Origin: Faecalibacterium sp.
GTDB taxonomy: Bacteria; Bacillota; Clostridia; Oscillospirales; Ruminococcaceae
Length of the DNA: 64,000 nucleotides
Reading direction: 5' to 3'
Assembly: GCA_022652735.1 (NCBI GenBank)
Contig: JALCRP010000002.1
Location: forward strand, 1 to 64,000
In this document: positions 1 to 64,000 of the stretch, piece after piece
Numbering within the stretch: position 1 is the stretch's first letter
Layout of the letters: the number at the start of each line of letters is the position of its first letter
The notes under the pieces: generated by a model
What the model saw: only the letters and a program-made list of their open reading frames with translations
Told to the model about the DNA's origin: nothing
Databases searched by the model: none
Translations under genes and position numbers: made by a program

Positions 1-12
1 GTCAAAAATAGC

Positions 13-41
13 TTGTATTTGTTGAATTTGTCGGATATAAT
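13..41 (+). promoter_or_regulatory. sigma-A promoter of the bactofilin gene
   Basis: A -35 hexamer TTGTAT (13-18) and a perfect -10 TATAAT (36-41) are separated by 17 bp. They sit about 60 bases upstream of the bactofilin start, whose ribosome binding site GGGAGG is at 88-93. Confidence 0.75.
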
Positions 42-101
42 GAAAATGTCACAAAAAATGGAAAATAAAGGCCTACAAAAAATATATGGGAGGAAACGGG
101 T

Positions 102-665
102 ATGATCTGGAACGGCAAAGAAAAGGAACTGGACGAAGATGAGGAACTGGAAGAAGACGACGACAGCAGCAAACAGAAGGTTCTGATTCCTCAAAGCGCC
201 CCGAAGCCGATGGCGGACCACATGACCAACGCAAATTGCGTCTTAGGCCCCGGAACCATTTTCACCGGCAACATTGTCTCGAAAGATGATGTACTTCTTT
301 CCGGCAGCCTGCAGGGCAACCTGTCGACCAAGAGCAATGTCGAACTTTCGGGCGCGATTAAAGGCGATTTGAGTGTTGCCTCTGTCACGCTGGATGGCGG
401 CTCTGTCGAGGGCGGCGTTACCGCAGTGGATACTGTTATGATGAAACGCGGCAGCCGCATCAAGGGCAATATTAAGGCAAAGAACGTTACCGTATCGGCC
501 GGCGCATCTGTGATGGGCGATATTCACGCCGAAAACCTTTCTATCGAAGTTGGCTCTGTCCTGCAGGGCAAGCTGTGCATTGGCACGATGCAGACGACGG
601 CTGCTCCCGCAGCATCTGCTCCGGCAGCATCTGCTCCGGCAGAAACTAAGGCGGAAACCGTCTGA
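102..665 (+). CDS. bactofilin (polymer-forming cytoskeletal protein)
   Basis: The 187-residue protein has an acidic N-terminus (residues about 7-25, runs of E and D), a central stretch of about 110 residues (45-155) of short hydrophobic/glycine repeats typical of the bactofilin right-handed beta-helix (GTIFTGNI, LLSGSLQGNL, SVEGGV, RIKGNI, SVMGDI), and a disordered C-terminal tail with repeated SAPAA units. Bactofilins polymerise without nucleotide into filaments that scaffold envelope enzymes or shape the cell. The start is fixed by GGGAGG eight bases upstream. It has its own promoter and is followed by a terminator, so it appears monocistronic. The family call is firm; the specific role here is unknown. 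Confidence 0.9.
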   Translation: MIWNGKEKELDEDEELEEDDDSSKQKVLIPQSAPKPMADHMTNANCVLGPGTIFTGNIVSKDDVLLSGSLQGNLSTKSNVELSGAIKGDLSVASVTLDGGSVEGGVTAVDTVMMKRGSRIKGNIKAKNVTVSAGASVMGDIHAENLSIEVGSVLQGKLCIGTMQTTAAPAASAPAASAPAETKAETV

Positions 666-695
666 TCTCTGCACAAAAAGAAAAACACAAAATGC

Positions 696-725
696 GGCCC
701 GGGGCAACGCGCTCCGGGCCTTTTT
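696..725 (+). terminator. rho-independent terminator after bactofilin
   Basis: GGCCCGG (696-702) pairs with CCGGGCC (714-720) around an 11-base loop, followed by five T. It separates the bactofilin gene from the pseudouridine synthase, whose ribosome binding site begins about 10 bases later. Confidence 0.8.
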
Positions 726-745
726 CTGAAAACGCAGGAGGGAAA

Positions 746-1471
746 ATGGCGGCCGAAATGCGTCTGGATCGGTTTTTGGCCGAAAGCGTCCCTTGTACCC
801 GCGGCGAAGCGAAAGCGCTGCTGGCGGCAGGGCGTATCACGGTAAACGGGGCCGTATGCAAAAGGGCGGATACCCATGTGGCGGCTGAGGCGCCTGTTTT
901 GCTTGATGGGCAGCCGCTTTCTCACCAAACATTTGTGTATATCATGCTGTATAAGCCCGAGGGCGTTGTTTCGGCCAGCCGCGACGGCCGCGATACTACG
1001 GTGGTCGACCTTGTGGCGGCAAATTTTCCGCGCAGAGCGCTTTTCCCCGCGGGGCGGCTGGATAAGGCCAGCACAGGCTTTGTGCTGCTGACGGACGATG
1101 GCGCGTTTGCGCATGATATTTTGTCGCCGCGGCATCATGTGCCCAAAACGTATCGCGTCACGCTCGATACCCCGCTGACCGAAGAGATGAGGGCCGGGTT
1201 TGCGGCGGGCGTAACGCTGGCGGACGGCGAAACAATGGCGCCCGCCGAGGCTGAGGCCATTTCGGCGGATGGGCGTATCGTGCGCGTTACGCTGCATCAG
1301 GGCGTTTATCATCAGATCAAACGGATGTTCGGCGTATACGGCGCGGGGGTGGATGCGCTGCACCGCGAGGCCATCGGCGGCGTGGCGCTGGATGAACGCC
1401 TTGCGCCCGGCGCATGGCGCGAGCTTTCTGCACAGGAGACAAAGAAGATTTGGGGCGCCTGCCACAAATAG
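746..1471 (+). CDS. 16S/23S rRNA pseudouridine synthase, RsuA/RluB/E/F family
   Basis: The 241-residue enzyme isomerises a uridine in ribosomal RNA to pseudouridine. An N-terminal S4 RNA-binding domain (about 1-60, with RLDRFLAE and the SxAxxLLAAGRITVNG pattern) precedes the catalytic domain; the motif GRLDKASTG places the catalytic aspartate near residue 106, and VYHQIKRMFGVYG is a further family signature. The frame stays open upstream to 692, but those codons overlap the terminator; ATG 746 has GGAGG directly upstream, so it was chosen. The exact target uridine cannot be told from sequence alone. Confidence 0.88.
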   Translation: MAAEMRLDRFLAESVPCTRGEAKALLAAGRITVNGAVCKRADTHVAAEAPVLLDGQPLSHQTFVYIMLYKPEGVVSASRDGRDTTVVDLVAANFPRRALFPAGRLDKASTGFVLLTDDGAFAHDILSPRHHVPKTYRVTLDTPLTEEMRAGFAAGVTLADGETMAPAEAEAISADGRIVRVTLHQGVYHQIKRMFGVYGAGVDALHREAIGGVALDERLAPGAWRELSAQETKKIWGACHK

Positions 1472-1597
1472 GGAATTTTCAAACAAGCAACACATTTTTT
1501 CGGTACAATATGGGGCGTAAAACCCCACGAAATAGTCCAAATCAGAGGCGGAAAGGTATTTTATACAATAAAAGTAATATTTTTTTGTGGAAATATG

Positions 1598-1626
1598 TTG
1601 CGAAAGACAATTTTATTGTGTAAAAT
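1598..1626 (+). promoter_or_regulatory. promoter of the PucR/CdaR-like regulator
   Basis: TTGCGA (1598-1603), a 17-bp spacer and TAAAAT (1621-1626). The region is strikingly A+T-rich for this genome. A 10-bp inverted repeat (1636-1669) lies just downstream in the presumed leader. Confidence 0.6.
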
Positions 1627-1635
1627 ATAGATTGT

Positions 1636-1669
1636 CAAGCAAAGGAATTGTTGAAAATGCCTTTGCTTG
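1636..1669. repeat. 10-bp perfect inverted repeat in the leader of the regulator gene
   Basis: CAAGCAAAGG (1636-1645) and CCTTTGCTTG (1660-1669) are exact complements around a 14-base spacer. There is no T-run after it, so it does not look like a terminator. It lies just downstream of the -10 and could be an operator for autoregulation or an mRNA hairpin. Confidence 0.6.
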
Positions 1670-1709
1670 CCATTTGCTTTGCGGATGAAAGGAAAAGGGG
1701 TTGTACGTT

Positions 1710-2795
1710 ATGGCCAACAGAGTATTCCAAAGCGTTATCTATCAGATGAAGGATGCCATTGAACGGGTGGTCGGCGTTGTCGACGAGACAGGTACGGTGA
1801 TCTCCTGCTCGGAACTGAATCTCATCGGAGAAATGCGCGAGGGTTTTGCGGCCGAGCGCCTGACCGCCGGCGATACTTTTATTAAGGACGGCTACACTTA
1901 TCATCAGTTCTCCAGCTCTAAGCACAACGATTATGCTGTGTTTGTGGAGGGCGTGGATGAAGTGTCGGGCCAGTTTGCCGCGATGCTTTCCATCAGCCTG
2001 CAAAGCATCAAGCAGTACCACGATGAAAAGTTCGATAAGGCCAACTTCATCAAAAATGTCGTGCTGGATAATATTCTGCCGGGCGATATTTACGCCAAAG
2101 CCCGTGAGCTGCACTTTGCCACGGATGTTTCCCGCGTGGTGCTGATTATCCGCGTTACCTCGGGCAGCGACATTTCCGCGTATGATGTGGTAAACAGCCT
2201 GTTCCCCGATAAGCAGAAGGATTTTGTCTTTAATATCAGCGAGACAGATACCGTGCTTGTCAAAGAGATTCGCAAGGGCATCGACCATAAGGATCTCGAG
2301 AAGCTGGCAGCCAGCATCGTCGATAATCTTTCCGGCGAGCATTATATCAAGGCCGTCGTGGGCATCGGTACACCGATCGCCAACGTGAAGGATCTTGCCA
2401 CCAGCTTTAAGGAAGCCCAGATTGCAATGGAAGTGGGCAAGGTATTTGATACCGAGCAGCAGATCGTCAGCTACGACAACCTCGGCATCGCCCGCCTGAT
2501 TTATCAGCTGCCGACAACGCTGTGCGAGATGTTCCTGAAAGAGGTATTCAAGCAGGGCAGCATTGAAAGCCTCGATCAGGAGACGCTGTTTACGATCCAG
2601 CGCTTTTTTGAAAACAACCTGAACGTTTCCGAGACGAGCCGTGGGCTGTTTGTACATCGCAACACGTTGGTGTACCGCTTGGAAAAGATCAAGAAGCTTA
2701 CGGGGCTTGACCTTCGTAACTTCGATGACGCAATCGTGTTCAAGGTGGCGCTGATGGTGAAAAAGTACCTCTCGAACAATCCTGCTAAATATTGA
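1710..2795 (+). CDS. PucR/CdaR-like helix-turn-helix transcriptional regulator
   Basis: The 361-residue soluble protein ends in a PucR-type C-terminal helix-turn-helix (about residues 300-355; the motif NVSETSRGLFVHRNTLVYRL is diagnostic), preceded by a GGDEF-fold-like middle region and an N-terminal ligand-sensing stretch that loosely resembles the sugar-diacid recognition domain of CdaR. Such regulators control catabolic or stress genes in response to small molecules. A TTG at 1701 is in frame, but ATG 1710 sits nine bases after GGAAAAGGGG. Gene order gives no target: the neighbour downstream, ftsE, has its own promoter after a terminator. The HTH assignment is solid; the effector is unknown. 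Confidence 0.8.
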   Translation: MANRVFQSVIYQMKDAIERVVGVVDETGTVISCSELNLIGEMREGFAAERLTAGDTFIKDGYTYHQFSSSKHNDYAVFVEGVDEVSGQFAAMLSISLQSIKQYHDEKFDKANFIKNVVLDNILPGDIYAKARELHFATDVSRVVLIIRVTSGSDISAYDVVNSLFPDKQKDFVFNISETDTVLVKEIRKGIDHKDLEKLAASIVDNLSGEHYIKAVVGIGTPIANVKDLATSFKEAQIAMEVGKVFDTEQQIVSYDNLGIARLIYQLPTTLCEMFLKEVFKQGSIESLDQETLFTIQRFFENNLNVSETSRGLFVHRNTLVYRLEKIKKLTGLDLRNFDDAIVFKVALMVKKYLSNNPAKY

Positions 2796-2865
2796 TTTCA
2801 GCCTCTTTGCGCGCGGTGCGCGAAAGAGCGCCTTTGCACGGCTTTTTCCAAAGGGCCGGCACAGC

Positions 2866-2905
2866 GGCCGCCGCCCAAAGGCCGGGCGGCGGCCACTTTT
2901 TTTGA
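2866..2905 (+). terminator. strong rho-independent terminator
   Basis: An 11-bp perfect stem GGCCGCCGCCC (2866-2876) with GGGCGGCGGCC (2884-2894), followed by AC and a run of T. It ends the regulator transcript ahead of the ftsE promoter. Confidence 0.85.
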
Positions 2906-2927
2906 ATCGGTAAATAATCGCATTCGC

Positions 2928-2956
2928 TTGACCGGGGCTAGGGCGTATGGTAGTGT
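2928..2956 (+). promoter_or_regulatory. promoter of the ftsEX-protease operon
   Basis: TTGACC (2928-2933), 17-bp spacer, TAGTGT (2951-2956). Good -35, weak -10. It is about 50 bases upstream of ftsE and is the only promoter-like signal before the ftsE-ftsX-M23-S41 series. Confidence 0.55.
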
Positions 2957-3006
2957 ATCAGCGGCCGGAAAACAGGCCCAATCCAGATTAAGGAAAAGGA
3001 GAAGCC

Positions 3007-3702
3007 ATGATCACATTCGACCATGTGTCCAAGACGTACCCAAGTGGGAACCATGCGCTGGACGATCTTAGCCTGACCATCGATAAGGGCGAATTCGTAT
3101 TTGTACTTGGCCGCAGCGGCGCCGGAAAATCAACTTTTTTGAAGATGATCCTGCGCGAGGAGGTGCCCACGAGCGGCACCGTGATGGTAGCGGGCCACGA
3201 TGTAGCAAAACTGAAAAAACACGAAATCCCGTATTTCCGCCGCCAGATGGGCGTCGTCTTTCAGGATTTTCGCTTGATCCCGACGCTGACGGCCTATGAT
3301 AATGTGGCCTTCGCCATGCGCGTTACAAACGTGCCCGAGAAAAAGATCAAAGAGCGGGTGCCCTACGTGCTGGAGCTGGTAGGCCTTGCCGGGAAGGGCA
3401 ACAGCTACCCGGACGAGCTTTCGGGCGGCGAGCAGCAGCGCGTGGCGCTGGCGCGGGCGTTGGTACATACCCCGCAGCTTATCATTGCTGACGAGCCTAC
3501 CGGCAATATCGACCCTGAATTGAGCTTTGAAATGATGGAACTTTTGACGGCCATCAACTCGGTTGGCATCACGGTGGTGGTGGTAACGCACGAACACGAG
3601 CTTGTGCATCGCTTTCATCAGCGCGTGATTACAATCGACCACGGCCATCTGTACAGCGATACCCCCGCGGGCGAATTTACCCGAAAGGAGGGGATCGTAT
3701 GA
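3007..3702 (+). CDS. ftsE: cell division ATP-binding protein FtsE
   Basis: The 231-residue ABC ATPase has Walker A GRSGAGKST (about residues 35-43), the signature LSGGEQQRVALARAL (about 139-153) and Walker B LIIADEPTGNID. FtsE pairs with the membrane protein FtsX; ATP hydrolysis drives conformational changes that activate periplasmic or extracytoplasmic murein hydrolases. The gene overlaps ftsX by four bases (ATGA), so the two are translationally coupled. The next gene encodes a coiled-coil M23 hydrolase, the expected partner. The start has GGAGAAGCC just upstream. Length matches the family. Confidence 0.96.
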   Translation: MITFDHVSKTYPSGNHALDDLSLTIDKGEFVFVLGRSGAGKSTFLKMILREEVPTSGTVMVAGHDVAKLKKHEIPYFRRQMGVVFQDFRLIPTLTAYDNVAFAMRVTNVPEKKIKERVPYVLELVGLAGKGNSYPDELSGGEQQRVALARALVHTPQLIIADEPTGNIDPELSFEMMELLTAINSVGITVVVVTHEHELVHRFHQRVITIDHGHLYSDTPAGEFTRKEGIV

Positions 3703-4604
3703 ATTGGTCCAGTTTACGGTATCTTTCCCGGCAGGGCCTGCATAACCTCTCGAAAAACCGCCTGATGACGCTGGCGGGCATCGGCGTATTGACGGCCTGC
3801 CTTGTGATTACGGGCGCGGCGACGCTGTTCACCGCGAACGTCAACAGCCTTGTCGATTACCTCGGCAGCCAAAACGAGACGGTGGTTTATATGGACCCCA
3901 CCGCCGACGACGCAACCGTGACCGCCGCTTACGATTCCATTATGGCCGTAAACGGTGTGGCCAGCGCAACGTTTATCTCAAAAGAGGATGTGCTGGATAC
4001 CTACCGCGGCTATATGGAAGAGTATGCCAGCCTTTGGGATGAATTTGAAAGCGACAACCCTTTTAAGGCAAATTATCGCGTCGTGGTCAGCGACCTTGAT
4101 AATATTCAGACGATCAGCGATCAGCTGAAACAAATCCCGGGCGTGGTAAATGTCCGTGCGCCGATCGAAATGACCTCGATTTTCGTCAAGGTGCAGCACG
4201 TTGTTATGACGGCGGGCTATATCCTCGTGGCGGTGCTGGCTATCGTTTCGCTGGTGGTAATCAGCAACACGATCCGGCTGAGCGTTTACGCGCGCCGCAA
4301 AGAGATCAATATTATGAAATACGTCGGCGCGACGGATTCGTTTATCCGTTGGCCGTTCTTCGTCGAAGGTGTCGGCGTCGGGCTGATCGCTTCGGCGCTG
4401 GCCTGCGGCATCGTGCTGGGCGCCTATTGGGGCCTGACGCGCGCCTCGGGCAGTATGACGGGATTTTGGCAGACGCTGCTTGGCGATTCGGTTGTTCCGC
4501 TCAGCGCGGTATGGTACTGGATTGTGCCGGCATTTTTGCTGGGTGGATGCGCTATTGGCGGCATCGGCAGTGTGATGAGTGTACGCAAGCATTTGGATGT
4601 ATAA
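3699..4604 (+). CDS. ftsX: cell division permease FtsX
   Basis: The 301-residue membrane protein has an N-terminal transmembrane segment (about residues 22-46), a large extracytoplasmic loop (about 50-165) and three C-terminal transmembrane helices, the standard FtsX topology; VISNTIRLSVYARRKEINIM and KYVGAT are FtsX signatures. The extracellular loop recruits a peptidoglycan hydrolase, and the following gene supplies one. It starts inside the ftsE stop codon and is followed after 11 bases by the M23 gene. The ribosome binding site AAAGGAGG lies within the end of ftsE. Confidence 0.95.
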   Translation: MNWSSLRYLSRQGLHNLSKNRLMTLAGIGVLTACLVITGAATLFTANVNSLVDYLGSQNETVVYMDPTADDATVTAAYDSIMAVNGVASATFISKEDVLDTYRGYMEEYASLWDEFESDNPFKANYRVVVSDLDNIQTISDQLKQIPGVVNVRAPIEMTSIFVKVQHVVMTAGYILVAVLAIVSLVVISNTIRLSVYARRKEINIMKYVGATDSFIRWPFFVEGVGVGLIASALACGIVLGAYWGLTRASGSMTGFWQTLLGDSVVPLSAVWYWIVPAFLLGGCAIGGIGSVMSVRKHLDV

Positions 4605-4615
4605 GGAGGCCCCCG

Positions 4616-5893
4616 ATGAAGCATTCCGCCAAGAAACGCTTTACCGCCCGCTTTCTGCGCGGTACGGCGATGCTGCTGGCCACAGCCAGCGTGATGCTGT
4701 GCCTTTCAGGCACGGTAATGCCGGCACAGGCCGCTACGCAGGTTGAGCTGCAGCAGCAGCTTGCCGATTACGAAAAAAAGCTACAGGCCGATAAGGCCGC
4801 TTTGGCCGAAATGCAGGGCAATACGGCCGAGGCAAAGGCCAAAAAGAAAAATCTTGAGGGCCAGATTCAAACCGTGAAAAGCCAGATTGCGGTTTTGATG
4901 GAATCTATCAGCGGGATTCAGAACGACATCGGCGAAAAGGAGCAGGAAATCACCGCGAAGCAGGGCGAGATCGACCAAAAGCAGGCCGACATCGACAGCC
5001 AGTGGTCGGATTTCAAAGGCCGCGTGGCCGCTATGCAGGAAATGCGCGACGGCGGCACGATGGCAATACTCAGCACGGTGGATAACCTGTATCAGCTGTT
5101 GACTTTCCCGGATGTGTTGCAGGATATTTCCAATAAGGATACTGAAATATTGGAAAATATGAAGACCCAGAAAGAGGAACTGGAACAGGCCAAGCAGGAG
5201 CTTGAGGATGCCAAAGCCGCGCTGGAACAGCAGCAGCAGGCGCTGGAAAGCCAGCAGGCCATGATGAAATCGAAGCAAAGCGAGCTTTCGACCGACCTTG
5301 TGGCTGCCGGCACAGACCTCGACGAGGCAAAGGCGGCCGAGGCCGAGGCACAGGCCGTGCTCGATTCCGACCAAATGAACTATGAGGCTGTGTATTCGCA
5401 GATTCAGCAGCTGGTAATGGGCGCTGTGGGCAGCTATTCCGATCTCGCATTCGACGGCTCGTTTATCTGCCCGCTGGCAAGCTATACGCGTATTTCTTCT
5501 TATTATGGCTACCGCACCCTTGGCGGCGTGACAAAGCTGCACCCCGGCGTCGATTACGCGGCGCCCGCGGGTACGCCTATCCGTGCCGTCGCCTCGGGTT
5601 ATGTAACCGCTTCGGGCTGGAACTCGGGCGGGTACGGCAACTATGTTTTGATCTATCACGGCAAAATGAACGACGGCAACTCGTACTCAAGCCTTTATGG
5701 CCACATGCTGCAAACGCCGAGTGTTTCCGTCGGGCAATATGTTAATCAGGGCGATACCATCGGGTATGTGGGCAGCACCGGCAACTCGACGGGCAACCAT
5801 TTGCATTTGGAAATCTGGCAGGGCAGCACGGCGGCCAACAGCGTAGCCAATAAGGCGACGCGCGTAAACCCGCTGAGCTATGTCCCGGGCTAA
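4616..5893 (+). CDS. murein hydrolase / activator, coiled coil plus M23 (LytM) peptidase domain
   Basis: The 425-residue exported protein has a signal peptide (1-38, cleavage after PAQA), a long coiled coil (about 42-265, rich in Q, E, K and A) and a C-terminal M23 domain (about 300-420). HPGVDYAAPAGTPI and GNHLHLEIW carry the zinc-binding histidines and aspartate, so it may be catalytically active rather than a pure EnvC-type activator. The coiled coil is the part that FtsX binds in relatives. The start is ATG 4616 after AAGGAGG; an open frame extends upstream through ftsX but has no support. It is probably cotranscribed with ftsEX. Confidence 0.93.
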   Translation: MKHSAKKRFTARFLRGTAMLLATASVMLCLSGTVMPAQAATQVELQQQLADYEKKLQADKAALAEMQGNTAEAKAKKKNLEGQIQTVKSQIAVLMESISGIQNDIGEKEQEITAKQGEIDQKQADIDSQWSDFKGRVAAMQEMRDGGTMAILSTVDNLYQLLTFPDVLQDISNKDTEILENMKTQKEELEQAKQELEDAKAALEQQQQALESQQAMMKSKQSELSTDLVAAGTDLDEAKAAEAEAQAVLDSDQMNYEAVYSQIQQLVMGAVGSYSDLAFDGSFICPLASYTRISSYYGYRTLGGVTKLHPGVDYAAPAGTPIRAVASGYVTASGWNSGGYGNYVLIYHGKMNDGNSYSSLYGHMLQTPSVSVGQYVNQGDTIGYVGSTGNSTGNHLHLEIWQGSTAANSVANKATRVNPLSYVPG

Positions 5894-5911
5894 AGAAAGA
5901 GGGCCCTCATC

Positions 5912-6028
5912 ATGCATGAGAAACGGCGCAAGCGCTTTATTCGCTTTGTGTGTCTGGCTATCGCAATCATTTTTGCGGCTTCGATCGTAACATCTCTGGC
6001 AATCCAGATCGCATACTATGCGGGCTGA
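5912..6028 (+). CDS. 38-residue single-span membrane protein between two murein/protease genes
   Basis: An ATG at 5912 opens a 38-codon frame ending at TGA 6028. It encodes a basic N-terminus (HEKRRKRFIRF) followed by one hydrophobic helix (about residues 12-36), a positive-inside single-pass membrane peptide. AGAGGG lies eight bases upstream. It fits exactly between the M23 hydrolase (18-base gap) and the S41 protease (44-base gap) on the same strand, so it is probably in the operon. No family was recognised; it may be a small modulator of the hydrolase or of FtsX. The main doubt is its size. Confidence 0.5.
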   Translation: MHEKRRKRFIRFVCLAIAIIFAASIVTSLAIQIAYYAG

Positions 6029-6072
6029 ACTGCGCAAAACTCTCGGCGGAGAAAACCAGAAAGGGAACATCC

Positions 6073-7413
6073 ATGAATAAAAAAGTATCGGTAAGCCTGC
6101 TGGTCACGATCGTTTTGATCGCCATGACGGTTACCTTTTCTGTCACGATGGTGGCGGCGATGCGCCGTTTTGACAGCACCGTCAGCAGCGTAAAGGCCAA
6201 GGAGAACATGTATGAAAAGCTCTCCGAGATCGACCGCTATGTGCGCGATAACGACTACTATACGAGCGACGAAAACACGCTGAATGATATGCTGGCCTCC
6301 GGCTATATGCTGGGCAGCGGCGATAAGTATGCCAAGTATTATACGGCGGATGCGTATGCCGAGCTGTTGGAGATCCAAAACGGTACCCGCATGGGGATCG
6401 GCGCGGATGTCGTGAAAGATGCGGCTACGGGCTATGCCAAGATCACGAAGGTATATTCAGGCTCGCCCGCCGAGGATCTCGGCATGCAAAAGGGCTGCTA
6501 CATTACCAAAATCGAAGACGTTGAGGTGAAAAACCTCGCCAACAGCGAGGCGATCGCAAGCCGCCTGCGCGGCGAAAACGGCACCAGCGTCAATATTACA
6601 TGGCTGAACGCCTCGGCAGAGGAAAATACCAGCGCCGTAACGCGCCGCAGCTATACCGTAAGCACGGTGGATTATCAGTACGTGGAAAACGGCAGCTATG
6701 GCTATATCAAGATTCGGGATTTCACGGAAGCCACCGCGAGCGAGCTGGATTATGCCATTAACCAGATGACGAGCGCCGGCGCGACAAGCCTTGTTTTTGA
6801 TCTGCGCGATAACGCCGGCAGCAACTTGAATGCCGCGATCGACTGCATCGACTTGATCTGCCCGGAAAGCACGATTGCCAGCGCCGTCTCGAGCGACGGC
6901 ACCGTGACCGAGCTTGGCTCGAGCAGCAGCGAAAGCGAAGTGTCGCTGCCGATCGTGTGCATCGTAAACGGCTCAACGGCCAGCGGCGCAGAGCTGTTTG
7001 CCTACAGTGCGCGCGCCCTGAACGGCGCAAAGCTTGTGGGCTCCACAACGGCGGGCAAGGGCACCATCCAAAGCGAGCCGAAGCTGCTGACAGACGGCAG
7101 CGCCGTAGTAGTAACGGTGGCAACGCTGCAAACCTGCGACGGCGCCAGCTTTGACGGCACCGGCGTGACGGTGGATGCCGAGCGCGCGCTGAGCAGCGAC
7201 GAAGAAACCGTATACTATGATTTCACGATGGACAATGACCCGCAAATTCAAAAGGCGTTCTCCGTGGCAAATACGCTGACAGGCTCCTCGACGGTAGCCG
7301 CAACCAACAGCGCAGACGCTGCCGCGAGCACCGCGGCCGAAAGCACTGCGGCAGAATCGGGCGCGAGCGAGGCCCCTGCGGAAAGTGCTGCCTCAAGCGC
7401 CTCTGAATCCTGA
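6073..7413 (+). CDS. S41 family C-terminal processing peptidase (CtpA-like), membrane anchored
   Basis: The 446-residue serine protease has one N-terminal transmembrane helix (about 7-29), a PDZ domain (about 95-190; GIGADV, SPAEDLGMQKG) and the S41 catalytic domain (about 200-400). The motif STASGAELFA gives nucleophile Ser304 and TTAGKGTIQ gives Lys329; this spacing of 25 matches the Ser/Lys dyad of E. coli Prc. A Ser/Ala/Glu-rich tail of about 40 residues follows. Such proteases trim envelope proteins, often murein hydrolases, which suits its place after the M23 gene. ATG 6073 was chosen; the frame is open further upstream but overlaps the small membrane protein. Confidence 0.93.
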   Translation: MNKKVSVSLLVTIVLIAMTVTFSVTMVAAMRRFDSTVSSVKAKENMYEKLSEIDRYVRDNDYYTSDENTLNDMLASGYMLGSGDKYAKYYTADAYAELLEIQNGTRMGIGADVVKDAATGYAKITKVYSGSPAEDLGMQKGCYITKIEDVEVKNLANSEAIASRLRGENGTSVNITWLNASAEENTSAVTRRSYTVSTVDYQYVENGSYGYIKIRDFTEATASELDYAINQMTSAGATSLVFDLRDNAGSNLNAAIDCIDLICPESTIASAVSSDGTVTELGSSSSESEVSLPIVCIVNGSTASGAELFAYSARALNGAKLVGSTTAGKGTIQSEPKLLTDGSAVVVTVATLQTCDGASFDGTGVTVDAERALSSDEETVYYDFTMDNDPQIQKAFSVANTLTGSSTVAATNSADAAASTAAESTAAESGASEAPAESAASSASES

Positions 7414-7433
7414 CGCAAAATACAGCAAACAAG

Positions 7434-7464
7434 AAAAAAGGCTCCGGTTTCCGGGGCCTTTTTT
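7434..7464 (+). terminator. rho-independent terminator of the ftsEX-protease operon
   Basis: GGCTCCGG (7440-7447) pairs with CCGGGGCC (7451-7458) over a TTT loop, flanked by A-run and six T. The ksgA ribosome binding site AGAAGGGA follows at once. Confidence 0.85.
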
Positions 7465-7482
7465 GACAGAAGGGAATCTGCA

Positions 7483-8346
7483 ATGCCGAACCTGACTGAC
7501 CTCGCCACGATCCGTGCCCTGTGCGAAAAATATCATTTTGAGCTAAAAAAAGGCTTTGGGCAAAACTTCATTATTAACCCGGGCGTATGCCCGCATATCG
7601 TAGAAGCAGCGGGTATCGACAGCAGCTTCGGTGTGCTGGAAATTGGCCCGGGCATCGGCGTACTGACAAAGGAGCTGGCCGCGCGCGCTGCGAAAGTGGT
7701 TGCCGTGGAGGTAGACGAACGCCTGCCGCCGCTTTTGCAGGAGACGCTGGCCGGCGTGGACAATGTAAAGATCGTACTGGGCGACGTGCTGAAAACCGAT
7801 CTGCGCGCGCTGATCGCCGAGGAATTTCCCGGCCTGCGCGTGGCGGTATGCGCCAACCTGCCGTACTATATTACCAGCCCGATTTTGATGAAGCTGTTGG
7901 AAGAGCGCCTGCCCATCGAGAATATTACCGTCATGGTGCAAAAAGAGGCCGCCCAGCGCCTTACCGCGGCGCCCGGCAGCCGGGACAGCGGCGCTATCAG
8001 CTATGCGGTGGCGTGCTATGCACAGCCGGCGCTGCTGTTTACGGTACAGCCCGGCAGCTTTTACCCGGCGCCTAAAGTGACCAGCGCAGTAATCCGGCTG
8101 GACGTCCGCGCCGAGCCGGCCGTGCCGGTGGCCGAGGAGGAGGGCTACTTCCGCTTGGTGCGCGCGGCGTTCTGCCAGCGGCGCAAAACGGCCGCAAACG
8201 CCATTTCGGCCGGGCTGCATCTGCCCAAAGAGCGAGTTTTGGCGGCGATTACGGCGGCCGGGCTGGATCCGCGCATCCGCCCGGAGGCCTTGACCCTTGC
8301 GGATTTTGCAAAGCTTCAAAATGTATTGGAAGAAAGGGGCGGGTAA
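7483..8346 (+). CDS. ksgA: 16S rRNA (adenine1518-N6/adenine1519-N6)-dimethyltransferase
   Basis: The 287-residue enzyme (KsgA/RsmA) dimethylates two adjacent adenosines in the last helix of 16S rRNA during small-subunit maturation. It shows QNFIINPGV near the N-terminus, the SAM-binding LEIGPGIGVLTKELA, the acidic strand end VAVEVDERL, GDVLKTDL, and the catalytic motif ANLPYYITSPI. Length is normal. The start is ATG 7483 with AGAAGGGA upstream. It is followed after two bases by a YhhN-family gene, so the two are cotranscribed. Confidence 0.96.
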   Translation: MPNLTDLATIRALCEKYHFELKKGFGQNFIINPGVCPHIVEAAGIDSSFGVLEIGPGIGVLTKELAARAAKVVAVEVDERLPPLLQETLAGVDNVKIVLGDVLKTDLRALIAEEFPGLRVAVCANLPYYITSPILMKLLEERLPIENITVMVQKEAAQRLTAAPGSRDSGAISYAVACYAQPALLFTVQPGSFYPAPKVTSAVIRLDVRAEPAVPVAEEEGYFRLVRAAFCQRRKTAANAISAGLHLPKERVLAAITAAGLDPRIRPEALTLADFAKLQNVLEERGG

Positions 8347-8348
8347 GC

Positions 8349-9023
8349 ATGCTGCTTACCGTGTTGGCGCTGGCTTATGGCGCTTGGTTTGCGCTGTTGC
8401 TGCGCTCGCTGTGCACACGGCCACATCGGCGCAGCTATACGCAGTATAAGGCTGTGCTGAGCCTTGGCTTTGTGCTGGCGGCGCTGGCCTGTACGGCGGC
8501 AAGCGGTGCGTGGCACAAGGGCCTTGCGCTGCAGCCTGCGCTGTGGTGCTATTTGTTTGGCGATGTGCTGCTGGGGCTGAATAACCGCAAGCGGGATACC
8601 CGCCTGTTTGCCATAGGGACGCTTGCCTTTTTGGTGGGGCATCTCTTTTTGCTGAAAGCGCTGGCCCGGCGCCAGCCGCTTTCCGCCGTGGATTTTTTGC
8701 TGCCGGCGGTGGGCGTGGCTATTGTGGCGGCCGTGCTGCTGCGGGTGCATCCGTCGATGCCCGGATACTATGTGCCGGGGGCGCTTGTGTATGCCTTCAT
8801 GATCTGCTTGGCAGCGGCAAAATGCCTGCATCTGGCCCTGCTTTGGCCAAGCGCAGAAAACGGGATGCTAGCGGCGGGTGGGCTTCTTTTCTTGCTTTCC
8901 GATTGCGTGATTCCTTTTGTACATTTTGTGCCGCGGCGCAGCCTTCCGCTGCATATTCTAAACCTTGCCGCGTATTACGGCGGCATGTTTTTGCTGGCCG
9001 GCAGCCTATATTTTTCTGTATAA
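8349..9023 (+). CDS. YhhN/TMEM86 family membrane protein (lysoplasmalogenase-like)
   Basis: The 224-residue protein is almost wholly hydrophobic with seven to eight predicted transmembrane helices. The pattern GDVLLGLN, FLVGHLFLL and LLSDCVIPF matches the YhhN family, whose characterised members hydrolyse the vinyl-ether bond of lysoplasmalogens. Plasmalogens are common in anaerobic Clostridia, so that activity is plausible but not shown. It begins two bases after the ksgA stop, with its ribosome binding site (AAGGGGCGGG) inside ksgA. Confidence 0.75.
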   Translation: MLLTVLALAYGAWFALLLRSLCTRPHRRSYTQYKAVLSLGFVLAALACTAASGAWHKGLALQPALWCYLFGDVLLGLNNRKRDTRLFAIGTLAFLVGHLFLLKALARRQPLSAVDFLLPAVGVAIVAAVLLRVHPSMPGYYVPGALVYAFMICLAAAKCLHLALLWPSAENGMLAAGGLLFLLSDCVIPFVHFVPRRSLPLHILNLAAYYGGMFLLAGSLYFSV

Positions 9024-9041
9024 ATGCTGTGCAAAAGCATC

Positions 9042-9070
9042 TTGCGCACAAAGGCCGAGGATGTTATAAT
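9042..9070 (+). promoter_or_regulatory. promoter of tRNA-Thr
   Basis: TTGCGC (9042-9047), exactly 17 bp, then perfect TATAAT (9065-9070), 12 bases upstream of the mature tRNA 5' end. Confidence 0.8.
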
Positions 9071-9082
9071 AGTTCTCGTGAT

Positions 9083-9157
9083 GCTGGTATGGCGCAATGG
9101 CAGCGCAACTGATTTGTAATCAGTAGGTTGTAGGTTCAACTCCTATTACCAGCTCCA
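9083..9157 (+). tRNA. tRNA-Thr (anticodon TGT)
   Basis: A full cloverleaf can be folded: acceptor GCTGGTA/TACCAGC, D stem GCGC/GCGC, anticodon stem ACTGA/TCAGT with loop TTTGTAA (anticodon TGT at 9115-9117), T stem GTAGG/CCTAT with loop TTCAACT, discriminator T9154 and encoded CCA (9155-9157). It has its own promoter and terminator. Confidence 0.97.
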
Positions 9158-9160
9158 AAA

Positions 9161-9196
9161 AATCCCCTGAAGCAAAACAGCTTCAGGGGATTTTGC
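9161..9196 (+). terminator. terminator of tRNA-Thr
   Basis: A 12-bp perfect stem (AATCCCCTGAAG, 9161-9172, with 9181-9192), eight-base loop, then T-rich. It begins four bases after the CCA end. Confidence 0.85.
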
Positions 9197-9276
9197 TTTG
9201 CAAGGGGAACGGCCCGGCAAAGGGCAAAGCGGCATTTGCAAAGAATACAGCGCTTTTTTCTGCGAAAAGAGAGAGC

Positions 9277-10176
9277 TTATTGTGCCGAGGGCTTCCGGCT
9301 CCATTTAATTTCGGAAAGGATCAGCCCGGCCAGCGCCAGCAGCGTGCCCACAACGGAAACCAGATTGATTGGCTCGTGCAGAACAATCGCCGATGTAACC
9401 ACCGTGACGATCGGCGAAAGATAGATGTATACGCTGGTTTTTACGGTGCCCAGCACCTTCAGCGCAAAGTTCCATGTAACAAAGCCGAGCGCGGAAGCAC
9501 ACAGCCCCAAAAACAGGATGTTGAACAAATATACCGGGTTGGTAAACCGCGCAAGCCCCGGCCGAAAACCAAAGAAAAACAGCGCCGGAACCATGAAAAC
9601 AAGGCCGTAGAAAAAGATACGGCGCGTAGTTTGGATCGTGTGGTAGCCAAAGGTGCTGATTTTGCGGGTAAGGTTTGAGTAAAAGGCCCATGTCAGCGCG
9701 GCAAGGCCGGCCAACACATCCCCCACTGGGTTTAAGTGCAGCTGCTCGCCGTGGAAGCTGAGCAGCGCGATGCCGCACATGGCAACCAAGAAGCCTACAA
9801 AAAACGAAACATGAAACTTTTCTTCGCCATGAAAAACATAGCGGCTCAAAAGCGCCGTGAAAAACGGCGCGATCGAAATAATGACGCCCGCATTTGAGGC
9901 AAGGGTAAACGTGAGCGCAATGTTTTCCAGCAGGAAATACAGCGTGACGCCCGTAAGCCCGGCCAGCGCAAAAAGCAGCTCCTGCCGGCGGGTGGTGCCT
10001 TTCATGCGGTGGGGATAGACAAGCTCCAGCAAAAGCAGCCCCATCACAAAGCGGTAGAATAAAATCTCTACGGGCTGAAACCCGGTAAGCAAAACCTTTG
10101 TGGAAATATAAGTTGTGCCCCAGACAACGATCGTCAAAAATGCCAAAAGGTGCCCGAGCGAAGCCTTCTTTTCCAT
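9277..10176 (-). CDS. DMT superfamily (EamA-type) transporter
   Basis: The 299-residue protein has ten predicted transmembrane helices in two EamA repeats; WGTTYISTKVLL near the N-terminus and ALTWAFYSNLTRK in the middle are typical. Members export amino acids, metabolites or drugs; the substrate cannot be read from sequence. ATG 10176 is preceded by GAGAGAGGG seven bases upstream; an in-frame ATG at 10203 lacks such a site. A second EamA transporter lies at 17700. It stands alone between tRNA-Thr and the citrate synthase gene on the same strand. Confidence 0.87.
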   Translation of the reverse strand: MEKKASLGHLLAFLTIVVWGTTYISTKVLLTGFQPVEILFYRFVMGLLLLELVYPHRMKGTTRRQELLFALAGLTGVTLYFLLENIALTFTLASNAGVIISIAPFFTALLSRYVFHGEEKFHVSFFVGFLVAMCGIALLSFHGEQLHLNPVGDVLAGLAALTWAFYSNLTRKISTFGYHTIQTTRRIFFYGLVFMVPALFFFGFRPGLARFTNPVYLFNILFLGLCASALGFVTWNFALKVLGTVKTSVYIYLSPIVTVVTSAIVLHEPINLVSVVGTLLALAGLILSEIKWSRKPSAQ

Positions 10177-10291
10177 AATCCCTCTCTCTTTTCCTATGCG
10201 CACAGGCGGCGCAGCAATGCTTTTATTTTACTACAAAGGCAGGGAAAATACAGGAAAAGCAGCATTTTGGGCAGATAACACAAAAGCAAAG

Positions 10292-10323
10292 GAAAAGAGC
10301 CTTCGGCTTTTGCCAAAGGCTCT
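10292..10323 (-). terminator. terminator of the citrate synthase gene
   Basis: On the minus strand AGAGCCTTTGGC pairs with GCCGAAGGCTCT (12 bp, one wobble) over a short loop, followed by TTTTCC. It lies about 50 bases after the citrate synthase stop. Confidence 0.75.
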
Positions 10324-10374
10324 GCTGGTTTGGGTTTTCTATGCGTAGGGCAAAGCGGCTGTATCCGCTTGCGC

Positions 10375-11730
10375 TCAGCGCGCTTCGAGCGGGATATAAT
10401 CGCGCCGCGGCTCGACGGATTTGTACGCAGGGCGGATGATCTTGCCCATGTTAATCAGCTCCTCCATGCGGTGCGCGCTCCAGCCGGCCATACGGGCCAC
10501 GGCAAACAGCGGCGTATACAGCTCGGTGGGGATGTTCAGCATGCGGTAGACAAAGCCGGAATAAAAATCGACGTTAGCGGAAACGCCCTTGTAGATATGG
10601 CGCTCCTCAGCAATTACTTCGGGGGCCAGGCGCTCGACGGCACTGTACAGGGCATATTCTTTTCCAAGGCCTTTTTCCTTGCTAAGCTGCGCGACGCTTC
10701 TGTGCAGGATCGTGGCGCGCGGGTCGCTGATGGAATAGATCGCGTGGCCCATGCCATAGATCAGGCCCGCATGGTCGAAGCGCTCGCGGTGCAGCAGGCC
10801 GCGCAGATAGGCGCGGATCGCATCCTCATCCGTCCAATCGGTCAGGTTGGCCTTCATATCTTCAAACATGCGCGTAACTTTGATGTTAGCGCCGCCGTGG
10901 CGCGGGCCTTTTAGGCTGGCGAGCGCAGCCGCGATACAGCTGTAGGTATCGGTGCCGCTGCTGGTAACGACGTGCGTGGTAAAGGTGGAGTTGTTGCCGC
11001 CGCCGTGCTCTGCATGGAGCACAAGGCACAAATCAAGGATGCGCGCTTCAAGCGGGGTATAGCCCGTATCCGGCCGCAGCAGCGTAAGGATGTTTTCGGC
11101 CGTCGAAAGGTCAGGCCGGGGCGCATGGATGTACAGGCTTTGGCCGGCCTTGTAAGCATAGGCCTGATAGCTGTAGACGGCGATCAGCGGCAGAATCGAA
11201 AGCAAATCGACACACTGGCGCACAACATTGGGCAAAGAAATATCGTCGGCGGCGCTGTCGTAGCCGGCCATTGTCAGCACACTGCGGGCCAGCGAGTTCA
11301 TCATATCTTGGCTTGGCGCCTTCATCACAACATCGCGCACAAAATTGGAGGGTAGGGTGCGGTAAAGCCCGAGCTGATAGTGAAAATCCTCGAGCTGCTG
11401 ATGCGTCGGCAGCTGGCCGAACATCAAAAGAAAAGCGGTTTCCTCAAAGCCGAAACGGCCGCTTTGCGTAAAATCTTCTACAAGGGCCTCGATCGGGTAG
11501 CCGCGATAATACAGCTCGCCTTCGCAGGGCACGAGCTTGCCGTCCACTTCCTTGGAAGAGACGATTTCGCTGATCTCGGTCAGGCCGGCCACTACGCCGA
11601 TGCCGTTCACATCTCGCAGGCCGCGCTTCACATCATAGCGCGTGTAATCGGCGGGGTCGATGCTGCTGTTTTGGCTGCAAAGGGAAGCGAGCGCTTCCAG
11701 CTCAGGTGTGATACGGGAAAAATCCTCCAT
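10375..11730 (-). CDS. gltA: citrate synthase
   Basis: The 451-residue enzyme condenses oxaloacetate and acetyl-CoA to citrate, feeding 2-oxoglutarate and glutamate synthesis in anaerobes with a partial TCA cycle. Family motifs are clear: HAEHGGGNNSTFT with a catalytic histidine, SLKGPRHGGAN, GMGHAIYSISDPRA with the second histidine, and the C-terminal FYSGFVYRMLNIP with the catalytic aspartate just before it. The start is ATG 11730, nine bases after AAGGAGG; a TTG 33 bases upstream is in frame but unneeded. No aconitase or isocitrate dehydrogenase gene is adjacent. A methylcitrate-synthase role cannot be ruled out but has no supporting neighbours. Confidence 0.93.
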   Translation of the reverse strand: MEDFSRITPELEALASLCSQNSSIDPADYTRYDVKRGLRDVNGIGVVAGLTEISEIVSSKEVDGKLVPCEGELYYRGYPIEALVEDFTQSGRFGFEETAFLLMFGQLPTHQQLEDFHYQLGLYRTLPSNFVRDVVMKAPSQDMMNSLARSVLTMAGYDSAADDISLPNVVRQCVDLLSILPLIAVYSYQAYAYKAGQSLYIHAPRPDLSTAENILTLLRPDTGYTPLEARILDLCLVLHAEHGGGNNSTFTTHVVTSSGTDTYSCIAAALASLKGPRHGGANIKVTRMFEDMKANLTDWTDEDAIRAYLRGLLHRERFDHAGLIYGMGHAIYSISDPRATILHRSVAQLSKEKGLGKEYALYSAVERLAPEVIAEERHIYKGVSANVDFYSGFVYRMLNIPTELYTPLFAVARMAGWSAHRMEELINMGKIIRPAYKSVEPRRDYIPLEAR

Positions 11731-12083
11731 CTTCGGCGTCCTCCTTTTTGTTCCTTTTGGCAAATTGAAAGTACGTCCAGTATAGCAATAAAATACTGCA
11801 AAAGGAAGAATAAATTGTAAATTATGAAAATAGTACCATTTGTATAAAAATATACCATGTGCACGAAAAAAGACAAAACGTCAACCGAGTAAGGCGTATA
11901 GGGCTTGGAATTTGCAGGAAAGAATGTTTGGCGGCCTGTAAAAATGCGCAATAAACGCATAGCCTTTCGCGTGGGATTCCGCTATAATAGGGCCGTGCAA
12001 ACCAAAGGCAATGTGCCGGGGCTTTTGCCGCGCACGGCCGGCGGAACTTTATAAGCCGAAGAGAGAGCAGGAGGGAGAAAAAG
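11731..12083. other. 353-bp A+T-rich divergent intergenic region
   Basis: This gap separates citrate synthase (-) from the MATE gene (+). I see -10-like boxes for each direction: TATACT on the minus strand near 11779 and a perfect TATAAT at 11983-11988 on the plus strand, neither with a good -35. The middle is A+T-rich. No open frame has a credible ribosome binding site, and no RNA structure was recognised. Confidence 0.5.
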
Positions 12084-13481
12084 ATGCAGGTTTCGCATAC
12101 ACAGGATATGACGACAGGCAGCGTGACCGGCCACCTGATTCGCTTCTCGCTGCCGCTTTTGGCCGGAAACCTTTTCCAGCAGCTTTATAACATGGTCGAT
12201 TCCATCGTGGTCGGCAACTATGTTGGCGCCAACGCGCTGGCCGCTGTCGGGGCGTGTGGGTCGCTGAACTTTTTATTTTTTGCGATGACTTCTGGCGTTG
12301 CCATCGGCGTTGGCATCCTGATCTCGCAGTTTTTTGGGGCAGGAGATACCGCGCAGGTGAAGCGCACCATCGCGAACTCGATATATGTGCTTGGGGTAAT
12401 CTCGGTTTTGGTCAGCGCGGTAGGGTTCTGCTTTGCGCGCCAGATTCTGGTTTTTCTTTCCACGCCCGCCGAAATTTTGGCGGACGCGACGATCTATTTG
12501 CAGACAACCTGCGCCGGCATCGTGGCTGTGGCGGCCTATAACGGCATTTCCGCCGTGCTGCGCGCGCTGGGCGATTCACGTACGCCGCTGATCTTTTTGA
12601 TCTTGGCCAGCGTCATCAATGTCGTGCTGGATCTTGTATTTGTGCTGTACTTTCACGCCGGTGTGTTCGGCGTGGCGCTGGCTACGATTTTTGCACAAGC
12701 CATTTCGGCGATCTCCTGCATTTTTTACGCTTGCCGGCGGCTGCCGTATTTTCGGCTTTCGCCCGCCGAGCGCGCGCTGGATAGCGGCATTATCGTGCGT
12801 TCGCTCGAAATCGGCACTCCTGTCGCGCTGCAAAGCTCTTTGATCGCCATTTCCTGCCTTGTGCTGCAAAGCGTAGTAAACGGCTTTGGCCCGACGGTAG
12901 TAGCAGTATTTACGGTTACTTCCCGCATCGAGCAACTGATCCAGCAGCCGTACTCCTCGCTTTCCACCGCTGTGACGACTCTGACGGGCCAAAATATCGG
13001 CGCGGGCAAAATTGAGCGTGTGCGCGCCGGCATGCGCAGCGCGACATGGATCACGCTGGCGTTCAGCCTTGGCATGCTGCCCGTGATTTGGTTTTTCGGC
13101 GGCGCGATCGTGGCGGCTTTTGTAAAAGAGCCGGAAGTGATTTCGATGGGCATCACGGCGCTGCGCATTACCAGCGTGTGCTATTTTCCGCTGGGCATGA
13201 TCTATATGCCGCGCGCGCTGTTGAACGGCGCGGGCGATGCGCGCTTTGCCATGATAAACGGGCTTACGGAAGTGGTCTGCCGTATCGTCTTTTCCAACTG
13301 GCTGACCCATATCGCGGCGCTGGGCTGCTGGGGCATCTGGATCACCTCCGGCGCGACATGGACGGTGACGGCCTGCGTTTGCCTTGCCCGATACTTTGGC
13401 GGAAAATGGAAAACGATGCGCCTTGTGGCGGCGCGCCCGGCGGACGCCGCGCCACAGCCGCCCGCCGAAAGGAGAACATGA
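12084..13481 (+). CDS. MATE family multidrug/metabolite efflux transporter
   Basis: The 465-residue protein has twelve predicted transmembrane helices in two MatE halves; GNLFQQLYNMVDSIVVGNYVG near the N-terminus and LTGQNIGAGK in the second half are family signatures. MATE proteins export cationic drugs or metabolites using Na+ or H+ gradients. The start follows AGGAGGGAG. Its stop codon TGA (13479-13481) overlaps the start of the SpoU methyltransferase, so the two are translationally coupled, although a functional link is not obvious. A second MATE gene lies at 36993. Confidence 0.9.
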   Translation: MQVSHTQDMTTGSVTGHLIRFSLPLLAGNLFQQLYNMVDSIVVGNYVGANALAAVGACGSLNFLFFAMTSGVAIGVGILISQFFGAGDTAQVKRTIANSIYVLGVISVLVSAVGFCFARQILVFLSTPAEILADATIYLQTTCAGIVAVAAYNGISAVLRALGDSRTPLIFLILASVINVVLDLVFVLYFHAGVFGVALATIFAQAISAISCIFYACRRLPYFRLSPAERALDSGIIVRSLEIGTPVALQSSLIAISCLVLQSVVNGFGPTVVAVFTVTSRIEQLIQQPYSSLSTAVTTLTGQNIGAGKIERVRAGMRSATWITLAFSLGMLPVIWFFGGAIVAAFVKEPEVISMGITALRITSVCYFPLGMIYMPRALLNGAGDARFAMINGLTEVVCRIVFSNWLTHIAALGCWGIWITSGATWTVTACVCLARYFGGKWKTMRLVAARPADAAPQPPAERRT

Positions 13482-14308
13482 TGCCGAATATTATAGAAAT
13501 TACGGACCTTGCGCGGCCGGAGCTGGATGTTTTTGCGCGCCTGACAGAGGCACAGTTGCGCAATCGGCTGGAGCCGGAAAAGGGCATCTTTATTGCCGAA
13601 AGCCCAAAGGTGATCGAGGTTGCCCTAAACGCCGGGTGCGAGCCTGTCTCTTTTTTGATGGAGCGGCGGCATTTGGCGGGGGATGCACAGGGCATTTTGG
13701 CCCGGTGCGGGGCGGTACCCGTTTACACGGGCGAAAGCGAGCTGCTGGCCGGGCTGACGGGCTTTCGGCTGACGCGCGGTGTTTTGTGCGCCATGCGCCG
13801 CCCGCAACAGCCCACGCCTGAGGCGCTTTGCGCGGGCGCAAGCCGCGTGGCCGTATTGGAGGGCATCGTGGACGCCACCAATATTGGCGCGATTTTTCGC
13901 TCGGCGGCGGCGCTGCACATGGATGCCGTGCTGCTTACCCCTACTTGCTGCGATCCGCTGAACCGGCGCGCCGTGCGCGTAAGCATGGGCACCGTTTTTC
14001 AGGTGCCGTGGGCGCGCCTTGGCAGCGAGGCGGCCGAGTGGCCGCAGCAAGGGCTGGCGCGGCTAAAAAAGCTTGGCTTCCACACGGCGGCGATGGCGCT
14101 AAGCGATACCGCCGTCAGTATCGAGGACGCGCGCTTGGCCGCCGAGCCGAAGCTTGCCATCGTGCTGGGCACAGAGGGCGACGGGCTGGCGCATGAGACG
14201 ATTGCGGCCTGCGATGATACGGTGCGCATCCCGATGTCGCACGGCGTAGATTCTCTGAACGTGGCAGCCGCCAGCGCGGTGGCGTTCTGGCAGCTGCGGG
14301 CGCGGTAA
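13481..14308 (+). CDS. SpoU/TrmH family RNA 2'-O-methyltransferase
   Basis: The 275-residue protein has an N-terminal substrate-binding segment (1-100) and a SPOUT knot domain (about 115-275) with the three motifs DATNIGAIFRSAAAL, VLGTEGDGL and IPMSHGVDSLNVAAA. Such enzymes methylate a ribose in tRNA or 23S rRNA using SAM; the target is not deducible. Two consecutive ATG codons (13478, 13481) are possible; AAAGGAG at 13468-13474 is better spaced to 13481. It overlaps the MATE stop codon. Confidence 0.9.
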   Translation: MPNIIEITDLARPELDVFARLTEAQLRNRLEPEKGIFIAESPKVIEVALNAGCEPVSFLMERRHLAGDAQGILARCGAVPVYTGESELLAGLTGFRLTRGVLCAMRRPQQPTPEALCAGASRVAVLEGIVDATNIGAIFRSAAALHMDAVLLTPTCCDPLNRRAVRVSMGTVFQVPWARLGSEAAEWPQQGLARLKKLGFHTAAMALSDTAVSIEDARLAAEPKLAIVLGTEGDGLAHETIAACDDTVRIPMSHGVDSLNVAAASAVAFWQLRAR

Positions 14309-14388
14309 AAGCGCCGGACGGCCGGGCCGAGAAAAAGCAAAACTTTGGCAGCCGGGCGGCAAGCCCGCCGGAAGCCGACAAAATAGAA

Positions 14389-14427
14389 AGCGGGGCCTTG
14401 ACAGCAATGCTGCCAAGACCCCGCTTA
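14389..14427. terminator. bidirectional terminator between SpoU gene (+) and CAT tRNA (-)
   Basis: AAGCGGGG (14389-14396) pairs with CCCCGCTT (14420-14427), with an inner CTTG/CAAG and CAGC/GCTG extension. The T-run is better on the minus strand, so it probably ends the tRNA transcript and also catches readthrough from the plus strand. Confidence 0.7.
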
Positions 14428-14430
14428 TTT

Positions 14431-14507
14431 TGGTGGGCCTTTCAGGATTTGAACCCGAGACCAAGCGGTTATGAGCCGCCAGCTCTGACCAACTGAGCTA
14501 AAGGCCC
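14431..14507 (-). tRNA. tRNA with CAT anticodon (elongator Met or Ile2)
   Basis: Cloverleaf on the minus strand: acceptor GGGCCTT/AAGGCCC, D arm AGCTCAGTTGGTCAGAGCT, anticodon stem with loop CTCATAA (anticodon CAT, plus-strand 14471-14473), T arm TCGGGTTCAAATCCTGA, discriminator A and encoded CCA. It is not an initiator, because the first acceptor pair is a normal G-C. Elongator Met and lysidine-modified Ile2 cannot be separated by eye; the anticodon arm resembles both. Confidence 0.93.
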
Positions 14508-14519
14508 GCGACGAAACGT

Positions 14520-14548
14520 ATTATAACAAAATACCGCATACATTTCCA
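14520..14548 (-). promoter_or_regulatory. promoter of the CAT tRNA
   Basis: Read on the minus strand: TGGAAA (14543-14548), 17-bp spacer, perfect TATAAT (14520-14525), 12 bases upstream of the mature tRNA end. Confidence 0.75.
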
Positions 14549-14596
14549 GCGGGAATAGAAAATCCGACAAAAAAACAAGGCGGCGCAAACAGAAGT

Positions 14597-15016
14597 TTAA
14601 TGTGTGCGCACAGCGTCCAGCTTTTGGCGCAAAAACTCGTCCAGCATTTCGGGCGGAAACACCGGCTCCTGATAGGCGAACGCCTCATGCAGAAAAATCA
14701 GCGTTACCACTGTCTGGCGGCCGGCGTCCAGCCGGAGGGAATACACGGTATCCAGCGGCTGCTGCGTGGGCCGGTGCAGCGTAAGATGCAGCCGAAAGCT
14801 GCCGTCCGTTTCGCGGCGGCACTCATACTGAAAAATATCGGTTTGTGCCGGGGCGCGCAGGCGATCCATGCAGGCATCAAGTGGCAAATCGGTGCGAAAC
14901 TCGCTTACGCCCGCCGGGCCGTACTCGCTGCGGCTACTTTTCTTTTGCCGGCGCAGCAGGTATAACATCAGCAAAATGGCCCCGCCCACCACCAGAATGG
15001 AAATGCCCATATTCAT
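14597..15016 (-). CDS. small membrane-anchored protein of unknown function
   Basis: The 139-residue protein has one N-terminal transmembrane helix (about residues 4-21) followed by the basic stop-transfer RRQKKSSRS and a soluble cytoplasmic domain of about 110 residues with alternating beta-strand-like hydrophobic patterns. I do not recognise the family. It lies on the minus strand upstream of the CAT tRNA and divergent from another membrane protein gene at 15159. The start ATG 15016 has only a G-rich run upstream, so an alternative ATG six bases in is possible. Confidence 0.65.
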   Translation of the reverse strand: MNMGISILVVGGAILLMLYLLRRQKKSSRSEYGPAGVSEFRTDLPLDACMDRLRAPAQTDIFQYECRRETDGSFRLHLTLHRPTQQPLDTVYSLRLDAGRQTVVTLIFLHEAFAYQEPVFPPEMLDEFLRQKLDAVRTH

Positions 15017-15158
15017 CGGATACAGCCCCCCACAGCGGGCCTTTGGCCCGGCTTTGCCCCTTATTGTACCATAGCGGCGGAATTTGTGCTATACTAATCC
15101 TGAATTGCCGAGATCGCGGCGAGGCGAAGATTCTTTCCACAAAAGAAACGAGGGACAC

Positions 15159-15704
15159 ATGAAACTGCACTTTTCCCGCAAAACATGGTACTTTTTGCTT
15201 TTGGCTGCGGCCGCGCTGGGCATGGCTGATGGCTTTGCGATGCTGTTTTCACAGGATTACTCCTTTTTAGAGCTGTTTGCGTTTGGCGCCTGCGGGCTGG
15301 CGGCGCTGTTTCTCGCCGCCGAAAAAGCCCCGGATGCGGCAGAGGATGCCGTCCGCTTAAAGCCGCATGCCGCCCAAAAGGCGAACCCGCAAAGCGGCAT
15401 CTATTTTGGCTGTTTTGTGGCGCTGCTGGTCAGCTACATTTTATTCGGCGGCCACGCCGCTATGCGCCTGACGGTATTTTGGCCGGTATTTGTGCTGGCA
15501 GAATATCGGCGGGGCGCAAAGGTACAGCAACAGCTGCGGCTTTTGGTATTCATCGAGATTTTGCAGGCGGCCGCGCTGCTTTGCGTAAACGCAGGCCTGA
15601 CGGGCTTTGGCATCCTTGCCACGGTTTTCTGGATTTTAACCTGCACTGCCCGCGGCTGGGCGGCGCTGAGCTTGTACAAAGGCCGAATGGAACCGGCAGA
15701 ATGA
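15159..15704 (+). CDS. membrane protein of unknown function (four helices)
   Basis: The 181-residue protein has four predicted transmembrane helices (about residues 10-28, 35-55, 88-115 and 130-165), arranged in two pairs separated by a charged linker (KAPDAAEDAVRLK). No family is recognised. ATG 15159 follows ACGAGGG. A TATACT box at 15090-15095 may be its -10. The GHL10 lipoprotein gene starts 11 bases after the stop, so they likely form an operon, which hints at an envelope role. Confidence 0.65.
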   Translation: MKLHFSRKTWYFLLLAAAALGMADGFAMLFSQDYSFLELFAFGACGLAALFLAAEKAPDAAEDAVRLKPHAAQKANPQSGIYFGCFVALLVSYILFGGHAAMRLTVFWPVFVLAEYRRGAKVQQQLRLLVFIEILQAAALLCVNAGLTGFGILATVFWILTCTARGWAALSLYKGRMEPAE

Positions 15705-15715
15705 GGGCATTCTTT

Positions 15716-17035
15716 ATGAAGCAAGAGAAGATCATTTCGCGCCGCCGCGTTTTACAGTGCGGCGCGGCGCTTGGGGCGGCGGCGCTGCTGCCCGCCTGCG
15801 CCGAAAAAACCGCCGCATCCGGCGCGGCTTCGTCATCAAGCACGGCTTCGTCCGCGCAAAGCAACACATCAAAAGAGGAAAACGCTATGAGCACTCCGTC
15901 CGCCGCAAAAACGCAGTATTGCGCCATGTGGATCAGCTATCTTGATTGGCAAAATGCGGATTTCACCTCCGCAGATCATTTCCGCGCCTATGCGGGGCAG
16001 ATGTTCCAAAACTGCGTGGATCTTGGGCTGAACACCGTCATCACGCAGGTGCGGCCGTTTGGCGATGCCATGTACCAAAGCAGCCTTTTCCCGTGGTGCC
16101 ATGTCTGTACGGGCACCCAGGGGCAGGCCCCGGGGTTTGACCCACTGAATATCATGATAGAAGAAGCGCACAGCCGCGGCCTTTCGCTGGAGGCATGGAT
16201 CAACCCGTATCGCCTGCGCCTGAACGCCGAAATCCCCCCGGCGCTGGCCGAAAACGGCCTTGCCAACACGCACCCGGAATGGTGCGTAAGCGTAAACGAC
16301 GGCTTGTATCTCAACCCGGCTATCCCGGAAGCGGCCGCGTATGTGGTTTCGGGCATCACAGAACTTTTGGAAAATTATGCGGTCGACGGCATCCATTTCG
16401 ACGATTATTTTTACCCCACAACGGATGCCTCTGTGGATGCGGCCCAGTATGCGGCCGGCGGCAACGGTGCTTCGCTGGACGATTGGCGCCGCGCAAATGT
16501 GACGGCTCTTGTACAAAGCGCATACAATGCCGTGAAGGCCAAAGACCCAACCCTGCGCTTTGGCATCAGCCCGCAGGGCAACCCGGAAAACAACTATAAC
16601 GGCCAGTACAGCGATGTCTCGGCGTGGATGGCGCCCGGCGCGGCGACGGTAGATTACATCTGCCCGCAGATCTACTGGGGCTATCATTATACGCTGAAAA
16701 GCGGCAGCGACCGCTTTGCCTTTGAAAATATCGTGCCGGAATGGCTGGCCATGCCGCGTGATGCATCCGTGCGGATGTATGTCGGCCTCGGCGCTTACCG
16801 CATCGGCACGGGCGACGGCGGCGCCAACGAGGATTCGACGACGCAGTGGCAATCGGGCTATAACCTTTCGGATATGGCGCGGGAGCAGGCCGCCGACGGC
16901 GCCGACGGGTACATTTTGTACCGCTATGATTCGCTTTACCATAATGCGGATTTTGCCGCGCTTGCGCAGGCAGAATGCACGGCGCTTGCTACCTATAATG
17001 CCGAGCGCGCCGCCGGGCATACCGCCGAGGATTGA
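15716..17035 (+). CDS. GHL10-type (DUF187) glycosyl-hydrolase-like lipoprotein
   Basis: The 439-residue exported protein starts with a twin-arginine-like signal SRRRVLQCGAALGAAALLPAC, whose last cysteine is a lipobox, followed by a Ser/Ala-rich linker (to about 60). The rest is a TIM-barrel of the glycosyl-hydrolase-like family 10: MWISYLDWQNADF, LGLNTVITQVRPFGDA, GLSLEAWINPYRL and DGIHFDDYFYP are hallmark strands. Members probably act on cell-wall or environmental glycans, but few are characterised. The start is ATG 15716; the ribosome binding site is GAGGG in the end of the previous gene. Confidence 0.88.
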   Translation: MKQEKIISRRRVLQCGAALGAAALLPACAEKTAASGAASSSSTASSAQSNTSKEENAMSTPSAAKTQYCAMWISYLDWQNADFTSADHFRAYAGQMFQNCVDLGLNTVITQVRPFGDAMYQSSLFPWCHVCTGTQGQAPGFDPLNIMIEEAHSRGLSLEAWINPYRLRLNAEIPPALAENGLANTHPEWCVSVNDGLYLNPAIPEAAAYVVSGITELLENYAVDGIHFDDYFYPTTDASVDAAQYAAGGNGASLDDWRRANVTALVQSAYNAVKAKDPTLRFGISPQGNPENNYNGQYSDVSAWMAPGAATVDYICPQIYWGYHYTLKSGSDRFAFENIVPEWLAMPRDASVRMYVGLGAYRIGTGDGGANEDSTTQWQSGYNLSDMAREQAADGADGYILYRYDSLYHNADFAALAQAECTALATYNAERAAGHTAED

Positions 17036-17050
17036 CGCCCCCGCCGCGCC

Positions 17051-17079
17051 TTGCCGCGCGCCGGATTTTGCGTTATAAT
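17051..17079 (+). promoter_or_regulatory. promoter upstream of lipoprotein / DMT genes
   Basis: TTGCCG (17051-17056), 17-bp spacer, perfect TATAAT (17074-17079), 43 bases upstream of the lipoprotein ATG. Confidence 0.75.
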
Positions 17080-17121
17080 TACCCATATTTGGCATGCCGG
17101 GCACCCCGGCGGAGGAAGAAA

Positions 17122-17703
17122 ATGAGAAATATGACAAAGCGGCTGCTGGCGCTGGCGCTGGCGGCGGTGATGACGGCCACGCTGGCCGGCTGTACCATCG
17201 ATTTGACGGGCGGCGACGGCGAGGACGAAGAAACGACCACCAAATGGGCCGAAAGCTCGACGGATACGATCACGCTGCCACAGGACATGGATGCTACGGC
17301 CCGCTTTGCGACGGAGCTTGTGGACAACTCGATGTATGTCGTATTCAACGGCATCCAAAAGCGCGATACCGGCTACTTTTCTGCGCCGAACGGCAGCCTG
17401 ACGTTTACCGTCAACGCTACGGCGGAAGCGGAAAAGCTGCAAAAGTTTAAGATTGCGATGTGGAAGCTTGTTGACGGCGGCACCGAGTACGTCGACGGCA
17501 CGACCGTCTACTATAAAACCGACGGAACCTGCTATTCGTATACGGTAGAAGGGCTGGACGCCTCGGCGCGCTACCGCCTGACGCTTTCGTATGATAAAGT
17601 TAGCTATTATATGTATGGGCAGGTGCGCGTGGATGGCGTAGGCGAGATGGGCGCGGCGCCGGATGAGGCAGATTCTGCCGCATCCTCGGGGGCTGCGGCA
17701 TGA
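17122..17703 (+). CDS. putative lipoprotein, unknown function
   Basis: The 193-residue protein has a lipoprotein signal peptide (KRLLALALAAVMTATLAGC, lipidated cysteine about residue 24), an acidic/Thr linker and a beta-rich domain (about 50-175) with many Tyr, Thr and Asp residues. A Ser/Ala/Glu tail ends the protein. I cannot name the fold; the repeated strand pattern would suit a surface-exposed Ig-like domain. GGAGGAAGAA precedes ATG 17122. Its stop overlaps the start of the DMT transporter (ATGA), so they are coupled. Confidence 0.7.
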   Translation: MRNMTKRLLALALAAVMTATLAGCTIDLTGGDGEDEETTTKWAESSTDTITLPQDMDATARFATELVDNSMYVVFNGIQKRDTGYFSAPNGSLTFTVNATAEAEKLQKFKIAMWKLVDGGTEYVDGTTVYYKTDGTCYSYTVEGLDASARYRLTLSYDKVSYYMYGQVRVDGVGEMGAAPDEADSAASSGAAA

Positions 17704-18638
17704 CAAAACAAACGGGCCATACCTTGCTGCTGCTTGCGGCCAGCCTGATTTGGGGCTTGGCGTTTGTGGCGCAAAGCATGGGCTCGGACCTTGGGGCGTA
17801 TACGTTTTTGGCCAGCCGCAGTTGGGTGGCGCTGGGCATTTTGCTCCCGATGATCCTAGCCTTTGATACAATCCGAAAAAAGCGTGGGGCGCCCGCGGGC
17901 GGCCCAAAAACAAAAGCCGATAAAAAGCGGCTTTTTCTGGGCGCGTTTACCTGTGGCACGGCGCTTTTTGCGGCCAGCGCGGCGCAGCAGATCGCCATTA
18001 CGATCGACCCTTCAACGGCCAAAGCCAGCTTTATTACGGCGATGTACGTAGTTTTGGTGCCCGTGGGCGGCATTTTGATCGGGCGGCGGTGCGGCGCACA
18101 GGTATGGTGCTGCGTGGCCCTTTCGGTGCTGGGGCTGTACTTGCTTTGCATGCAGGGCGGCTTTGGCAGCATTTCGGCCAGCGATTGGATCTTGCTTTTG
18201 TGTGCGGCGCTGTTTAGCTGCCAGATTTTGCTCGTCGACTATTTTTCGCCGCTGGTAGATGGCATACGGCTTTCGTTCGGCATGTTTTTCGTGGAGGCTG
18301 TGTGGAGCACGATTTTTGCTTTTGCCTTTGAGCAACCCGCGTGGGGCCAAATCACGGCGGCCGCGCTGCCGATTTTGTACTGTGGCCTGCTTTCCAGCGG
18401 GCTGGGTTATACCTTCCAGATCTTGGGGCAGGAGGGCCTAAACCCGGCTGTGGCCAGCCTTGCGATGTGCCCGGAAAGCGTATTTGGCGCGCTGGGCGGC
18501 TGGCTGATTTTGGGCCAGACGTTGACAGGGCGTGAGATCGGCGGGTGCGCGCTGATTTTTGCGGCGGTGGTGCTGGCGCAGGTGCCGCTGAAGGCGCTGT
18601 GCGGAAAAGCAGCGGCCGGCGCCGAAGAAAACGGATAG
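17700..18638 (+). CDS. DMT superfamily (EamA-type) transporter
   Basis: The 312-residue protein has ten predicted transmembrane helices in two EamA repeats; LIWGLAFVAQSMG at the N-terminus and ILLLCAALFSCQILLVDYFSP at the start of the second repeat fit the family. The loop after the second helix (IRKKRGAPAGGPKTKADKK) is longer and more basic than usual. The substrate is unknown. It starts within the lipoprotein stop codon. A terminator follows at 18646. Confidence 0.87.
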   Translation: MTKQTGHTLLLLAASLIWGLAFVAQSMGSDLGAYTFLASRSWVALGILLPMILAFDTIRKKRGAPAGGPKTKADKKRLFLGAFTCGTALFAASAAQQIAITIDPSTAKASFITAMYVVLVPVGGILIGRRCGAQVWCCVALSVLGLYLLCMQGGFGSISASDWILLLCAALFSCQILLVDYFSPLVDGIRLSFGMFFVEAVWSTIFAFAFEQPAWGQITAAALPILYCGLLSSGLGYTFQILGQEGLNPAVASLAMCPESVFGALGGWLILGQTLTGREIGGCALIFAAVVLAQVPLKALCGKAAAGAEENG

Positions 18639-18645
18639 AAAGACC

Positions 18646-18686
18646 AAAAGCACCTGTGCGGGCAAGTTCCGGCGCGGTGCTTTTTT
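18646..18686 (+). terminator. rho-independent terminator
   Basis: AAAAGCACC (18646-18654) pairs with GGTGCTTTT (18676-18684) and is followed by more T; the loop is about 20 bases. Confidence 0.7.
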
Positions 18687-18739
18687 CTTACAAAAAACGT
18701 GCGGCAAGCGAGGCCGCAGCGGAAAGGGGCGGTTACGGC

Positions 18740-19300
18740 ATGGAAAAACGCGGCACAGAGCAGCGGCGCTGTACGCCCGGCGGGGTAGAATACATCCTGA
18801 CGCGCAAGGCTGTGAAAAACATCAACTTACATCTGCGGCCGGATGGCGCCGCCGCCGTCAGCGCCGGGCCGCATGCGCCGCTTGCCCGTATCGAAAGCTT
18901 TGTGGATGCGCGCGCGGAATGGATCGCCCGTGTGCGCGCCGAGCAAGCCGCCCACCGCGCCGCCGAGCAGGCGCGCCCATTGCCCGACAAGGCCGCCGCG
19001 CTGGCGCATTTTACCGCGATGAGCGACGAGGTTTTCCCTGCGTTCAGCCATGTTTTGCAGGGGCGAAAGCCGATCATCAAGGTGCGGGATATGTCCACGC
19101 GCTGGGGCGTATGCCAGACGCGAAAAAAACAGATCACCTTCGCGCTGCGCCTGTATGAAATGCCGCCCGCCGCGCAAATCTATGTCGTGGTGCACGAATA
19201 CTGCCACTTTCTTGTGCCGAACCACAGCGCCGCGTTTTGGCGCGAGGTGGCGCGGCTTTTGCCCGATTGGAAAGCTCGGCGCAAATTGCTGCGGGGCTAA
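18740..19300 (+). CDS. YgjP-like (DUF45/M48-type) zinc metallopeptidase
   Basis: The 186-residue protein shows the zinc-binding motif HEYCH followed by LVPNHSAAFW, and upstream the strand MSTRWGVCQTRKKQITFALRLYEMP, the typical YgjP/DUF45 (SprT-like, gluzincin) signature. It lacks a signal peptide, so it acts in the cytoplasm; the substrate is unknown for this family. ATG 18740 follows AAAGGGGCGG; longer upstream frames overlap the terminator and DMT gene. Confidence 0.85.
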   Translation: MEKRGTEQRRCTPGGVEYILTRKAVKNINLHLRPDGAAAVSAGPHAPLARIESFVDARAEWIARVRAEQAAHRAAEQARPLPDKAAALAHFTAMSDEVFPAFSHVLQGRKPIIKVRDMSTRWGVCQTRKKQITFALRLYEMPPAAQIYVVVHEYCHFLVPNHSAAFWREVARLLPDWKARRKLLRG

Positions 19301-19424
19301 AGGCTTTGCGCGGCGGCACAAAAGAAATCTGCTTGGCGCGCGCCGCCGCGGCATGAAACTACCCGGCGGGGGAAACCTACTTTTGAACAATTCGTGATAC
19401 TCTTGTGGAAAAACAAAACGGCAA

Positions 19425-19453
19425 GTGACAAATGAAAGCCGCACTGGTATAAT
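19425..19453 (+). promoter_or_regulatory. promoter of the flippase gene
   Basis: GTGACA (19425-19430), 17-bp spacer, perfect TATAAT (19448-19453), 40 bases upstream of the start codon. Confidence 0.8.
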
Positions 19454-19492
19454 GAATTGTCCTTGTGAAAATACGGAAAGGGGGCGAAGCCT

Positions 19493-21007
19493 GTGGGAGA
19501 AAAACGAAATGCGCTGACCGAACAGCCGCATGGAGACCGCTATGCGAAGCTTGCCAGCAACACGGTTCTGTTCGCAATCTCGAGCTTTTCTTCTAAGCTG
19601 CTGAGCCTTCTCATTCAGCCGTTTATTTCTCATGCGCTGAAGGAAACCAGCGTCGTGGGCGTGGCAAAGCTTGCCAGCCAGTGCGCCAATCTGCTAATCC
19701 CGTTTGTATCGCTCGGCATGTCAAACGCGATCATTCGTTTCGGCTTAGATAAACATAACGACAAAAAGCAGGTGTTTACCAACGGCCTGCTGACGATCTT
19801 TTTGGGGTATTTTCTGCTGCTGCTGGCGTGGCCGCTGCTGGGGATGATCCCCACGGTATCGGATTATATCGTCTATCTTTATATTTATGTGCTGACAAGC
19901 TGCCTGCGTACTTTGTGCACACAGTTTGTGCGCAGCCGCCAGCTGAACCGCCTGATCGCCATCGACGGCATTTTATGCACCTTTACTACGCTTTTGTTCT
20001 ATGTGCTGTATATGATCGTATTTCCGATGGGCGCGGCAGGCTATTTGCTGGCCATCATCTGCGGCGATGCGGTATCGGCGATTTTCCTGTTTACCGTGGC
20101 GGGGCTGTGGCGCTATTTGGATTTTGCGCGGCTCAATAAGCGGCTGTGGGTAGATATGCTGCGCTTTTCGCTGCCGATGATCCCGGCCCAAATCAGCTTT
20201 TGGATCATCAACGCCTCGGACTTGTTCTTTGTTAAATATATGTGCAACCCCTATGGCGGCCTTACCGGCGACGATTGGAGCGGCCTGCTTTCCACGGGGT
20301 ACTATCTGCCCACGATCCTTAACACGGTCGGGCTGATTTTCTACGACGCATGGCAGCTTTCGGCCGTGACAGAGGAAAGCGAGCGCGAGGCGTTTTTCTC
20401 GCGGATCTTCCGCCTTTATTCGGGGCTGATGTTCTGCTGTTCGGCGGGCATCATCTGGCTGTGCCGCCCGGCGATGCATATCTTCCGTTACAACTTTTAT
20501 GAGGCTTGGCGGTTTGTACCTTTTTTGACGATGGCCGCCACTTTTACCTGCTTCAACCAGTTCTTTAACAGTATCTATGTGGTGTATAAACGCAGCACAA
20601 GCGCGCTGTATACCATGATGGCCGGAGCAATCGCCAACTGCATACTGGATTATTTATTCATTCTGTGGTGGGGGCCGGTGGGCGCCACGGCGGCCTCCTT
20701 CTTGGGGCTGTTTTTGGTGTTTGTGCTGCGCGCGATCAATACGCGCGGCCTGCTTGTTGTCAACTTTAAGCCGGGGCGCCTGGCGATAAACCTTGGCCTG
20801 CTGTTGGCGGAATCCGCCGTTATGCTGGCCGAGGTGCCGTATTACGGCATCTACACGACGATAATCACCGCCGCGATCATTTTCTACAACTGGCGCAGCG
20901 TATGGTCGATGGGGCGCATTATCCTGCCGAAGCTGCTGGGCCGGCGCGGCCGCAGCTTTGTGCGCCTTGTAGATAAAGCCACGGCCCGCGGCCGGAAAAA
21001 GGCGTAA
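19493..21007 (+). CDS. polysaccharide biosynthesis / lipid-linked oligosaccharide flippase (MOP superfamily)
   Basis: The 504-residue protein has about fourteen transmembrane helices and a Wzx/MurJ-like layout, with a polar N-terminal 25 residues. It likely flips a lipid-linked glycan across the membrane for capsule, exopolysaccharide or wall synthesis. No glycosyltransferase genes are adjacent, so it is an orphan flippase. The start is GTG 19493, eight bases after GGAAAGGGGG. The C-terminus is very basic (GRRGRSFVRLVDKATARGRKK). Confidence 0.85.
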   Translation: MGEKRNALTEQPHGDRYAKLASNTVLFAISSFSSKLLSLLIQPFISHALKETSVVGVAKLASQCANLLIPFVSLGMSNAIIRFGLDKHNDKKQVFTNGLLTIFLGYFLLLLAWPLLGMIPTVSDYIVYLYIYVLTSCLRTLCTQFVRSRQLNRLIAIDGILCTFTTLLFYVLYMIVFPMGAAGYLLAIICGDAVSAIFLFTVAGLWRYLDFARLNKRLWVDMLRFSLPMIPAQISFWIINASDLFFVKYMCNPYGGLTGDDWSGLLSTGYYLPTILNTVGLIFYDAWQLSAVTEESEREAFFSRIFRLYSGLMFCCSAGIIWLCRPAMHIFRYNFYEAWRFVPFLTMAATFTCFNQFFNSIYVVYKRSTSALYTMMAGAIANCILDYLFILWWGPVGATAASFLGLFLVFVLRAINTRGLLVVNFKPGRLAINLGLLLAESAVMLAEVPYYGIYTTIITAAIIFYNWRSVWSMGRIILPKLLGRRGRSFVRLVDKATARGRKKA

Positions 21008-21040
21008 GCGCAAGGCACAAGGCACAAAAACCATACAAAG

Positions 21041-21076
21041 AAAAAGGCGCGCACCTTTAAGGGTGCGCGCCTTTTT
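21041..21076. terminator. bidirectional terminator (flippase + / HPr-like -)
   Basis: GGCGCGCACC (21046-21055) pairs with GGTGCGCGCC (21062-21071), flanked by five A on the left and five T on the right, so it works for the convergent genes on both strands. Confidence 0.88.
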
Positions 21077-21092
21077 GGATCGAAGCCCCGGC

Positions 21093-21323
21093 TTACTGTA
21101 CGTTTTCGCCGATGTCATGAATCGCCTTATGGAAGTTTGCATCCTCCGAGACGACCAAAACCGGCTGACGGAAATCCAGTGCGTAAAAACCGATGTAGCT
21201 CTTTGCATCAATAATCTTGGAGCTATCCAAGGAGTGCAGCGCTACATCCGAGGGGCACTGGGTAGCCAGATACTGAATCTTTTGTACCTCGTCGATCGTG
21301 TGAAACAGCTTTTTGCTAACCAT
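21093..21323 (-). CDS. HPr-like / Crh-like protein lacking the phosphocarrier histidine
   Basis: The 76-residue protein has the HPr length and pattern; IDAKSYIGFYALDF (about 38-51) matches the HPr stretch around Ser46, with Ser42 in the regulatory phosphorylation position. The active-site motif GxHxRPA around position 15 is not present; the sequence there reads VQKIQYLATQC. This combination recalls Bacillus Crh, which lacks His15 but is phosphorylated on Ser46 by HPr kinase and acts with CcpA. A role in catabolite control is inference; PTS transport is unlikely. AGAAAGGGG precedes the start. It has its own promoter and terminator. Confidence 0.75.
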   Translation of the reverse strand: MVSKKLFHTIDEVQKIQYLATQCPSDVALHSLDSSKIIDAKSYIGFYALDFRQPVLVVSEDANFHKAIHDIGENVQ

Positions 21324-21373
21324 TTGAATGACCCCTTTCTCTTATAAGAACCTCGTCTTGCGAGGCTACCAAA

Positions 21374-21402
21374 AGTATACCGCATAATTAACAAAAAATC
21401 AA
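21374..21402 (-). promoter_or_regulatory. promoter of the HPr-like gene
   Basis: Minus strand: TTGATT (21397-21402), 17-bp spacer, TATACT (21374-21379). A small hairpin CCTCG/CGAGG follows in the leader near 21352-21366. Confidence 0.7.
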
Positions 21403-21455
21403 GGTAAAATTTGTCAAAATGACAATTCATATAGACGAGATGCACGAAACCAAAA

Positions 21456-22508
21456 TCAATTTTTGTGCGAATAATACAGTTTCAGCTCATCCAACAGCTC
21501 GCGGTGATCGGTATGCTCCATCTGCGGGAAAGCTTTTAGCAGGCGGCCGCCGCCCATGTACTGCTTTTGCAAAATATCCTGCCGCAGCGCCTCGGCGCGC
21601 TTTTCCAGCGCCAGACGGTTGGCCTGCTGTACGGCGGCGCGCTCGGCTTTGGCGGCCGCGGCCGATTGCTTGGCCTCCGCGACGGCCTGCACCACATCGG
21701 TACGCGCGCCGGCAAGCGTTTCGGCAGCCTGCGCCTTGGCCTGCGTCAAAGTGCCAAAGGCCGTGGATTTCACATCGGCAAGGGCGTCTGCGGCGCTGCT
21801 GGCGGCGCCCACAAGCGCATCCCGCGCCTCGGCTTTTGCCAGCGTGGCCTGCAGCTTGCCTTCGTCCAGGCGGCGGTCGGTTTCGAGCGCGCCTGTGCCA
21901 AGGCCATCGCTCAGCGCGTCGCTTACAATGCGCAGTTTGCTGCGCACGGCATCCAGCTCGCGCAAATCGCGGTTCAAGCCCGCCACAGTACACAGCGTCA
22001 CAACGAAATCGACAAAGTATATGGCATAGAGCACGGCCAAAATCGGCCAGCCGTATACCGGCGGGATGCCGGTATCGGCCGCGCGCGCCACCAAAGGCTG
22101 AAGCAGCTTTACGACGCCCACGGCGCCGAGGCCCCAGATCAGGCTAAACTCCAGACAAACAAAGCCCCCGATGTTAAAGGGCTTTTTGCTGTAATCCCAC
22201 CAGCGCGCGTGAAACAGCTTCCACATCAGCCAGCCGCCGATCAGCTCTACTGTGGTAGCCAAAATCATGCCGCCGAAAAATAAGAGCGGGATGCTGGCGT
22301 GGCCCATGCCGGTATCCCAGCTTTTCAAAAGTACCAACACGGCCAGCATACCGAAACCGTAGATGGGGCAGACAGGGCCGTTCAAAAAGCCGCGGTTGAC
22401 GACCTTACCGCTTGTGACGGTGCAGTATACAACCTCAACGCACCATCCGATAAAAGAATAGATCGCAAAATACCACGCGATCTGGTAAAATGTATAGCCC
22501 GCAATCAT
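21456..22508 (-). CDS. CmpB-type putative ABC transporter permease (PF06541) with coiled-coil tail
   Basis: The 350-residue protein has an N-terminal membrane domain of about five helices (1-175) with SFIGWCVEVVYCTVTSGKVVNRGFLNGP and CPIYGFG, the signature of the ABC_trans_CmpB family, common in Clostridia. Residues about 185-330 form a soluble Ala/Lys/Glu-rich helical tail resembling repeated 11-residue amphipathic units. No ABC ATPase is adjacent, so the transporter label is doubtful. The start ATG 22508 is preceded by GAGAGGTG. A minus-strand TATACT near 22541-22546 may be its -10. Confidence 0.8.
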   Translation of the reverse strand: MIAGYTFYQIAWYFAIYSFIGWCVEVVYCTVTSGKVVNRGFLNGPVCPIYGFGMLAVLVLLKSWDTGMGHASIPLLFFGGMILATTVELIGGWLMWKLFHARWWDYSKKPFNIGGFVCLEFSLIWGLGAVGVVKLLQPLVARAADTGIPPVYGWPILAVLYAIYFVDFVVTLCTVAGLNRDLRELDAVRSKLRIVSDALSDGLGTGALETDRRLDEGKLQATLAKAEARDALVGAASSAADALADVKSTAFGTLTQAKAQAAETLAGARTDVVQAVAEAKQSAAAAKAERAAVQQANRLALEKRAEALRQDILQKQYMGGGRLLKAFPQMEHTDHRELLDELKLYYSHKN

Positions 22509-22570
22509 ATTTTAACACCTCTCGCGCATTTGATAAGCATAGTATACCATACGCGCCGTGCGTGGCGAAA

Positions 22571-22599
22571 GTGACAAAAAGATGCTTCTGTGTTATAGT
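22571..22599 (+). promoter_or_regulatory. promoter of dinB
   Basis: GTGACA (22571-22576), 17-bp spacer, TATAGT (22594-22599), 29 bases before the ATG. No LexA box of the GAACnnnnGTTC type is visible around it. Confidence 0.75.
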
Positions 22600-22628
22600 G
22601 CAGGCAAAGCAAAAGGGGGGGCATTTTC

Positions 22629-23933
22629 ATGGAGCAGGAGAAGATACCGCAGCGCTGGATCATCCACTGCGACTGCAACAGCTTTTTTGCCAGCGTTGAG
22701 CTGTTAAGCCACCCGGAGCTGAAAAATGTGCCCGTCGCCGTCTGCGGCGACCCCGACGGCCGCCACGGCATTGTGCTGGCGAAAAACGAGGCCGCCAAAA
22801 AGTATCATATCCAAACGGCCGAGACGATTTGGCAGGCGCGCGCAAAGTGCCCGGATCTGACGCTGCTGGCGCCGCACCGCGAAAAATATCGCTATTATTA
22901 TACGGTCATCAACGCGATCTATCAGGAATACACCAATCGCGTCGAGCCGTTTTCCATCGACGAAAGCTGGCTGGACATAACGCAGGGCTGGCACCTTTTT
23001 GCCCAAAGCCCAAAAGCGCTTGGCGACGAGCTGCGCCGCCGTGTGCGCGAGGAAACGGGCCTGACGATTTCGGCAGGGGTTAGCTTTAATAAGGTGTTTG
23101 CTAAGATGGGCTCGGACTATAAAAAGCCCGACGCCACCACCTACATCGGGCCGGAAAACTACCGCGAGGTTTTGTGGCCGCTGCCCGTGGGCGATATGCT
23201 GTTTGTGGGCAAAAGCGCCGCCGCGCGCTTACAGATGATGGGCATCCGTACCGTCGGCGAGCTGGCCGCGGCTGACCCTAAGCGCTTGGCCGAGGCGTTT
23301 GGCAAGCTTGGGGCCGAGCTTTCGCGCTATGCGCGCGGGCAGGATGCGGCCGAGGTGCGCCGCTGGGGCGAAAGCGAGCCGATCAAAAGCGTGGGCAACC
23401 AGACGACCTTTCGGCGCGATTTGCGCGGCACGGCGGACATCCGCGCGGGGCTGGCCGCGCTTTCGGACGAAGTGGCCGGGCGGCTGCGTCGCCACGGGCT
23501 TTGGGCCGGCGCCGTGCAGGTAACGATCAAGGATACCCAGCTAAAAAGCATCCAGCGCCAAAAACAGCTGCCGATGGCGACGCATTTGGCCCGCACGATC
23601 GAAAGCGCAGCATGGCAGCTGGTACATGATAATTGGGATATTACGCGCCCAATCCGCCTTTTGGGCGTGACGGCGCTGGCACTTTCCAACGAGCCTTTTG
23701 CCGTGCAGCAAAGCCTGTTTGACGACGCCCCGAAGGCCGACCCAAAGCGAGAAGCTCTGGAAAAAAGCCTCGACGCCATCCGCGGCAAATACGGCAAAAA
23801 CGCCATCGCGGGCGCATATGTGTTAAAAAATGAAATCGGCCTTGACGGGCTGGCCATCCAAGAGGGCGGCGCGGCGGAAAACGACGACGATACCGGCCGC
23901 CAGCTGACCAAAGGCCCGCTGGGGCAAAAATGA
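22629..23933 (+). CDS. dinB: Y-family DNA polymerase IV
   Basis: The 434-residue translesion polymerase has the catalytic acidic residues in IIHCDCNSFFASVE (about 15-28) and SIDESWLD, a helix-hairpin-helix region (MGIRTVGELAAADPKRLAEAFG), the little-finger domain, and a sliding-clamp motif QQSLFD near residues 360-365. Around 70 further residues follow that motif, longer than many family members. Y-family enzymes copy past damaged bases with low fidelity. Its own promoter drives it; AAAGGGGGGG precedes the start. No SOS box was seen, so damage control is uncertain. Confidence 0.93.
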   Translation: MEQEKIPQRWIIHCDCNSFFASVELLSHPELKNVPVAVCGDPDGRHGIVLAKNEAAKKYHIQTAETIWQARAKCPDLTLLAPHREKYRYYYTVINAIYQEYTNRVEPFSIDESWLDITQGWHLFAQSPKALGDELRRRVREETGLTISAGVSFNKVFAKMGSDYKKPDATTYIGPENYREVLWPLPVGDMLFVGKSAAARLQMMGIRTVGELAAADPKRLAEAFGKLGAELSRYARGQDAAEVRRWGESEPIKSVGNQTTFRRDLRGTADIRAGLAALSDEVAGRLRRHGLWAGAVQVTIKDTQLKSIQRQKQLPMATHLARTIESAAWQLVHDNWDITRPIRLLGVTALALSNEPFAVQQSLFDDAPKADPKREALEKSLDAIRGKYGKNAIAGAYVLKNEIGLDGLAIQEGGAAENDDDTGRQLTKGPLGQK

Positions 23934-23973
23934 ACGCAGGCTTTGCCCGCCAAAAAAGAAAAGGAGCAAAATT

Positions 23974-24726
23974 TTGATTTGGCATGAATTTGGAAAAAAA
24001 GATGCGCCGACGGTGATTTTACTGCATGGCGGCGGGCTTTCATGGTGGGCATGCGCGCCTGCTGCAAAAATTTTGGCGCAGCAGTATCATGTCATCCTGC
24101 CCGTGATCGCGGGGCACGGCGAGGCGGCACAGCAGCCGTTTCACTCGATCGAGGCTTCGGCCGAGGAGCTGCTGCGCTGGGCCGACGAAACCTGTGGTGG
24201 GCAGATTGCGGCGATTGCGGGGCTTTCGCTCGGGGCACAGATCGCCGCCGAGACGCTGGCACAGCGGCCGGATTTTGCGCGGTATGCCGTGCTGGAAAGC
24301 GCGCTCGTGATCCCGATGCCGGCCACAACGGCCCTGATGGCGCCGGCCAACCGCCTATGTGCGGGCCTTGTAAAAAAGCGCTGGTTTGCCAAGGCACAGG
24401 CGGACGCTTTATATGTGCCGGAGCAAATGTTTGAGGCTTACTTTGCCGATAGCAGCCGTATGACGGCCGAAACGCTGGTAAACATCACCAAAAGCAACGG
24501 AAACTATCCTCTGCCGGAGGGCATCCGCCGCACAAAGGCGCGGGTGCTGATCGCTGCGGGCGAAAAAGAGCTTGGCGTGATGACAAAATCGGCACGGCTG
24601 CTGCATGCGGCTGTGCCGGGCAGCGAGCTGTATCTGGCGCCGGGGCTGCGGCACGGCGAATGGAGCCTAAAACACCCACAGGCCTATGCCGAGCGGCTGG
24701 AAGGCTTTTTTGCACAGCCACGGTAA
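23974..24726 (+). CDS. alpha/beta hydrolase (first of a tandem pair)
   Basis: The 250-residue soluble protein has the alpha/beta-hydrolase oxyanion motif ILLHGGGLSWW, the nucleophile elbow GLSLG (about residue 87-91), and a C-terminal RHGEWSLKHP with the likely catalytic histidine. The substrate is unknown. The start is TTG 23974, eight bases after AAGGAG; no ATG is near. It lies 40 bases after dinB and 34 bases before a second hydrolase of similar plan, suggesting an old tandem duplication. Confidence 0.82.
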   Translation: MIWHEFGKKDAPTVILLHGGGLSWWACAPAAKILAQQYHVILPVIAGHGEAAQQPFHSIEASAEELLRWADETCGGQIAAIAGLSLGAQIAAETLAQRPDFARYAVLESALVIPMPATTALMAPANRLCAGLVKKRWFAKAQADALYVPEQMFEAYFADSSRMTAETLVNITKSNGNYPLPEGIRRTKARVLIAAGEKELGVMTKSARLLHAAVPGSELYLAPGLRHGEWSLKHPQAYAERLEGFFAQPR

Positions 24727-24760
24727 ACGCAAAAGCGCCGCGGAAAAGGAGAATATTTGG

Positions 24761-25690
24761 ATGGAAACAGAGAAAAGCCAAGCCACAGCATGGACAAAGG
24801 GCGCGCCGGATACCTGCACCTTATCGGTATGCGGATTTCAAATCGCAGCCTACCGCGTAGGGGCCGGGCCGGTGGATTTGGTGCTTTTGCACGGGGCAGG
24901 GCTGGATTCAGCCATGCTTTCGTGGCGCGAAGTGCTGGCGGAATTCAGCGCGAAATGGGGCGATGCGCTGACGGTGTATGCGCTCGATCTGCCGGGCTAT
25001 GGCGCCAGCACACGCCCCGGCCCCGCGCCGGACGAAACCTTTTATCCGCGGATGGTCGAGGTTGTCCATGCGGCGGCCGGCGCGCTGGGGCTTACGCAGT
25101 TTGCGCTGGCGGGCCTTTCGATGGGCGGCGGCATCGCCATCGCCTACGCGCTGCAATATCCCGAGATGGTAACGGCGCTGATGCCCGTCGACAGCTGGGG
25201 CTTGGCGCGCAAGATGCCGTTTCATAGGCTATGCTGGTGGTACATGCACAAAACAAACTGGACGCAGGCGGGCTTTTCGCTGTATGCCAAACACCGCGGG
25301 CTGGTAGAATGGGCGCTGGGCGCATCGCTGATCGGCGACAAGGCCAAGATCACGGACGCGATGATCGACGAAGTATGGGCGGCTTGTAAGGCGCCCGATG
25401 CCGGGCACCCGATGGAAGATTTCCAGCGCGCAAGCATTACAAAAACAGGCTGTGTGCCTTACTATGGCGCACGGCTGGCGCAGCTGAAAATGCCTGTGCT
25501 GTTTTTGAACGGCGAAAAAGATTCGCTCGTAACGGTGAAACAGGCAAAGGCGGCCGCGGCCGTGGTGCCCGGCGCACGGCTCGTTATCCTGCCGGGATGC
25601 CTGCATTGGGCGCCGAAACAAATGCCGGAGCTTTTCTGCCGGACGGCAGCGGAGTTTCTCGCCAAAAGGCTCTGCCAAGGCGGCACATAA
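24761..25690 (+). CDS. alpha/beta hydrolase (second of a tandem pair)
   Basis: The 309-residue protein shows VLLHGAGLDSAMLSW (oxyanion region), YALDLPGYGAST, the nucleophile elbow GLSMGGG, NGEKDSLV with the likely acid and GCLHWAPK with the histidine. It fits the epoxide-hydrolase/esterase/carboxylesterase type; substrate unknown. ATG 24761 follows AAAAGGAGAATA. The overall plan resembles the preceding gene. The pair may be cotranscribed with dinB. Confidence 0.82.
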   Translation: METEKSQATAWTKGAPDTCTLSVCGFQIAAYRVGAGPVDLVLLHGAGLDSAMLSWREVLAEFSAKWGDALTVYALDLPGYGASTRPGPAPDETFYPRMVEVVHAAAGALGLTQFALAGLSMGGGIAIAYALQYPEMVTALMPVDSWGLARKMPFHRLCWWYMHKTNWTQAGFSLYAKHRGLVEWALGASLIGDKAKITDAMIDEVWAACKAPDAGHPMEDFQRASITKTGCVPYYGARLAQLKMPVLFLNGEKDSLVTVKQAKAAAAVVPGARLVILPGCLHWAPKQMPELFCRTAAEFLAKRLCQGGT

Positions 25691-25727
25691 GGCTGCCGAA
25701 GCGGCAAGGCCTTGGCGGCGCGTCGCG

Positions 25728-25904
25728 TCAGTTCTGCTTTTGGACGATCTTATATTCATCGCCCGGCTCGAAAAAGGGGCAGCCTGCATCCTTGCGGGTC
25801 ATCAGGCGCACCATCTCATCTTCGTCCATCGCGCCGGCATAAACGCAGTAATGTTCGCCATCCTCGTCGGTTTGGTTGTTGACACAAAAATCACAGTTTT
25901 GCAT
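25728..25904 (-). CDS. DUF6472-type small cysteine-rich protein
   Basis: The 58-residue protein has four cysteines in CDFC, HYC and GCPFF, a likely small zinc site, and ends in GDEYKIVQKQN, a highly recognisable ending of the DUF6472 family common in Clostridia. The function is unknown. AAAGGA precedes ATG 25904; the frame is open upstream but has no other good start. It follows trmB by 84 bases on the same strand and probably shares its transcript. Confidence 0.8.
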   Translation of the reverse strand: MQNCDFCVNNQTDEDGEHYCVYAGAMDEDEMVRLMTRKDAGCPFFEPGDEYKIVQKQN

Positions 25905-25988
25905 GATGTTTTGTCCTTTCGCGGAAAATTTGGCGGGCCGCCCTTCCAAAAGGCCGTGGCCTATGCTGCCGCATGTGCGGCCCATCCG

Positions 25989-26750
25989 TCAGGCCTGATT
26001 ATCGGATTCTTCGTGGGCTTCGGAAGTGTCGTCTTCCGCTTCATGGGCAAGGGCTTTCGGCTCTACCCACGTAACGCTTGCTTCGCCGGGCAGCTTTTTG
26101 GCGATCAGCGCCTTGATGGGAATGCCCTGCTCGGTAAACATACCCTCGTGCTCGGTACGGATATTCCACGCCGGCTCATCGGCATGCAAATCGCGCGTCT
26201 GCCACGTAACGGCATAGCCCGCGGCAGGAAAGTAGGCGAGGCTGTCGCGGAAAAGATCGTCGTCGTCGGTTTTGAAATAGATTTCGCCGCCATCCTGCAA
26301 AAAGGTGCGGTACTGAATCAACTGACGCGGATGGGTTAGGCGATGCTTGTTGCTGCCGGCGTTTTTGCTCCACGGGTTGCAGAAGTTGATGTAAATGCGC
26401 GCGACGGTATCCTCGGCGTTCAGCACGTTCAAGATGCGCTCGATGTCGGCCGAAAGGATCAGCACGTTATCCGGCGCACGGTGCGCCGCGGCGCAGGCGG
26501 CTTCGATTTTGCGCTTGGCGAGGATCAGCACCTTATCGGTGATGTCGAAGCCGACGTAGTTGTTTTCCGGATGTGCGGCCGCAAGCTGGCTTAAAAAGCC
26601 GCCCTTGCCGCAGCCAAATTCCAGCATCATGGGCTGACCGGGCCGGGCAAACTTTTCGTGCCAGTGCCCGGCCGAATGGAACGGATCATGCACATGGAAC
26701 GGACAGGCCAGAAGCTCCGGCCGCGCATAGGGCTTAAAACGCATTCGCAT
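25989..26750 (-). CDS. trmB: tRNA (guanine46-N7)-methyltransferase
   Basis: The 253-residue enzyme methylates G46 in the variable loop of tRNAs with SAM. Motifs: MLEFGCGKGGFLSQLA (SAM), YVGFDITDKVL, RIYINFCNPWSKN (catalytic region, typically INFPDPWPK) and TNKHRLTHP-like RLTHPRQL. The usual D-P in NFxDPW is read here as C-N-P-W, a small deviation. A C-terminal acidic tail of about 20 residues (EAEDDTSEAHEESDNQ) is extra. AAGGAG precedes the start. It sits between AlaX and DUF6472 genes. Confidence 0.92.
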   Translation of the reverse strand: MRMRFKPYARPELLACPFHVHDPFHSAGHWHEKFARPGQPMMLEFGCGKGGFLSQLAAAHPENNYVGFDITDKVLILAKRKIEAACAAAHRAPDNVLILSADIERILNVLNAEDTVARIYINFCNPWSKNAGSNKHRLTHPRQLIQYRTFLQDGGEIYFKTDDDDLFRDSLAYFPAAGYAVTWQTRDLHADEPAWNIRTEHEGMFTEQGIPIKALIAKKLPGEASVTWVEPKALAHEAEDDTSEAHEESDNQA

Positions 26751-26819
26751 AGAAAAGAAATCTCCTTGTTTAACAATAAAATAGCAAAAGAAAAATCCGG
26801 CCGCCTTTTCCGCTGGGCT

Positions 26820-28004
26820 TTACCCTTCGGCATGCGCGCGCAAAAAGGCCTCAAGCTCGGGCGGTGTGCCGGCGGCGCAGCTGCCCTGACAAAAGGCGGG
26901 CTTACCGCCGCCGCGGCCCGAGAAAGTTTCATTCAGCGCTTTTGCCAGCGCGCGCACATCGCCGTTTTGGCGCGCTAAGCAGTAGCCAATGCCCTTTTCG
27001 TTCGGCGTCAGGGCGGCGCACAGCGCATCCGTTGCGCCCGAAAGAGCTTCGGCCAAGCGGTGCAGCTCGTCGGGCGAAAGGGCAGGCAGCGTTAGGATCG
27101 CCGGGCAGCCGGGCTTTACGCCGGCGGCCAAAGCGGCAAACAGGCGCTCGGCCATATTGAAATGGGCAAATTTCAGGGCGGTGTATTCCTCGTAAACGCG
27201 GTGGACGGCCACAGCCGTCTGATCGCTTTTTGCGCTTAACAGCGCGCCGATGTCGGCCTGCCGCGCGCGCATGGCCTGCATTTCGGCCAAAGCCCGGCCG
27301 CCGCATAAAACCGTCAGGCGCTCGCCGCCCTTATAATGCTCGGCGGCCACGATTTTGATAAGGCCAACCTGCCCTGTTGTGCGCACATGGGTGCCGCAGC
27401 AGGCGCATACATCCGCGCCGGGGATCGACACAATGCGAACCTGCCCCTCGATCTCCTTTTTGCTGCGGTAGGTAAGCTGCGCCAGCCGTTCGGGCGTCGG
27501 ATATGTGACCTCGACGGGCACATCCTGCCAGATTACGGCATTCGCCTCGGCTTCGGCGCGGCGCAGCTCGTCGGCCGAAAGCGGGCAGCTTGTATCCATG
27601 CGCACGATCTCGGCACCGATATGAAAGCCGACATTTTCGGCGCCGTAAAGCCGGTGTAAAATGCCGGACAAAATATGCTCGCCGGAATGCTGCTGCATCT
27701 TATCGAAACGCCAAGCCCAATCTACTTCGCAGGTGACGGTATCGCCCACGGCGGCCGTTTCGGGCAAATCGGCAACGGTATGCCAAAGCACACCTTCGTT
27801 TTCGTGCACATCTGTAACGCGCGCCGTGCCGGCGCGAAACGTGATGGTGCCGCGGTCGGCCGGCTGGCCGCCGCCCTCGGCAAAAAAGAGCGTGGCATCG
27901 AGCGCAAGGCGCGTGGCGGCGCCTTCGCGGCGAATCTCCTGCACGGTGGCCGTGCAGCGGCGCGCCTCGGCGTCCCGCTCGTAGAGCTTTATGGTGTTGT
28001 GCAT
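26820..28004 (-). CDS. alanyl-tRNA editing protein (AlaX-like with DHHA1-type C-terminus)
   Basis: The 394-residue protein resembles the editing half of alanyl-tRNA synthetase: an N-terminal beta-barrel (FFAEGGGQPADRG), the zinc motif HSGEH (about residue 98-102), the second ligands in CACCGTHV, and a C-terminal DHHA1-like region ending in FSGRGGGKPAFCQGS. It should hydrolyse Ser- or Gly-mischarged tRNA-Ala. ATG 28004 follows AGGAG by ten bases; longer frames upstream are unsupported. It is the first gene of the AlaX-trmB-DUF6472 group, 69 bases before trmB. Confidence 0.9.
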   Translation of the reverse strand: MHNTIKLYERDAEARRCTATVQEIRREGAATRLALDATLFFAEGGGQPADRGTITFRAGTARVTDVHENEGVLWHTVADLPETAAVGDTVTCEVDWAWRFDKMQQHSGEHILSGILHRLYGAENVGFHIGAEIVRMDTSCPLSADELRRAEAEANAVIWQDVPVEVTYPTPERLAQLTYRSKKEIEGQVRIVSIPGADVCACCGTHVRTTGQVGLIKIVAAEHYKGGERLTVLCGGRALAEMQAMRARQADIGALLSAKSDQTAVAVHRVYEEYTALKFAHFNMAERLFAALAAGVKPGCPAILTLPALSPDELHRLAEALSGATDALCAALTPNEKGIGYCLARQNGDVRALAKALNETFSGRGGGKPAFCQGSCAAGTPPELEAFLRAHAEG

Positions 28005-28198
28005 GCTGTTACGGCTCCTGTTTTTTGTTTTTGTACAGTATAACACGTTTGCCGCGGCGGCGAAACAGCCGAAAAAGCACATTCACAAAAGAAAAATGGC
28101 AATTCGTCAAATTCCGTGCTATAATACTGGTGTTTATGACAAAACACGCCGGCGCGCGGCATTGCGGCCGCGGCCATGACCATGTGAGGGAAAATTGT

Positions 28199-28981
28199 AT
28201 GGAGAGGAATTTCACATCCGCCCATCTGGCAGAGGTGCTCCGCCAGATGCAAAGCATCTTTGACACGGCCGAAGTGACGGACGCCGAAAATGTGCCCGCC
28301 GCGGGCATGACAGTGGGGTATACCTCCCGCATGGATGGCACCGACTGTGTGCTTTCCTGCCCCATCACCGTGGATGGCGCCCCGAAAATGCTGCGGCTTT
28401 CTGTGGGCGTTGCGGGCGCTGCGCCTGCAGAGGACCCCGGCGCCGCGCGCGAGCTGGAAATGTACCGCGACGACATGAACCGCGATTTCCTTTCGGGGGC
28501 GTACAATCGCCGCTATTGGGAAAGCGTGTTCTGCCGCGGCATCAGCGCGCATGTGGCGGCCGGGCAACCTGTGGCGGTGGCGCTGGTAAAGGTAGATGAT
28601 TTCGGCGCAATCGTTAAGGCACACGGCCAGCCTGTGGGCGATCAGCTCGTGTGCTATGTGGCGAATGTGTGGAAAAAGTATTATGACGAGAAGGACGAGA
28701 AAATCGTCTGCCGCCTGACGGGGCATACCTTTGCTGTCGGGTGCGTCGGCGCAGAAGCAATCGATCTTGAAAGCCAGCTGCGTGTTTTGTACGAGCAGAT
28801 GAACCTTACCTGCACCTCTACCGTGGGCATGATGTGCCGAGTACCGTTTACGCTTTCCATCGCCGCGGCGGGCACCGACGAAGTAAGCGATAAGGTTTGG
28901 CCCGAGCTGTATGCCTTGTGCGATCAGCGCCTGCGCGCGCAGATCGCGGCCGGCGGCAACGGCGTGTATACGGCAAAATAA
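28199..28981 (+). CDS. degenerate GGDEF-domain protein
   Basis: The 260-residue protein has an N-terminal unknown domain (1-90) and a GGDEF-fold domain: DFLSGAYNRRYWE (96-108) corresponds to D-x-LTGLYNRR, and VKVDDFGAIVKAHG (about 130-143) to the metal-binding strand. The signature itself reads TGHTF (174-178) instead of GGDEF, so diguanylate cyclase activity is very unlikely; it may be a GTP-binding or scaffold protein. No transmembrane helix is present. GAGGG precedes ATG 28199 and a perfect TATAAT lies at 28120-28125. The YfhO gene follows after 81 bases. Confidence 0.75.
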   Translation: MERNFTSAHLAEVLRQMQSIFDTAEVTDAENVPAAGMTVGYTSRMDGTDCVLSCPITVDGAPKMLRLSVGVAGAAPAEDPGAARELEMYRDDMNRDFLSGAYNRRYWESVFCRGISAHVAAGQPVAVALVKVDDFGAIVKAHGQPVGDQLVCYVANVWKKYYDEKDEKIVCRLTGHTFAVGCVGAEAIDLESQLRVLYEQMNLTCTSTVGMMCRVPFTLSIAAAGTDEVSDKVWPELYALCDQRLRAQIAAGGNGVYTAK

Positions 28982-29062
28982 AGGCGTTTTGCCTGTTTTT
29001 TCGCGTTTTTGGCGGAACAGGGCGGCCCCTTTGGCCGAAACCAAAACAACAGGAGGCTCTCG

Positions 29063-31690
29063 ATGCACAAACTTGGCAAAAACAATGCGCCTGTACAATT
29101 TCAAAAAGACCTCGCCTTTTACGGCGGGGCCTTTTGCCTTGCGTTGGCGGCCGTCGGGGCGGCGTTTGCCGTGGGCGGCTATGCGCCGTTTGGCGATAAA
29201 AGCGTGGCCGTGGGCGATGGCTTTAACCAGTATCTGGATTTTTTTGCCTACTTAAAAGAGCTGATGTCCGGCAATGCCTCGGCGCTGTATTCCTTTTCCA
29301 AAACACTGGGCGGCGATGCGGTGGCAATCTTTTCTTATTATCTTGCCTCGCCGCTAAATCTTTTGATTGTGTTTTTCCGTAAAGATCAGCTCGTTTTGTT
29401 TTATCATCTTTTGTGCGCACTAAAAATGGCGCTGGCAGCGGCGTTTTGCGCGGTATTTCTGCGCAAGCGTTTTGCGGGCAAACTTGGGTATCTGCCCGCG
29501 GGCCTGCTTGCGATCGGGTACGGGCTGTGCCACTACAATATGGCGCAGTGCCGCAACGTGATGTGGCTTGACGGCGTATACATGCTGCCGCTGATTCTGC
29601 TTGGCGTATGGACGTTGGTAACGCGGCACAAAACGACACTTTTAAGTGTCACGGTCGGGCTGGCGCTTTTGTTTAACTGGTATTCCGGCGCCGTGGCATG
29701 CCTGTTTGGCGCCATGTGGCTCGTGCTGGAATGGCTGCTTGCCTGCCCGGAAAAGGGAAAACGGGTGCACAGCGCGCTGCGCTGTCTGATCCAGTATTTT
29801 TACGGTATGTTGTTCGGCATAGGCTTAAGCGCGGTTCTGTTTTGGCCGTCGGTATTGGCGCTGCGGCGCGGGCGCGCCTCCGTTGATTGGCAAAGCTTGG
29901 AGCTTGGCTTGCATGCAAACCCGCTGCAATTCTTTTTGCAGAGCTTTACCGTTGGCGCGGCCGACCGCGGCGCGCTGGGCGTTGTTAGCCTTGCCTGCGG
30001 CGCGCTGGCTGTGCTTGGCTGCATCGGGCTGTTTGCCTCAAAAAAGGTGACGCGCGGGCAGAAAACCATCTTTGGGCTGTTCGCGGCCTGCGTTGTGCTG
30101 CTGTTTTACTGGGGGCCGGCACGGTTTTTGTTCTGCCTGCTCAAAGATGTCGGGTCGTACTGGTATCGGTACAGCTTTGTCGGCTCGTTTGCCGTGGTGT
30201 TTTTGGCGGCGTTTTATTTCGCGGCCGAGGGCAAAACTGCGTTTCATGCGCGGCGTATCGCGCTTTGCACCGTGGGCGCGGCCGGCGTGATTTTGCTGCT
30301 CCACTGCATTTGGCCGACGGCCGAAACCGTAAACGTTTTGGTGACGGCCGGATTTCTGGCCGCGGCGGGCGTTGGGCTGCTGATTTGGGAGGCCTTGCAA
30401 AAGCACCATCCGAGCTGGGCACGGGCCGCCGCCGGCGTACTGGTAGCCGTGCTTTGCGCCGAGGGCGCGGCAAATGGCATCCTGACATGGAAGAACTACG
30501 GCGCGACTTCGGCGGCGGAAACCGCCGGCTATGTGGCACAGCAGCAGGCGCAGACGGATGCGCTGAAAGCCTGCGATGCCGGCCTTTACCGTGTACACCA
30601 GACGGATTGCCGCACTTACCCGGATTATCACCGCGAGAAGAATTTAAGCTCGAACTACAACGAGGCGCTGGCCTATGATTACTGGTCGATCTCGGGCTTT
30701 ACCTCCTCAACGGATGCCGCTCAGCTTGATTTCTTTGATCGGCTGGGCTATAACCGCACCAACGAAAATCTGTGCGTAACGAACACGCCGATCCTTGCGG
30801 CGGACAGCCTGTTGGGCGTAAAGTATTATCTGATGAAAACGCCGCTTTCCTGCCTTACGGCCGTCGACGGCATCGCGGCGGCCAACGGCCGCACGGTGGC
30901 CGAAAACCCGTATGCGCTGCCGTTTGCGTTTACTTACTCCGCCGATGCCTCGGCGGCAAACGATGCCGAAACGGACCCATTTGTGTATCAGAATGCGCTG
31001 TTCAGCCAGCTTTTGGGCGAAACGGTGGAGCTGTATAAAAGCGCATCCGTGGTGGGGATGGAGCAAATATCGGACAAGGAAGTAAGCATTACAGTGGATA
31101 CGCCTGAGGGCAATTATATCCTTTATGGCATCCTAAACGGCTGCCCGGTGGCCGATTTGTACGCCGATAATGCGTTTCAAACCGGCTATCAGGATCAGCG
31201 CGCCCCAACGATGATCTATGCCGACGGCGGCGGGCAGCACCGCTTTTTGCTGCATAGTGAGGATGGCATTTCGATGGAGGATTTGTGCCCGGATGCTTTG
31301 AACGTTGCCAACTTGAATTTCTGCTATTTGGATGTAGACCTGCTGGCTGAGGTATCGCAAAAGCTCAACGCACGCGCGGCGCAGCAGATTACCGTAGAGG
31401 ATGGCTATGCAGCCTGCACGGTACAGGGTACGGCGGGCGAAAACGTATACCTCTCGATTCCGTACGACAGCGGCTGGACGATCACGCGCAACGGCGAAAC
31501 GGTTGCGCCGACGCTTGTGGGCGGCTGTATGATCAGCGTGCCGCTGGCGGAGGGCGAAAACCAGATTGTGCTGCGTTACCGTGCGCCGGGCTTCCGCACC
31601 GGGGCGCTGGCCTCGGCGGGGTGCCTTGTGCTGCTTTGCGCCGCCGCATGGCTTGAGAAAAAGCGCCTTGCGGCAAAGCCGACGCTGTAA
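29063..31690 (+). CDS. YfhO family membrane protein (probable glycosyltransferase-like)
   Basis: The 875-residue protein has about twelve N-terminal transmembrane helices, a large extracytoplasmic domain (about 495-840) and a last helix near the C-terminus followed by KKRLAAKPTL. FYGGAFCLALAAVGAAFAVGGYAPFGDKSVAVGDGFNQYL and PLNLLIVFF at the N-terminus fit the YfhO family (GT-C-like fold), whose Bacillus/Listeria members decorate teichoic acids. The acceptor here is unknown. CAGGAGG precedes ATG 29063. It may be cotranscribed with the degenerate GGDEF gene. Confidence 0.86.
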   Translation: MHKLGKNNAPVQFQKDLAFYGGAFCLALAAVGAAFAVGGYAPFGDKSVAVGDGFNQYLDFFAYLKELMSGNASALYSFSKTLGGDAVAIFSYYLASPLNLLIVFFRKDQLVLFYHLLCALKMALAAAFCAVFLRKRFAGKLGYLPAGLLAIGYGLCHYNMAQCRNVMWLDGVYMLPLILLGVWTLVTRHKTTLLSVTVGLALLFNWYSGAVACLFGAMWLVLEWLLACPEKGKRVHSALRCLIQYFYGMLFGIGLSAVLFWPSVLALRRGRASVDWQSLELGLHANPLQFFLQSFTVGAADRGALGVVSLACGALAVLGCIGLFASKKVTRGQKTIFGLFAACVVLLFYWGPARFLFCLLKDVGSYWYRYSFVGSFAVVFLAAFYFAAEGKTAFHARRIALCTVGAAGVILLLHCIWPTAETVNVLVTAGFLAAAGVGLLIWEALQKHHPSWARAAAGVLVAVLCAEGAANGILTWKNYGATSAAETAGYVAQQQAQTDALKACDAGLYRVHQTDCRTYPDYHREKNLSSNYNEALAYDYWSISGFTSSTDAAQLDFFDRLGYNRTNENLCVTNTPILAADSLLGVKYYLMKTPLSCLTAVDGIAAANGRTVAENPYALPFAFTYSADASAANDAETDPFVYQNALFSQLLGETVELYKSASVVGMEQISDKEVSITVDTPEGNYILYGILNGCPVADLYADNAFQTGYQDQRAPTMIYADGGGQHRFLLHSEDGISMEDLCPDALNVANLNFCYLDVDLLAEVSQKLNARAAQQITVEDGYAACTVQGTAGENVYLSIPYDSGWTITRNGETVAPTLVGGCMISVPLAEGENQIVLRYRAPGFRTGALASAGCLVLLCAAAWLEKKRLAAKPTL

Positions 31691-31772
31691 GGCGCGGCTG
31701 TATGGTGCGGCCGGCCGCACAGCAAAGGACCGGCATGCCGAAAACAGCCTTAAAAATGGGCGCATAAAGAAA

Positions 31773-31810
31773 CCCCCTTTTGCGAACACTATCGCAAAGG
31801 GGGCTTTTTT
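31773..31810 (+). promoter_or_regulatory. strong hairpin plus T-run that contains the next gene's ribosome binding site
   Basis: CCCCCTTTTGCGA (31773-31785) pairs with TCGCAAAGGGGG (31792-31803), one bulge, loop ACACTA, followed by CTTTTTT. It has the shape of a rho-independent terminator for yfhO, but AAAGGGGG in its 3' arm is spaced seven bases from ATG 31811. It could be a terminator, an attenuator or a translation-blocking structure. Confidence 0.7.
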
Positions 31811-32266
31811 ATGGCAGAAGATAATACCGGAAAAATGAAAGACGACAATACCAGCATGCTGGAAGCCGTCGTAGAAAACACCGAGCTTGGAAAAAATACG
31901 CTGGACGACATTATCCCGATGGCGCAGGACGGCCTGTTTAAGGCGGAGCTGCTGCGCGAGAAAAACGTTTATCACGACATCAACGGCGAAGCGCACATGT
32001 GCCTTGCTGCCGGCGGCGAGCAGGCCAAGGGCCAGACGCCGATGGCAAAGATGAACGTAAAGCTTGGCATCGGCATGAAAACAATAGCCGACAAGAGCAC
32101 ACGTAACTTGGCCGAGATGCTGGCGCAGGGCTGCGGGCAGGGCGTCATGGATTGCCTCAAGAGCCAGAAGGATTACCCCAACGCCACGCCCGGCGCAAAA
32201 AAGCTGATGCAGAAGTTGCAGGATTTTGAGCAGGATAGCATGGTGAAAATGGGCGAATTTCTTTAA
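31811..32266 (+). CDS. helical protein, ferritin-like four-helix type (unknown function)
   Basis: The 151-residue protein is strongly helical. SMLEAVVENTELGKNTLDDI, a Lys/Met-rich KMNVKLGIGMKTIADKSTRNLAEMLAQG and FEQDSMVKMGEFL recall a family of small clostridial proteins with a ferritin-like bundle; no metal-binding ExxH motif is evident. ATG 31811 abuts the T-run of a hairpin containing its ribosome binding site; ATG 31835 and ATG 31856 are in-frame alternatives with weaker sites. Function is not known. The gene stands alone between two hairpins. Confidence 0.7.
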   Translation: MAEDNTGKMKDDNTSMLEAVVENTELGKNTLDDIIPMAQDGLFKAELLREKNVYHDINGEAHMCLAAGGEQAKGQTPMAKMNVKLGIGMKTIADKSTRNLAEMLAQGCGQGVMDCLKSQKDYPNATPGAKKLMQKLQDFEQDSMVKMGEFL

Positions 32267-32311
32267 TTGCGCCGAAAGCAAACGGCAGACAGAAAAGCTA
32301 AAAGTTCCATC

Positions 32312-32378
32312 AAAAAAGCTCATCCGCATGAGGCTGATGCAGGGCAATCGCCCCGCCGCCCGGCGGATGAGCTTTTTT
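32312..32378. terminator. 16-bp perfect inverted repeat, bidirectional terminator
   Basis: Bases 32312-32327 and 32363-32378 are perfect complements (six A, GCTCATCCGC and its complement ending in six T). The 35-base loop contains a further GGGC/GCCC hairpin. It lies between the convergent helical-protein gene (+) and mtnN (-). Confidence 0.8.
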
Positions 32379-32418
32379 AGCGAAAAATAAGGGCACAGCG
32401 AAAGCCGATGAGAAACCG

Positions 32419-33102
32419 TTACAGCCGCGCCATCAGGCCCGCCACAATTTTGGTGGCCGTGGCGATATAGCCCGCGATGCTGAACGTTGTGCCAACCAGC
32501 TTTTCCCGGCCGGCCTCGTCGGCGTCGTCGCTCATGGCGCGCAGCACAACGCACGGAACCTCGTTTTTCGCGGCGATTTGGCTGACGGCCGCGCCTTCCA
32601 TCTCGACACAATCCGGCGCGCACTGGGCGGCGATGGCGTTTTTGGTGGCTGTATCGCCGACAAAGCGATCACCTGTGGCGATTTTGCCCACAAGGCAGTG
32701 TACCCCGGCCTCGGCGCAGGCCGCTTCGGCGGCAGCGATCATGGCAGGGTCGCCGGCATACTCTTTCAGGTACGGCGGGTTTTGGCAGAGCATCGAAAGC
32801 TCGGCGTCGTGATAGACGACCGTTTTGCCAATCACGACATCGCCGATCGTAACTTTGCGCGTCATGTTGCCGGCAATGCCGGAAAAGATGATCTTTTCCG
32901 CGCCGTATTTTGTAATGAGCACTTGCGTAGTGGCGGCAGCGTTCGCTTTGCCCATGCCGGCGCAGCAGGCAATCACCGTTTTGCCGGCCAGCGCGCCGAT
33001 ATGATACGTTACACCGCCATAGTTTTCTTTTACCACGTCGGAAAGCCCGGCGCAAAGTTGATCGATTTCGTCGGGCATTGCGCCCATAACGCCTATTACC
33101 AT
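32419..33102 (-). CDS. mtnN: 5'-methylthioadenosine/S-adenosylhomocysteine nucleosidase
   Basis: The 227-residue enzyme (MTAN/Pfs) cleaves MTA, SAH and 5'-deoxyadenosine to adenine and a thioribose or deoxyribose. Motifs: MGAMPDEIDQL at the N-terminus with the catalytic acid region, VIACCAGMGKANAAATTQ, FSGIAGN, EMEGAAVSQIA (ribose-binding Glu) and MSDDADE with the catalytic Asp. Length is normal. On the minus strand a TATAAT (33121-33126) lies 20 bases upstream, with a poor -35. The gene is about 5 kb from the mtnA/deoD/aldolase group, which could use its products. Confidence 0.93.
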   Translation of the reverse strand: MVIGVMGAMPDEIDQLCAGLSDVVKENYGGVTYHIGALAGKTVIACCAGMGKANAAATTQVLITKYGAEKIIFSGIAGNMTRKVTIGDVVIGKTVVYHDAELSMLCQNPPYLKEYAGDPAMIAAAEAACAEAGVHCLVGKIATGDRFVGDTATKNAIAAQCAPDCVEMEGAAVSQIAAKNEVPCVVLRAMSDDADEAGREKLVGTTFSIAGYIATATKIVAGLMARL

Positions 33103-33188
33103 TTGTATAACCTCATAGCTATTATACGTTTATAAAACAATGCGCAAGAGAAAAAGGGAAAACAGCTACAGCCGCGCCCTTGCCCGCC

Positions 33189-34316
33189 TTATACGTTAAA
33201 CAAAAATTCGATGATGTCGCCATCCTGCACGACGTATTCTTTGCCCTCGGTGCGCTGCAGGCCCTTCGCCTTTACGGCGGCATAATCAAAGTTCGCCTCG
33301 GCCAGCGTCGCATACGGAATCACGCTGGCGCGGATGAAGCCACGCTCGAAGTCGCTGTGGATCTTGCCGGCGGCCTGCGGGGCTTTCGTGCCCTTACGGA
33401 TCGTCCACGCACGGCATTCCTTTTTGCCGTCCGTCAAAAACGAGATCAGGCCCAGCAGATCATAGCTGGCGGTAATCAGGTTGTCGAGGCCGCTGTGCTC
33501 GATGCCCATTTCGGCCAAAAAAGCTTTCTTCTCCTCCGGCGTGGAATCGGCGATGTCCTCTTCCGTTTTGGCGCAGATAGGGATGGCCCGTGCACCCTCG
33601 GCGTCGGCGCGGGCCTTGACGATCGGGAAGTATTTGTTGTTTTCGATGCCGCCCAGCAAATCGTCCTCGCCCATATTGCAGGCGTAAAGCACAGGTTTGG
33701 CGCTTAAAAGGCCAAGCTCATGCACGACGGCGGCCTGCGCCTCGTCCTCGTCGAAGGCAAACGTGCGCGCGGGCTTGCCTTCGCCCAAATGCGCGGCCAG
33801 CCGCGTCAGCCATTCGGCTTCAGATGCCGCAGCCTTGTTGCCGGTTTTGGCGGCCTTGGCCTGCCTTGCGGCACGGTTTTGCACCACATCGAGATCGGCC
33901 AAAATCAGCTCGTAGTCGATCGCGTCCATATCACGCGCCGGGTCAACCCCGACAGGCTTGTTCACATCGTCGACAACGTGCACGATATTGTCGTCGTCAA
34001 AGCAGCGCACCACATGCACGATCGCGTCGCACTCGCGGATATGGCCCAAGAATTTGTTGCCGAGGCCTGCGCCCTGCGAGGCGCCTTTGACAAGGCCCGC
34101 AATGTCGACAAACTCGACGATAGCGGGCGTCTTTTTGTCCGGCTTCCATGTCTCGGCCAGATGGTCAAGGCGATCATCCGGCACGGCGACGATGCCGCTG
34201 TTCGGCTCAATGGTGCAGAACGGATAGTTGGCGGCCTCGGCGTTTTTCGTCGAGGTGATCGCGTTGAACAAAGTGGACTTGCCGACGTTCGGCAAACCGA
34301 CGATTCCCAGTTTCAT
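33189..34316 (-). CDS. ychF: redox-regulated ATPase YchF (Obg family)
   Basis: The 375-residue P-loop protein has G1 GLPNVGKST (about 7-15), G3 DIAGLVKGA, a coiled-coil insertion, YACNMGEDD in place of NKxD (the change that makes YchF an ATPase), and a C-terminal TGS domain ending in EYVVQDGDIIEFLFNV. It associates with ribosomes and participates in stress responses. AAAGGAGAC precedes ATG 34316. It is followed by mtnN on the same strand with an 86-base gap holding a possible promoter. Confidence 0.95.
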   Translation of the reverse strand: MKLGIVGLPNVGKSTLFNAITSTKNAEAANYPFCTIEPNSGIVAVPDDRLDHLAETWKPDKKTPAIVEFVDIAGLVKGASQGAGLGNKFLGHIRECDAIVHVVRCFDDDNIVHVVDDVNKPVGVDPARDMDAIDYELILADLDVVQNRAARQAKAAKTGNKAAASEAEWLTRLAAHLGEGKPARTFAFDEDEAQAAVVHELGLLSAKPVLYACNMGEDDLLGGIENNKYFPIVKARADAEGARAIPICAKTEEDIADSTPEEKKAFLAEMGIEHSGLDNLITASYDLLGLISFLTDGKKECRAWTIRKGTKAPQAAGKIHSDFERGFIRASVIPYATLAEANFDYAAVKAKGLQRTEGKEYVVQDGDIIEFLFNV

Positions 34317-34535
34317 GCTGATTGTCTCCTTTTATTGCTGCGGGCGCTGCGCGCCCGGCGAAATGCGGTGATAACGCTCCCATTCTAGCAGAAACATTTC
34401 CGACGCGCAACGCGCCGAGGCCTGCAAATCTCCGAAAACGCCATAGAAAGTTCTTTATTTATCCATAACTATTCGATATAATGAGCATTATAAAGGTAAA
34501 AGCTGCCGCGCTGCGGCGATTCGGGAGGAAAAGGG

Positions 34536-35225
34536 ATGGCAAACGAAAAAATCCTCGTCGTGGACGACGACCAAAATATTTGCGAGCTGCTTCGCCTGTA
34601 TCTGGTAAAAGAGGGCTATGCCGTGACCGTCGCCAACGACGGCGAGGCCGCGCTGGCTGCTTATGAAAAAGACAAGCCGGCGATGGTTCTGCTGGACGTG
34701 ATGATGCCCAAAATGGATGGCTGGGAAACCTGCCGCCGCATCCGCAAGCTGGGCGATACGCCCGTCATCATGCTTACGGCCAAGGGCGAAACCTTTGATA
34801 AGGTGCTTGGGCTGGAGCTGGGCGCGGACGATTATATTGTGAAGCCGTTCGATTCCAAAGAGGTGGTGGCGCGCATCAAGGCGGTGCTGCGCCGCTGCGG
34901 CGACAAGGCCGAGGGAAAAAGCGGTGTGCTGGAATTTGACAACCTGCGCCTCGATATGAACAGCTACGAGCTGCGCATCAAGGGTCAAGTGGTCGAAGCG
35001 CCGCCGAAGGAGCTGGAGCTTTTGAACTGCCTCGCCAGCCACCCGAACCGCGTGTATACGCGCGATCAGCTGCTGGACGAAGTATGGGGCTTTGAATATT
35101 ACGGCGATTCCCGCACAATCGACGTGCATGTAAAACGCCTGCGCGAAAAGCTGGCGGGTGCCTCCGAGCAATGGGAGCTGAAAACCGTTTGGGGTGTAGG
35201 CTATAAGTTTGAAGTAAGGCAGTAA
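34536..35225 (+). CDS. OmpR/PhoB-family response regulator
   Basis: The 229-residue protein has a receiver domain (1-120) with DDD near the N-terminus, phospho-acceptor Asp54 in VLLDVMMPKMDG, the Thr of MLTAKG and the Lys of IVKPFD, followed by a winged helix-turn-helix (about 130-228; YTRDQLLDEVWGFEYYGDSRTIDVHVKRLREKL). The kinase gene follows after five bases. GGGAGGAAAAGGG precedes the start and a TATAAT box is at 34477-34482. It likely regulates envelope genes, but no target is evident. Confidence 0.93.
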   Translation: MANEKILVVDDDQNICELLRLYLVKEGYAVTVANDGEAALAAYEKDKPAMVLLDVMMPKMDGWETCRRIRKLGDTPVIMLTAKGETFDKVLGLELGADDYIVKPFDSKEVVARIKAVLRRCGDKAEGKSGVLEFDNLRLDMNSYELRIKGQVVEAPPKELELLNCLASHPNRVYTRDQLLDEVWGFEYYGDSRTIDVHVKRLREKLAGASEQWELKTVWGVGYKFEVRQ

Positions 35226-35230
35226 TTCCG

Positions 35231-36736
35231 ATGCGTAAAAGTATTTCCGTTTCGTTTTTCTCCAATGCGGCGCTTTTGCTGCTGCTGGGCATTTTTGTGA
35301 TGGGCCTTTCTCAGATGTGCCTGTTCGCAAAATATTTTGCCGTGGAAAAGTACAACGCCGAGGATAAGGTTGCTGCGGTAGCGGTACAGGCCGCAGACGC
35401 TTTTGCGGCAAAAGGGCCGGACGCCGAAGCTACCCAGCAGGCCGGCGAAAAGCTGCGCCTGATCGGCAAAACGGCGGATGCCCTGCTGATTTTGACGGAT
35501 GCAGACGGCAACGTTTTGATGAGCATGGACGACGCCATCGCGCAAAATACGGCGCTTGCGCCCGAAATCCTTACCGCAGTGGCCGGCGCCGACGAAACCG
35601 GCGAAAATTATCATGCCCTGACCGATTTGAACGGCGCGCTCAGCGGCCGCTGCTATGTGACGGCCTGCCGAATTGCCGCGCCCGCGGGCGAGGCGCTGTG
35701 GCTGTTTATCTACACGCCGGTCAACAGCTTTACGGGCTTTGCGAAAGAAATGTTCTCGAACTTTTTGCTTTCGGCCAGCCTGATGCTGCTTTGCGCGAGC
35801 TTTTTGTCGATGCTGCTGACGCAGAAAATGACTTCGCCGCTGCACAAAATCAGCGAGGCGGCCAAAAAGTTTGGTGGCGGGGATTTCTCCACACGCGTGG
35901 AGGATGTGACGGGCGACGACGAAGTGGCTCAGTTGGCGGCCAACTTTAATACGATGGCCGCAAACCTCGAAGCAATCGATCATTCCCGCGCAGAGTTCAC
36001 GGGCAATATTGCGCATGAGCTGCGTACCCCGATGACGACGATCAAGGGCTTTGTCGATGGCATCTTAGATGGCACAATCCCGCCCGAGCTGGAGCATCAC
36101 TATCTGGCAATCGTCTCGCAGGAGGTGGGCCGGCTGGCGCGCCTTGTACAGAATATGCTGGACATCACAAAGCTGGAAGCCGGCGAATATCAGGTACATG
36201 CCCGGTTGTATAACGTATGGGAGACACTTTCCGGCGCGGCCATTTCGGCCGAGCAGCGCATTACGGCCGGCAAGATTCGGATCGAGGGCCTTGAGCCGGA
36301 CGCCAAAGAGCTGGTTTATGCCGATGCGGATTTGGTACATCAGGTGGTGTACAATCTGCTGGATAACGCGATCAAATTTACGCCGGAGGATGGCGTGATC
36401 CGCCTTTCGGCGCAGCGCCTTGGGCCGGAAGTGGAGATCGCGATTTGGAACAGCGGCGTGGGCATCGGCGAGGATGCGCTGCCGTTTGTGTTCGAGCGCT
36501 TTTATAAAGAGGATAAATCCCGCGGGCTGAACGCGAAAGGCTCGGGGCTGGGGCTGCATATCTGCAAGGTGCTTGTGAACCTTTCGGGCGGGCAGATCCG
36601 CGTGGAATCCAAGCAGGGCGAATGGTGCCGCTTTGTATTTACGCTGCCGGCCGAGCTGCCCAATAAGCGCGATTTGCTGAAGCTGTCCGATCAAACCGAC
36701 GACCCCTCGAACGATAAACAACGAAAGAAAGTATAA
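35231..36736 (+). CDS. sensor histidine kinase (HAMP, HisKA, HATPase)
   Basis: The 501-residue kinase has a transmembrane helix (about 10-32), an extracellular sensor (about 35-165), a second helix (about 175-197), HAMP (about 200-252), the H-box HELRTPMTTIKGF, and an HATPase domain with N-box LLDNAIKF, GVGIGEDALPFVFERFY and GSGLGLHICK. It phosphorylates the upstream response regulator. The sensor region lacks a recognisable ligand fold. The C-terminus (DPSNDKQRKK) is charged. A terminator follows at 36806. Confidence 0.93.
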   Translation: MRKSISVSFFSNAALLLLLGIFVMGLSQMCLFAKYFAVEKYNAEDKVAAVAVQAADAFAAKGPDAEATQQAGEKLRLIGKTADALLILTDADGNVLMSMDDAIAQNTALAPEILTAVAGADETGENYHALTDLNGALSGRCYVTACRIAAPAGEALWLFIYTPVNSFTGFAKEMFSNFLLSASLMLLCASFLSMLLTQKMTSPLHKISEAAKKFGGGDFSTRVEDVTGDDEVAQLAANFNTMAANLEAIDHSRAEFTGNIAHELRTPMTTIKGFVDGILDGTIPPELEHHYLAIVSQEVGRLARLVQNMLDITKLEAGEYQVHARLYNVWETLSGAAISAEQRITAGKIRIEGLEPDAKELVYADADLVHQVVYNLLDNAIKFTPEDGVIRLSAQRLGPEVEIAIWNSGVGIGEDALPFVFERFYKEDKSRGLNAKGSGLGLHICKVLVNLSGGQIRVESKQGEWCRFVFTLPAELPNKRDLLKLSDQTDDPSNDKQRKKV

Positions 36737-36805
36737 GGAACTTCGCAGGGCCCGGCGGCGCAAAAGCCGCGGCCAAAGCCAACACGGGGCCTTATGGAAA
36801 ACAAC

Positions 36806-36841
36806 GCCGCCGCGGGAAAATTCCCGCGGCGGTTTTCTCGT
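36806..36841 (+). terminator. terminator of the two-component operon
   Basis: A 12-bp G+C stem (GCCGCCGCGGGAA/TTCCCGCGGCGG, 36806-36832) is followed by TTTTCTCGTTTTT. Confidence 0.8.
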
Positions 36842-36992
36842 TTTTGAGGCATTCGGGCCGTTCTGCCTCTTGCAGAGCACGGATGTGCGCGCTAAAATGG
36901 CCCTGTAGCGCCCGGCGAAAACCGGGAGGCCTCGTGCCTGCTTCAAAAGCCGCGCTCTGCGCGGAGAACACCCGTGCGTTCGGAGGAGAAAA

Positions 36993-38348
36993 TTGCCTGC
37001 ACAAACAGCCAGCGAAAAACAACATGCCTATATGATAAAAACCCCGATCCCGACGCTGGTGATGAGCCTTGCGCTGCCAACGGCGGCCAGCCAGCTTGTC
37101 TCGGTGGTATACAATACGGCCGACACCTATTTTGTCTCGCAGATCGGGACGAGCGCTTCGGCGGCCGTCGGCGTCGTCTTTTCGCTGATGTCGATTTTGC
37201 AGGCATTCGGCTTTGGCCTCGGCATGGGGGCCAGCAGCCTCATCAGCCGCAACCTCGGCGCAAAAAATGAGGAAATGGCGTTTCGGTATGCAAACAGCGC
37301 TTTGTTTGCGGCGCTGGCGGTGGGCAATCTGCTGCTGGCGGGCGGCCTTTTGTGCTTGCAGAATCTGATGCGGGTGCTCGGCTCAACCCAGACGATCCTG
37401 CCGTATGCCTGCGCGTATGGGCGGCTGATTTTGATCGGCGCGCCGATTATGTGTGCCTCGTGTGTGCTGAATAACATTTTGCGCGCCGAGGGCAAAGCCG
37501 TGCTTTCGATGTGGGGCCTGTGCGCCGGCAGCCTGCTGAACCTGATTTTGGACCCGCTGTTTATTTTTAAGCTTCGCATGGGCATTGCGGGCGCGGCGCT
37601 GGCTACGATTTTAAGCCAAGCGATCAGCTTTTGCATCTTGCTCAGCGCGTTTGCGCACGGAAAAAGTATCGTGCGTTTGGGCCTGCGGTGGGTAAGCCAC
37701 TGCCCGGCGGATTACATCAACATCTGTAAAAACGGCTTTCCCACCATTTGCCGGCAGGGCATGGCGAGCGTAGCCTCTGCGCTTTTGAACGTGAGCGCCG
37801 GCGCCTACGGTGATGCCGCAGTGGCCGCCGTTACCATTGCCAACAAAGTGTACCTGCTTGTGCGCAACCTTGTGATCGGCATCGGGCAGGGCTTTCAGCC
37901 CGTGGCGGGCTATAACTTCGGCGCGGGCAACCGTCGGCGCGTCAAAGAGGCGTTCCGCTTTGCCTGTTTGCTGGGGACATGCCTGTGCATGGCCGCCGCG
38001 GCCATGCTGCTGTTCCGCGCGGGGGCGGTGATCGGCTGGTTCCGGGATGACCCGGACGTTATCCGCATCGGCACAGGGGCGCTGTACTACGCCTGCGCCG
38101 TGATGCCGCTGATGGCATATTCCACGTATGTCAACCAGCTGTACCAGTGCCTCGGCTTTAGCCGGGCGGCGACGCTGCTGGCATCCTGCCGGCAGGGCAT
38201 CCTATTTCTCCCCTTGGTGTTAATTTTGCCGCGCGTGATCGGCCTTGCGGGCATTCAGGGCGTGCAGCCTGCGGCCGATTTTTTGACCTTTTGCGTTTCC
38301 GTGCCGTTTCAGATTGTGTTCTTCCGGCACGTTCTTTCGGAAAAATAG
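36993..38348 (+). CDS. MATE family efflux transporter heading the salvage operon
   Basis: The 451-residue protein has twelve predicted transmembrane helices; LALPTAASQLVSVVYNTADTYFVSQIG and GYNFGAGNRRRV are MATE signatures. The start is TTG 36993, six bases after GGAGG; ATG 37032 is a possible alternative without a good site. The aldolase gene follows after 20 bases and mtnA and deoD after that, so it may export a product of that pathway or simply share the transcript. It differs clearly from the MATE at 12084. Confidence 0.87.
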   Translation: MPAQTASEKQHAYMIKTPIPTLVMSLALPTAASQLVSVVYNTADTYFVSQIGTSASAAVGVVFSLMSILQAFGFGLGMGASSLISRNLGAKNEEMAFRYANSALFAALAVGNLLLAGGLLCLQNLMRVLGSTQTILPYACAYGRLILIGAPIMCASCVLNNILRAEGKAVLSMWGLCAGSLLNLILDPLFIFKLRMGIAGAALATILSQAISFCILLSAFAHGKSIVRLGLRWVSHCPADYINICKNGFPTICRQGMASVASALLNVSAGAYGDAAVAAVTIANKVYLLVRNLVIGIGQGFQPVAGYNFGAGNRRRVKEAFRFACLLGTCLCMAAAAMLLFRAGAVIGWFRDDPDVIRIGTGALYYACAVMPLMAYSTYVNQLYQCLGFSRAATLLASCRQGILFLPLVLILPRVIGLAGIQGVQPAADFLTFCVSVPFQIVFFRHVLSEK

Positions 38349-38368
38349 ACAAAACAGGAGGTTATTTG

Positions 38369-39037
38369 ATGCAGTACGAAGCGATGCGCCAGCAAATCTG
38401 CGCCGTAGGCAAGCTGTTGTATGACCGCGGCTATGTCGCCGCGAACGACGGCAACATTTCCGTAAAAGTGGCCGAAAATCGTCTGCTTATCACGCCTTCG
38501 GGCGTAAGCAAGGGCCGCATGACGCCGGATATGATGCTTTTGACGGATTTGGACGGCAATGTGATCGAGGGCGATCGGCATCCATCCTCTGAGGGGAAAA
38601 TGCACTTTACCGTTTACCGCCACCGCCCGGATGTGGGCGCCGTCGTCCATGCACACCCCAGCACGGCTACGGCCTTTTCTATCTGCCGCAAGCCGCTGAA
38701 AACGCCTTATCTGGCCGAGCTGGTGCTGGGCCTTGGCGAGGTGCCCGTGACGCCGGCGTTTGCGATGCTTTCCACCGACGAGGTGCCCAAAAGCGTTGAG
38801 CCGTATTTGGCCGAGCACAACGCGGTGATGCTGGCAAACCACGGCGTTTTGACGTGGGGCAGCGAGCTTTGGCAGGCGTTTGACCGCATGGAGACTGTGG
38901 AACATACGGCTAAAACGCTTTTAAACGTGGAGCTTTTAGGCGGCGGCGTACCGCTCTCGGACGAACAGGTAGTGACGCTGATTTCCATGCGCGGCCAGTA
39001 TAAAACGCTGGCACAAAAAACAAAAGGAGCAATTTGA
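38369..39037 (+). CDS. class II aldolase (FucA/Ald2-like)
   Basis: The 222-residue enzyme belongs to the class II aldolase/adducin family: [29 protein letters not shown] (catalytic Glu), [12 protein letters not shown] (zinc His-x-His) and [10 protein letters not shown] (third His). Its place directly before mtnA and deoD suggests cleavage of 5-deoxyribulose-1-phosphate or methylthioribulose-1-phosphate to dihydroxyacetone phosphate and an aldehyde, rather than fuculose-1-phosphate. MtnB dehydratase belongs to the same superfamily and is an alternative. AGGAGG precedes ATG 38369; mtnA starts one base after its stop. Confidence 0.82.
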
Positions 39038-39038
39038 T

Positions 39039-40118
39039 ATGAGCGCACAAACCGATCAAGTAACCCATGTGCAGAACATCCGCTACGATAAAGCAGCCGA
39101 AGCTTTGTACATCATCGACCAAACCCTGCTGCCGAACGAGGAAAAGGAAATCCGCCTGGATACCGCCGAGCAAATGTTTGACGCGATCAAGCTGCTAAAG
39201 ATTCGCGGCGCGCCGGCCATCGGTATCTGCGCGGGCTACTGCATGTATGTGCTGGCGCGGCAAATCCCTGCGGGCAGCGCAGAGGTTTTTTACGCGCGGC
39301 TGGCCGAATACGGCAAATATCTTGACTCCTCACGGCCGACGGCTGTAAATCTGAGCTGGGCCGTGAAGCTCATGCTCGAAACGGCAAAAGAAAATTTGGC
39401 CCAGCCGCGCGCCGCGCTGCTGGAAACGCTGTATCAAAAGGCCGTCTGGATTCATCAGGACGACATCGCCAAGTGTACGGCCATTTCGGAATACGGCCTT
39501 TCGCTTTTGCACGAAGGCGACGGTATCCTGACGCACTGCAACGCCGGGCCGCTGGCTACCTCGCGCTACGGCACAGGGCAGGGGCCGCTGTTTTTGGCGG
39601 CCGAGCGCGGCATGAAAATCCACGTATTTTCCGACGAGACGCGCCCGCTTTTGCAGGGCGCGCGCCTGACCAGCTATGAGCTTTACCGCGCGGGCGTCGA
39701 TGTGACGCTGATCTGCGACAATATGGCCAGCATGGTGATGAAAAACGGCTGGGTACAGGCATGCTTTGTCGGGTGCGACCGCGTGGCCGCCAACGGCGAC
39801 GCCGCCAATAAGATCGGCACCTCCGGCGTGGCGATCCTCGCCAAGCATTACGGCATCCCGTTTTACGTGCTTGGGCCGACCTCTACGATCGACATGAACT
39901 GCCCCACCGGCGCGGACATTCCGGTTGAACTGCGCAACCCCGACGAGATCAAGACCATGTGGTATGAAAAACCGATGGCGCTGCCGGGCGTTAAGTGCTA
40001 CAACCCTGCATTTGATGTGACGGATCACAGCCTGATCGCCGGCATTGTGACGGAAAAAGGCATTTGCCGCGCGCCGTACACCGAAAGCCTCGCCGCTTTG
40101 TTTACCGAAAAAAGATAA
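39039..40118 (+). CDS. mtnA: S-methyl-5-thioribose-1-phosphate isomerase
   Basis: The 359-residue enzyme converts the aldose phosphate MTR-1-P (or 5-deoxyribose-1-phosphate) to the ketose phosphate. Motifs: [32 protein letters not shown] (catalytic Cys), [19 protein letters not shown] (catalytic Asp) and [13 protein letters not shown]. Length is normal for MtnA and distinguishes it from eIF2B-type proteins. It is the second enzyme of a three-gene unit; no mtnK kinase is present, but DeoD would make the phosphate directly. Confidence 0.93.
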
Positions 40119-40132
40119 AGGAGAAATGTACT

Positions 40133-40855
40133 ATGACACCATCTGCCTGCAACGAAGCTAAAAAAGGCGACATCGCCAAAGTTGTTCTGATGCCCGGAGA
40201 CCCGCTGCGCGCCAAATTTGTGGCCGAGCACTATCTCGAAAACCCGGTGTGCTTTAACACGGTGCGCAACATGCTGGGCTACACAGGCACGTATAAGGGC
40301 AAAACCATCTCCGTGATGGGCCACGGCATGGGTGTGCCTTCCATCGGGCTGTACACCTACGAGCTGTATCAGATGTTTGACGTGAATTCCATCATCCGCA
40401 TCGGCTCGGCAGGCGGCGTCGGCGACAACGTGCATGTGCGCGACGTTGTCATTGCGATGGGCGCCTCGACAAACAGCCACTTCGCCGATCAATATCAGTT
40501 CCCCGGGCAGCTTTGTGCCACGGCCAACTACGATCTGTTGAAGGATGCCGTCGCCAGCGCCGAAAAGCTGGGCGTGCGCGCCGATGTTGGGCAGGTGTTT
40601 ACGGCGGATCAGTTCTATAACGACAACGCCGAGGCGGGCCAGATGTACAAAAAGTTCGGCATCCTCGCGCTGGAGATGGAGACGGCCGGCCTTTACTGGA
40701 CGGCACAGCGCCTAGGCAAAAAGGCGCTTTCCATCCTGACGATCTCCGACCACATTTTCACGGGAGAATCTCTTTCCGCCGAGGATCGGCAGGATTCTTT
40801 CCACGAGATGATGGAAGTTGCGCTCGAAACCGCATGGAAATCGCTGGAAAAATAA
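40133..40855 (+). CDS. deoD: purine nucleoside phosphorylase, DeoD type
   Basis: The 240-residue enzyme phosphorolyses purine nucleosides to base and ribose-1-phosphate. VLMPGDPLRAKFVAEHYLE (phosphate-binding Arg), RNMLGYTGTYKGK, GHGMGVPS, RIGSAGGVGDNV, LEMETAGLY (ribose-binding Glu) and TISDHIF with the catalytic Asp match hexameric PNP. Being 14 bases after mtnA, it may act on MTA or 5'-deoxyadenosine to feed that enzyme, although ordinary purine salvage is also possible. AAAGGAG precedes ATG 40133. A terminator follows. Confidence 0.93.
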   Translation: MTPSACNEAKKGDIAKVVLMPGDPLRAKFVAEHYLENPVCFNTVRNMLGYTGTYKGKTISVMGHGMGVPSIGLYTYELYQMFDVNSIIRIGSAGGVGDNVHVRDVVIAMGASTNSHFADQYQFPGQLCATANYDLLKDAVASAEKLGVRADVGQVFTADQFYNDNAEAGQMYKKFGILALEMETAGLYWTAQRLGKKALSILTISDHIFTGESLSAEDRQDSFHEMMEVALETAWKSLEK

Positions 40856-40863
40856 GTGCTGCG

Positions 40864-40889
40864 AAGAGCCCCCTCGGGGGCTCTTTTTT
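40864..40889 (+). terminator. terminator of the mtnA-deoD operon
   Basis: AGAGCCCC pairs with GGGGCTCT around a CTCG loop, followed by six T; it begins about nine bases after the deoD stop. Confidence 0.88.
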
Positions 40890-41087
40890 ATATGAGCACC
40901 AAAGAAAAAGCAAACGCGGCAAAGAAAGGGCGGGGCGGCGAAAAATGCGGCAAAGGCCCGGCTTACTATGCCCGGCCTGTTAAATTTTTGTGCAAAATCC
41001 GGCGATGCGTTTGCATTTTAGCGGGCACTACGGTAAAATGTATACTAACCGTACTATGGGGCTTTGTGCCCCGGAAAGAAGGGGCTT

Positions 41088-41738
41088 ATGGCAAAGGTCA
41101 GCCCGTCGATCCTTTCGGCAGACTTTTCCGCGCTGGGCGCATGCTGCCGCACGGTATTGGACGCCGGGGCGGATATGCTGCATTTCGATGTGATGGACGG
41201 CATTTTTGTGCCGAATATCAGCTTTGGGGTGCCGGTATTGAAAAGCATCCATAAGGCGTTTCCGCAGGCGTTTTGGGATGTACATCTGATGATCGAGCGC
41301 CCGGCAGAGTACGTGGCGGCTTTTGCAAAGGCGGGCGCAAGCCTGATTAGCTTCCACCTTGAAAGTGAAGGCGACCCGGCCGAAACGCTGGCTGCGATCC
41401 GCGCGGCGGGCTGCAAAACCGGCATTGTGCTGAAACCCGGCACACCCGCATCGGCGGCCGCGCCGTATCTTGCCGGGGTGGATCTTGTGCTGGTGATGAG
41501 CGTGGAGCCGGGCTTCGGCGGGCAGAAATTTCAGCCCGCGGCCTGCGAAAAGCTCCGCGCGCTGGCCGCGATGCGGAAGGCTTCCGGCGCGCACTTTTTA
41601 CTGGAAGTGGATGGCGGAATCAACGCGGAAACGGGCAGAATGTGTACAGAGGCCGGGGCAGATATTTTGGTTGCGGGGAGCGCCGTATTTGCCGCGCAAA
41701 ACCCGGCGGCAGCCGTCCGCACTTTGGCGGAACTGTAA
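41088..41738 (+). CDS. rpe: ribulose-phosphate 3-epimerase
   Basis: The 216-residue TIM barrel interconverts ribulose-5-phosphate and xylulose-5-phosphate. SPSILSADFSALG, HFDVMDGIFVPNISFG, DVHLMIERP, MSVEPGFGGQKF and EVDGGINAET hold the metal ligands and catalytic Asp residues. ATG 41088 is preceded by GAAAGAAGGGG; the frame is open upstream but unsupported. A TATACT box at 41041-41046 may be its -10. The Rnf-like gene starts 15 bases after its stop, so the two are probably cotranscribed, an unusual pairing. Confidence 0.93.
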   Translation: MAKVSPSILSADFSALGACCRTVLDAGADMLHFDVMDGIFVPNISFGVPVLKSIHKAFPQAFWDVHLMIERPAEYVAAFAKAGASLISFHLESEGDPAETLAAIRAAGCKTGIVLKPGTPASAAAPYLAGVDLVLVMSVEPGFGGQKFQPAACEKLRALAAMRKASGAHFLLEVDGGINAETGRMCTEAGADILVAGSAVFAAQNPAAAVRTLAEL

Positions 41739-41753
41739 GGGAGATACAAACGT

Positions 41754-43028
41754 ATGAAAAAAGTAAACGAGGCGCCGAATACCGAACGGCAGGCGCCCGC
41801 AACGAAAAAGGAGCCGCATAAGGCAAAGCGGGCTGCACAGGAAAACGTATCGGCCGCAAAGCCGGAAGCCGCCGCGCCGAAAAAACAGGCCGCAGAGAGT
41901 GTGCCTGAAAAGGCTACGGCCGCAAAGCCGGAAGCCGCCGCCGCACCCGCGCCAAAAGAGGCAAAAAAGCCCGCCCACGCGGCCCAAAAGCCGAAAGGCC
42001 CTACGGTGCAGGAGGTTACGATAACGCTGCCGGCGCCGAATCAGGCAAAGCACCGCCGCTATTATAAGGATCTCTGCTTTATGGTGATCCCGCTGCTGTG
42101 CATGGCGTACTATTATTACGGCCTGCGCCCGGTGCTGATGTGCGCAGTGGCGCTTGTTACCGGCAACCTGTGCGACCGCTTGGTGGCAAAGCTGCGCGGC
42201 CGCGCCTACGTGCCCGACGATTACTCCAACGAGAGCTTCGCTATGCTCATCGCGCTGATGATGCCCGCCACGGTAAGCTGGTATGTGCTGATCGTGGCCG
42301 TGCTTTCGGGCGTGTTGATCGGCAAAGAGGCGTTTGGCGGCTATGGCAGCTATCCGTTCCACCCCTCGGCGGTGGGCTATGTAGTGGCGGCCGTCTCGTG
42401 GCCGAACCAAGTGTTCCGCTATCCGCAGCCGTTTACAATGGTGCCACTGTGGGATACTTCTTCCGTTGCGGTGCAAAACGGCATTCCCGCCACCCTGAAA
42501 AACGGCGGTGTGCCGGGTGTCGATCAAATGGACCAGCTGCTGGGCAACTACGCCGGCCCCATCGGCACCACGGCGATCCTTGTGATCGTGGCATGCGCGC
42601 TGTTTTTGTTGGTACGGCATGACATCAACCTGTATGCGCCGCTGTCGTTTTTGGCTGTCATCGCGGCAATCGCATTTATTTTCCCGCGGCAGGGCGGCTT
42701 GGAAGGCACCGGCATCCTCGAAACGCTGCCGGCCCGCCTTAACATCATGCGGTATGAGCTGCTTTCGGGCGCAATGCTGTTTGGTGCGGTATTTTTGATG
42801 GGTGAGCCGTTCACTTCGCCGCGGCGCCACCGCAGCGGCAAAATTTTGTACGGCGCGCTGCTTGGCGCGGCGGCGATGGCTTTCCGCTATTTCGGCGCGT
42901 ATGATACCGGCCTGTGCTTTGCGCTGCTGGCGGTAAACAGCATTTCTGAATGGCTGGATGCCCTCGTGGAAAGCCTCCATACGCTGACCCACGGGGCACA
43001 AACGCAGAAAGGGGGAGACGCCGCATGA
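41754..43028 (+). CDS. RnfD/NqrB-family membrane protein lacking the flavinylation motif
   Basis: The 424-residue protein starts with about 95 residues rich in Ala, Lys and Pro, then has about ten transmembrane helices typical of RnfD: YGLRPVLMCAVALVTGNL, FGGYGSYPFHPSAVGYV, LLGNYAGPIGTTAIL, and RYELLSGAMLFGAVFL. In canonical RnfD and NqrB, FMN is attached to Thr in the motif S/T-G-A-T about 50 residues after the HP/NP motif; here the aligned stretch (233-249) reads WDTSSVAVQNGIPATLK and S/T-G-A-T occurs nowhere. The GETS motif is GTTA. Redox function is therefore doubtful. It overlaps the next gene by four bases. Confidence 0.85.
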   Translation: MKKVNEAPNTERQAPATKKEPHKAKRAAQENVSAAKPEAAAPKKQAAESVPEKATAAKPEAAAAPAPKEAKKPAHAAQKPKGPTVQEVTITLPAPNQAKHRRYYKDLCFMVIPLLCMAYYYYGLRPVLMCAVALVTGNLCDRLVAKLRGRAYVPDDYSNESFAMLIALMMPATVSWYVLIVAVLSGVLIGKEAFGGYGSYPFHPSAVGYVVAAVSWPNQVFRYPQPFTMVPLWDTSSVAVQNGIPATLKNGGVPGVDQMDQLLGNYAGPIGTTAILVIVACALFLLVRHDINLYAPLSFLAVIAAIAFIFPRQGGLEGTGILETLPARLNIMRYELLSGAMLFGAVFLMGEPFTSPRRHRSGKILYGALLGAAAMAFRYFGAYDTGLCFALLAVNSISEWLDALVESLHTLTHGAQTQKGGDAA

Positions 43029-43675
43029 GAGCAGAACATGCACAAATGATCGTGGAGGATATGGAGCATTATATCCATCATGACCGCATCTTCCTAAATA
43101 ACCCTGCGGTGATGCAGGGCATGGGCCTTGCGCCGCTTGTCATTATAGCGACGACGGGCCGCTATGCCGGGATGCTGATCGTGGCGCTGGCCATGCTGCT
43201 GATCCCCACGCGCGTAATCAGCAGCGTATTGTTCCAAAAGCTCGAGCAGCCGCTGCTGCGCGCAATGGGCTACTGCGGCGTGGCCGCGGCCGTTTATGTC
43301 TTGGCGCGCATGGCGATGAACAGCATGTTCGGCACCGATACGCTGGAGCTGGGCGTGTATCTGCCGCTGCTCGTGGTCGATCCGCTTGTTATCTACCGCC
43401 ACGGCCGTGTGCCCGAAAGCACCTATAATGCATTCTCAAAGGGCCTGCGCATTATGGTGGGCTACAGCCTTGTGCTTTTGTTGGTGGGATGCCTGCGTGA
43501 AGTGCTGGCGATGGGAACACTGTTCGGCCACACGGTCGGTAAGGTGTTGGCCTTCCCGCTTTTGAACCAGCCGGCCGGCGGGTTCATTCTGGTGGGCGTA
43601 CTGTTCGCTGTCTGGCGCGGGGCCTGCAGCTGGTATATCAAGTATGTGAAAGAGGAGGCAAAGCGCGGCGTATGA
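43025..43675 (+). CDS. RnfE/NqrD-family membrane protein lacking the iron-sulfur cysteines
   Basis: The 216-residue protein has about six transmembrane helices and the RnfE plan: FLNNPAVMQGMGLAPLV, ELGVYLPLLVVDPLVIYRHG and GCLREVLAMGTLFG. In canonical RnfE the first reads GLCP and the second TNC; here the cysteines are replaced by Ala36 and Pro120, so the intramembrane 2Fe-2S cluster should not be bound. ATGA overlaps with both neighbours show translational coupling. GAAAGGGGG lies upstream of ATG 43025. Confidence 0.82.
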   Translation: MRAEHAQMIVEDMEHYIHHDRIFLNNPAVMQGMGLAPLVIIATTGRYAGMLIVALAMLLIPTRVISSVLFQKLEQPLLRAMGYCGVAAAVYVLARMAMNSMFGTDTLELGVYLPLLVVDPLVIYRHGRVPESTYNAFSKGLRIMVGYSLVLLLVGCLREVLAMGTLFGHTVGKVLAFPLLNQPAGGFILVGVLFAVWRGACSWYIKYVKEEAKRGV

Positions 43676-44283
43676 ACAGTGTAATTTCGGCGCTTGGCGT
43701 CTTTTTCCTTTATGCGGTGATGGCCGCGTTTGCCCAAAACGCCGTGCTGGCGCGCGGCATGGGCGTTTCGCGCTTGGTGCAGCTTGTCGGCGACGACGAT
43801 ACCTCGAGCCTTTTGTTCAGCCTTGAGCTGTGCGTGATCTGCCTGATGAACGCGCTGCTGGCTTGGCTGCTGGTGCGCTGGGTTGAGCCGTTTGCGTGGC
43901 ACACGCTGGTGCGGCCGCTGGGCTATGTGGCCTGTACCTGCATCAGCTGTGGGCTTTTGTGGCTTGTGCTGACGTATGCGCAGAAAATGCCGCGGCGGAT
44001 GCAGCTGCGCGATATGCTGCCCAACGCGGGCTTTAACAGCTGCGTGGCCGGCACCCTTTTGGTTACGACGACGCAGAGCTATACGCTGGCACAATCGTTT
44101 GGCTATGCGCTGGGCAGCGGCGTGGGCTATCTGCTGGCCGTTGCGCTGGTGGCGGAGGCCCGCCGCCGCTTGCAGGGCAGCGAAGTGCCGCAGGCCTTTA
44201 AGGGCCTGCCCATCGTTTTGGTCTATATCGGGATTTTGGCGCTGGCAATCTATGGCTTTACCGGCCATGCCATAGCAATTTAA
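43672..44283 (+). CDS. RnfA/NqrE-family membrane protein with cysteine ligands replaced
   Basis: The 203-residue protein has about six transmembrane helices and the RnfA plan: FAQNAVLARGMGVSRLV near the N-terminus, LRDMLPNAGFNSCVAGTLL in the middle and the C-terminal EVPQAFKGLPIVLVYIGILALAIYGFTG, the last being highly RnfA-like. Canonical RnfA has GLCP and TNC; here the positions align to Ser33 and Ser123 (with a Cys at 124). It completes the trio; RnfB, RnfC and RnfG are not encoded here. AAAGAGGAGG precedes ATG 43672. Confidence 0.82.
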   Translation: MNSVISALGVFFLYAVMAAFAQNAVLARGMGVSRLVQLVGDDDTSSLLFSLELCVICLMNALLAWLLVRWVEPFAWHTLVRPLGYVACTCISCGLLWLVLTYAQKMPRRMQLRDMLPNAGFNSCVAGTLLVTTTQSYTLAQSFGYALGSGVGYLLAVALVAEARRRLQGSEVPQAFKGLPIVLVYIGILALAIYGFTGHAIAI

Positions 44284-44340
44284 GGCACCTGCTTTCCGGG
44301 GCGGCCTGCCGCCGGAAGGGCATGAATTAGGAGGCCATTT

Positions 44341-45480
44341 ATGGCAAAGAAAAATTCTATGGGTAAGGTAAAGCGCTATCGCCACAGCTTTTACAGCGGG
44401 CGCCTTTTCCTCGCAAAAAAAGCGATTGCATGGGTGGTAGGCATTGCGGCGCTGTTCGCAGTTGGCTTTTTGGCGGCGCCGGCCGTGCTCAACTGGGGCA
44501 CCCATGTGTGGTATACGAAAATCAAGGGCCTGAATTTGAGCCAAAGCACCTCGGTAGCCGAAAGCGAGCCTGCCTCGTCGGCGGCCTCCTCGGAGGCTGC
44601 AAGCACCGCTTCGGAGCAGGCAGCCTCTACGCCGACGGCACAAATCGGAGAAGGCAGCTGGACGACGCTGAGCCTTGCGGCCCTGGGCGATCAGACGGCC
44701 ATCGACCAGGCGGCCGCCGACCTTGCCACGCAGGGGGTGCACTACGGGGTTGTGCCCTTGAAAGATGCAAGCGGCTACATCTATTACGCTTCGGCCGTGC
44801 CCAACGCGGCCAAGAGCATCGCCGCCACGACGATCGACGCTTCGGCCACGGCCGCGGCGCTGAAGGCAAAGGGCATCGTGCCGGTGGCGTATCTGTGCGC
44901 CTTTCAGGATCCTCTTTCCGCCTATACCGACCGCACAATGGCAATCCATTATGGCGGCAGCGATTATTTGTGGCTGGATGCGGCATCGGACGCAGGCGGC
45001 AAGCCGTGGCTCAACCCGTATGCCGACACAGCGGTACAGTATATCGGCGACTTGATCGAGGAAGCCTATAACATGGGCTATGAGCAGGTGATCCTTTCGA
45101 CGGCACAGTTCCCTGCCTATGTCGGCGCTAAGCAGGATTTTGGCGATACGCAGGGCAGAGACCGCGCCGCCCAGCTGACGCAGGATTTTGCGGCGTGGGA
45201 AACGCGCTTTGATGGCCGTGTAACCTTGTGGTATGAGGTTTCTTATGCGAACTGCGCCGCGCCCGGCACGGCGCTGGGCGATAGCATGCCCGGCGCGCTG
45301 GGCGTTGAAAACCTGATGATCCAGCTTCCGGCAGAATCGGATACTTCGGCGGAAAGCGCCGCCAGCGCCAGCGCGCCCGGCGGGCAGGCTGTGACGTTGG
45401 AGGACGTGGTGCAGGCGATGAAGGATAACGGCTGTGCCTATGTGGTGGTGCGCGATGGCACCACCGGAAATTTGGCCTGA
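44341..45480 (+). CDS. membrane-anchored glycosyl-hydrolase-like protein (DUF4015/GHL13-like)
   Basis: The 379-residue protein has a basic N-terminus, one transmembrane helix (about 28-52), a Ser/Ala/Glu linker (about 68-100) and an extracellular TIM-barrel-like domain (about 105-375). DYLWLDAASDAGGKPWLNPY and GDLIEEAYNMGYEQVILST recall the GHL13/DUF4015 group. Catalytic residues cannot be assigned. It follows the Rnf-like trio after 57 bases with TTAGGAGG, so it may be part of the same operon. Glycan substrate unknown. Confidence 0.68.
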   Translation: MAKKNSMGKVKRYRHSFYSGRLFLAKKAIAWVVGIAALFAVGFLAAPAVLNWGTHVWYTKIKGLNLSQSTSVAESEPASSAASSEAASTASEQAASTPTAQIGEGSWTTLSLAALGDQTAIDQAAADLATQGVHYGVVPLKDASGYIYYASAVPNAAKSIAATTIDASATAAALKAKGIVPVAYLCAFQDPLSAYTDRTMAIHYGGSDYLWLDAASDAGGKPWLNPYADTAVQYIGDLIEEAYNMGYEQVILSTAQFPAYVGAKQDFGDTQGRDRAAQLTQDFAAWETRFDGRVTLWYEVSYANCAAPGTALGDSMPGALGVENLMIQLPAESDTSAESAASASAPGGQAVTLEDVVQAMKDNGCAYVVVRDGTTGNLA

Positions 45481-45614
45481 TGCTTTCGGCGGCCCGGGGA
45501 CGGGCCGCTTTGCGGTTTGTGAAAAAGAGGGGGCACACATCCAAGCGGATGCGTGTTTGCGCCGCGCGGCCTGCATGCGGCAGGGCACGGCATGTTGAAG
45601 GGGAAGAATCCATC

Positions 45615-46904
45615 ATGAAAAAACCATGCTTTGCGCCGGCAGATATTTTGCTGCCAAAAAAAGAAATCCCGCTGGAAAAGTGGGCCTGCGTTGCCTGCGA
45701 TCAGTTTACCAGCGCCCCCGCTTATTGGGAAAAAGCGCGCGCCGCGGCGGCCGGCAGCCCTACGGCGCTGGATCTGATCTTGCCGGAAGTGTATCTTGGT
45801 GCGCCGGATAAGGATGCGCGTGTGGCCGCCATCCACGCGGCGATGCAACAGGACAAAAACGAGGTTTTGACGCGGCAGGTGCACGGCTTTGTGTATGTGG
45901 AACGCACAGAGCAAAGCGGCCGTATCCGGCAGGGCCTCGTAGGCGCGCTGGATCTTGAGGATTACAGCTACGAGCTGGGGGTGTTGCCGCCGATCCGCCC
46001 GAGCGAGAGCACCGTTGTCGCCCGCATCCCGCCGCGGCTGGCCGTGCGGCGCGGCGCAAGCTTAGAAACGCCACATGTGATGATGCTGGCCGATGACCCC
46101 GAAAAGACGCTGATTGAGCCGATCGCGGCGCAAAAGGGCACTTTGCAAAAGCTTTACGAGGGCGAGCTGATGCTGGGCGGCGGGCACATTGCGGGCTGGG
46201 CCGTCGAGGATACAGCCCAGATCGAAGCCATCGAAACGGCGCTGGCGGCGCTTGGCACACAGGCGGCCTTTGATGCAAAGTACCCGGCTGCGGCCGGCCA
46301 CCCGCCGATGACGCTTGCCGTCGGCGACGGCAACCACTCGCTGGCTACCGCCAAAGCCTACTGGGAAGAATTGAAAAAGACCCTCACCCCCGCACAGCGG
46401 GAAACCCATCCGGCGCGTTGGTGCTTGGCGGAGGTATGTAACGTGCATTCCCCCGCAATCGAAATCGAACCGATCCACCGTGCGTTTTTCGGCACGGACA
46501 TCCAAAGCGTCCTGCTGGCGCTGACGGCCTACAGCGATGAACATGCACTGGGCCTGCGCGTCGGCCCGGGCGGGCAGACGATCCGCCTGATGGACGGAAA
46601 AAATGATTACGAATTGACCTTCCATACGCCGGCAGCCCCGCTGACGGTGGGCACGGTAGAATCTTTTGTAGAGCTTTACCTGCACGACCACCCCGAAGTG
46701 AGCGTCGATTACATCCATGATGAACCTGCCCTGCGCGGGCTTTGCGCCAAGGGCGCGGTGGGCATTCTGCTGCCGCCTTTTGCGAAAAGCGACCTGTTTA
46801 AGGGCGTGGTGCTGGGGGGCGTTTTGCCCCGCAAGACGTTCAGCATGGGGCATGCCGAAGAAAAACGGTACTATCTTGAGTGCCGCTGTATTACAAACGA
46901 ATAA
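45615..46904 (+). CDS. DUF1015 family protein
   Basis: The 429-residue cytoplasmic protein matches DUF1015: [28 protein letters not shown] at the N-terminus, then the conserved [13 protein letters not shown] and a C-terminal region with [29 protein letters not shown]. In many Clostridia members lie beside serine-biosynthesis genes (known context), and serine-kinase-like roles have been proposed for relatives, but no such neighbours are here. ATG 45615 follows AAGGGGAAG. The helicase gene starts 14 bases after its stop. Confidence 0.85.
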
Positions 46905-46918
46905 AACAAAGGAATAAT

Positions 46919-48814
46919 ATGACATTTAACGAACTGAATCTGACCGCGCCGCTGCTGAAAGCCGTAGGGGAGGCCGGCTATACCGAGCCTTCGCCCATTC
47001 AGGCAAAAGCCATTCCGCCGGTTTTGGCGGGGCGCGATCTTTTGGGCTGCGCGCAGACAGGCACGGGCAAAACGGCGGCCTTTGCGCTGCCGATGCTGCA
47101 AAATCTGACGGCCCGTAAGCCCCGAAAGCCGGGGGCCATCCGGGCGCTGATTTTGACGCCGACGCGCGAGCTTGCCCTACAGATCGGCCAAAGCTTCGCC
47201 GATTACGGAAAATACGAAAAGCTGCGCCATACGGTTATTTTTGGCGGCGTGGGCCAACAGCCGCAGGTGAACGCGCTGAAACGCGGCGTGGACATCCTTG
47301 TGGCATGCCCCGGCCGCTTGAATGATTTGATCGGGCAAGGATATATCGACCTCGCCAATGTGGAAATTTTTGTGCTGGACGAGGCCGACCGTATGCTGGA
47401 TATGGGCTTCATCCACGATGTGAAAAAGGTGATCGCGAAGCTGCCGCCGAAAACGGCGCGCCAGACGCTTTTGTTCAGCGCGACGATGCCCAAGGAAATC
47501 GAGCAGCTGGCCGACAGCCTTTTGAACGACCCCGACACGGTAAAGGTCAACCCGGTTTCCAGCACGGTTGACCGCATCGCCCAAAGTTTGTATTATGTAG
47601 AAAAGGGCAACAAAAAGCTGCTGCTTTCCTACCTCATCAAAACGCTCGACCCACCTGTGGCGAACGCGCTGGTATTCAGCCGCACCAAGCACGGCGCGGA
47701 TAAGATCGTAAAGGATCTCGAAAAAGACGGCATCACGGCCGCAGCCATCCACGGCAACAAAAGCCAAAACGCCCGTGTGGCGGCGTTGGACGGCTTTAAG
47801 GCCGGTAAAACGCAGGTGCTGGTGGCAACGGACATTGCGGCCCGCGGCATCGACATCAATGAGCTGGCGTATGTCTTCAACTATGATCTGCCCGAGGTAC
47901 CCGAAACCTATGTGCACCGTATCGGCCGCACGGCCCGCGCGGGCGCGGACGGCAATGCAGTAAGCTTTTGCTCGCCTGAGGAAGCGGAATATCTGGCCGG
48001 CATCGAAAAGCTGAATCGCAAGAAGATCCCGGTGGTTTCCGGCCACCCTTGGGACGGCGTACCGGCCCCGAAAAAGATTTTGCCGCCGCTGCGCGGGCGC
48101 AGGCCTGCCGCGGCCCCGGTTGGGCCGAAAGCGGCGGCCCCGACAAAGCAACAGCCTCGCGCGCCGAAAATCGCGCGGGATGTACAGAATAAACCAGACA
48201 GAAAAGAGGAATTGCTTATGGAGGAAAAGGACAAGCAGGCGGCACAGGGCGAAAACGCCCCGAACGGCGCAAAACGCCGCCGCCGCCATCGCGGCAAGGG
48301 CCACGGCGCCGGCCAGCAGGGCACCCCACAGCAGGGCGGCCAAAACAGCATGCCGCCGCGCGCGCCCAGCGCCGGCAGCAACGCACAGCCGCGCTTTGAC
48401 CCGCACTTTTTGACGCCGCAGGCGGCCAATCAGGCCAACCGCGCGCCGCAGCAGAGCGCCCAAGCGCCGCGCGGCCGCAACGATGCCCGCCCGCAGCAGA
48501 ACGGCCCGCGCCAAGGCTTCGGGCAGGGCCGCCCCAACAACGGCCCGCGCCCGCAAAACGGCATGAACCGCCAGAACCCCGCGCCGAACGGAATCAGCCG
48601 CCAGAACAATGCACAAAACGCGCCCCGCCCCGCAGAGCAGGGCCGCCATGCGCAGGCAAAGGCCCCGGCCCAGCCGGCCAAAGACGAGGACCCCGGCTTG
48701 CTGTTGATCGCACGGCGCGCGCCGCAGCAAAAATTTACGAGCTTTGACGATTATATGAACGCGCATGGCGGCGCAACGGCCCCGATTGAGGATCAGACGA
48801 GCCATGAAAACTGA
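46919..48814 (+). CDS. DEAD-box RNA helicase with long disordered tail
   Basis: The 631-residue protein has the full helicase core (1-385): Q motif [11 protein letters not shown]...[25 protein letters not shown] as [16 protein letters not shown], and [10 protein letters not shown] in motif VI. It unwinds RNA in ribosome assembly or decay. Residues about 400-631 are low-complexity, rich in Gln, Asn, Pro, Arg, Gly and Ala, with [13 protein letters not shown] as a likely RNA-binding patch. AAAGGAATA precedes ATG 46919. An in-frame ATG with its own ribosome binding site lies at 48218. It overlaps the next gene by 11 bases. Confidence 0.93.
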
Positions 48815-49673
48815 TTCGGCCCAGCCCGCTGTATGGGCCGGCCCGTGGCAGTGCCCGCTTTGCGGCGCGTCGCTGATGCCGGATGCACAGCAAAATCTGT
48901 GCTGCCGCGCCGGCCATAGCTTTGACCGCGCCAAAGAGGGCTACTGGCATCTGCTGCCCGTGCAGGAGATGCGCTCGAAGGTGCCCGGCGACAGCAAAGA
49001 GATGGTGGCCGCGCGGCGGGCGTTTCTTACGGCGGGCTATTATCGGGCATTTGGCGAGGCGCTTGGCGCGCTGGTATGCGAGGCAGGCCGCCCCGCGGCG
49101 CCCGGGCGGCCGCTGCACGTGCTGGATGCGGGCTGCGGCGAGGGCTGGTATGATCGCGCCGTGGATGATGCCTGCGAAAAACAGGCGATTCTGCTGCATC
49201 TGGCGGGCTTTGACATTGCAAAGCCGGCCGTGCGCTTGGCGGCAAAAGCGCTGCCCACGGCACGGTACGCCGTGGCCTCCAGCTTCCGCCAGCCGGTGGA
49301 AAGCGGCTGGGCAGATGTGCTGCTTAATATCTTTTCGCCTTTTGCGCGCGAAGAATTTTTGCGTGTACTGCGGCCGGGCGGGCTGCTGGTTTACGCCGTG
49401 CCGGGGCCGCAGCATCTTTTTGGCATGAAACAGGCCCTATATGAGCACCCTTACGAAAACCCTGTGCGTGAAATTGCCTACGAGGGCTTTCGCGCCGTGG
49501 GCGAGCGGGATGCCGAGGATACAATTACAGTACCGCAGAAAATGCTCGAAGCCCTGTTTTCCATGACGCCCTATTATTGGAAAACGCCGGCGGACGGCGC
49601 GGCGCGCCTGCGTGAGCGGGAAAGCCTGACAACGCCGATCCAGTTTCGGTTTCTGCTGCTCGAAAAAACATAA
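48804..49673 (+). CDS. 23S rRNA (guanine-N1)-methyltransferase, RlmA/TlrB type
   Basis: The 289-residue enzyme has an N-terminal zinc finger ([10 protein letters not shown] and [10 protein letters not shown]), then [11 protein letters not shown], the SAM motif [22 protein letters not shown] and [19 protein letters not shown]. Relatives methylate N1 of G745 or G748 in 23S rRNA helix 35; the TlrB branch affects macrolide sensitivity. Which guanosine is modified cannot be read off. ATG 48804 lies inside the helicase gene (11-base overlap), indicating coupling. A terminator follows. Confidence 0.9.
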
Positions 49674-49720
49674 AAAACAGCCGCACGGTATCTGCAAAAG
49701 TACCGTGCGGCTGTTTTTTT
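49674..49720. terminator. bidirectional terminator (rlmA-like + / Cys-Gly protein -)
   Basis: An extended stem (AACAGCCGCACGGTA with its complement, 49676-49690 and 49701-49715) with a ten-base loop, an A-run on the left and seven T on the right, between convergent genes. Confidence 0.88.
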
Positions 49721-49731
49721 GCGCAAAGGGC

Positions 49732-50061
49732 TTACAGCCCGGGCCAAGTTTCGGGCGGAAGCGGCGGAACCTCAGGCGGGATCGTATCCGTGTTCACATC
49801 AGGGACCTGATTGTGATCGGGCGCGTCGGTTTTTTCGCCTTTGCCGCAGCCACAGCCGTCCCCCTTGCCGCAGCCGCAATCCTTATCGCGGCTCGGCTCG
49901 TAGACGGTGCCCTGCTCGGCGCCGGTAAAGCCGCGCAGCGCGCCATCCGGGGAAACGTCGCCGTCTTTTGCGGCGGTGGCTTCGGCGTCCATATCGGCGT
50001 ACCCGGCGGCCGGCCCAAGATCCAGCCAAAAATCGTCTCGCGCATTTTCTGCATTTTTCAT
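49732..50061 (-). CDS. small Cys-Gly-repeat protein, unknown function
   Basis: The 109-residue acidic protein has no signal peptide or membrane segment. Near residues 67-81 it carries DCGCGKGDGCGCGKG, two copies of a C-G-C-G-K-G unit that could bind metal, followed by a Pro/Asp-rich end (PPEVPPLPPETWPGL). The only cysteines are in that repeat. I do not recognise the family. ATG 50061 is preceded by a weak AGGTG; an open frame extends to 50178 but lacks support. It is divergent from the LCP-like gene. Confidence 0.55.
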   Translation of the reverse strand: MKNAENARDDFWLDLGPAAGYADMDAEATAAKDGDVSPDGALRGFTGAEQGTVYEPSRDKDCGCGKGDGCGCGKGEKTDAPDHNQVPDVNTDTIPPEVPPLPPETWPGL

Positions 50062-50141
50062 CTTTTCTTGCACCTGCCTTCTGCATACAGGATGCCCGCA
50101 CGGGCCATGCTTTATGCGAACAAGAAAGGCAGGGATGCAAA

Positions 50142-51044
50142 ATGCGCTCGGACGGAACAAAGGCTTTCTGGAAGGCATTCGCCATCACGCTTGCGGTGCT
50201 TACGCCGGTGATGATACTCACGGCGCTTGCCACCCAAAATCAACGCCAGCCGGCGGCCAGCAGCAAAAGCGATGTGCCTGTCGCCAGCCCAACCGCGGAA
50301 AACCAGATGACGGTATTGGCCGTTGTGGCCGATGACCCGCCGGCCTTTGTGCTGGTGCGTATGGATGCGATGCAAAACCGCTTGGAGATGGCGGTGATCC
50401 CGCCGGAAAGCGTCGTGAAAAATGGGCAGGAGACCTTTACCTTGGCCGAAAGCTATGCCGCGGCCGGGCCGGCCCGCGCGGCAGAGCTGCTAAGCAGCAC
50501 GCTGGGCATCCCGATCGAGCGGTATCTGGCCGCTACGCCGGCCGTTTGGGCAGAGGCTATCTCAGATGCGGGCACGGCGCGTGTAGGGCTTTCGGGCGCG
50601 ATGACGCCGGGCGAGCTTTCACAGATGGGGATGTCGGGCGAAGTACGCGAGTGGACGCCAAGCGCCGCCCACGCCTTTTTACACCGTTTGGATGGCACAA
50701 ACGCAGCGCTGGCGCCGACGGCAGCGGCCTCGGCGCGCGCGGCGCTGTGGCAGGGCTGGGCACGGCAAAAGCTTGAAAAGCTGCCGGCGGTGCTTCCGGA
50801 TGGGCTGCGCAGCCAAAGCGCGGCGCTGTTGACAAACCTTTCGGCCACCGACCTGCTGACGATGGAACAAACGCTGGAATTTCTGGCAAACAATACTGCC
50901 GAGCCGAACAGCCAAGTGCTGCCCGGAAATTGGAACGCCGCCGCCCTGCGCTATGAGTTTAACGACGACACACTGGCGGCGCTCCAAGCGCTGGCAAGCG
51001 CCCCGGCCGCCTCGGCGGCATCCTCGGGCAGCAACGAACCGTAA
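50142..51044 (+). CDS. LCP-like membrane-anchored protein (degenerate LytR-CpsA-Psr)
   Basis: The 300-residue protein has one N-terminal transmembrane helix (about 12-32) and an extracellular domain with LCP features: VLVRMDAMQNRLEMAVIPPESVV corresponds to the strand before the catalytic SIPRDT motif, and LLSSTLGIPIERYLA to the conserved LGIPI-Y strand. The arginine of IPRD is absent (IPPES), so phosphotransferase activity is doubtful. AGGGA precedes ATG 50142. Its 3' end overlaps the convergent MocR gene by 94 bases. Function may be structural or regulatory. Confidence 0.65.
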   Translation: MRSDGTKAFWKAFAITLAVLTPVMILTALATQNQRQPAASSKSDVPVASPTAENQMTVLAVVADDPPAFVLVRMDAMQNRLEMAVIPPESVVKNGQETFTLAESYAAAGPARAAELLSSTLGIPIERYLAATPAVWAEAISDAGTARVGLSGAMTPGELSQMGMSGEVREWTPSAAHAFLHRLDGTNAALAPTAAASARAALWQGWARQKLEKLPAVLPDGLRSQSAALLTNLSATDLLTMEQTLEFLANNTAEPNSQVLPGNWNAAALRYEFNDDTLAALQALASAPAASAASSGSNEP

Positions 51045-52441
51045 CCGAGCAGCACGGTATTGGGCGGGCAGGCGGATTTTTCCGTGTAATACGCCGAAAG
51101 GCCGCTGAGATGTACCCCGTGGGCCGCGGCGCGCCGCACCATTTCGGCCTCGCCGGGGCCGCCCGGCAGCGTAAGCAGCAGATGCAGCCCGGTGTGCAGC
51201 CCGGAAAGCTGTACCTTTCCCGGGCCAAACGCTTCGGTAAGCGCCGCTGCCAAAGCATCCCGCCGCGCTTTGCAGGTGTTGCGCATCCGGGCCAGATGGC
51301 GCGTAAAACAGCCTTGCTCCAAAAAGCGGCAAAACGTCTGCTGCTCAAAGCGGCTGACGGTGCTGGAGTAGCTGCCGTAGCGCGCCTCCCATGCGGCAAG
51401 CAGATTTTCGGGCAGCACCATATACGCAATACGGATACTGGGCGCAAGGCTTTTCGAGACGGTGGAAAGATAGATCACCGGCCCATCCGCCCCGGCCATC
51501 CCCTGCAAAGAGGGCAGCGGCCGCAGATCAAAACGAAACTCAGAATCGTAATCGTCCTCCAGAATATAGCGCCGGCCGGGCGCTTCGGCCGCCCACGCCA
51601 GCAGCGCTGCGCGCCGCGGCGCCGGCATTGTGACGCCCGTGGGAAACTGGTGGCTCGGCGTAACATAGCACACATTTGCGCCCGAAGCCTGTAACGCCGT
51701 AAGCGAAAGCCCCTCGCCGTCGACAGGAACGGCGCGGCATAAAAGGCCGCTGTTTTCAAGGATGGCGCGCGTGGCCGAATAGCCGGGGTCCTCTACGGCG
51801 CAAACGCCGCCGAGCAGCGGCGCCAAAAGCCCCAGCAGATATTCAAGCCCAGCGCCGACGACGATCTGCCCGGGCGTACATTGGACGCCGCGGTATGCGG
51901 CAAGATACGCGGCCAGCGCCGCGCGCAGATTGGCATCCCCGCGGCCGTCGCCGTGGGCCAGAAGCTCCGGCGCGGAATATAAAAGCTCCTTTTGTAAGCG
52001 CGCCCATGTGCGAAACGGAAAAAGGCGCGTATCGGCGCCCGTGGCCGCGAGGGAAAAGCGGCAAGGCTTGGCCTCCGGCTGCCGCGCGCAAGGCTTTTCG
52101 GCAGGCAGGACGGAACCTTTTGCATCGGGCGGCGCGGCAAACGCTGCTTCGGCGCGCGGCATGTGCCCCTGCATCGCGGCGGGCAGAACATCCGAAAAGG
52201 CGAGCACGGTAAACCCGCTGCGCGCGCGGCTTTCCAAATACCCCTCGGCGGCCAGCATCTGATACGCCGTATCTACCGTATGCACCGAGATACCAAGCTC
52301 GGCCGCCAATGTACGCTTGCCGGGCAGGCGTGTGCCCGCAGGAAGCTGCCCTTGGGCGATTTGGGCAGACAGCGCCTCGTAAAGCTGGCGGTAAAGCGGC
52401 TTGCCCGCCGTTTCGCCTGCGGAAAGAATGATCTGCTGCAT
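50951..52441 (-). CDS. MocR/PdxR-type transcriptional regulator (GntR HTH fused to aminotransferase domain)
   Basis: The 496-residue protein has an N-terminal GntR winged helix (about 10-78; PLYRQLYEALSAQIAQGQLP, LGISVHTVDTAYQMLAAEGY) and a class I aminotransferase-like domain (about 125-490) with the PLP-binding Lys in STVSKSLAPSIRIAY and YILEDDYDSEF. MocR proteins sense PLP and often regulate vitamin B6 genes. The divergent neighbour is an ECF transporter S component, which is probably its target. GAGGAG precedes ATG 52441. Its 3' end overlaps the LCP-like gene antisense. Confidence 0.88.
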   Translation of the reverse strand: MQQIILSAGETAGKPLYRQLYEALSAQIAQGQLPAGTRLPGKRTLAAELGISVHTVDTAYQMLAAEGYLESRARSGFTVLAFSDVLPAAMQGHMPRAEAAFAAPPDAKGSVLPAEKPCARQPEAKPCRFSLAATGADTRLFPFRTWARLQKELLYSAPELLAHGDGRGDANLRAALAAYLAAYRGVQCTPGQIVVGAGLEYLLGLLAPLLGGVCAVEDPGYSATRAILENSGLLCRAVPVDGEGLSLTALQASGANVCYVTPSHQFPTGVTMPAPRRAALLAWAAEAPGRRYILEDDYDSEFRFDLRPLPSLQGMAGADGPVIYLSTVSKSLAPSIRIAYMVLPENLLAAWEARYGSYSSTVSRFEQQTFCRFLEQGCFTRHLARMRNTCKARRDALAAALTEAFGPGKVQLSGLHTGLHLLLTLPGGPGEAEMVRRAAAHGVHLSGLSAYYTEKSACPPNTVLLGYGSLLPEDAAEAAGALASAWSAASVSSLNS

Positions 52442-52460
52442 GGAAACTCCTCTTCAACTG

Positions 52461-52576
52461 ATACCATAAAAAAGTTACTTTCTGGGTATTTTCATGAGAT
52501 CAGATTTGATTATACTGGGGAGTATCGCAGGCAAGGCAGAATTTGTCAAGCCCGCGGGGTACGGCGCGCAGTACCC
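52461..52576. promoter_or_regulatory. divergent control region with inverted repeats, MocR / ECF S component
   Basis: The intergenic region holds ATACC (52461-52465) facing GGTAT (52485-52489), and GGGTAC (52557-52562) facing GTACCC (52571-52576). Overlapping -10 boxes at about 52506-52516 (TATACT on plus, TATAAT on minus) place both promoters in the middle. These are candidates for MocR binding sites. Confidence 0.5.
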
Positions 52577-52607
52577 ATAAACAAAGTTGAGGGGAGATCA
52601 TCATAAA

Positions 52608-53276
52608 ATGACAACGACACAAATGTGGATTCTGTTTGGGGCAGTAGCGGCGGCAATCCTGGTTTTTTCCGCGCTTACCCATAAAAAGTTTACCGTACGC
52701 GAGATTGCGCTGATCGGGGTAATGGCGGCGCTTTCCTATGTGGCATATCTGCTGCGCATCCCGAACGTGTTCGGCACGAAATCTTCGTTTCATCTGGGCA
52801 ACACCTTTACGGCGCTGACGGCGCTGCTTTTGGACGGTGTATCCGGCGGGCTGGCCGGTGCAATCGGGCTTTCGCTGGCCGATATTACGGCAGGCGACCC
52901 GGGCTATGCCGTGACAACATTTTTACTGAAATTCATCATTGGCCTTGTCTGCGGCACGGTGGCGCACCGGGTTTTCCATCTGAAAGATAAAAAGGATGAG
53001 GCCGGGCATCACGGGCGGTATCTGGCTGCCGTCACGGCGGCGTCGTTTTCGGGGCTTCTCGTCAACGTCTTTACGGACCCGTTCATCGGCTACTTCCGCG
53101 ATCGGTATGTTTTCGGCATGACGCCGGATATTTCCGCCGTGTTTATGAAGGTGGCTTCGGGCGTGACGCTTGTGAACAGCATCCTTTCCTGCGTGTGCTG
53201 CGTGGTATTGTATTTGGTGCTGCGCCCGGCGCTGGCGCATGCGGGGCTTCTGCCGGAGGGCAGCGCCCGGCATTAA
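52608..53276 (+). CDS. ECF transporter S component (possible vitamin B6 carrier)
   Basis: The 222-residue membrane protein has about six transmembrane helices; VREIALIGVMAALSYVAYLLRIP and LTALLLDGVSGGLAGAIGLSLADI fit ECF S components, which bind a vitamin and dock to a shared EcfAAT energising module encoded elsewhere. Substrate inference comes only from the divergent MocR regulator, making pyridoxal/pyridoxine most likely; thiamine or others remain possible. GAGGGGAG lies 11 bases upstream of ATG 52608. A terminator follows. Confidence 0.82.
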   Translation: MTTTQMWILFGAVAAAILVFSALTHKKFTVREIALIGVMAALSYVAYLLRIPNVFGTKSSFHLGNTFTALTALLLDGVSGGLAGAIGLSLADITAGDPGYAVTTFLLKFIIGLVCGTVAHRVFHLKDKKDEAGHHGRYLAAVTAASFSGLLVNVFTDPFIGYFRDRYVFGMTPDISAVFMKVASGVTLVNSILSCVCCVVLYLVLRPALAHAGLLPEGSARH

Positions 53277-53291
53277 ATACCGCTTTTTTCT

Positions 53292-53323
53292 ATCCCGGCT
53301 GCTCGGCGCAGCCGGGATTTTTT
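53292..53323 (+). terminator. terminator of the ECF S component gene
   Basis: ATCCCGGCTGC (53292-53302) pairs with GCAGCCGGGAT (53308-53318), followed by T6. Confidence 0.85.
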
Positions 53324-53515
53324 GGTTTTGCAACACAAAAAACACCGCATTTTCGCAGAATCGACATAAAAAAACGGCGTCTGCTCTGGCTTTCGCCGCC
53401 AAAAAGGTGTAAAATCTATTTGTATCTTTTTTGTAATGCTCTCCTGCGGACTTGCGGCGCCGGCTTTTCGGCGGGGTAATTCTGCTGAAAACACAAAAAG
53501 GTGGTTCCTGTTTAT

Positions 53516-55036
53516 ATGAATCAAAATCAGCATAAAAATTTGAATTCCCGCCGCGGCGGAAGAAGAAAAAAACCTGCTTTTTGGCAAAACGTGCGGGACG
53601 CAGTTTTGGATTTTTCCAAGACCAAATACGGCATGCCGACGTTGGCCGCCGGCTGTGTAGCCGTTTGCGTTTTGCTGGGGCTGGGCATCTGTGCGGTGGC
53701 CTTCGGCGCGCCGGTAGAGGCAGCCTCCTCCGGCTCGATCGAAAGCACGGCGGTATCCGAGGCAAAGGAAGATTCCGATTATGATGCCAAGGCAAACGCG
53801 ATCGACACCTCGAAATACAGCGATACGATTTTGCCGGAAAGCGAAGATGCCGGCGAGGATTATATCGAAAACACCCTGTTCATCGGCGATTCCAACAGCT
53901 ATCGCTACATGTGCTACGGCTTTACCAGCCTCGATAACGACATTGCCGTTGTCGGCATGGGCGCAGGGCAGATTTTGAGCCTCGGCTGCGTGAAGTTCAA
54001 AACGTACTCGGATTACATCACCATCCCGGAAGCGATCAAGATCATGCAGCCGCAGCGCGTGGTGTTCGGCTATGGTACAAATAACCTTACGGGAGATATG
54101 AAAACCTATATCAGCACCTATGAAAAGGCGATCCAGAAGTGCTATAAGGAATATCCGTATTTCGATGTAATGGTAAACGCGATCCCGCCTGTGGACAAAT
54201 ACCGTGATTATCCCAATGTCTCGATGCAGAATATTGATAAATTCAATGCGGCGCTGGTGGAAATGTGCGAGCGTAACGGTTGGAAGTTTATCAACTCCAG
54301 CGAGGCGCTGAAGGATAAAGATACCGGCTTTGCCCAGACGAAGTTTACGCTGGGCGACGGGCTGCACCTCTCGAAAGAGGGTTGCACCGCGCTGTTCAAC
54401 TACATCCGCACCCACTCGATGATTACAGACGATACGCGGCCGAAGCCGCTTTCCAAAATTCCTGCGCGCGCCGAGACGCCGCCCGATCTGATCGTAAAAG
54501 ATCCGCTGAAGGTTGCGGGCGAAAAAGCAAGCACGACAAAGGTGAATGTTACCTTTAACTGCACCGATGGCGGCACCCTTACCGGCGAGACGGAACAAAG
54601 CGTGGCCGCGGGCAGCTATTGCTCGGGCGTAACGGCGGTGCCTAGCGAGGGATACTATTTTGCCGGGTGGAGCTGTGCCTACGGCGATACCACGAATGAT
54701 ACCACGATCACATACCTTGTGCCGTCCGACGCGGCGGATTACGGTGGCATTGTGGTGACGGCAAAGTTTGCCAAGAAGGAAGCGGAAAGCACAGCGACGC
54801 CAACGCCAACGCCGACATTGGCGCCCACGCCGTCTCCGACGCCGGGAAACAGCGTTGTCGCGACGCCGTCAACCGCACCTTCTACGGAGCCGCCGGCTGT
54901 ATCGACTCCGGCACCGGCAACAGAGCCGCCGGCTGTATCGACTCCGGCGCCGGAAACAGAACAACCCACTACGCCAGACCCGGCGCCAGCAACAGGCGCG
55001 ACCACGACTACGACGGAAGATGCTGGGGCAACCTGA
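53516..55036 (+). CDS. membrane-anchored SGNH/GDSL hydrolase with Pro/Thr-rich tail
   Basis: The 506-residue protein has a basic N-terminus, one transmembrane helix (about 42-64), an SGNH domain (about 115-310; GDSNS at 124-128 as block I, VFGYGTNN as block III, DGLHLS as block V), a repeat-like beta domain with GGTLTGETEQSVAAGSYC and YYFAGWSC (about 345-420), and a disordered tail of about 80 residues rich in Pro, Thr, Ala and Ser with two near-identical PPAVSTPAPxTE units. It may deacylate wall or exopolysaccharide. ATG 53516 follows AAGGTGG; a GTG at 53501 is in frame. Confidence 0.82.
   Translation: MNQNQHKNLNSRRGGRRKKPAFWQNVRDAVLDFSKTKYGMPTLAAGCVAVCVLLGLGICAVAFGAPVEAASSGSIESTAVSEAKEDSDYDAKANAIDTSKYSDTILPESEDAGEDYIENTLFIGDSNSYRYMCYGFTSLDNDIAVVGMGAGQILSLGCVKFKTYSDYITIPEAIKIMQPQRVVFGYGTNNLTGDMKTYISTYEKAIQKCYKEYPYFDVMVNAIPPVDKYRDYPNVSMQNIDKFNAALVEMCERNGWKFINSSEALKDKDTGFAQTKFTLGDGLHLSKEGCTALFNYIRTHSMITDDTRPKPLSKIPARAETPPDLIVKDPLKVAGEKASTTKVNVTFNCTDGGTLTGETEQSVAAGSYCSGVTAVPSEGYYFAGWSCAYGDTTNDTTITYLVPSDAADYGGIVVTAKFAKKEAESTATPTPTPTLAPTPSPTPGNSVVATPSTAPSTEPPAVSTPAPATEPPAVSTPAPETEQPTTPDPAPATGATTTTTEDAGAT
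54889..54960 (+). repeat. direct repeat in the SGNH hydrolase tail
   Basis: About 36 bases occur twice in tandem, encoding PPAVSTPAPATE and PPAVSTPAPETE; the copies differ at two or three bases. It lies in the disordered tail and is likely to vary in length among strains. Confidence 0.75.
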
Positions 55037-55099
55037 CCTTTTGCGGCGCACGGCGCCAAATACGAATGCGCATATAATCAAATCTGATAGAATCCTTTC

Positions 55100-55140
55100 A
55101 GCAGGCAGAACCCTTTGGGGTTCTGCCTGCTTTTTGTTTT
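55100..55140 (+). terminator. terminator of the SGNH hydrolase gene
   Basis: AGCAGGCAGAACCC pairs with the complementary strand around TTT and is followed by TTTTTGTTTT. Confidence 0.88.
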
Positions 55141-55197
55141 GCATACCGTTTTTTAGGGGCGGCGCGCAGGTGGGCGAAAAAACCGGCCGTGCGGCTT

Positions 55198-55295
55198 TGG
55201 AAAAGCCCGCCTGCGCAAGGAGCGTTAAGGGCAGGCATCGCATTTAGGCGGGCGCGCGCAAAGCCTTGGAAAAGCCCGCCCGTGCAAAGGGCGGG
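55198..55295 (+). promoter_or_regulatory. duplicated leader segment with two hairpins before the alanine symporter
   Basis: A near-repeat of about 28 bases starting TTGGAAAAGCCCGCC occurs at about 55198 and 55267. Each copy has a partner: GCCCGCC (55205-55211) with GGCGGGC (55247-55253), and CCCGCCC (55275-55281) with GGGCGGG (55289-55295). The four arms could pair in alternative ways. No known riboswitch core was recognised. Confidence 0.45.
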
Positions 55296-55323
55296 TTGCG
55301 CCCGCGCCAAAGGAGGAAACAAC

Positions 55324-56781
55324 ATGCTGGAAGGATTTGCATCGGTAAACGGCTGGGTGGGCGGCATCGTATGGGGGCCGGTGGGGCTGGCGCTGCTGCT
55401 TGGCGCAGGGTTTTGGATGACCGCCCGCACCCACGGCTTTCAGTTTCGCTATTTTGGGCATTGGATGGGGCATACGCTCGGCGCGATCTTTTCCGATCGC
55501 CGCGTAACGGCCCATACCAACGCGCAGGATGGCGCGATCAGCCAGTTTCAAAGCCTGTGCACGGCGCTGGCCGCCACAATCGGCACGGGCAATATCGTCG
55601 GCGTGGCGGCGGCAATTTTGAAAGGCGGCCCGGGCGCGGTATTTTGGATGTGGGCGATGGCGCTGCTCGGCATGATGACAAGCTATGCCGAAAACGTGCT
55701 GGGCATCTACTACCGCCGCAAAAATGCGCAGGGCACATGGGCCGGCGGCGCAATGTACTATTTGCGCGATGGCCTCGGCGGCAAAAAAGGCTGCAAACCG
55801 CTGGGCTGCATTTTGGCGGCGCTGTTCAGCGGCTTTTGTGTGCTGGCCTCGTTTGGCATGGGCAACATGAGCCAGGTAAACGCGATTGCGGGAAATTTGA
55901 AGGCCGCGTTTACCGTGCCGCCGTGGGCCAGCGGCGCGGCGCTGACGCTGGTTTCTGCCGTGGTACTTATGGGCGGGCTGAAGCGTGTGGCCTCGGTGAC
56001 AGAAAAGCTCGTGCCGGGCATGGCGGCGCTTTATATTGCGGGCGCCCTGCTGACAGTAGGGGTGTTTTGGAGAAACATCCCGGCCGCATTTGCCGCAATT
56101 TTCCGCGGCGCATTTGGGCTGGAGGCGCTGGAAGGCGGGCTGCTTGGGTGCCTTATCAAAGCGCAGACGGCGATGGCGTGGGGGATGAAGCGCGGCGCAT
56201 TTTCCAACGAGGCGGGGCTTGGCTCCTCTGTAATGGCAAACGCATCTTCCAACGTTAAAGAGCCGGCGCAGCAAGGCATGTGGGGCATTTTTGAGGTGTT
56301 TGCCGATACGATCGTGATCTGCACCCTGACGGCGCTGGTGATCTTAACAAGCGGGCTGATCGATTTGACGACCGGCGCGGCGCTTTGCGCCACGGACGGC
56401 AGCGCGCTGGTGGGGGCAGCGTTTGGCGAGGTGTTCGGCGCGATGGGGCCAAAGTTTGTGGCGGTTGCTGTGCTGCTGTTTGCGTATTCGACAGTGCTTG
56501 GCTGGAGCCATTACGGCACGACGGCCTGCCGTTATCTGCTTGGCGAAAAGGCGGCCGCGGCCTACCGCGGCGTATTTATTGCGCTGGTTTTCTGTGGCGC
56601 AACGATGCCGCTCGATCTGGTATGGACTTTTTCGGATACTTGCAACGGCCTGATGATGCTGCCAAACCTCATCGGGATTCTGGCGCTTTCGGGCACCGTG
56701 GGAAAAATCACGCAAAACTATCTGGCCCGCCTGCACGGCGCCGCCATAGCGCCGATGCTTTCCGCGTTTGAGGAGAAATAA
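55324..56781 (+). CDS. sodium:alanine symporter (AGCS family)
   Basis: The 485-residue protein has about eleven transmembrane helices; ATIGTGNIVGVAAAI, GPGAVFWMW, GAMYYLRDG and GMKRGAFSNEAGLGSS are AGCS signatures. It imports alanine or glycine with Na+. ATG 55324 follows AAAGGAGGAAAC. It is monocistronic, behind a structured leader. Length is normal. Confidence 0.93.
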   Translation: MLEGFASVNGWVGGIVWGPVGLALLLGAGFWMTARTHGFQFRYFGHWMGHTLGAIFSDRRVTAHTNAQDGAISQFQSLCTALAATIGTGNIVGVAAAILKGGPGAVFWMWAMALLGMMTSYAENVLGIYYRRKNAQGTWAGGAMYYLRDGLGGKKGCKPLGCILAALFSGFCVLASFGMGNMSQVNAIAGNLKAAFTVPPWASGAALTLVSAVVLMGGLKRVASVTEKLVPGMAALYIAGALLTVGVFWRNIPAAFAAIFRGAFGLEALEGGLLGCLIKAQTAMAWGMKRGAFSNEAGLGSSVMANASSNVKEPAQQGMWGIFEVFADTIVICTLTALVILTSGLIDLTTGAALCATDGSALVGAAFGEVFGAMGPKFVAVAVLLFAYSTVLGWSHYGTTACRYLLGEKAAAAYRGVFIALVFCGATMPLDLVWTFSDTCNGLMMLPNLIGILALSGTVGKITQNYLARLHGAAIAPMLSAFEEK

Positions 56782-56909
56782 AGCGAATGCTGCCGGAGCA
56801 ACAGGGCTTGTTTGTTTTATCTGTCGAGAACAGTTGAAGAATTTTAGTCGACATGCACAAATCCAAAAAAACGACTTCTTTTTTTATATACTATTTTGCC
56901 ATAAAAGTC

Positions 56910-56938
56910 TTGAAAAACAGGCGGGGATTCTTTAATAT
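56910..56938 (+). promoter_or_regulatory. promoter of the glycogen operon
   Basis: TTGAAA (56910-56915), 17-bp spacer, TAATAT (56933-56938), about 60 bases upstream of glgB in an A+T-rich stretch. No cre-like operator was identified with confidence. Confidence 0.6.
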
Positions 56939-56997
56939 AGAAAAGGAAGTAAGCGAGTGCGGCGGCGCTTTTCGGGCCGCTGCGGGGAGGAATGCTT

Positions 56998-58962
56998 ATG
57001 AGACCGAGCAAGGAACGTGAAACGGAGCTTCCGATGTTTTTGTACAAGCAGGGGAACAACTGCGAAAGCTACCGCTTTTTGGGCGCACACCTGACCTGCC
57101 TCAACGGGGAGGACGGGGCGATGTTCCGCGTCTGGGCGCCGCATGCCACGGCCATCAGCGTCGTGGGCGATTTCAACAACTGGGTGCCGGGCAGCCACCC
57201 GATGCAGCCAATAGAAGGCGGCGATGTCTGGGAGCTGTTTATCCCCGGCATCCGCGAGTACGATGTGTACAAATACTGCATCACCACGGCCGCCGACCAA
57301 ATGCTTTTCAAAAGCGACCCGTATGCGTTTCATACCGAAACGCGCCCCTCGAACGGCAGCAAAGTGTATGATCTTTCCGGGTTTGGCTGGCACGATGAAA
57401 GCTGGCTGCGCAGCCAGCAGCACCGCGATGTGGTCAACGGCCCGATGAACATTTACGAGATGCATGCCGGCAGCTGGAAAACCAAAGAGGGCAATGTGCC
57501 CTACAACTATACCGAGCTGGCCGGGGTGCTGATCCCGTACCTGCAAAAGATGCACTATACCCATGTGGAGCTTCTGCCCGTGACGGAATATCCGTTTGAC
57601 GCGAGCTGGGGCTATCAGGTGACGGGCTATTTTGCGCCCACCAGCCGCTATGGCACCCCGAAGGATTTTATGTCCTTCGTCGATCAGCTGCATCGGGCAG
57701 GCTTCGGCGTTTTGATGGATTGGGTGCCCGCACACTTCCCGAAAGATGCCTACGGCCTGTACCAATTTGACGGCGAGCCATGCTATGAGGACCCAAACCC
57801 GAAGCGCGGCGAGCATAAAGAGTGGGGCACGATGGTGTTCAACTACGGCAAACCCGAAGTGCAGAGCTTTCTAACTTCCAGCGCCATGTTCTGGCTGCAG
57901 GAATACCACATCGACGGCCTGCGCGTGGATGCGGTGGCCTCGATGCTTTATCTGGATTATAACCGTGAGCCCGGCGAGTGGGAGCCGAATATCCACGGCG
58001 AAAATAAAAACCTGGAAGCAATCGCCTTTTTGCAAAAGATGAACACGGCCGTGCTGAGCAAATACAGCTGGAAGTGCATGATCGCCGAGGAATCTACGGC
58101 GTGGCCGCTTGTGACAAAGCCCGCCGCCGATGGCGGGCTTGGGTTCAACTTTAAGTGGAATATGGGCTGGATGAACGATATGCTCGCCTATATGAGCTGC
58201 GACCCGCTGTTTCGCAGCGGCAACCACAGCAAGGTGACGTTCAGCTTTTTCTATGCATTCAGCGAAAATTTTGTGCTGCCGATCAGCCACGACGAGGTGG
58301 TACACGGCAAGGGCAGCCTTATCAACAAGATGCCCGGCGATTATGAGGCAAAGTTTGCCAACCTGCGTACCTTTTATGGCTATATGATCGCCCACCCGGG
58401 CAAAAAGCTGCTGTTTATGGGGCAGGAGTTCGGGCAGTTTATCGAATGGGACGAGAAAAAGCAGCTGGATTGGATGCTGCTGGATTACGATAAGCACCGC
58501 GAGCTGCAAACCTGCGTGGCCGCGCTGAACAAGTTTTACCTCGATACGCCCGCCTTCTGGCAGGTGGATGCGAGTTGGGAGGGCTTCCAGTGGATCATCC
58601 CGGACGACGCACAGCAAAGTGTCGTAGCGTTTTTGCGCAAGGATGCGGCGGGCCGGATGATACTGGTGGTATGCAACTTTAACCCGGTGCGGCGCGATAA
58701 TTACTGTATGGGTGTGCCCGAGCCGGGCACCTACAAAGAGCTTTTGAATACTGACGATGCCGCTTTCGGCGGCGCCGGCCTGCATAACAAAGCCGTGAAA
58801 AGCAGCAAAACGCCGATGCATGGCTTTGAGCAGTCGATCAGCATGACGCTGCCGCCTTTGAGCACGATGTTCTGGGAGGTTCCGGCCGCACGTAAAAAAG
58901 CCGAAAAACCGGCCAAGAAGACCGAAAAGCAAAAGAAACCGGCGCGCGGCGCAAAAAAATAG
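56998..58962 (+). CDS. glgB: 1,4-alpha-glucan branching enzyme
   Basis: The 654-residue GH13 enzyme adds alpha-1,6 branches to glycogen. An N-terminal CBM48 (about 35-130; FRVWAPHATAISVVGDFNNW) precedes the barrel with DWVPAHFPKD, DGLRVDAV (nucleophile Asp), MIAEEST (acid/base Glu) and ISHDEVVHGKGS. The C-terminus is a Lys/Ala/Pro tail of about 25 residues. ATG 56998 is seven bases after GGGGAGG; ATG 56992 is too close. First gene of the glycogen operon, 55 bases before glgC. Confidence 0.95.
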   Translation: MRPSKERETELPMFLYKQGNNCESYRFLGAHLTCLNGEDGAMFRVWAPHATAISVVGDFNNWVPGSHPMQPIEGGDVWELFIPGIREYDVYKYCITTAADQMLFKSDPYAFHTETRPSNGSKVYDLSGFGWHDESWLRSQQHRDVVNGPMNIYEMHAGSWKTKEGNVPYNYTELAGVLIPYLQKMHYTHVELLPVTEYPFDASWGYQVTGYFAPTSRYGTPKDFMSFVDQLHRAGFGVLMDWVPAHFPKDAYGLYQFDGEPCYEDPNPKRGEHKEWGTMVFNYGKPEVQSFLTSSAMFWLQEYHIDGLRVDAVASMLYLDYNREPGEWEPNIHGENKNLEAIAFLQKMNTAVLSKYSWKCMIAEESTAWPLVTKPAADGGLGFNFKWNMGWMNDMLAYMSCDPLFRSGNHSKVTFSFFYAFSENFVLPISHDEVVHGKGSLINKMPGDYEAKFANLRTFYGYMIAHPGKKLLFMGQEFGQFIEWDEKKQLDWMLLDYDKHRELQTCVAALNKFYLDTPAFWQVDASWEGFQWIIPDDAQQSVVAFLRKDAAGRMILVVCNFNPVRRDNYCMGVPEPGTYKELLNTDDAAFGGAGLHNKAVKSSKTPMHGFEQSISMTLPPLSTMFWEVPAARKKAEKPAKKTEKQKKPARGAKK

Positions 58963-59017
58963 ATCTGGCAATAACAGCAATCCGGCCCGGGTGCGGGCCT
59001 AAAAAGGGGAGAAGACT

Positions 59018-60211
59018 ATGGCAAAAGAAATGGTGGCAATGATCTTGGCCGGCGGCCGAGGAAGCCGGCTGTATGCCTTGACGCAGCAAACGGCAAAACC
59101 GGCTGTTTCCTTCGGCGGCAAGTACAGTATCGTCGATTTCCCGCTGTCGAACTGCGTAAATTCCAACATCGACACGGTGGGCATCGCAACACAGTATCAG
59201 CCGCAGAAACTTAACGAGTATATCGGCAACGGCCAGCCGTGGGATCTTGACCGCCTGTACGGCGGCGTACATACCCTGCCGCCCTACGAGCAGGCGAAAG
59301 GCACAGACTGGTATAAGGGCACGGCCAACGCCGTCTACCAAAACATCAACTTCATCGATCAATATGATCCGCAGTACGTTATCATTCTTTCGGGCGATCA
59401 GGTGTGCAAGCAGGATTACGCCGATTTTCTGCGCTTTCACAAGGAAAAGGGCGCGGAGTTTACCGTCGCCGTCATGGAAGTGCCGTGGGAAGAAGCGCCC
59501 CGCTTTGGGCTGATGGTGGCCGATGAAGAAGACCGCATCACCGAATTTCAGGAAAAGCCCAAAAACCCGAAATCAAACCTTGCCTCGATGGGCATTTACA
59601 TTTTCAACTGGGATATTCTGAAAAAATATCTGGAGGCCGACGAAGCCGACCCGAAATCGTCGAACGATTTCGGCAACAACGTGATTCCGGCGCTGCTGCG
59701 CGACGGGCGCAAAATGTACGCCTATCACTTTTCGGGCTACTGGCGCGATGTCGGCACGATCGACAGCCTGTGGGCCGCAAATATGGAGGTGCTTGACCCG
59801 GAGCATTCCGGCATCGACATCTTCGACGAGCGCTGGAAGATCTTTAGCCGCAACCCCGTTATGCCCTGCCAGAAAATTGGCCCGCGCGCCGTGGTACAGG
59901 ATTCGCTGATTACGGAAGGCTGCAAAATCTATGGCCGCGTGATCCACTCGGTACTTTCGGCGGGCGTATACGTCGAGGAAGGCGCCACCGTCGAGGATTC
60001 CGTCATTATGGAGGGCACTGTCATCAAGGCGGGCGCCGTTGTGCGCCGCGCAATCCTCGCCGATCACTGCACGATCGGCGCGGGCGCCAAGATTGGCGGC
60101 GAAGGCCCAATCGCCCATACTGCCTCCGGCCTGACGATCGGCGCGGGCGCCGAGATCAAGCCCGGCGCAAAGGTTTATGATTCCGTGAAGGAGGGCGAGG
60201 AAGTATGCTGA
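59018..60211 (+). CDS. glgC: glucose-1-phosphate adenylyltransferase, catalytic subunit
   Basis: The 397-residue enzyme makes ADP-glucose. [14 protein letters not shown] (nucleotide loop), [25 protein letters not shown] and the C-terminal left-handed beta-helix ([18 protein letters not shown]) match GlgC. In Firmicutes it forms a heterotetramer with GlgD, encoded next with a 7-base overlap. AAAGGGGAGAAG precedes the start. Confidence 0.95.
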
Positions 60212-61332
60212 GCCAGAACACCAATGCGTTGGGCATTATTTTCCCCAACAGCTTTGACAACAGCATCCCGGAAATGGTAACGGAGCGCACAATGGCCTCC
60301 ATCCCGTTTGCGGGGCGCTACCGTATGATCGACTTCCCACTTTCCAGCATGGCAAACTGCGGCATCACGAACGTTTCCGTTATTGTGCGGCAGAACTACC
60401 ATTCGCTGATGGATCATCTCGGCGCGGGCCGCGAATGGGATTTGGCGCGCCGCCGCGGCGGCCTGACGATCTGGCCCCCCTTTGCCGACCGTAACGTGAA
60501 GCTTTATAACGGCCGTGTGGAAGCGATCGCATCCATCCTTGGCTACCTCGAAAACCAGCGCGAGAAGTATGTCATCATGAGCGACACCAACCTCGCCGCA
60601 AACATCGACTATAACAGCATGCTGGCCGAGCACCAGAAATCCGGCGCGGACATCACGATGCTGTACCGCCGTGTGGAAATCCCGGCGGGCCTGCGCGATG
60701 ATAACTGCACCGTCAGCGTGGGCGAAGATGGGCGCGTGACAGAGTTCTTGTTCAATGATTTCCGCCCCGGCACCCAGAATTTGAGCATGAATGTCTATGC
60801 CATCGACCGTGTAACGTTGATTAAGCTTATCAAAGACGCAACCAGCCGCGGCATCTTCTCGTTTGAACGGGAAATTCTCGCGCACAACGTCAACGTGCTG
60901 AATGTGCATGCGATCGAGTATACCGGCTATGTGGCCTGCGTGTGCAATATGAAGAGCTATTTCGACGAGAACATGAAACTGATCGAAGACGCCAACCTTG
61001 ATGCGTTGTTCCCCATGACAAGCCCGGTTTACACCAAAACGCGCGACGATAACCCCACGCGCTATGTGACAGGCTCGCATGTGGAAAACTCGCTGATCGC
61101 GGACGGCTGCTGCATCGAGGGCAGCGTCGAAAACTGTGTGCTGTTCCGCGGCGTTGTGGTAAAAAAAGGCGCCAGCGTGAAAAACTGTGTGCTGATGCAG
61201 GATACCGTCGTGGAGCCTGAAGCGCAGCTGACATGCGTGGTAACGGATAAAAACGTGCGCATTACGGCGGGCAAAGGCCTTTCGGGCACGGAATCCTTCC
61301 CGGTTTATGTGGCAAAACGCCACACGGTTTAA
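60205..61332 (+). CDS. glgD: glucose-1-phosphate adenylyltransferase, GlgD subunit
   Basis: The 375-residue partner of GlgC has the same two-domain plan, but the nucleotide-binding loop is degenerate: the region before [16 protein letters not shown] reads [17 protein letters not shown] and lacks GGxGxRL. It is a non-catalytic, modulating subunit in Firmicutes. AAGGAGGGCGAGG precedes ATG 60205, within glgC, so translation is coupled. Confidence 0.93.
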
Positions 61333-61517
61333 CCGGCTTACGTTTGTGAAGCAGAGGCAGCCACCTCCCCGGCGGCCTCTCTCCAACCCGGGCGTGGCAT
61401 GCGCCTGCGAGAGGGCGGGGGCGCCCCGGCGTCCCCGCTTTCTCTCCCTTTGAAAAACGCGGCCCTGCGGGGCCGATTCGCCCGCCGGATACGGCCGGCA
61501 GCAGAAAAGGAGCGAGT
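61333..61517. other. G+C-rich spacer between glgD and glgA
   Basis: This 185-base gap is unusually long inside the operon. It contains a hairpin GAGGCAGCC/GGCGGCCTC (about 61354-61380) and further G/C palindromes, but no T-run. No open frame or promoter is clear. AAAAGGAG before glgA is the ribosome binding site. Confidence 0.4.
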
Positions 61518-62939
61518 ATGAAGATTCTTTATGCGGCATCCGAAGCAAATCCTTTTGCAAAATCGGGCGGCCTTGCCGATGTGGCGGGTTCTCTGCCCAA
61601 GGCGCTCGTCAAGGATGGCATTGACGCGCGCGTTGTGATGCCCTTGTACGGCGATTTGAAGCTGCGCAGTACGCTGACGTATGTAACAAACTTTTCCGTG
61701 CCGGTGGGCTGGCGCAGCCAGTACTGCGGCCTGTTTACGGCTGTAGCGGATGGTGTGACGTATTATTTTCTGGATAACGAATATTACTTTAAGCGCGCGG
61801 GGCTTTACGGCTTTTACGATGACGGCGAGCGCTTCGCCTTTTTCAGCCGGGCCGTGCTCGAGATGCTGTTCTACCTCGATTTTGCGCCCGACGTAATCAA
61901 CTGCAACGATTGGCAGACGGGCCTTGTGCCGGTGTATCTGAACCTCTATTACCGCCACCTCGATAAGTTTAACCGCGTCAAGACGATCTTCACGATCCAC
62001 AACATCGCCTATCAGGGCAAGTACGGCCTTGAGATTTTGGAGGATACCTGCGGCATCTCGAAGCGGGATCAGCATATCGTCGAATACGACGGCTGCGCCA
62101 ACTTTATGAAAGGCGCAATCGAATGCGCCGATAAGGTGACGACCGTCAGCCCGACTTATGCGCAGGAAATCCTTGACCCGTGGTTTGCCCACGGGCTGGA
62201 CGCGCTGCTGCGCGAAAAGCAGTATAAGCTTTGCGGCATTTTGAACGGCATCGACACAGAAATCAATAACCCCTCGACCGACCCAAGCCTTCCGGCACAC
62301 TATTCGGTGAAGAGCTTCAAAAAAGGCAAACCAAAGTGCAAAGAGGCCTTGCAGGATCGTTTTGCCCTCGAAAAGGATGGCAGCCCCGTGTTTGCGGTGG
62401 TCAGCCGTTTGGTGGGCATGAAGGGCCTTGACCTTTTGCAGAGCATTGCCGATGCCCTTGTAAATGATGGCGGCATTGAGCTTGTCGTGCTTGGCACGGG
62501 CGAAAGCGGCTATGAGGCGTTCTTCTCTGATCTCGCCGCACGGCATCCGGGCCGCGTGGGCACGGTGATCGGATTTGACTCTAAGCTGGCGCAGCAAATC
62601 TATGCCGGCGCGGATGTCTTTGTAATGCCCTCGAAGAGCGAACCGTGCGGGCTGGCGCAGATGGTATCCTGCCGGTATGGCACGGTGCCGGTTGTACGCG
62701 AGACGGGCGGATTGAAAGATTCGATTCAGGATTGCACCTTGGGCGAAGGCAACGGCTTTGCGTTTGCGGATTATTCCGCGCACGACTTGTACGACGCCTG
62801 CTGGCGCGCCAAAGAGCTTTACTGGAAAAAAGAGGATTGGGAGAACTTGGTGGCGTATGCCATGCGCTGCGATTTTAGCTGGGCACTTTCCGCCAAGAGC
62901 TACGAGGGCCTGTACAACGAGACAGTCAATCTCTGGTAA
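61518..62939 (+). CDS. glgA: glycogen synthase
   Basis: The 473-residue GT5 enzyme elongates alpha-1,4-glucan from ADP-glucose. KSGGLADVAGSLPKAL at the N-terminus is the KxGG motif, NCNDWQTGL, TIHNIAYQG, and in the second Rossmann half FAVVSRLVGMKGLDLL and PSKSEPCGLAQM with the catalytic Glu are typical. Length is normal. AAAAGGAGCGA precedes ATG 61518. It completes the operon; no phosphorylase or debranching enzyme is encoded here. Confidence 0.95.
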   Translation: MKILYAASEANPFAKSGGLADVAGSLPKALVKDGIDARVVMPLYGDLKLRSTLTYVTNFSVPVGWRSQYCGLFTAVADGVTYYFLDNEYYFKRAGLYGFYDDGERFAFFSRAVLEMLFYLDFAPDVINCNDWQTGLVPVYLNLYYRHLDKFNRVKTIFTIHNIAYQGKYGLEILEDTCGISKRDQHIVEYDGCANFMKGAIECADKVTTVSPTYAQEILDPWFAHGLDALLREKQYKLCGILNGIDTEINNPSTDPSLPAHYSVKSFKKGKPKCKEALQDRFALEKDGSPVFAVVSRLVGMKGLDLLQSIADALVNDGGIELVVLGTGESGYEAFFSDLAARHPGRVGTVIGFDSKLAQQIYAGADVFVMPSKSEPCGLAQMVSCRYGTVPVVRETGGLKDSIQDCTLGEGNGFAFADYSAHDLYDACWRAKELYWKKEDWENLVAYAMRCDFSWALSAKSYEGLYNETVNLW

Positions 62940-62954
62940 ATTTTGCACAAAATG

Positions 62955-62995
62955 AAAGCGCCTGCTTCCCCCTTTGGGGAGGCAGGCGCTTTTTG
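62955..62995 (+). terminator. terminator of the glycogen operon
   Basis: AAAGCGCCTGCTTCCCC pairs with GGGGAGGCAGGCGCTTT (one mismatch/bulge) and is followed by more T; it faces the convergent C39-like gene. Confidence 0.85.
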
Positions 62996-63030
62996 CGATT
63001 TTTATGGAAAAGCGGCGGCGCGCAGGCGGC

Positions 63031-63699
63031 TCAAACCATAGCGGCCTGCCCCTGCTTTTTCTCGGCGGGCTTTTTGGCAGCAGGTTTTTGCTTGGGTGGC
63101 TTTTCGGCGTCCCGTTTCAGGCCGGTGTTCCACAGCAAAAGGCATTCGCGGCTGGGGATAGGGCCAAGGCTGTAATAGCCGCGGTTCTCGGTGTTCATTT
63201 GGACATAGGCCACGCGATGGTTGCAGCGGTTCGGCTCGTCCGTGACGGTTTCAATCGTCTTTTTACGGATGGGCTTTTCTTCGTAGTATGGGTCCCACAG
63301 CTCGCAGACACCGTTATGCGCGCCGACGATCAGCACATAATGCCCACAGCCCAGAAGGCAGCGCGTTACGGCTACGGCCCCTTGCTCAAGCGCTTTGTTC
63401 AGCTCGCTGCCGGGGCCGAGAAAAATATCCTTTGAGTGCAGCGTTTTGCAGCGGATGGGAAAATGGCAGCTCTGCGCGTAGGAGTTCATCCAGCGGCACA
63501 AAAACTTCAGCGCGGCACCGCTGGTGCCCATATAGCCGGGGCGGCCCTGCTGATCGCAGTCGTCAAGGCTGTACTGATATACGGCCTTCAGCAGGCAGGG
63601 CCGAATCTGTTTTCGGTCAAAAAGGTAGTTCAAAGCATTCAAAAGGCTGGTTGGGCCACAATCATACTCGGATACTTGATAACTCAGCGGAATAGGCAT
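63031..63699 (-). CDS. C39-like cysteine protease (papain-fold)
   Basis: The 222-residue protein begins IPLSYQVSEYDCGPTS, with the nucleophile Cys14 in the CGPTS motif of C39-like proteases; GHYVLIVG carries the His and ELWDPYY the Asp. It lacks a signal peptide and is not fused to an ABC exporter, so it is a free-standing cytoplasmic C39-like protein. The last 25 residues are Lys/Pro/Ala-rich. AAGGAG lies nine bases upstream of ATG 63699. A perfect -35 promoter drives it. Substrate unknown. Confidence 0.82.
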   Translation of the reverse strand: MPIPLSYQVSEYDCGPTSLLNALNYLFDRKQIRPCLLKAVYQYSLDDCDQQGRPGYMGTSGAALKFLCRWMNSYAQSCHFPIRCKTLHSKDIFLGPGSELNKALEQGAVAVTRCLLGCGHYVLIVGAHNGVCELWDPYYEEKPIRKKTIETVTDEPNRCNHRVAYVQMNTENRGYYSLGPIPSRECLLLWNTGLKRDAEKPPKQKPAAKKPAEKKQGQAAMV

Positions 63700-63752
63700 G
63701 CAAAAGAACTCCTTTTTTACGTCAATTTGTGTTGCGTGGGTAGACAATAGCC

Positions 63753-63782
63753 AGTATAAAAAACATTACCCGGAAATGTCAA
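63753..63782 (-). promoter_or_regulatory. promoter of the C39-like protease
   Basis: Minus strand: perfect TTGACA (63777-63782), 18-bp spacer, TATACT (63753-63758). Its -35 is eight bases from the -35 of the plus-strand promoter. Confidence 0.82.
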
Positions 63783-63790
63783 GATAATTA

Positions 63791-63819
63791 TTGACAGAAG
63801 CGGCTTTTTTCTCTATACT
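63791..63819 (+). promoter_or_regulatory. promoter of the last gene
   Basis: Perfect TTGACA (63791-63796), 17-bp spacer, TATACT (63814-63819), about 95 bases upstream of the final start codon. Confidence 0.85.
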
Positions 63820-63855
63820 GACATCGTTTATAAAAGGGCACTTTGTACCCTTTCA

Positions 63856-63877
63856 CTAACCGCCGGCTAACCGCCGG
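63856..63877. repeat. 11-bp perfect tandem repeat in the leader of the last gene
   Basis: CTAACCGCCGG is repeated twice without a gap (63856-63866 and 63867-63877), each with a GCCGGC palindrome at its end. It lies between the promoter and start codon, so a regulator could bind it. Confidence 0.65.
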
Positions 63878-63915
63878 CTGAGCGGGCTTGCGGCCCGCCG
63901 AACAGGGATGGAAAG

Positions 63916-64000
63916 ATGAAAAAAGTTTCTCGCCGTAATTTCTTAAAGGTTGTGGGTGCTTCGGCGGCAGTTTCGACGCTCGCCGGGCTTTTGAGCGGCT
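63916..64000 (+). CDS. start of a Tat-signal exported protein (truncated by the window end)
   Basis: The first 28 codons encode KKVSRRNFLKVVGASAAVSTLAGLLSG, a classic twin-arginine signal (SRRNFLK) with a hydrophobic stretch and no cysteine within the window. In gut Clostridia such signals often start ABC solute-binding lipoproteins; the rest lies outside, so the function is open. GGGATGGAAAG precedes ATG 63916. Confidence 0.7.
   Translation, partial: MKKVSRRNFLKVVGASAAVSTLAGLLSG

Follow-up and report, generated by a model that had tools for sequence, protein, structure and literature searches.

What does a set of Rnf membrane subunits do once the sites that carry electrons are gone? Three genes of a Faecalibacterium sp. 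genome (GenBank assembly GCA_022652735.1) raise this question; they lie in a window that comprises the first 64,000 nucleotides of contig JALCRP010000002.1. An original prediction held that these overlapping genes encode proteins of RnfD, RnfE, and RnfA architecture which appear to have lost every redox cofactor site and which form a repurposed, non-redox membrane complex, perhaps a transporter or channel. It would have been refuted by ligand cysteines present at shifted positions or by confinement of the trio to this genome with signs of decay. We refer to the products as D', E', and A'. The genes and their neighbors are as follows.

41064 to 41738, plus strand: rpe, ribulose-phosphate 3-epimerase (PF00834, 231.9 bits), ending 15 bases before D'
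41754 to 43028, plus strand: D', RnfD/NqrB homolog of 424 amino acids (PF03116, 197.7 bits)
43025 to 43675, plus strand: E', RnfE/NqrD homolog of 216 amino acids (PF02508, 77.8 bits)
43672 to 44283, plus strand: A', RnfA/NqrE homolog of 203 amino acids (PF02508, 61.5 bits)
44341 to 45480, plus strand: single-helix protein of 379 amino acids with a DUF4015 glycosidase-like domain (PF13200, 49.4 bits against a cut-off of 27), starting 57 bases after A'

The coordinates and Pfam matches agree with the predicted architecture. ATGA overlaps join D' to E' (43025 to 43028) and E' to A' (43672 to 43675), as read in the sequence, and all three proteins pass the Pfam cut-offs (PF03116, PF02508), indicating that a homologous RnfD/RnfE/RnfA core is present. 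They miss the NCBIfam cut-offs for rnfD (139.4 for D' versus 207.05), rnfE (56.2 for E' versus 213.4), and rnfA (73.0 for A' versus 229.3); as a control, the canonical RnfD of the same genome, which carries a complete rnfCDGEAB elsewhere, clears the rnfD cut-off at 254.1. D' has PF03116 as its sole Pfam domain and bears a charged N-terminal extension of approximately 95 residues. The best PDB match of an AlphaFold2 model of its residues 97 to 424 (pLDDT 93) is RnfD (9eri_D, TM 0.77), and all 15 matches at E ≤ 0.001 in a fold search with this model are RnfD or NqrB; urea transporters rank below these, and Rh and Amt lower still. The trio from 134 loci forms one clade, separate from three canonical sets, and in a tree A' falls with RnfA and E' with RnfE. 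Common descent of D', E', and A' with RnfD, RnfE, and RnfA is established at the level of predicted protein sequence.

When E' and A' are aligned to solved chains, Ala36 and Pro120 of E' and Ser33 and Ser123 of A' fall where the four [2Fe-2S] ligand cysteines would be; these are the residues that had been named originally.

43130 to 43132, plus strand: codon of E' Ala36, at the position of the first cluster cysteine by alignment to solved chains
43379 to 43384, plus strand: codons of E' Asp119-Pro120, which stand for Asn107-Cys108 of A. woodii RnfE
43768 to 43773, plus strand: codons of A' Ser33-Arg34, which stand for Cys25-Pro26 of canonical RnfA
44038 to 44043, plus strand: codons of A' Ser123 (cluster position) and Cys124 (next residue), by alignment to solved chains

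Among relatives, neither cluster cysteine of E' is present in any of 135 rows, and the first one of A' is missing from all 137. At the second A' position, Cys remains in 50 of 137 rows, the column at residue 123 reading Cys, Ser, Thr, or Gly in 50, 41, 31, and 9 rows, respectively. Both cysteines are retained in all canonical controls (28/28 RnfA and 28/28 RnfE; rows missed by a strict pattern were read by eye). Cys124 of A' was considered as a shifted ligand and rejected because column 123 varies in this way among relatives and the other three positions are never Cys; no shifted position supplies any of the lost cysteines.

The flavinylated threonine of RnfD is absent from D' in the alignments, consistent with the reported lack of an S/T-G-A-T motif at residues 233 to 249.

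42450 to 42500, plus strand: codons of D' residues 233 to 249, the loop expected to hold the flavinylated Thr, without S/T-G-A-T in alignment to 9eri_D and 7zc6_D
42351 to 42362, plus strand: codons of D' Tyr200 to His203, which stand for riboflavin-site residues N120 and N123 of A. woodii RnfD
42804 to 42806, plus strand: codon of D' Glu351, which stands for riboflavin ligand D249

A similar tetrapeptide occurs somewhere in 18 of 135 D' rows; 13 of these lie in a later helix, as placed by eye in the alignments, and one (L058) lies in the loop. RnfD has a second, non-covalent flavin site, which the original prediction did not consider. The riboflavin triad of this site is altered in D' (Tyr200, His203, and Glu351 versus N120, N123, and D249 of A. 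woodii).

The trio loci were scanned for partner subunits with profile models of RnfB, RnfG, and RnfC built from 44, 37, and 16 sequences, respectively. RnfG was found at 0 of 86 trio loci, and the same model detected it at every one of 17 canonical loci. RnfB was not found at the 86 trio loci, where only weak 4Fe-4S matches (up to 31 bits) appeared, mostly inside a shortened RnfC-like protein (RnfC', or C'). The expected absence of RnfB and RnfG thus extends to all of these loci, while the corresponding claim for RnfC holds at 41754-44283 but not throughout: a reduced RnfC-like gene lies upstream in 32 of 86 trio loci. C' was not found in this Faecalibacterium sp. genome, in which the only match is the canonical RnfC (on C22). 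A putative 33rd RnfC' locus (L067) was dropped as a false match (27 bits, 1218-aa open reading frame), and an RnfC'-D' fusion at L178, L185, and L209 was rejected, the genes being separate; RnfC' carries a coiled-coil-like tail at these three loci. Both [4Fe-4S] motifs (CxxCxxCxxxC) are kept in 32 of 32 RnfC' rows. The FMN loop of RnfC (GG-x-x-FP) is missing from all 32, with [IV]-x-D-E-x-D-G in its place in 26, and because of this absence the FMN/NADH end of the predicted RnfC' has probably been lost.

Of the 32 D' rows beside RnfC', 31 retain N120 and N123, and 31 have Asp or Glu at 249. The N-N-D triad also occurs at seven trio loci without RnfC', in genomes in which no RnfC' was found, and, as read by eye, in the D' of two small genomes, G068 and G087, in neither of which RnfC' was found. 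One row labeled D' by score (L225) was dropped from the triad count (103 rows to 102) and rejected as a D' locus; it belongs to a canonical operon. Because the triad persists where no RnfC' was found, flavin binding without RnfC' may be possible at the seven loci and in G068 and G087. The claim that every redox cofactor site is lost therefore stands for the D'E'A' set at 41754-44283 and for the greater part of its clade. It fails for sister lineages in which an Fe-S RnfC' and the riboflavin triad are retained, and for a few D' rows that hold the triad without RnfC'. Redox-site loss is stepwise, in that sister lineages keep RnfC' and the triad and this Faecalibacterium lineage lost both. As judged from alignments and locus scans alone, loss from the trio of the predicted covalent FMN site, at least three of four [2Fe-2S] ligands, RnfB, and RnfG is established, as is loss of RnfC' and the putative triad in this lineage.

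Confinement to this genome can be rejected, as 86 genomes carry the set. The trio is conserved across many genera, with its gene order kept at 86 loci. In 13 close pairs, dN/dS ranged from 0.04 to 0.21 for D', 0.07 to 0.28 for E', and 0.06 to 0.42 for A', compared with 0.02 to 0.23 for rpe in the same pairs; selection on all three genes is purifying. A normal rnf system commonly coexists with the trio: canonical-type RnfD (325 bits or more) is present in 73 of 84 family genomes examined, and the remaining 11 are for the most part incomplete assemblies. G068 (0.7 Mb, 97% complete) and G087 (0.9 Mb, 97%) each hold one RnfD homolog and one PF02508 match, an E', and an A'-like match also persists; their D' and E' lack the FMN-threonine and the cluster cysteines. 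PF04060, RnfC of either kind, and canonical rnf were not found in these two genomes, in which predicted gene content thus establishes the persistence of D' and E' (and the A'-like match). Both encode an ATP/ADP translocase (approximately 520 bits) and probably import ATP. In G102 (94% complete), trio genes occur with a single RnfD homolog, and no canonical RnfC was found. Some lineages have cleanly lost the trio, leaving rpe adjoining the DUF4015 gene. The spread over many genera, purifying selection, coexistence with canonical-type RnfD, and survival in two genomes without a canonical rnf found all support the proposed repurposing, and we are highly confident that the Rnf-derived D'E'A' set of this lineage is a conserved membrane complex repurposed for a non-redox role. 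No description of such a trio was found in the literature.

The function of this complex, including the "transporter or channel" first suggested, remains an inference. In one Rnf model, Na+ is pulled into a buried site by an electron that reaches the A/E cluster, and A/E flips from inward to outward (PMC11889175 and PMC12174285); other models place the ion path in RnfD, not A/E (PMC12174285). In the reading that we favor, the three proteins would still assemble like RnfA-D-E (inferred, with no heterotrimer model), and A'E' would form a non-redox, ion-gradient-driven alternating-access transport path. A fixed, titratable charge on E'/A' would replace the electron, H+ or Na+ binding at this charge would drive alternating access, and D' would be the substrate path or a scaffold. 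An acid (Glu/Asp) occupies the N107 position, beside the lost cluster ligand, in 82 of 103 E' rows without RnfC'; the R67 position of RnfE is Arg in 83 of the 103, and the residue after the first lost A' ligand is usually Arg in this clade. E' has Gly where RnfE E115 pairs with R67, and Q85, E88, Y105, and T111 of A. woodii RnfA are mostly not retained in A'. Tree mapping gives 4 changes for the E' acid and 16 for the A' Arg/Lys; coevolution of this charge pair is strong by plain counts, and a paired-change test on the tree had no power. The best overall explanation, which we regard as evenly balanced between right and wrong, is that D'E'A' is a neofunctionalized paralog of the Rnf integral core, its RnfA-D-E-like assembly and ion-driven transport being inferred. 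Ion-coupled transport itself, drawn from the published A/E model with no flux or ion dependence shown, falls slightly short of that balance. More tentative still is the idea of a new transporter class, in which the A/E electron switch was replaced by fixed titratable charges to give an ion-gradient-driven D'E'A'. This complex would have arisen in one bacterial order, among relatives of Faecalibacterium, and ATP-importing reduced genomes would have kept its genes after loss of true Rnf.

Other explanations must be weighed against transport. Retention of both [4Fe-4S] motifs in every RnfC' row, and of the triad positions in the adjacent D' and in G068 and G087, would fit a device with residual redox function in the C'D'E'A' lineages. 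Electrons would stay on the cytoplasmic side and travel only between the two RnfC' clusters and the D' riboflavin, as they pass from riboflavin to an RnfC cluster across 11.7 Å in C. tetanomorphum Rnf (PMC9588780), and redox state would gate the membrane part as a sensor or redox-gated channel. The type at 41754-44283 would then be a later, fully non-redox derivative. We consider this unlikely, given that C' has no FMN loop and probably no FMN/NADH end, and that the present genome has no detected C' and an altered triad. An accessory or alternative core working with RnfB, RnfG, and RnfC of the canonical operon is very improbable; canonical-type RnfD does accompany the trio in most family genomes, but the sites on which RnfB and RnfG act are gone, and G068, G087, and G102 keep trio genes with a single RnfD homolog and no canonical RnfC found. 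Scarcely tenable is the view that an old operon duplication left the trio as a decaying remnant. Although clean trio loss in some lineages would be compatible with decay, we rejected it because it is contradicted by dN/dS of 0.04 to 0.42, near that of rpe, and by the conserved order; the genes are also retained in genomes of 0.7 to 1.0 Mb.

The linked genes bear on a further alternative. rpe, for which the start at 41064 is mechanical and an ATG at 41088 is likelier, occurs at 85 of 86 trio loci, and the DUF4015 gene occurs at 75 of 86, a median of 25 bases past A' (131 measured loci); the RNA hairpin between A' and DUF4015 is ordinary (z, −0.44). A fold search with a DUF4015 model returned the uncharacterized 4s1a first, followed by Cwp19, which we take to be a wall protein, and several hexosaminidases. 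Only a figure legend on a YkyA-DUF4015 fusion was found in the literature on this domain. D'E'A' might thus gate or energize the DUF4015 protein, which would trim wall glycans, a reading favored by the linkage, by these fold matches, and by a DUF4015 gene directly 3' of the canonical rnf operon in a genome from another family of the same order (G223). We nevertheless judge it quite unlikely: DUF4015 occurs without the trio at 14 fetched loci and the trio without DUF4015 at 11 of 86 (some at contig ends), PF13200 was not found at all in G068 and G087, and five family f24 loci show no DUF4015 label close to the trio.

In Faecalibacterium-like gut bacteria and related organisms, this second conserved Rnf membrane core exists alongside the normal electron-driven ion pump. 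Because the second core has lost its electron-carrying sites, it suggests a respiratory machine turned into something else, most likely the transporter that we favor. Whether Rnf couples electrons to ions via RnfD or via RnfA/E is disputed (PMC12174285), and a core naturally stripped of its electron centers, with the steps preserved in living relatives, provides a test bed for this coupling; whatever D'E'A' still moves would show the capacity of the ion path without electrons. In gut commensals such as Faecalibacterium, Rnf respiration cannot safely be inferred from RnfD/E/A matches alone.

With the Rnf complex (RnfABCDGE; A. woodii 9eri, C. tetanomorphum 7zc6, A. vinelandii 8ahx), the trio shares homology of the D, E, and A subunits, the gene order D-(G)-E-A, the predicted D' fold, an often retained R67 in E', and, at 32 of 86 loci, a reduced RnfC homolog upstream. 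Unlike Rnf, it has lost at least three of four [2Fe-2S] ligands and the site for covalent FMN, and no RnfB or RnfG was found with it at 86 loci; its RnfC is absent or without the FMN loop, and it is linked to rpe and usually DUF4015. NqrB, NqrD, and NqrE of Na+-NQR (NqrABCDEF) are homologous to the trio, and NQR arose via rnf operon duplication and rnfB loss (PMC4014512); NQR, however, kept the redox chain and recruited NqrF, whereas the trio lineage lost this chain. NQR/RNF-like flavinylated systems also comprise a partial set around an NqrB/RnfD homolog, but their defining features are gene clusters associated with flavinylation and an RnfD homolog that bears an NqrF-like NAD domain (PMC8238504), whereas D' has only PF03116. 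Urea transporters and Amt/Rh channels share a weak fold similarity with D' (dvUT 3me1, E = 3.8e-3, TM 0.38; Rh and AmtB lower), far weaker than its match to RnfD, and a similar likeness has been published for NqrB (PMC10643135).

Three overlapping genes in the window encode homologs of RnfD, RnfE, and RnfA (D', E', and A'; together, the trio), each matching its Pfam family above the curated cutoff:

41754-43028, forward strand: D', RnfD homolog of 424 amino acids, PF03116
43025-43675, forward strand: E', RnfE homolog of 216 amino acids, PF02508
43672-44283, forward strand: A', RnfA homolog of 203 amino acids, PF02508

Stop and start codons overlap as ATGA at both the D'-E' and E'-A' junctions. 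All three proteins fall below the NCBIfam cutoffs for rnfD, rnfE, and rnfA; the canonical RnfD of the same genome, serving as a control, passes the rnfD cutoff and belongs to an rnfC-D-G-E-A-B operon on another contig (G000:C22, about 1350-6496). The first ~95 residues of D' (window 41754-42040) form a charged extension, rich in Ala, Lys, Pro, and Glu, that most relatives do not match in alignments. Consecutive genes at 38291-40855 encode a class II aldolase, an IF-2B/MtnA-type isomerase, and a nucleoside phosphorylase, a row that resembles 5-deoxynucleoside salvage or a DHAP shunt.

We placed the residues of the window proteins by alignment to the solved chains 9eri, 7zc6, and 8ahx and column mapping. 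The original prediction, that these proteins have lost the cluster cysteines of RnfE and RnfA and the flavinylated threonine of RnfD, was borne out: Ala36 and Pro120 of E' and Ser33 and Ser123 of A' occupy the cysteine positions, and the threonine is absent from D'. The non-covalent riboflavin site of D', which that prediction did not consider, carries Tyr200, His203, and Glu351. Residues that bind this riboflavin are N123 and D249, among others, in A. woodii RnfD (PMC11889175) and N200, N203, and D346, among others, in NqrB (PMC10643135); A. woodii N120 is taken, from the motif, as the putative counterpart of NqrB N200. The trio belongs to the RnfD/RnfE/RnfA superfamily but does not pass the tests that define a functional Rnf. 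Searches of open-licence PMC papers, which leave out subscription journals, turned up no account of an RnfDEA set without cofactors.

These losses extend to relatives. No cysteine occupies either cluster position of E' in 135 aligned rows or the first position of A' in 137, and 50 of these 137 A' rows have a cysteine at the second. As a control, canonical sequences from a phylum-wide search (28 of RnfA, 28 of RnfE) all keep both cysteines (rows missed by the strict pattern were read by eye, and the cysteines were present); this control leaves out L083, the sole trio pair of that set, which is placed in the A' clade of the A-sequence tree. Of 135 D' rows, 18 contain a flavinylation-like tetrapeptide. 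Alignments read by eye put 13 of these in a later helix segment, ELLSGAMLF, and one row (L058) has its tetrapeptide in the correct loop.

D', E', and A' are encoded at one place in at least 86 distinct genomes: 84 belong to the same family as the window, and two to other families of its order; this count is a lower bound because the regions of relatives were a chosen selection. A search that mixes both kinds matched A' or RnfA in 135 of the family's 148 genomes. Of the 80 loci kept from a scan of named genomes, 77 hold the complete trio; represented are, among others, Faecalibacterium prausnitzii, Gemmiger, Fournierella, Ruthenibacterium, Anaerofilum, Pygmaiobacter, and Anaerotruncus. At a threshold of 325 bits, canonical-type RnfD occurs in no fewer than 119 of the family's 148 genomes; of the 84 family genomes that carry the trio, 73 have it. 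Using models built from many canonical sequences, we found RnfG at none of the 86 trio loci (17 of 17 canonical controls detected) and, for RnfB, only weak 4Fe-4S matches (≤31 bits), most within C', a shortened RnfC-like protein.

The gene for C' adjoins that for D' in 32 D' rows; in one further family (f24), C'-D'-E'-A' likewise adjoin rpe in five genomes. Two CxxCxxCxxxC motifs are retained in every one of the 32 C' rows, whereas none has the FMN loop GG-x-x-FP, which is replaced by [IV]-x-D-E-x-D-G in 26. In the accompanying D' proteins, the riboflavin triad (N120, N123, and D249 of A. woodii RnfD; N-N-D) is intact or nearly so, with N-N in 31 of 32 and Asp or Glu at the third position in 31 of 32. 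Among D' rows without C' (103, or 102 once L225 is dropped), N120 is replaced by Tyr in 78 and N123 by His in 46. Exceptions are seven trio rows (L060, L061, L065, L187, L188, L203, and L214) that keep N-N-D without C'; C' was not found in their genomes, three of which (G121, G076, and G144) are incomplete. In a FastTree phylogeny of concatenated proteins, where several long branches meet, the trio forms one clade (134 rows, support 100) against three canonical sets, and C' presence requires two changes. In the tree of A sequences, A' falls to the RnfA side on a long branch (support 100) and E' to the RnfE side.

C' proteins of Anaerotruncus-like genomes (L178 and L185, about 4065-6284; L209, 1629-3563) carry a coiled-coil-like tail of ~270-400 residues after the Fe-S motifs, reminiscent of the extended tail of RsxC in enterobacteria. 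A second complete rnfCDGEAB operon (L287, G165:C9:63000-82000; A 9209-9865 and E 9792-10406, minus strand) has FGCGSFF and GNC in A and GLCP and ANG in E, a partial loss of A/E cluster ligands, with RnfG, RnfB, and a flavin motif retained. This operon is possibly an earlier stage of loss or an independent case.

The trio genes are under constraint comparable in range to that of rpe: across 13 close pairs, dN/dS was 0.04-0.21 for D', 0.07-0.28 for E', and 0.06-0.42 for A' (rpe, 0.02-0.23). In our view, the most compelling case for a non-redox role is that trio genes persist in genomes that probably import ATP and in which canonical RnfB, RnfC, and RnfD were not found; a redox pump would be of little use there. 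Two reduced genomes, G068 (0.7 Mb, 97% complete) and G087 (0.9 Mb, 97%), each encode one RnfD homolog, one PF02508 match that is an E' without cluster cysteines, and an A'-like match (sequence read for G068 only); neither PF04060 nor RnfC of either kind was found in them. Both encode an ATP/ADP translocase and therefore probably import ATP. They are likened to the ATP-importing endosymbiotic "small genome clade" (PMC10579323), membership in which is inferred; no Rnf genes are reported for the three genomes of that clade in the paper. Because D' and E' lie on different contigs in both, the operon is broken up with the E' gene retained. Their D' proteins, read by eye, lack the flavinylation motif and keep N-N-D, so bound riboflavin cannot be excluded there. 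The E' genes (L279, 1453-2058, in G068; L280, 1378-2079, in G087) are found close to genes resembling those for elongation factor P and a DNA glycosylase. In a third genome, G102 (1.0 Mb, 94%), C', D', E', and A' are retained, distributed over two contigs; neither canonical RnfD nor canonical RnfC was found, and its sole PF04060 match is in a 579-amino-acid frame elsewhere.

The gene rpe neighbors the trio at 85 of 86 loci, with no functional tie shown. The other flanking gene encodes a DUF4015 protein with one N-terminal helix and a second domain, whose predicted model best matches 4s1a (uncharacterized), then Cwp19 and several hexosaminidases. Its linkage to the trio is loose, since 11 of 86 trio loci lack it (75 have it) and DUF4015 occurs in the absence of the trio at 14 fetched loci, of which 11 have rpe. 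In many lineages a divergent MecA-like gene, oriented the opposite way, separates rpe from the C'/D' genes (e.g., L062, 5379-5960; PF05389, 78.8 bits).

In the model for A. woodii (PMC11889175), Na+ is attracted to a buried site when the A/E cluster is reduced, and A/E flips between inward- and outward-facing states; RnfE R67, E115, L103, V106, and N107 and RnfA Y105 and T110 are important for growth or activity. Other Rnf models place the ion path within RnfD (PMC12174285). Across the 103 E' rows without C', R67 stays Arg in 83, E115 stays Glu in 72, and N107 becomes Glu or Asp in 82; the window E' has Asp119 at the N107 position and Gly at that of E115. In 89 of 137 A' rows, the residue immediately after the first lost cysteine is Arg or Lys. 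From sequence alone, we infer that a fixed, titratable charge may stand in for the electron and that ion-driven alternating access would hence follow. The predicted D' model (pLDDT 93) has RnfD and NqrB as its top matches (15 of 15 at E ≤ 0.001) and matches urea, Rh, and Amt channels weakly, like the resemblance already in print for NqrB (PMC10643135).

At a locus from another family of the order (L225, G223:C5:58000-77000, 7349-13504), a DUF4015 gene built like those linked to the trio comes immediately after a canonical rnf operon that has every cluster cysteine and the flavin motif QATPL. In the tree of A sequences, the branching order among the RnfA of this operon, the A' clade, and the main canonical clade is unresolved. 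Together, these observations suggest that the ancestor of the trio was a second rnf operon with DUF4015 linked to it beforehand, and that B, G, and the electron centers were lost later. NQR likewise arose by duplication of an rnf operon and loss of rnfB (PMC4014512) but retained its redox chain.
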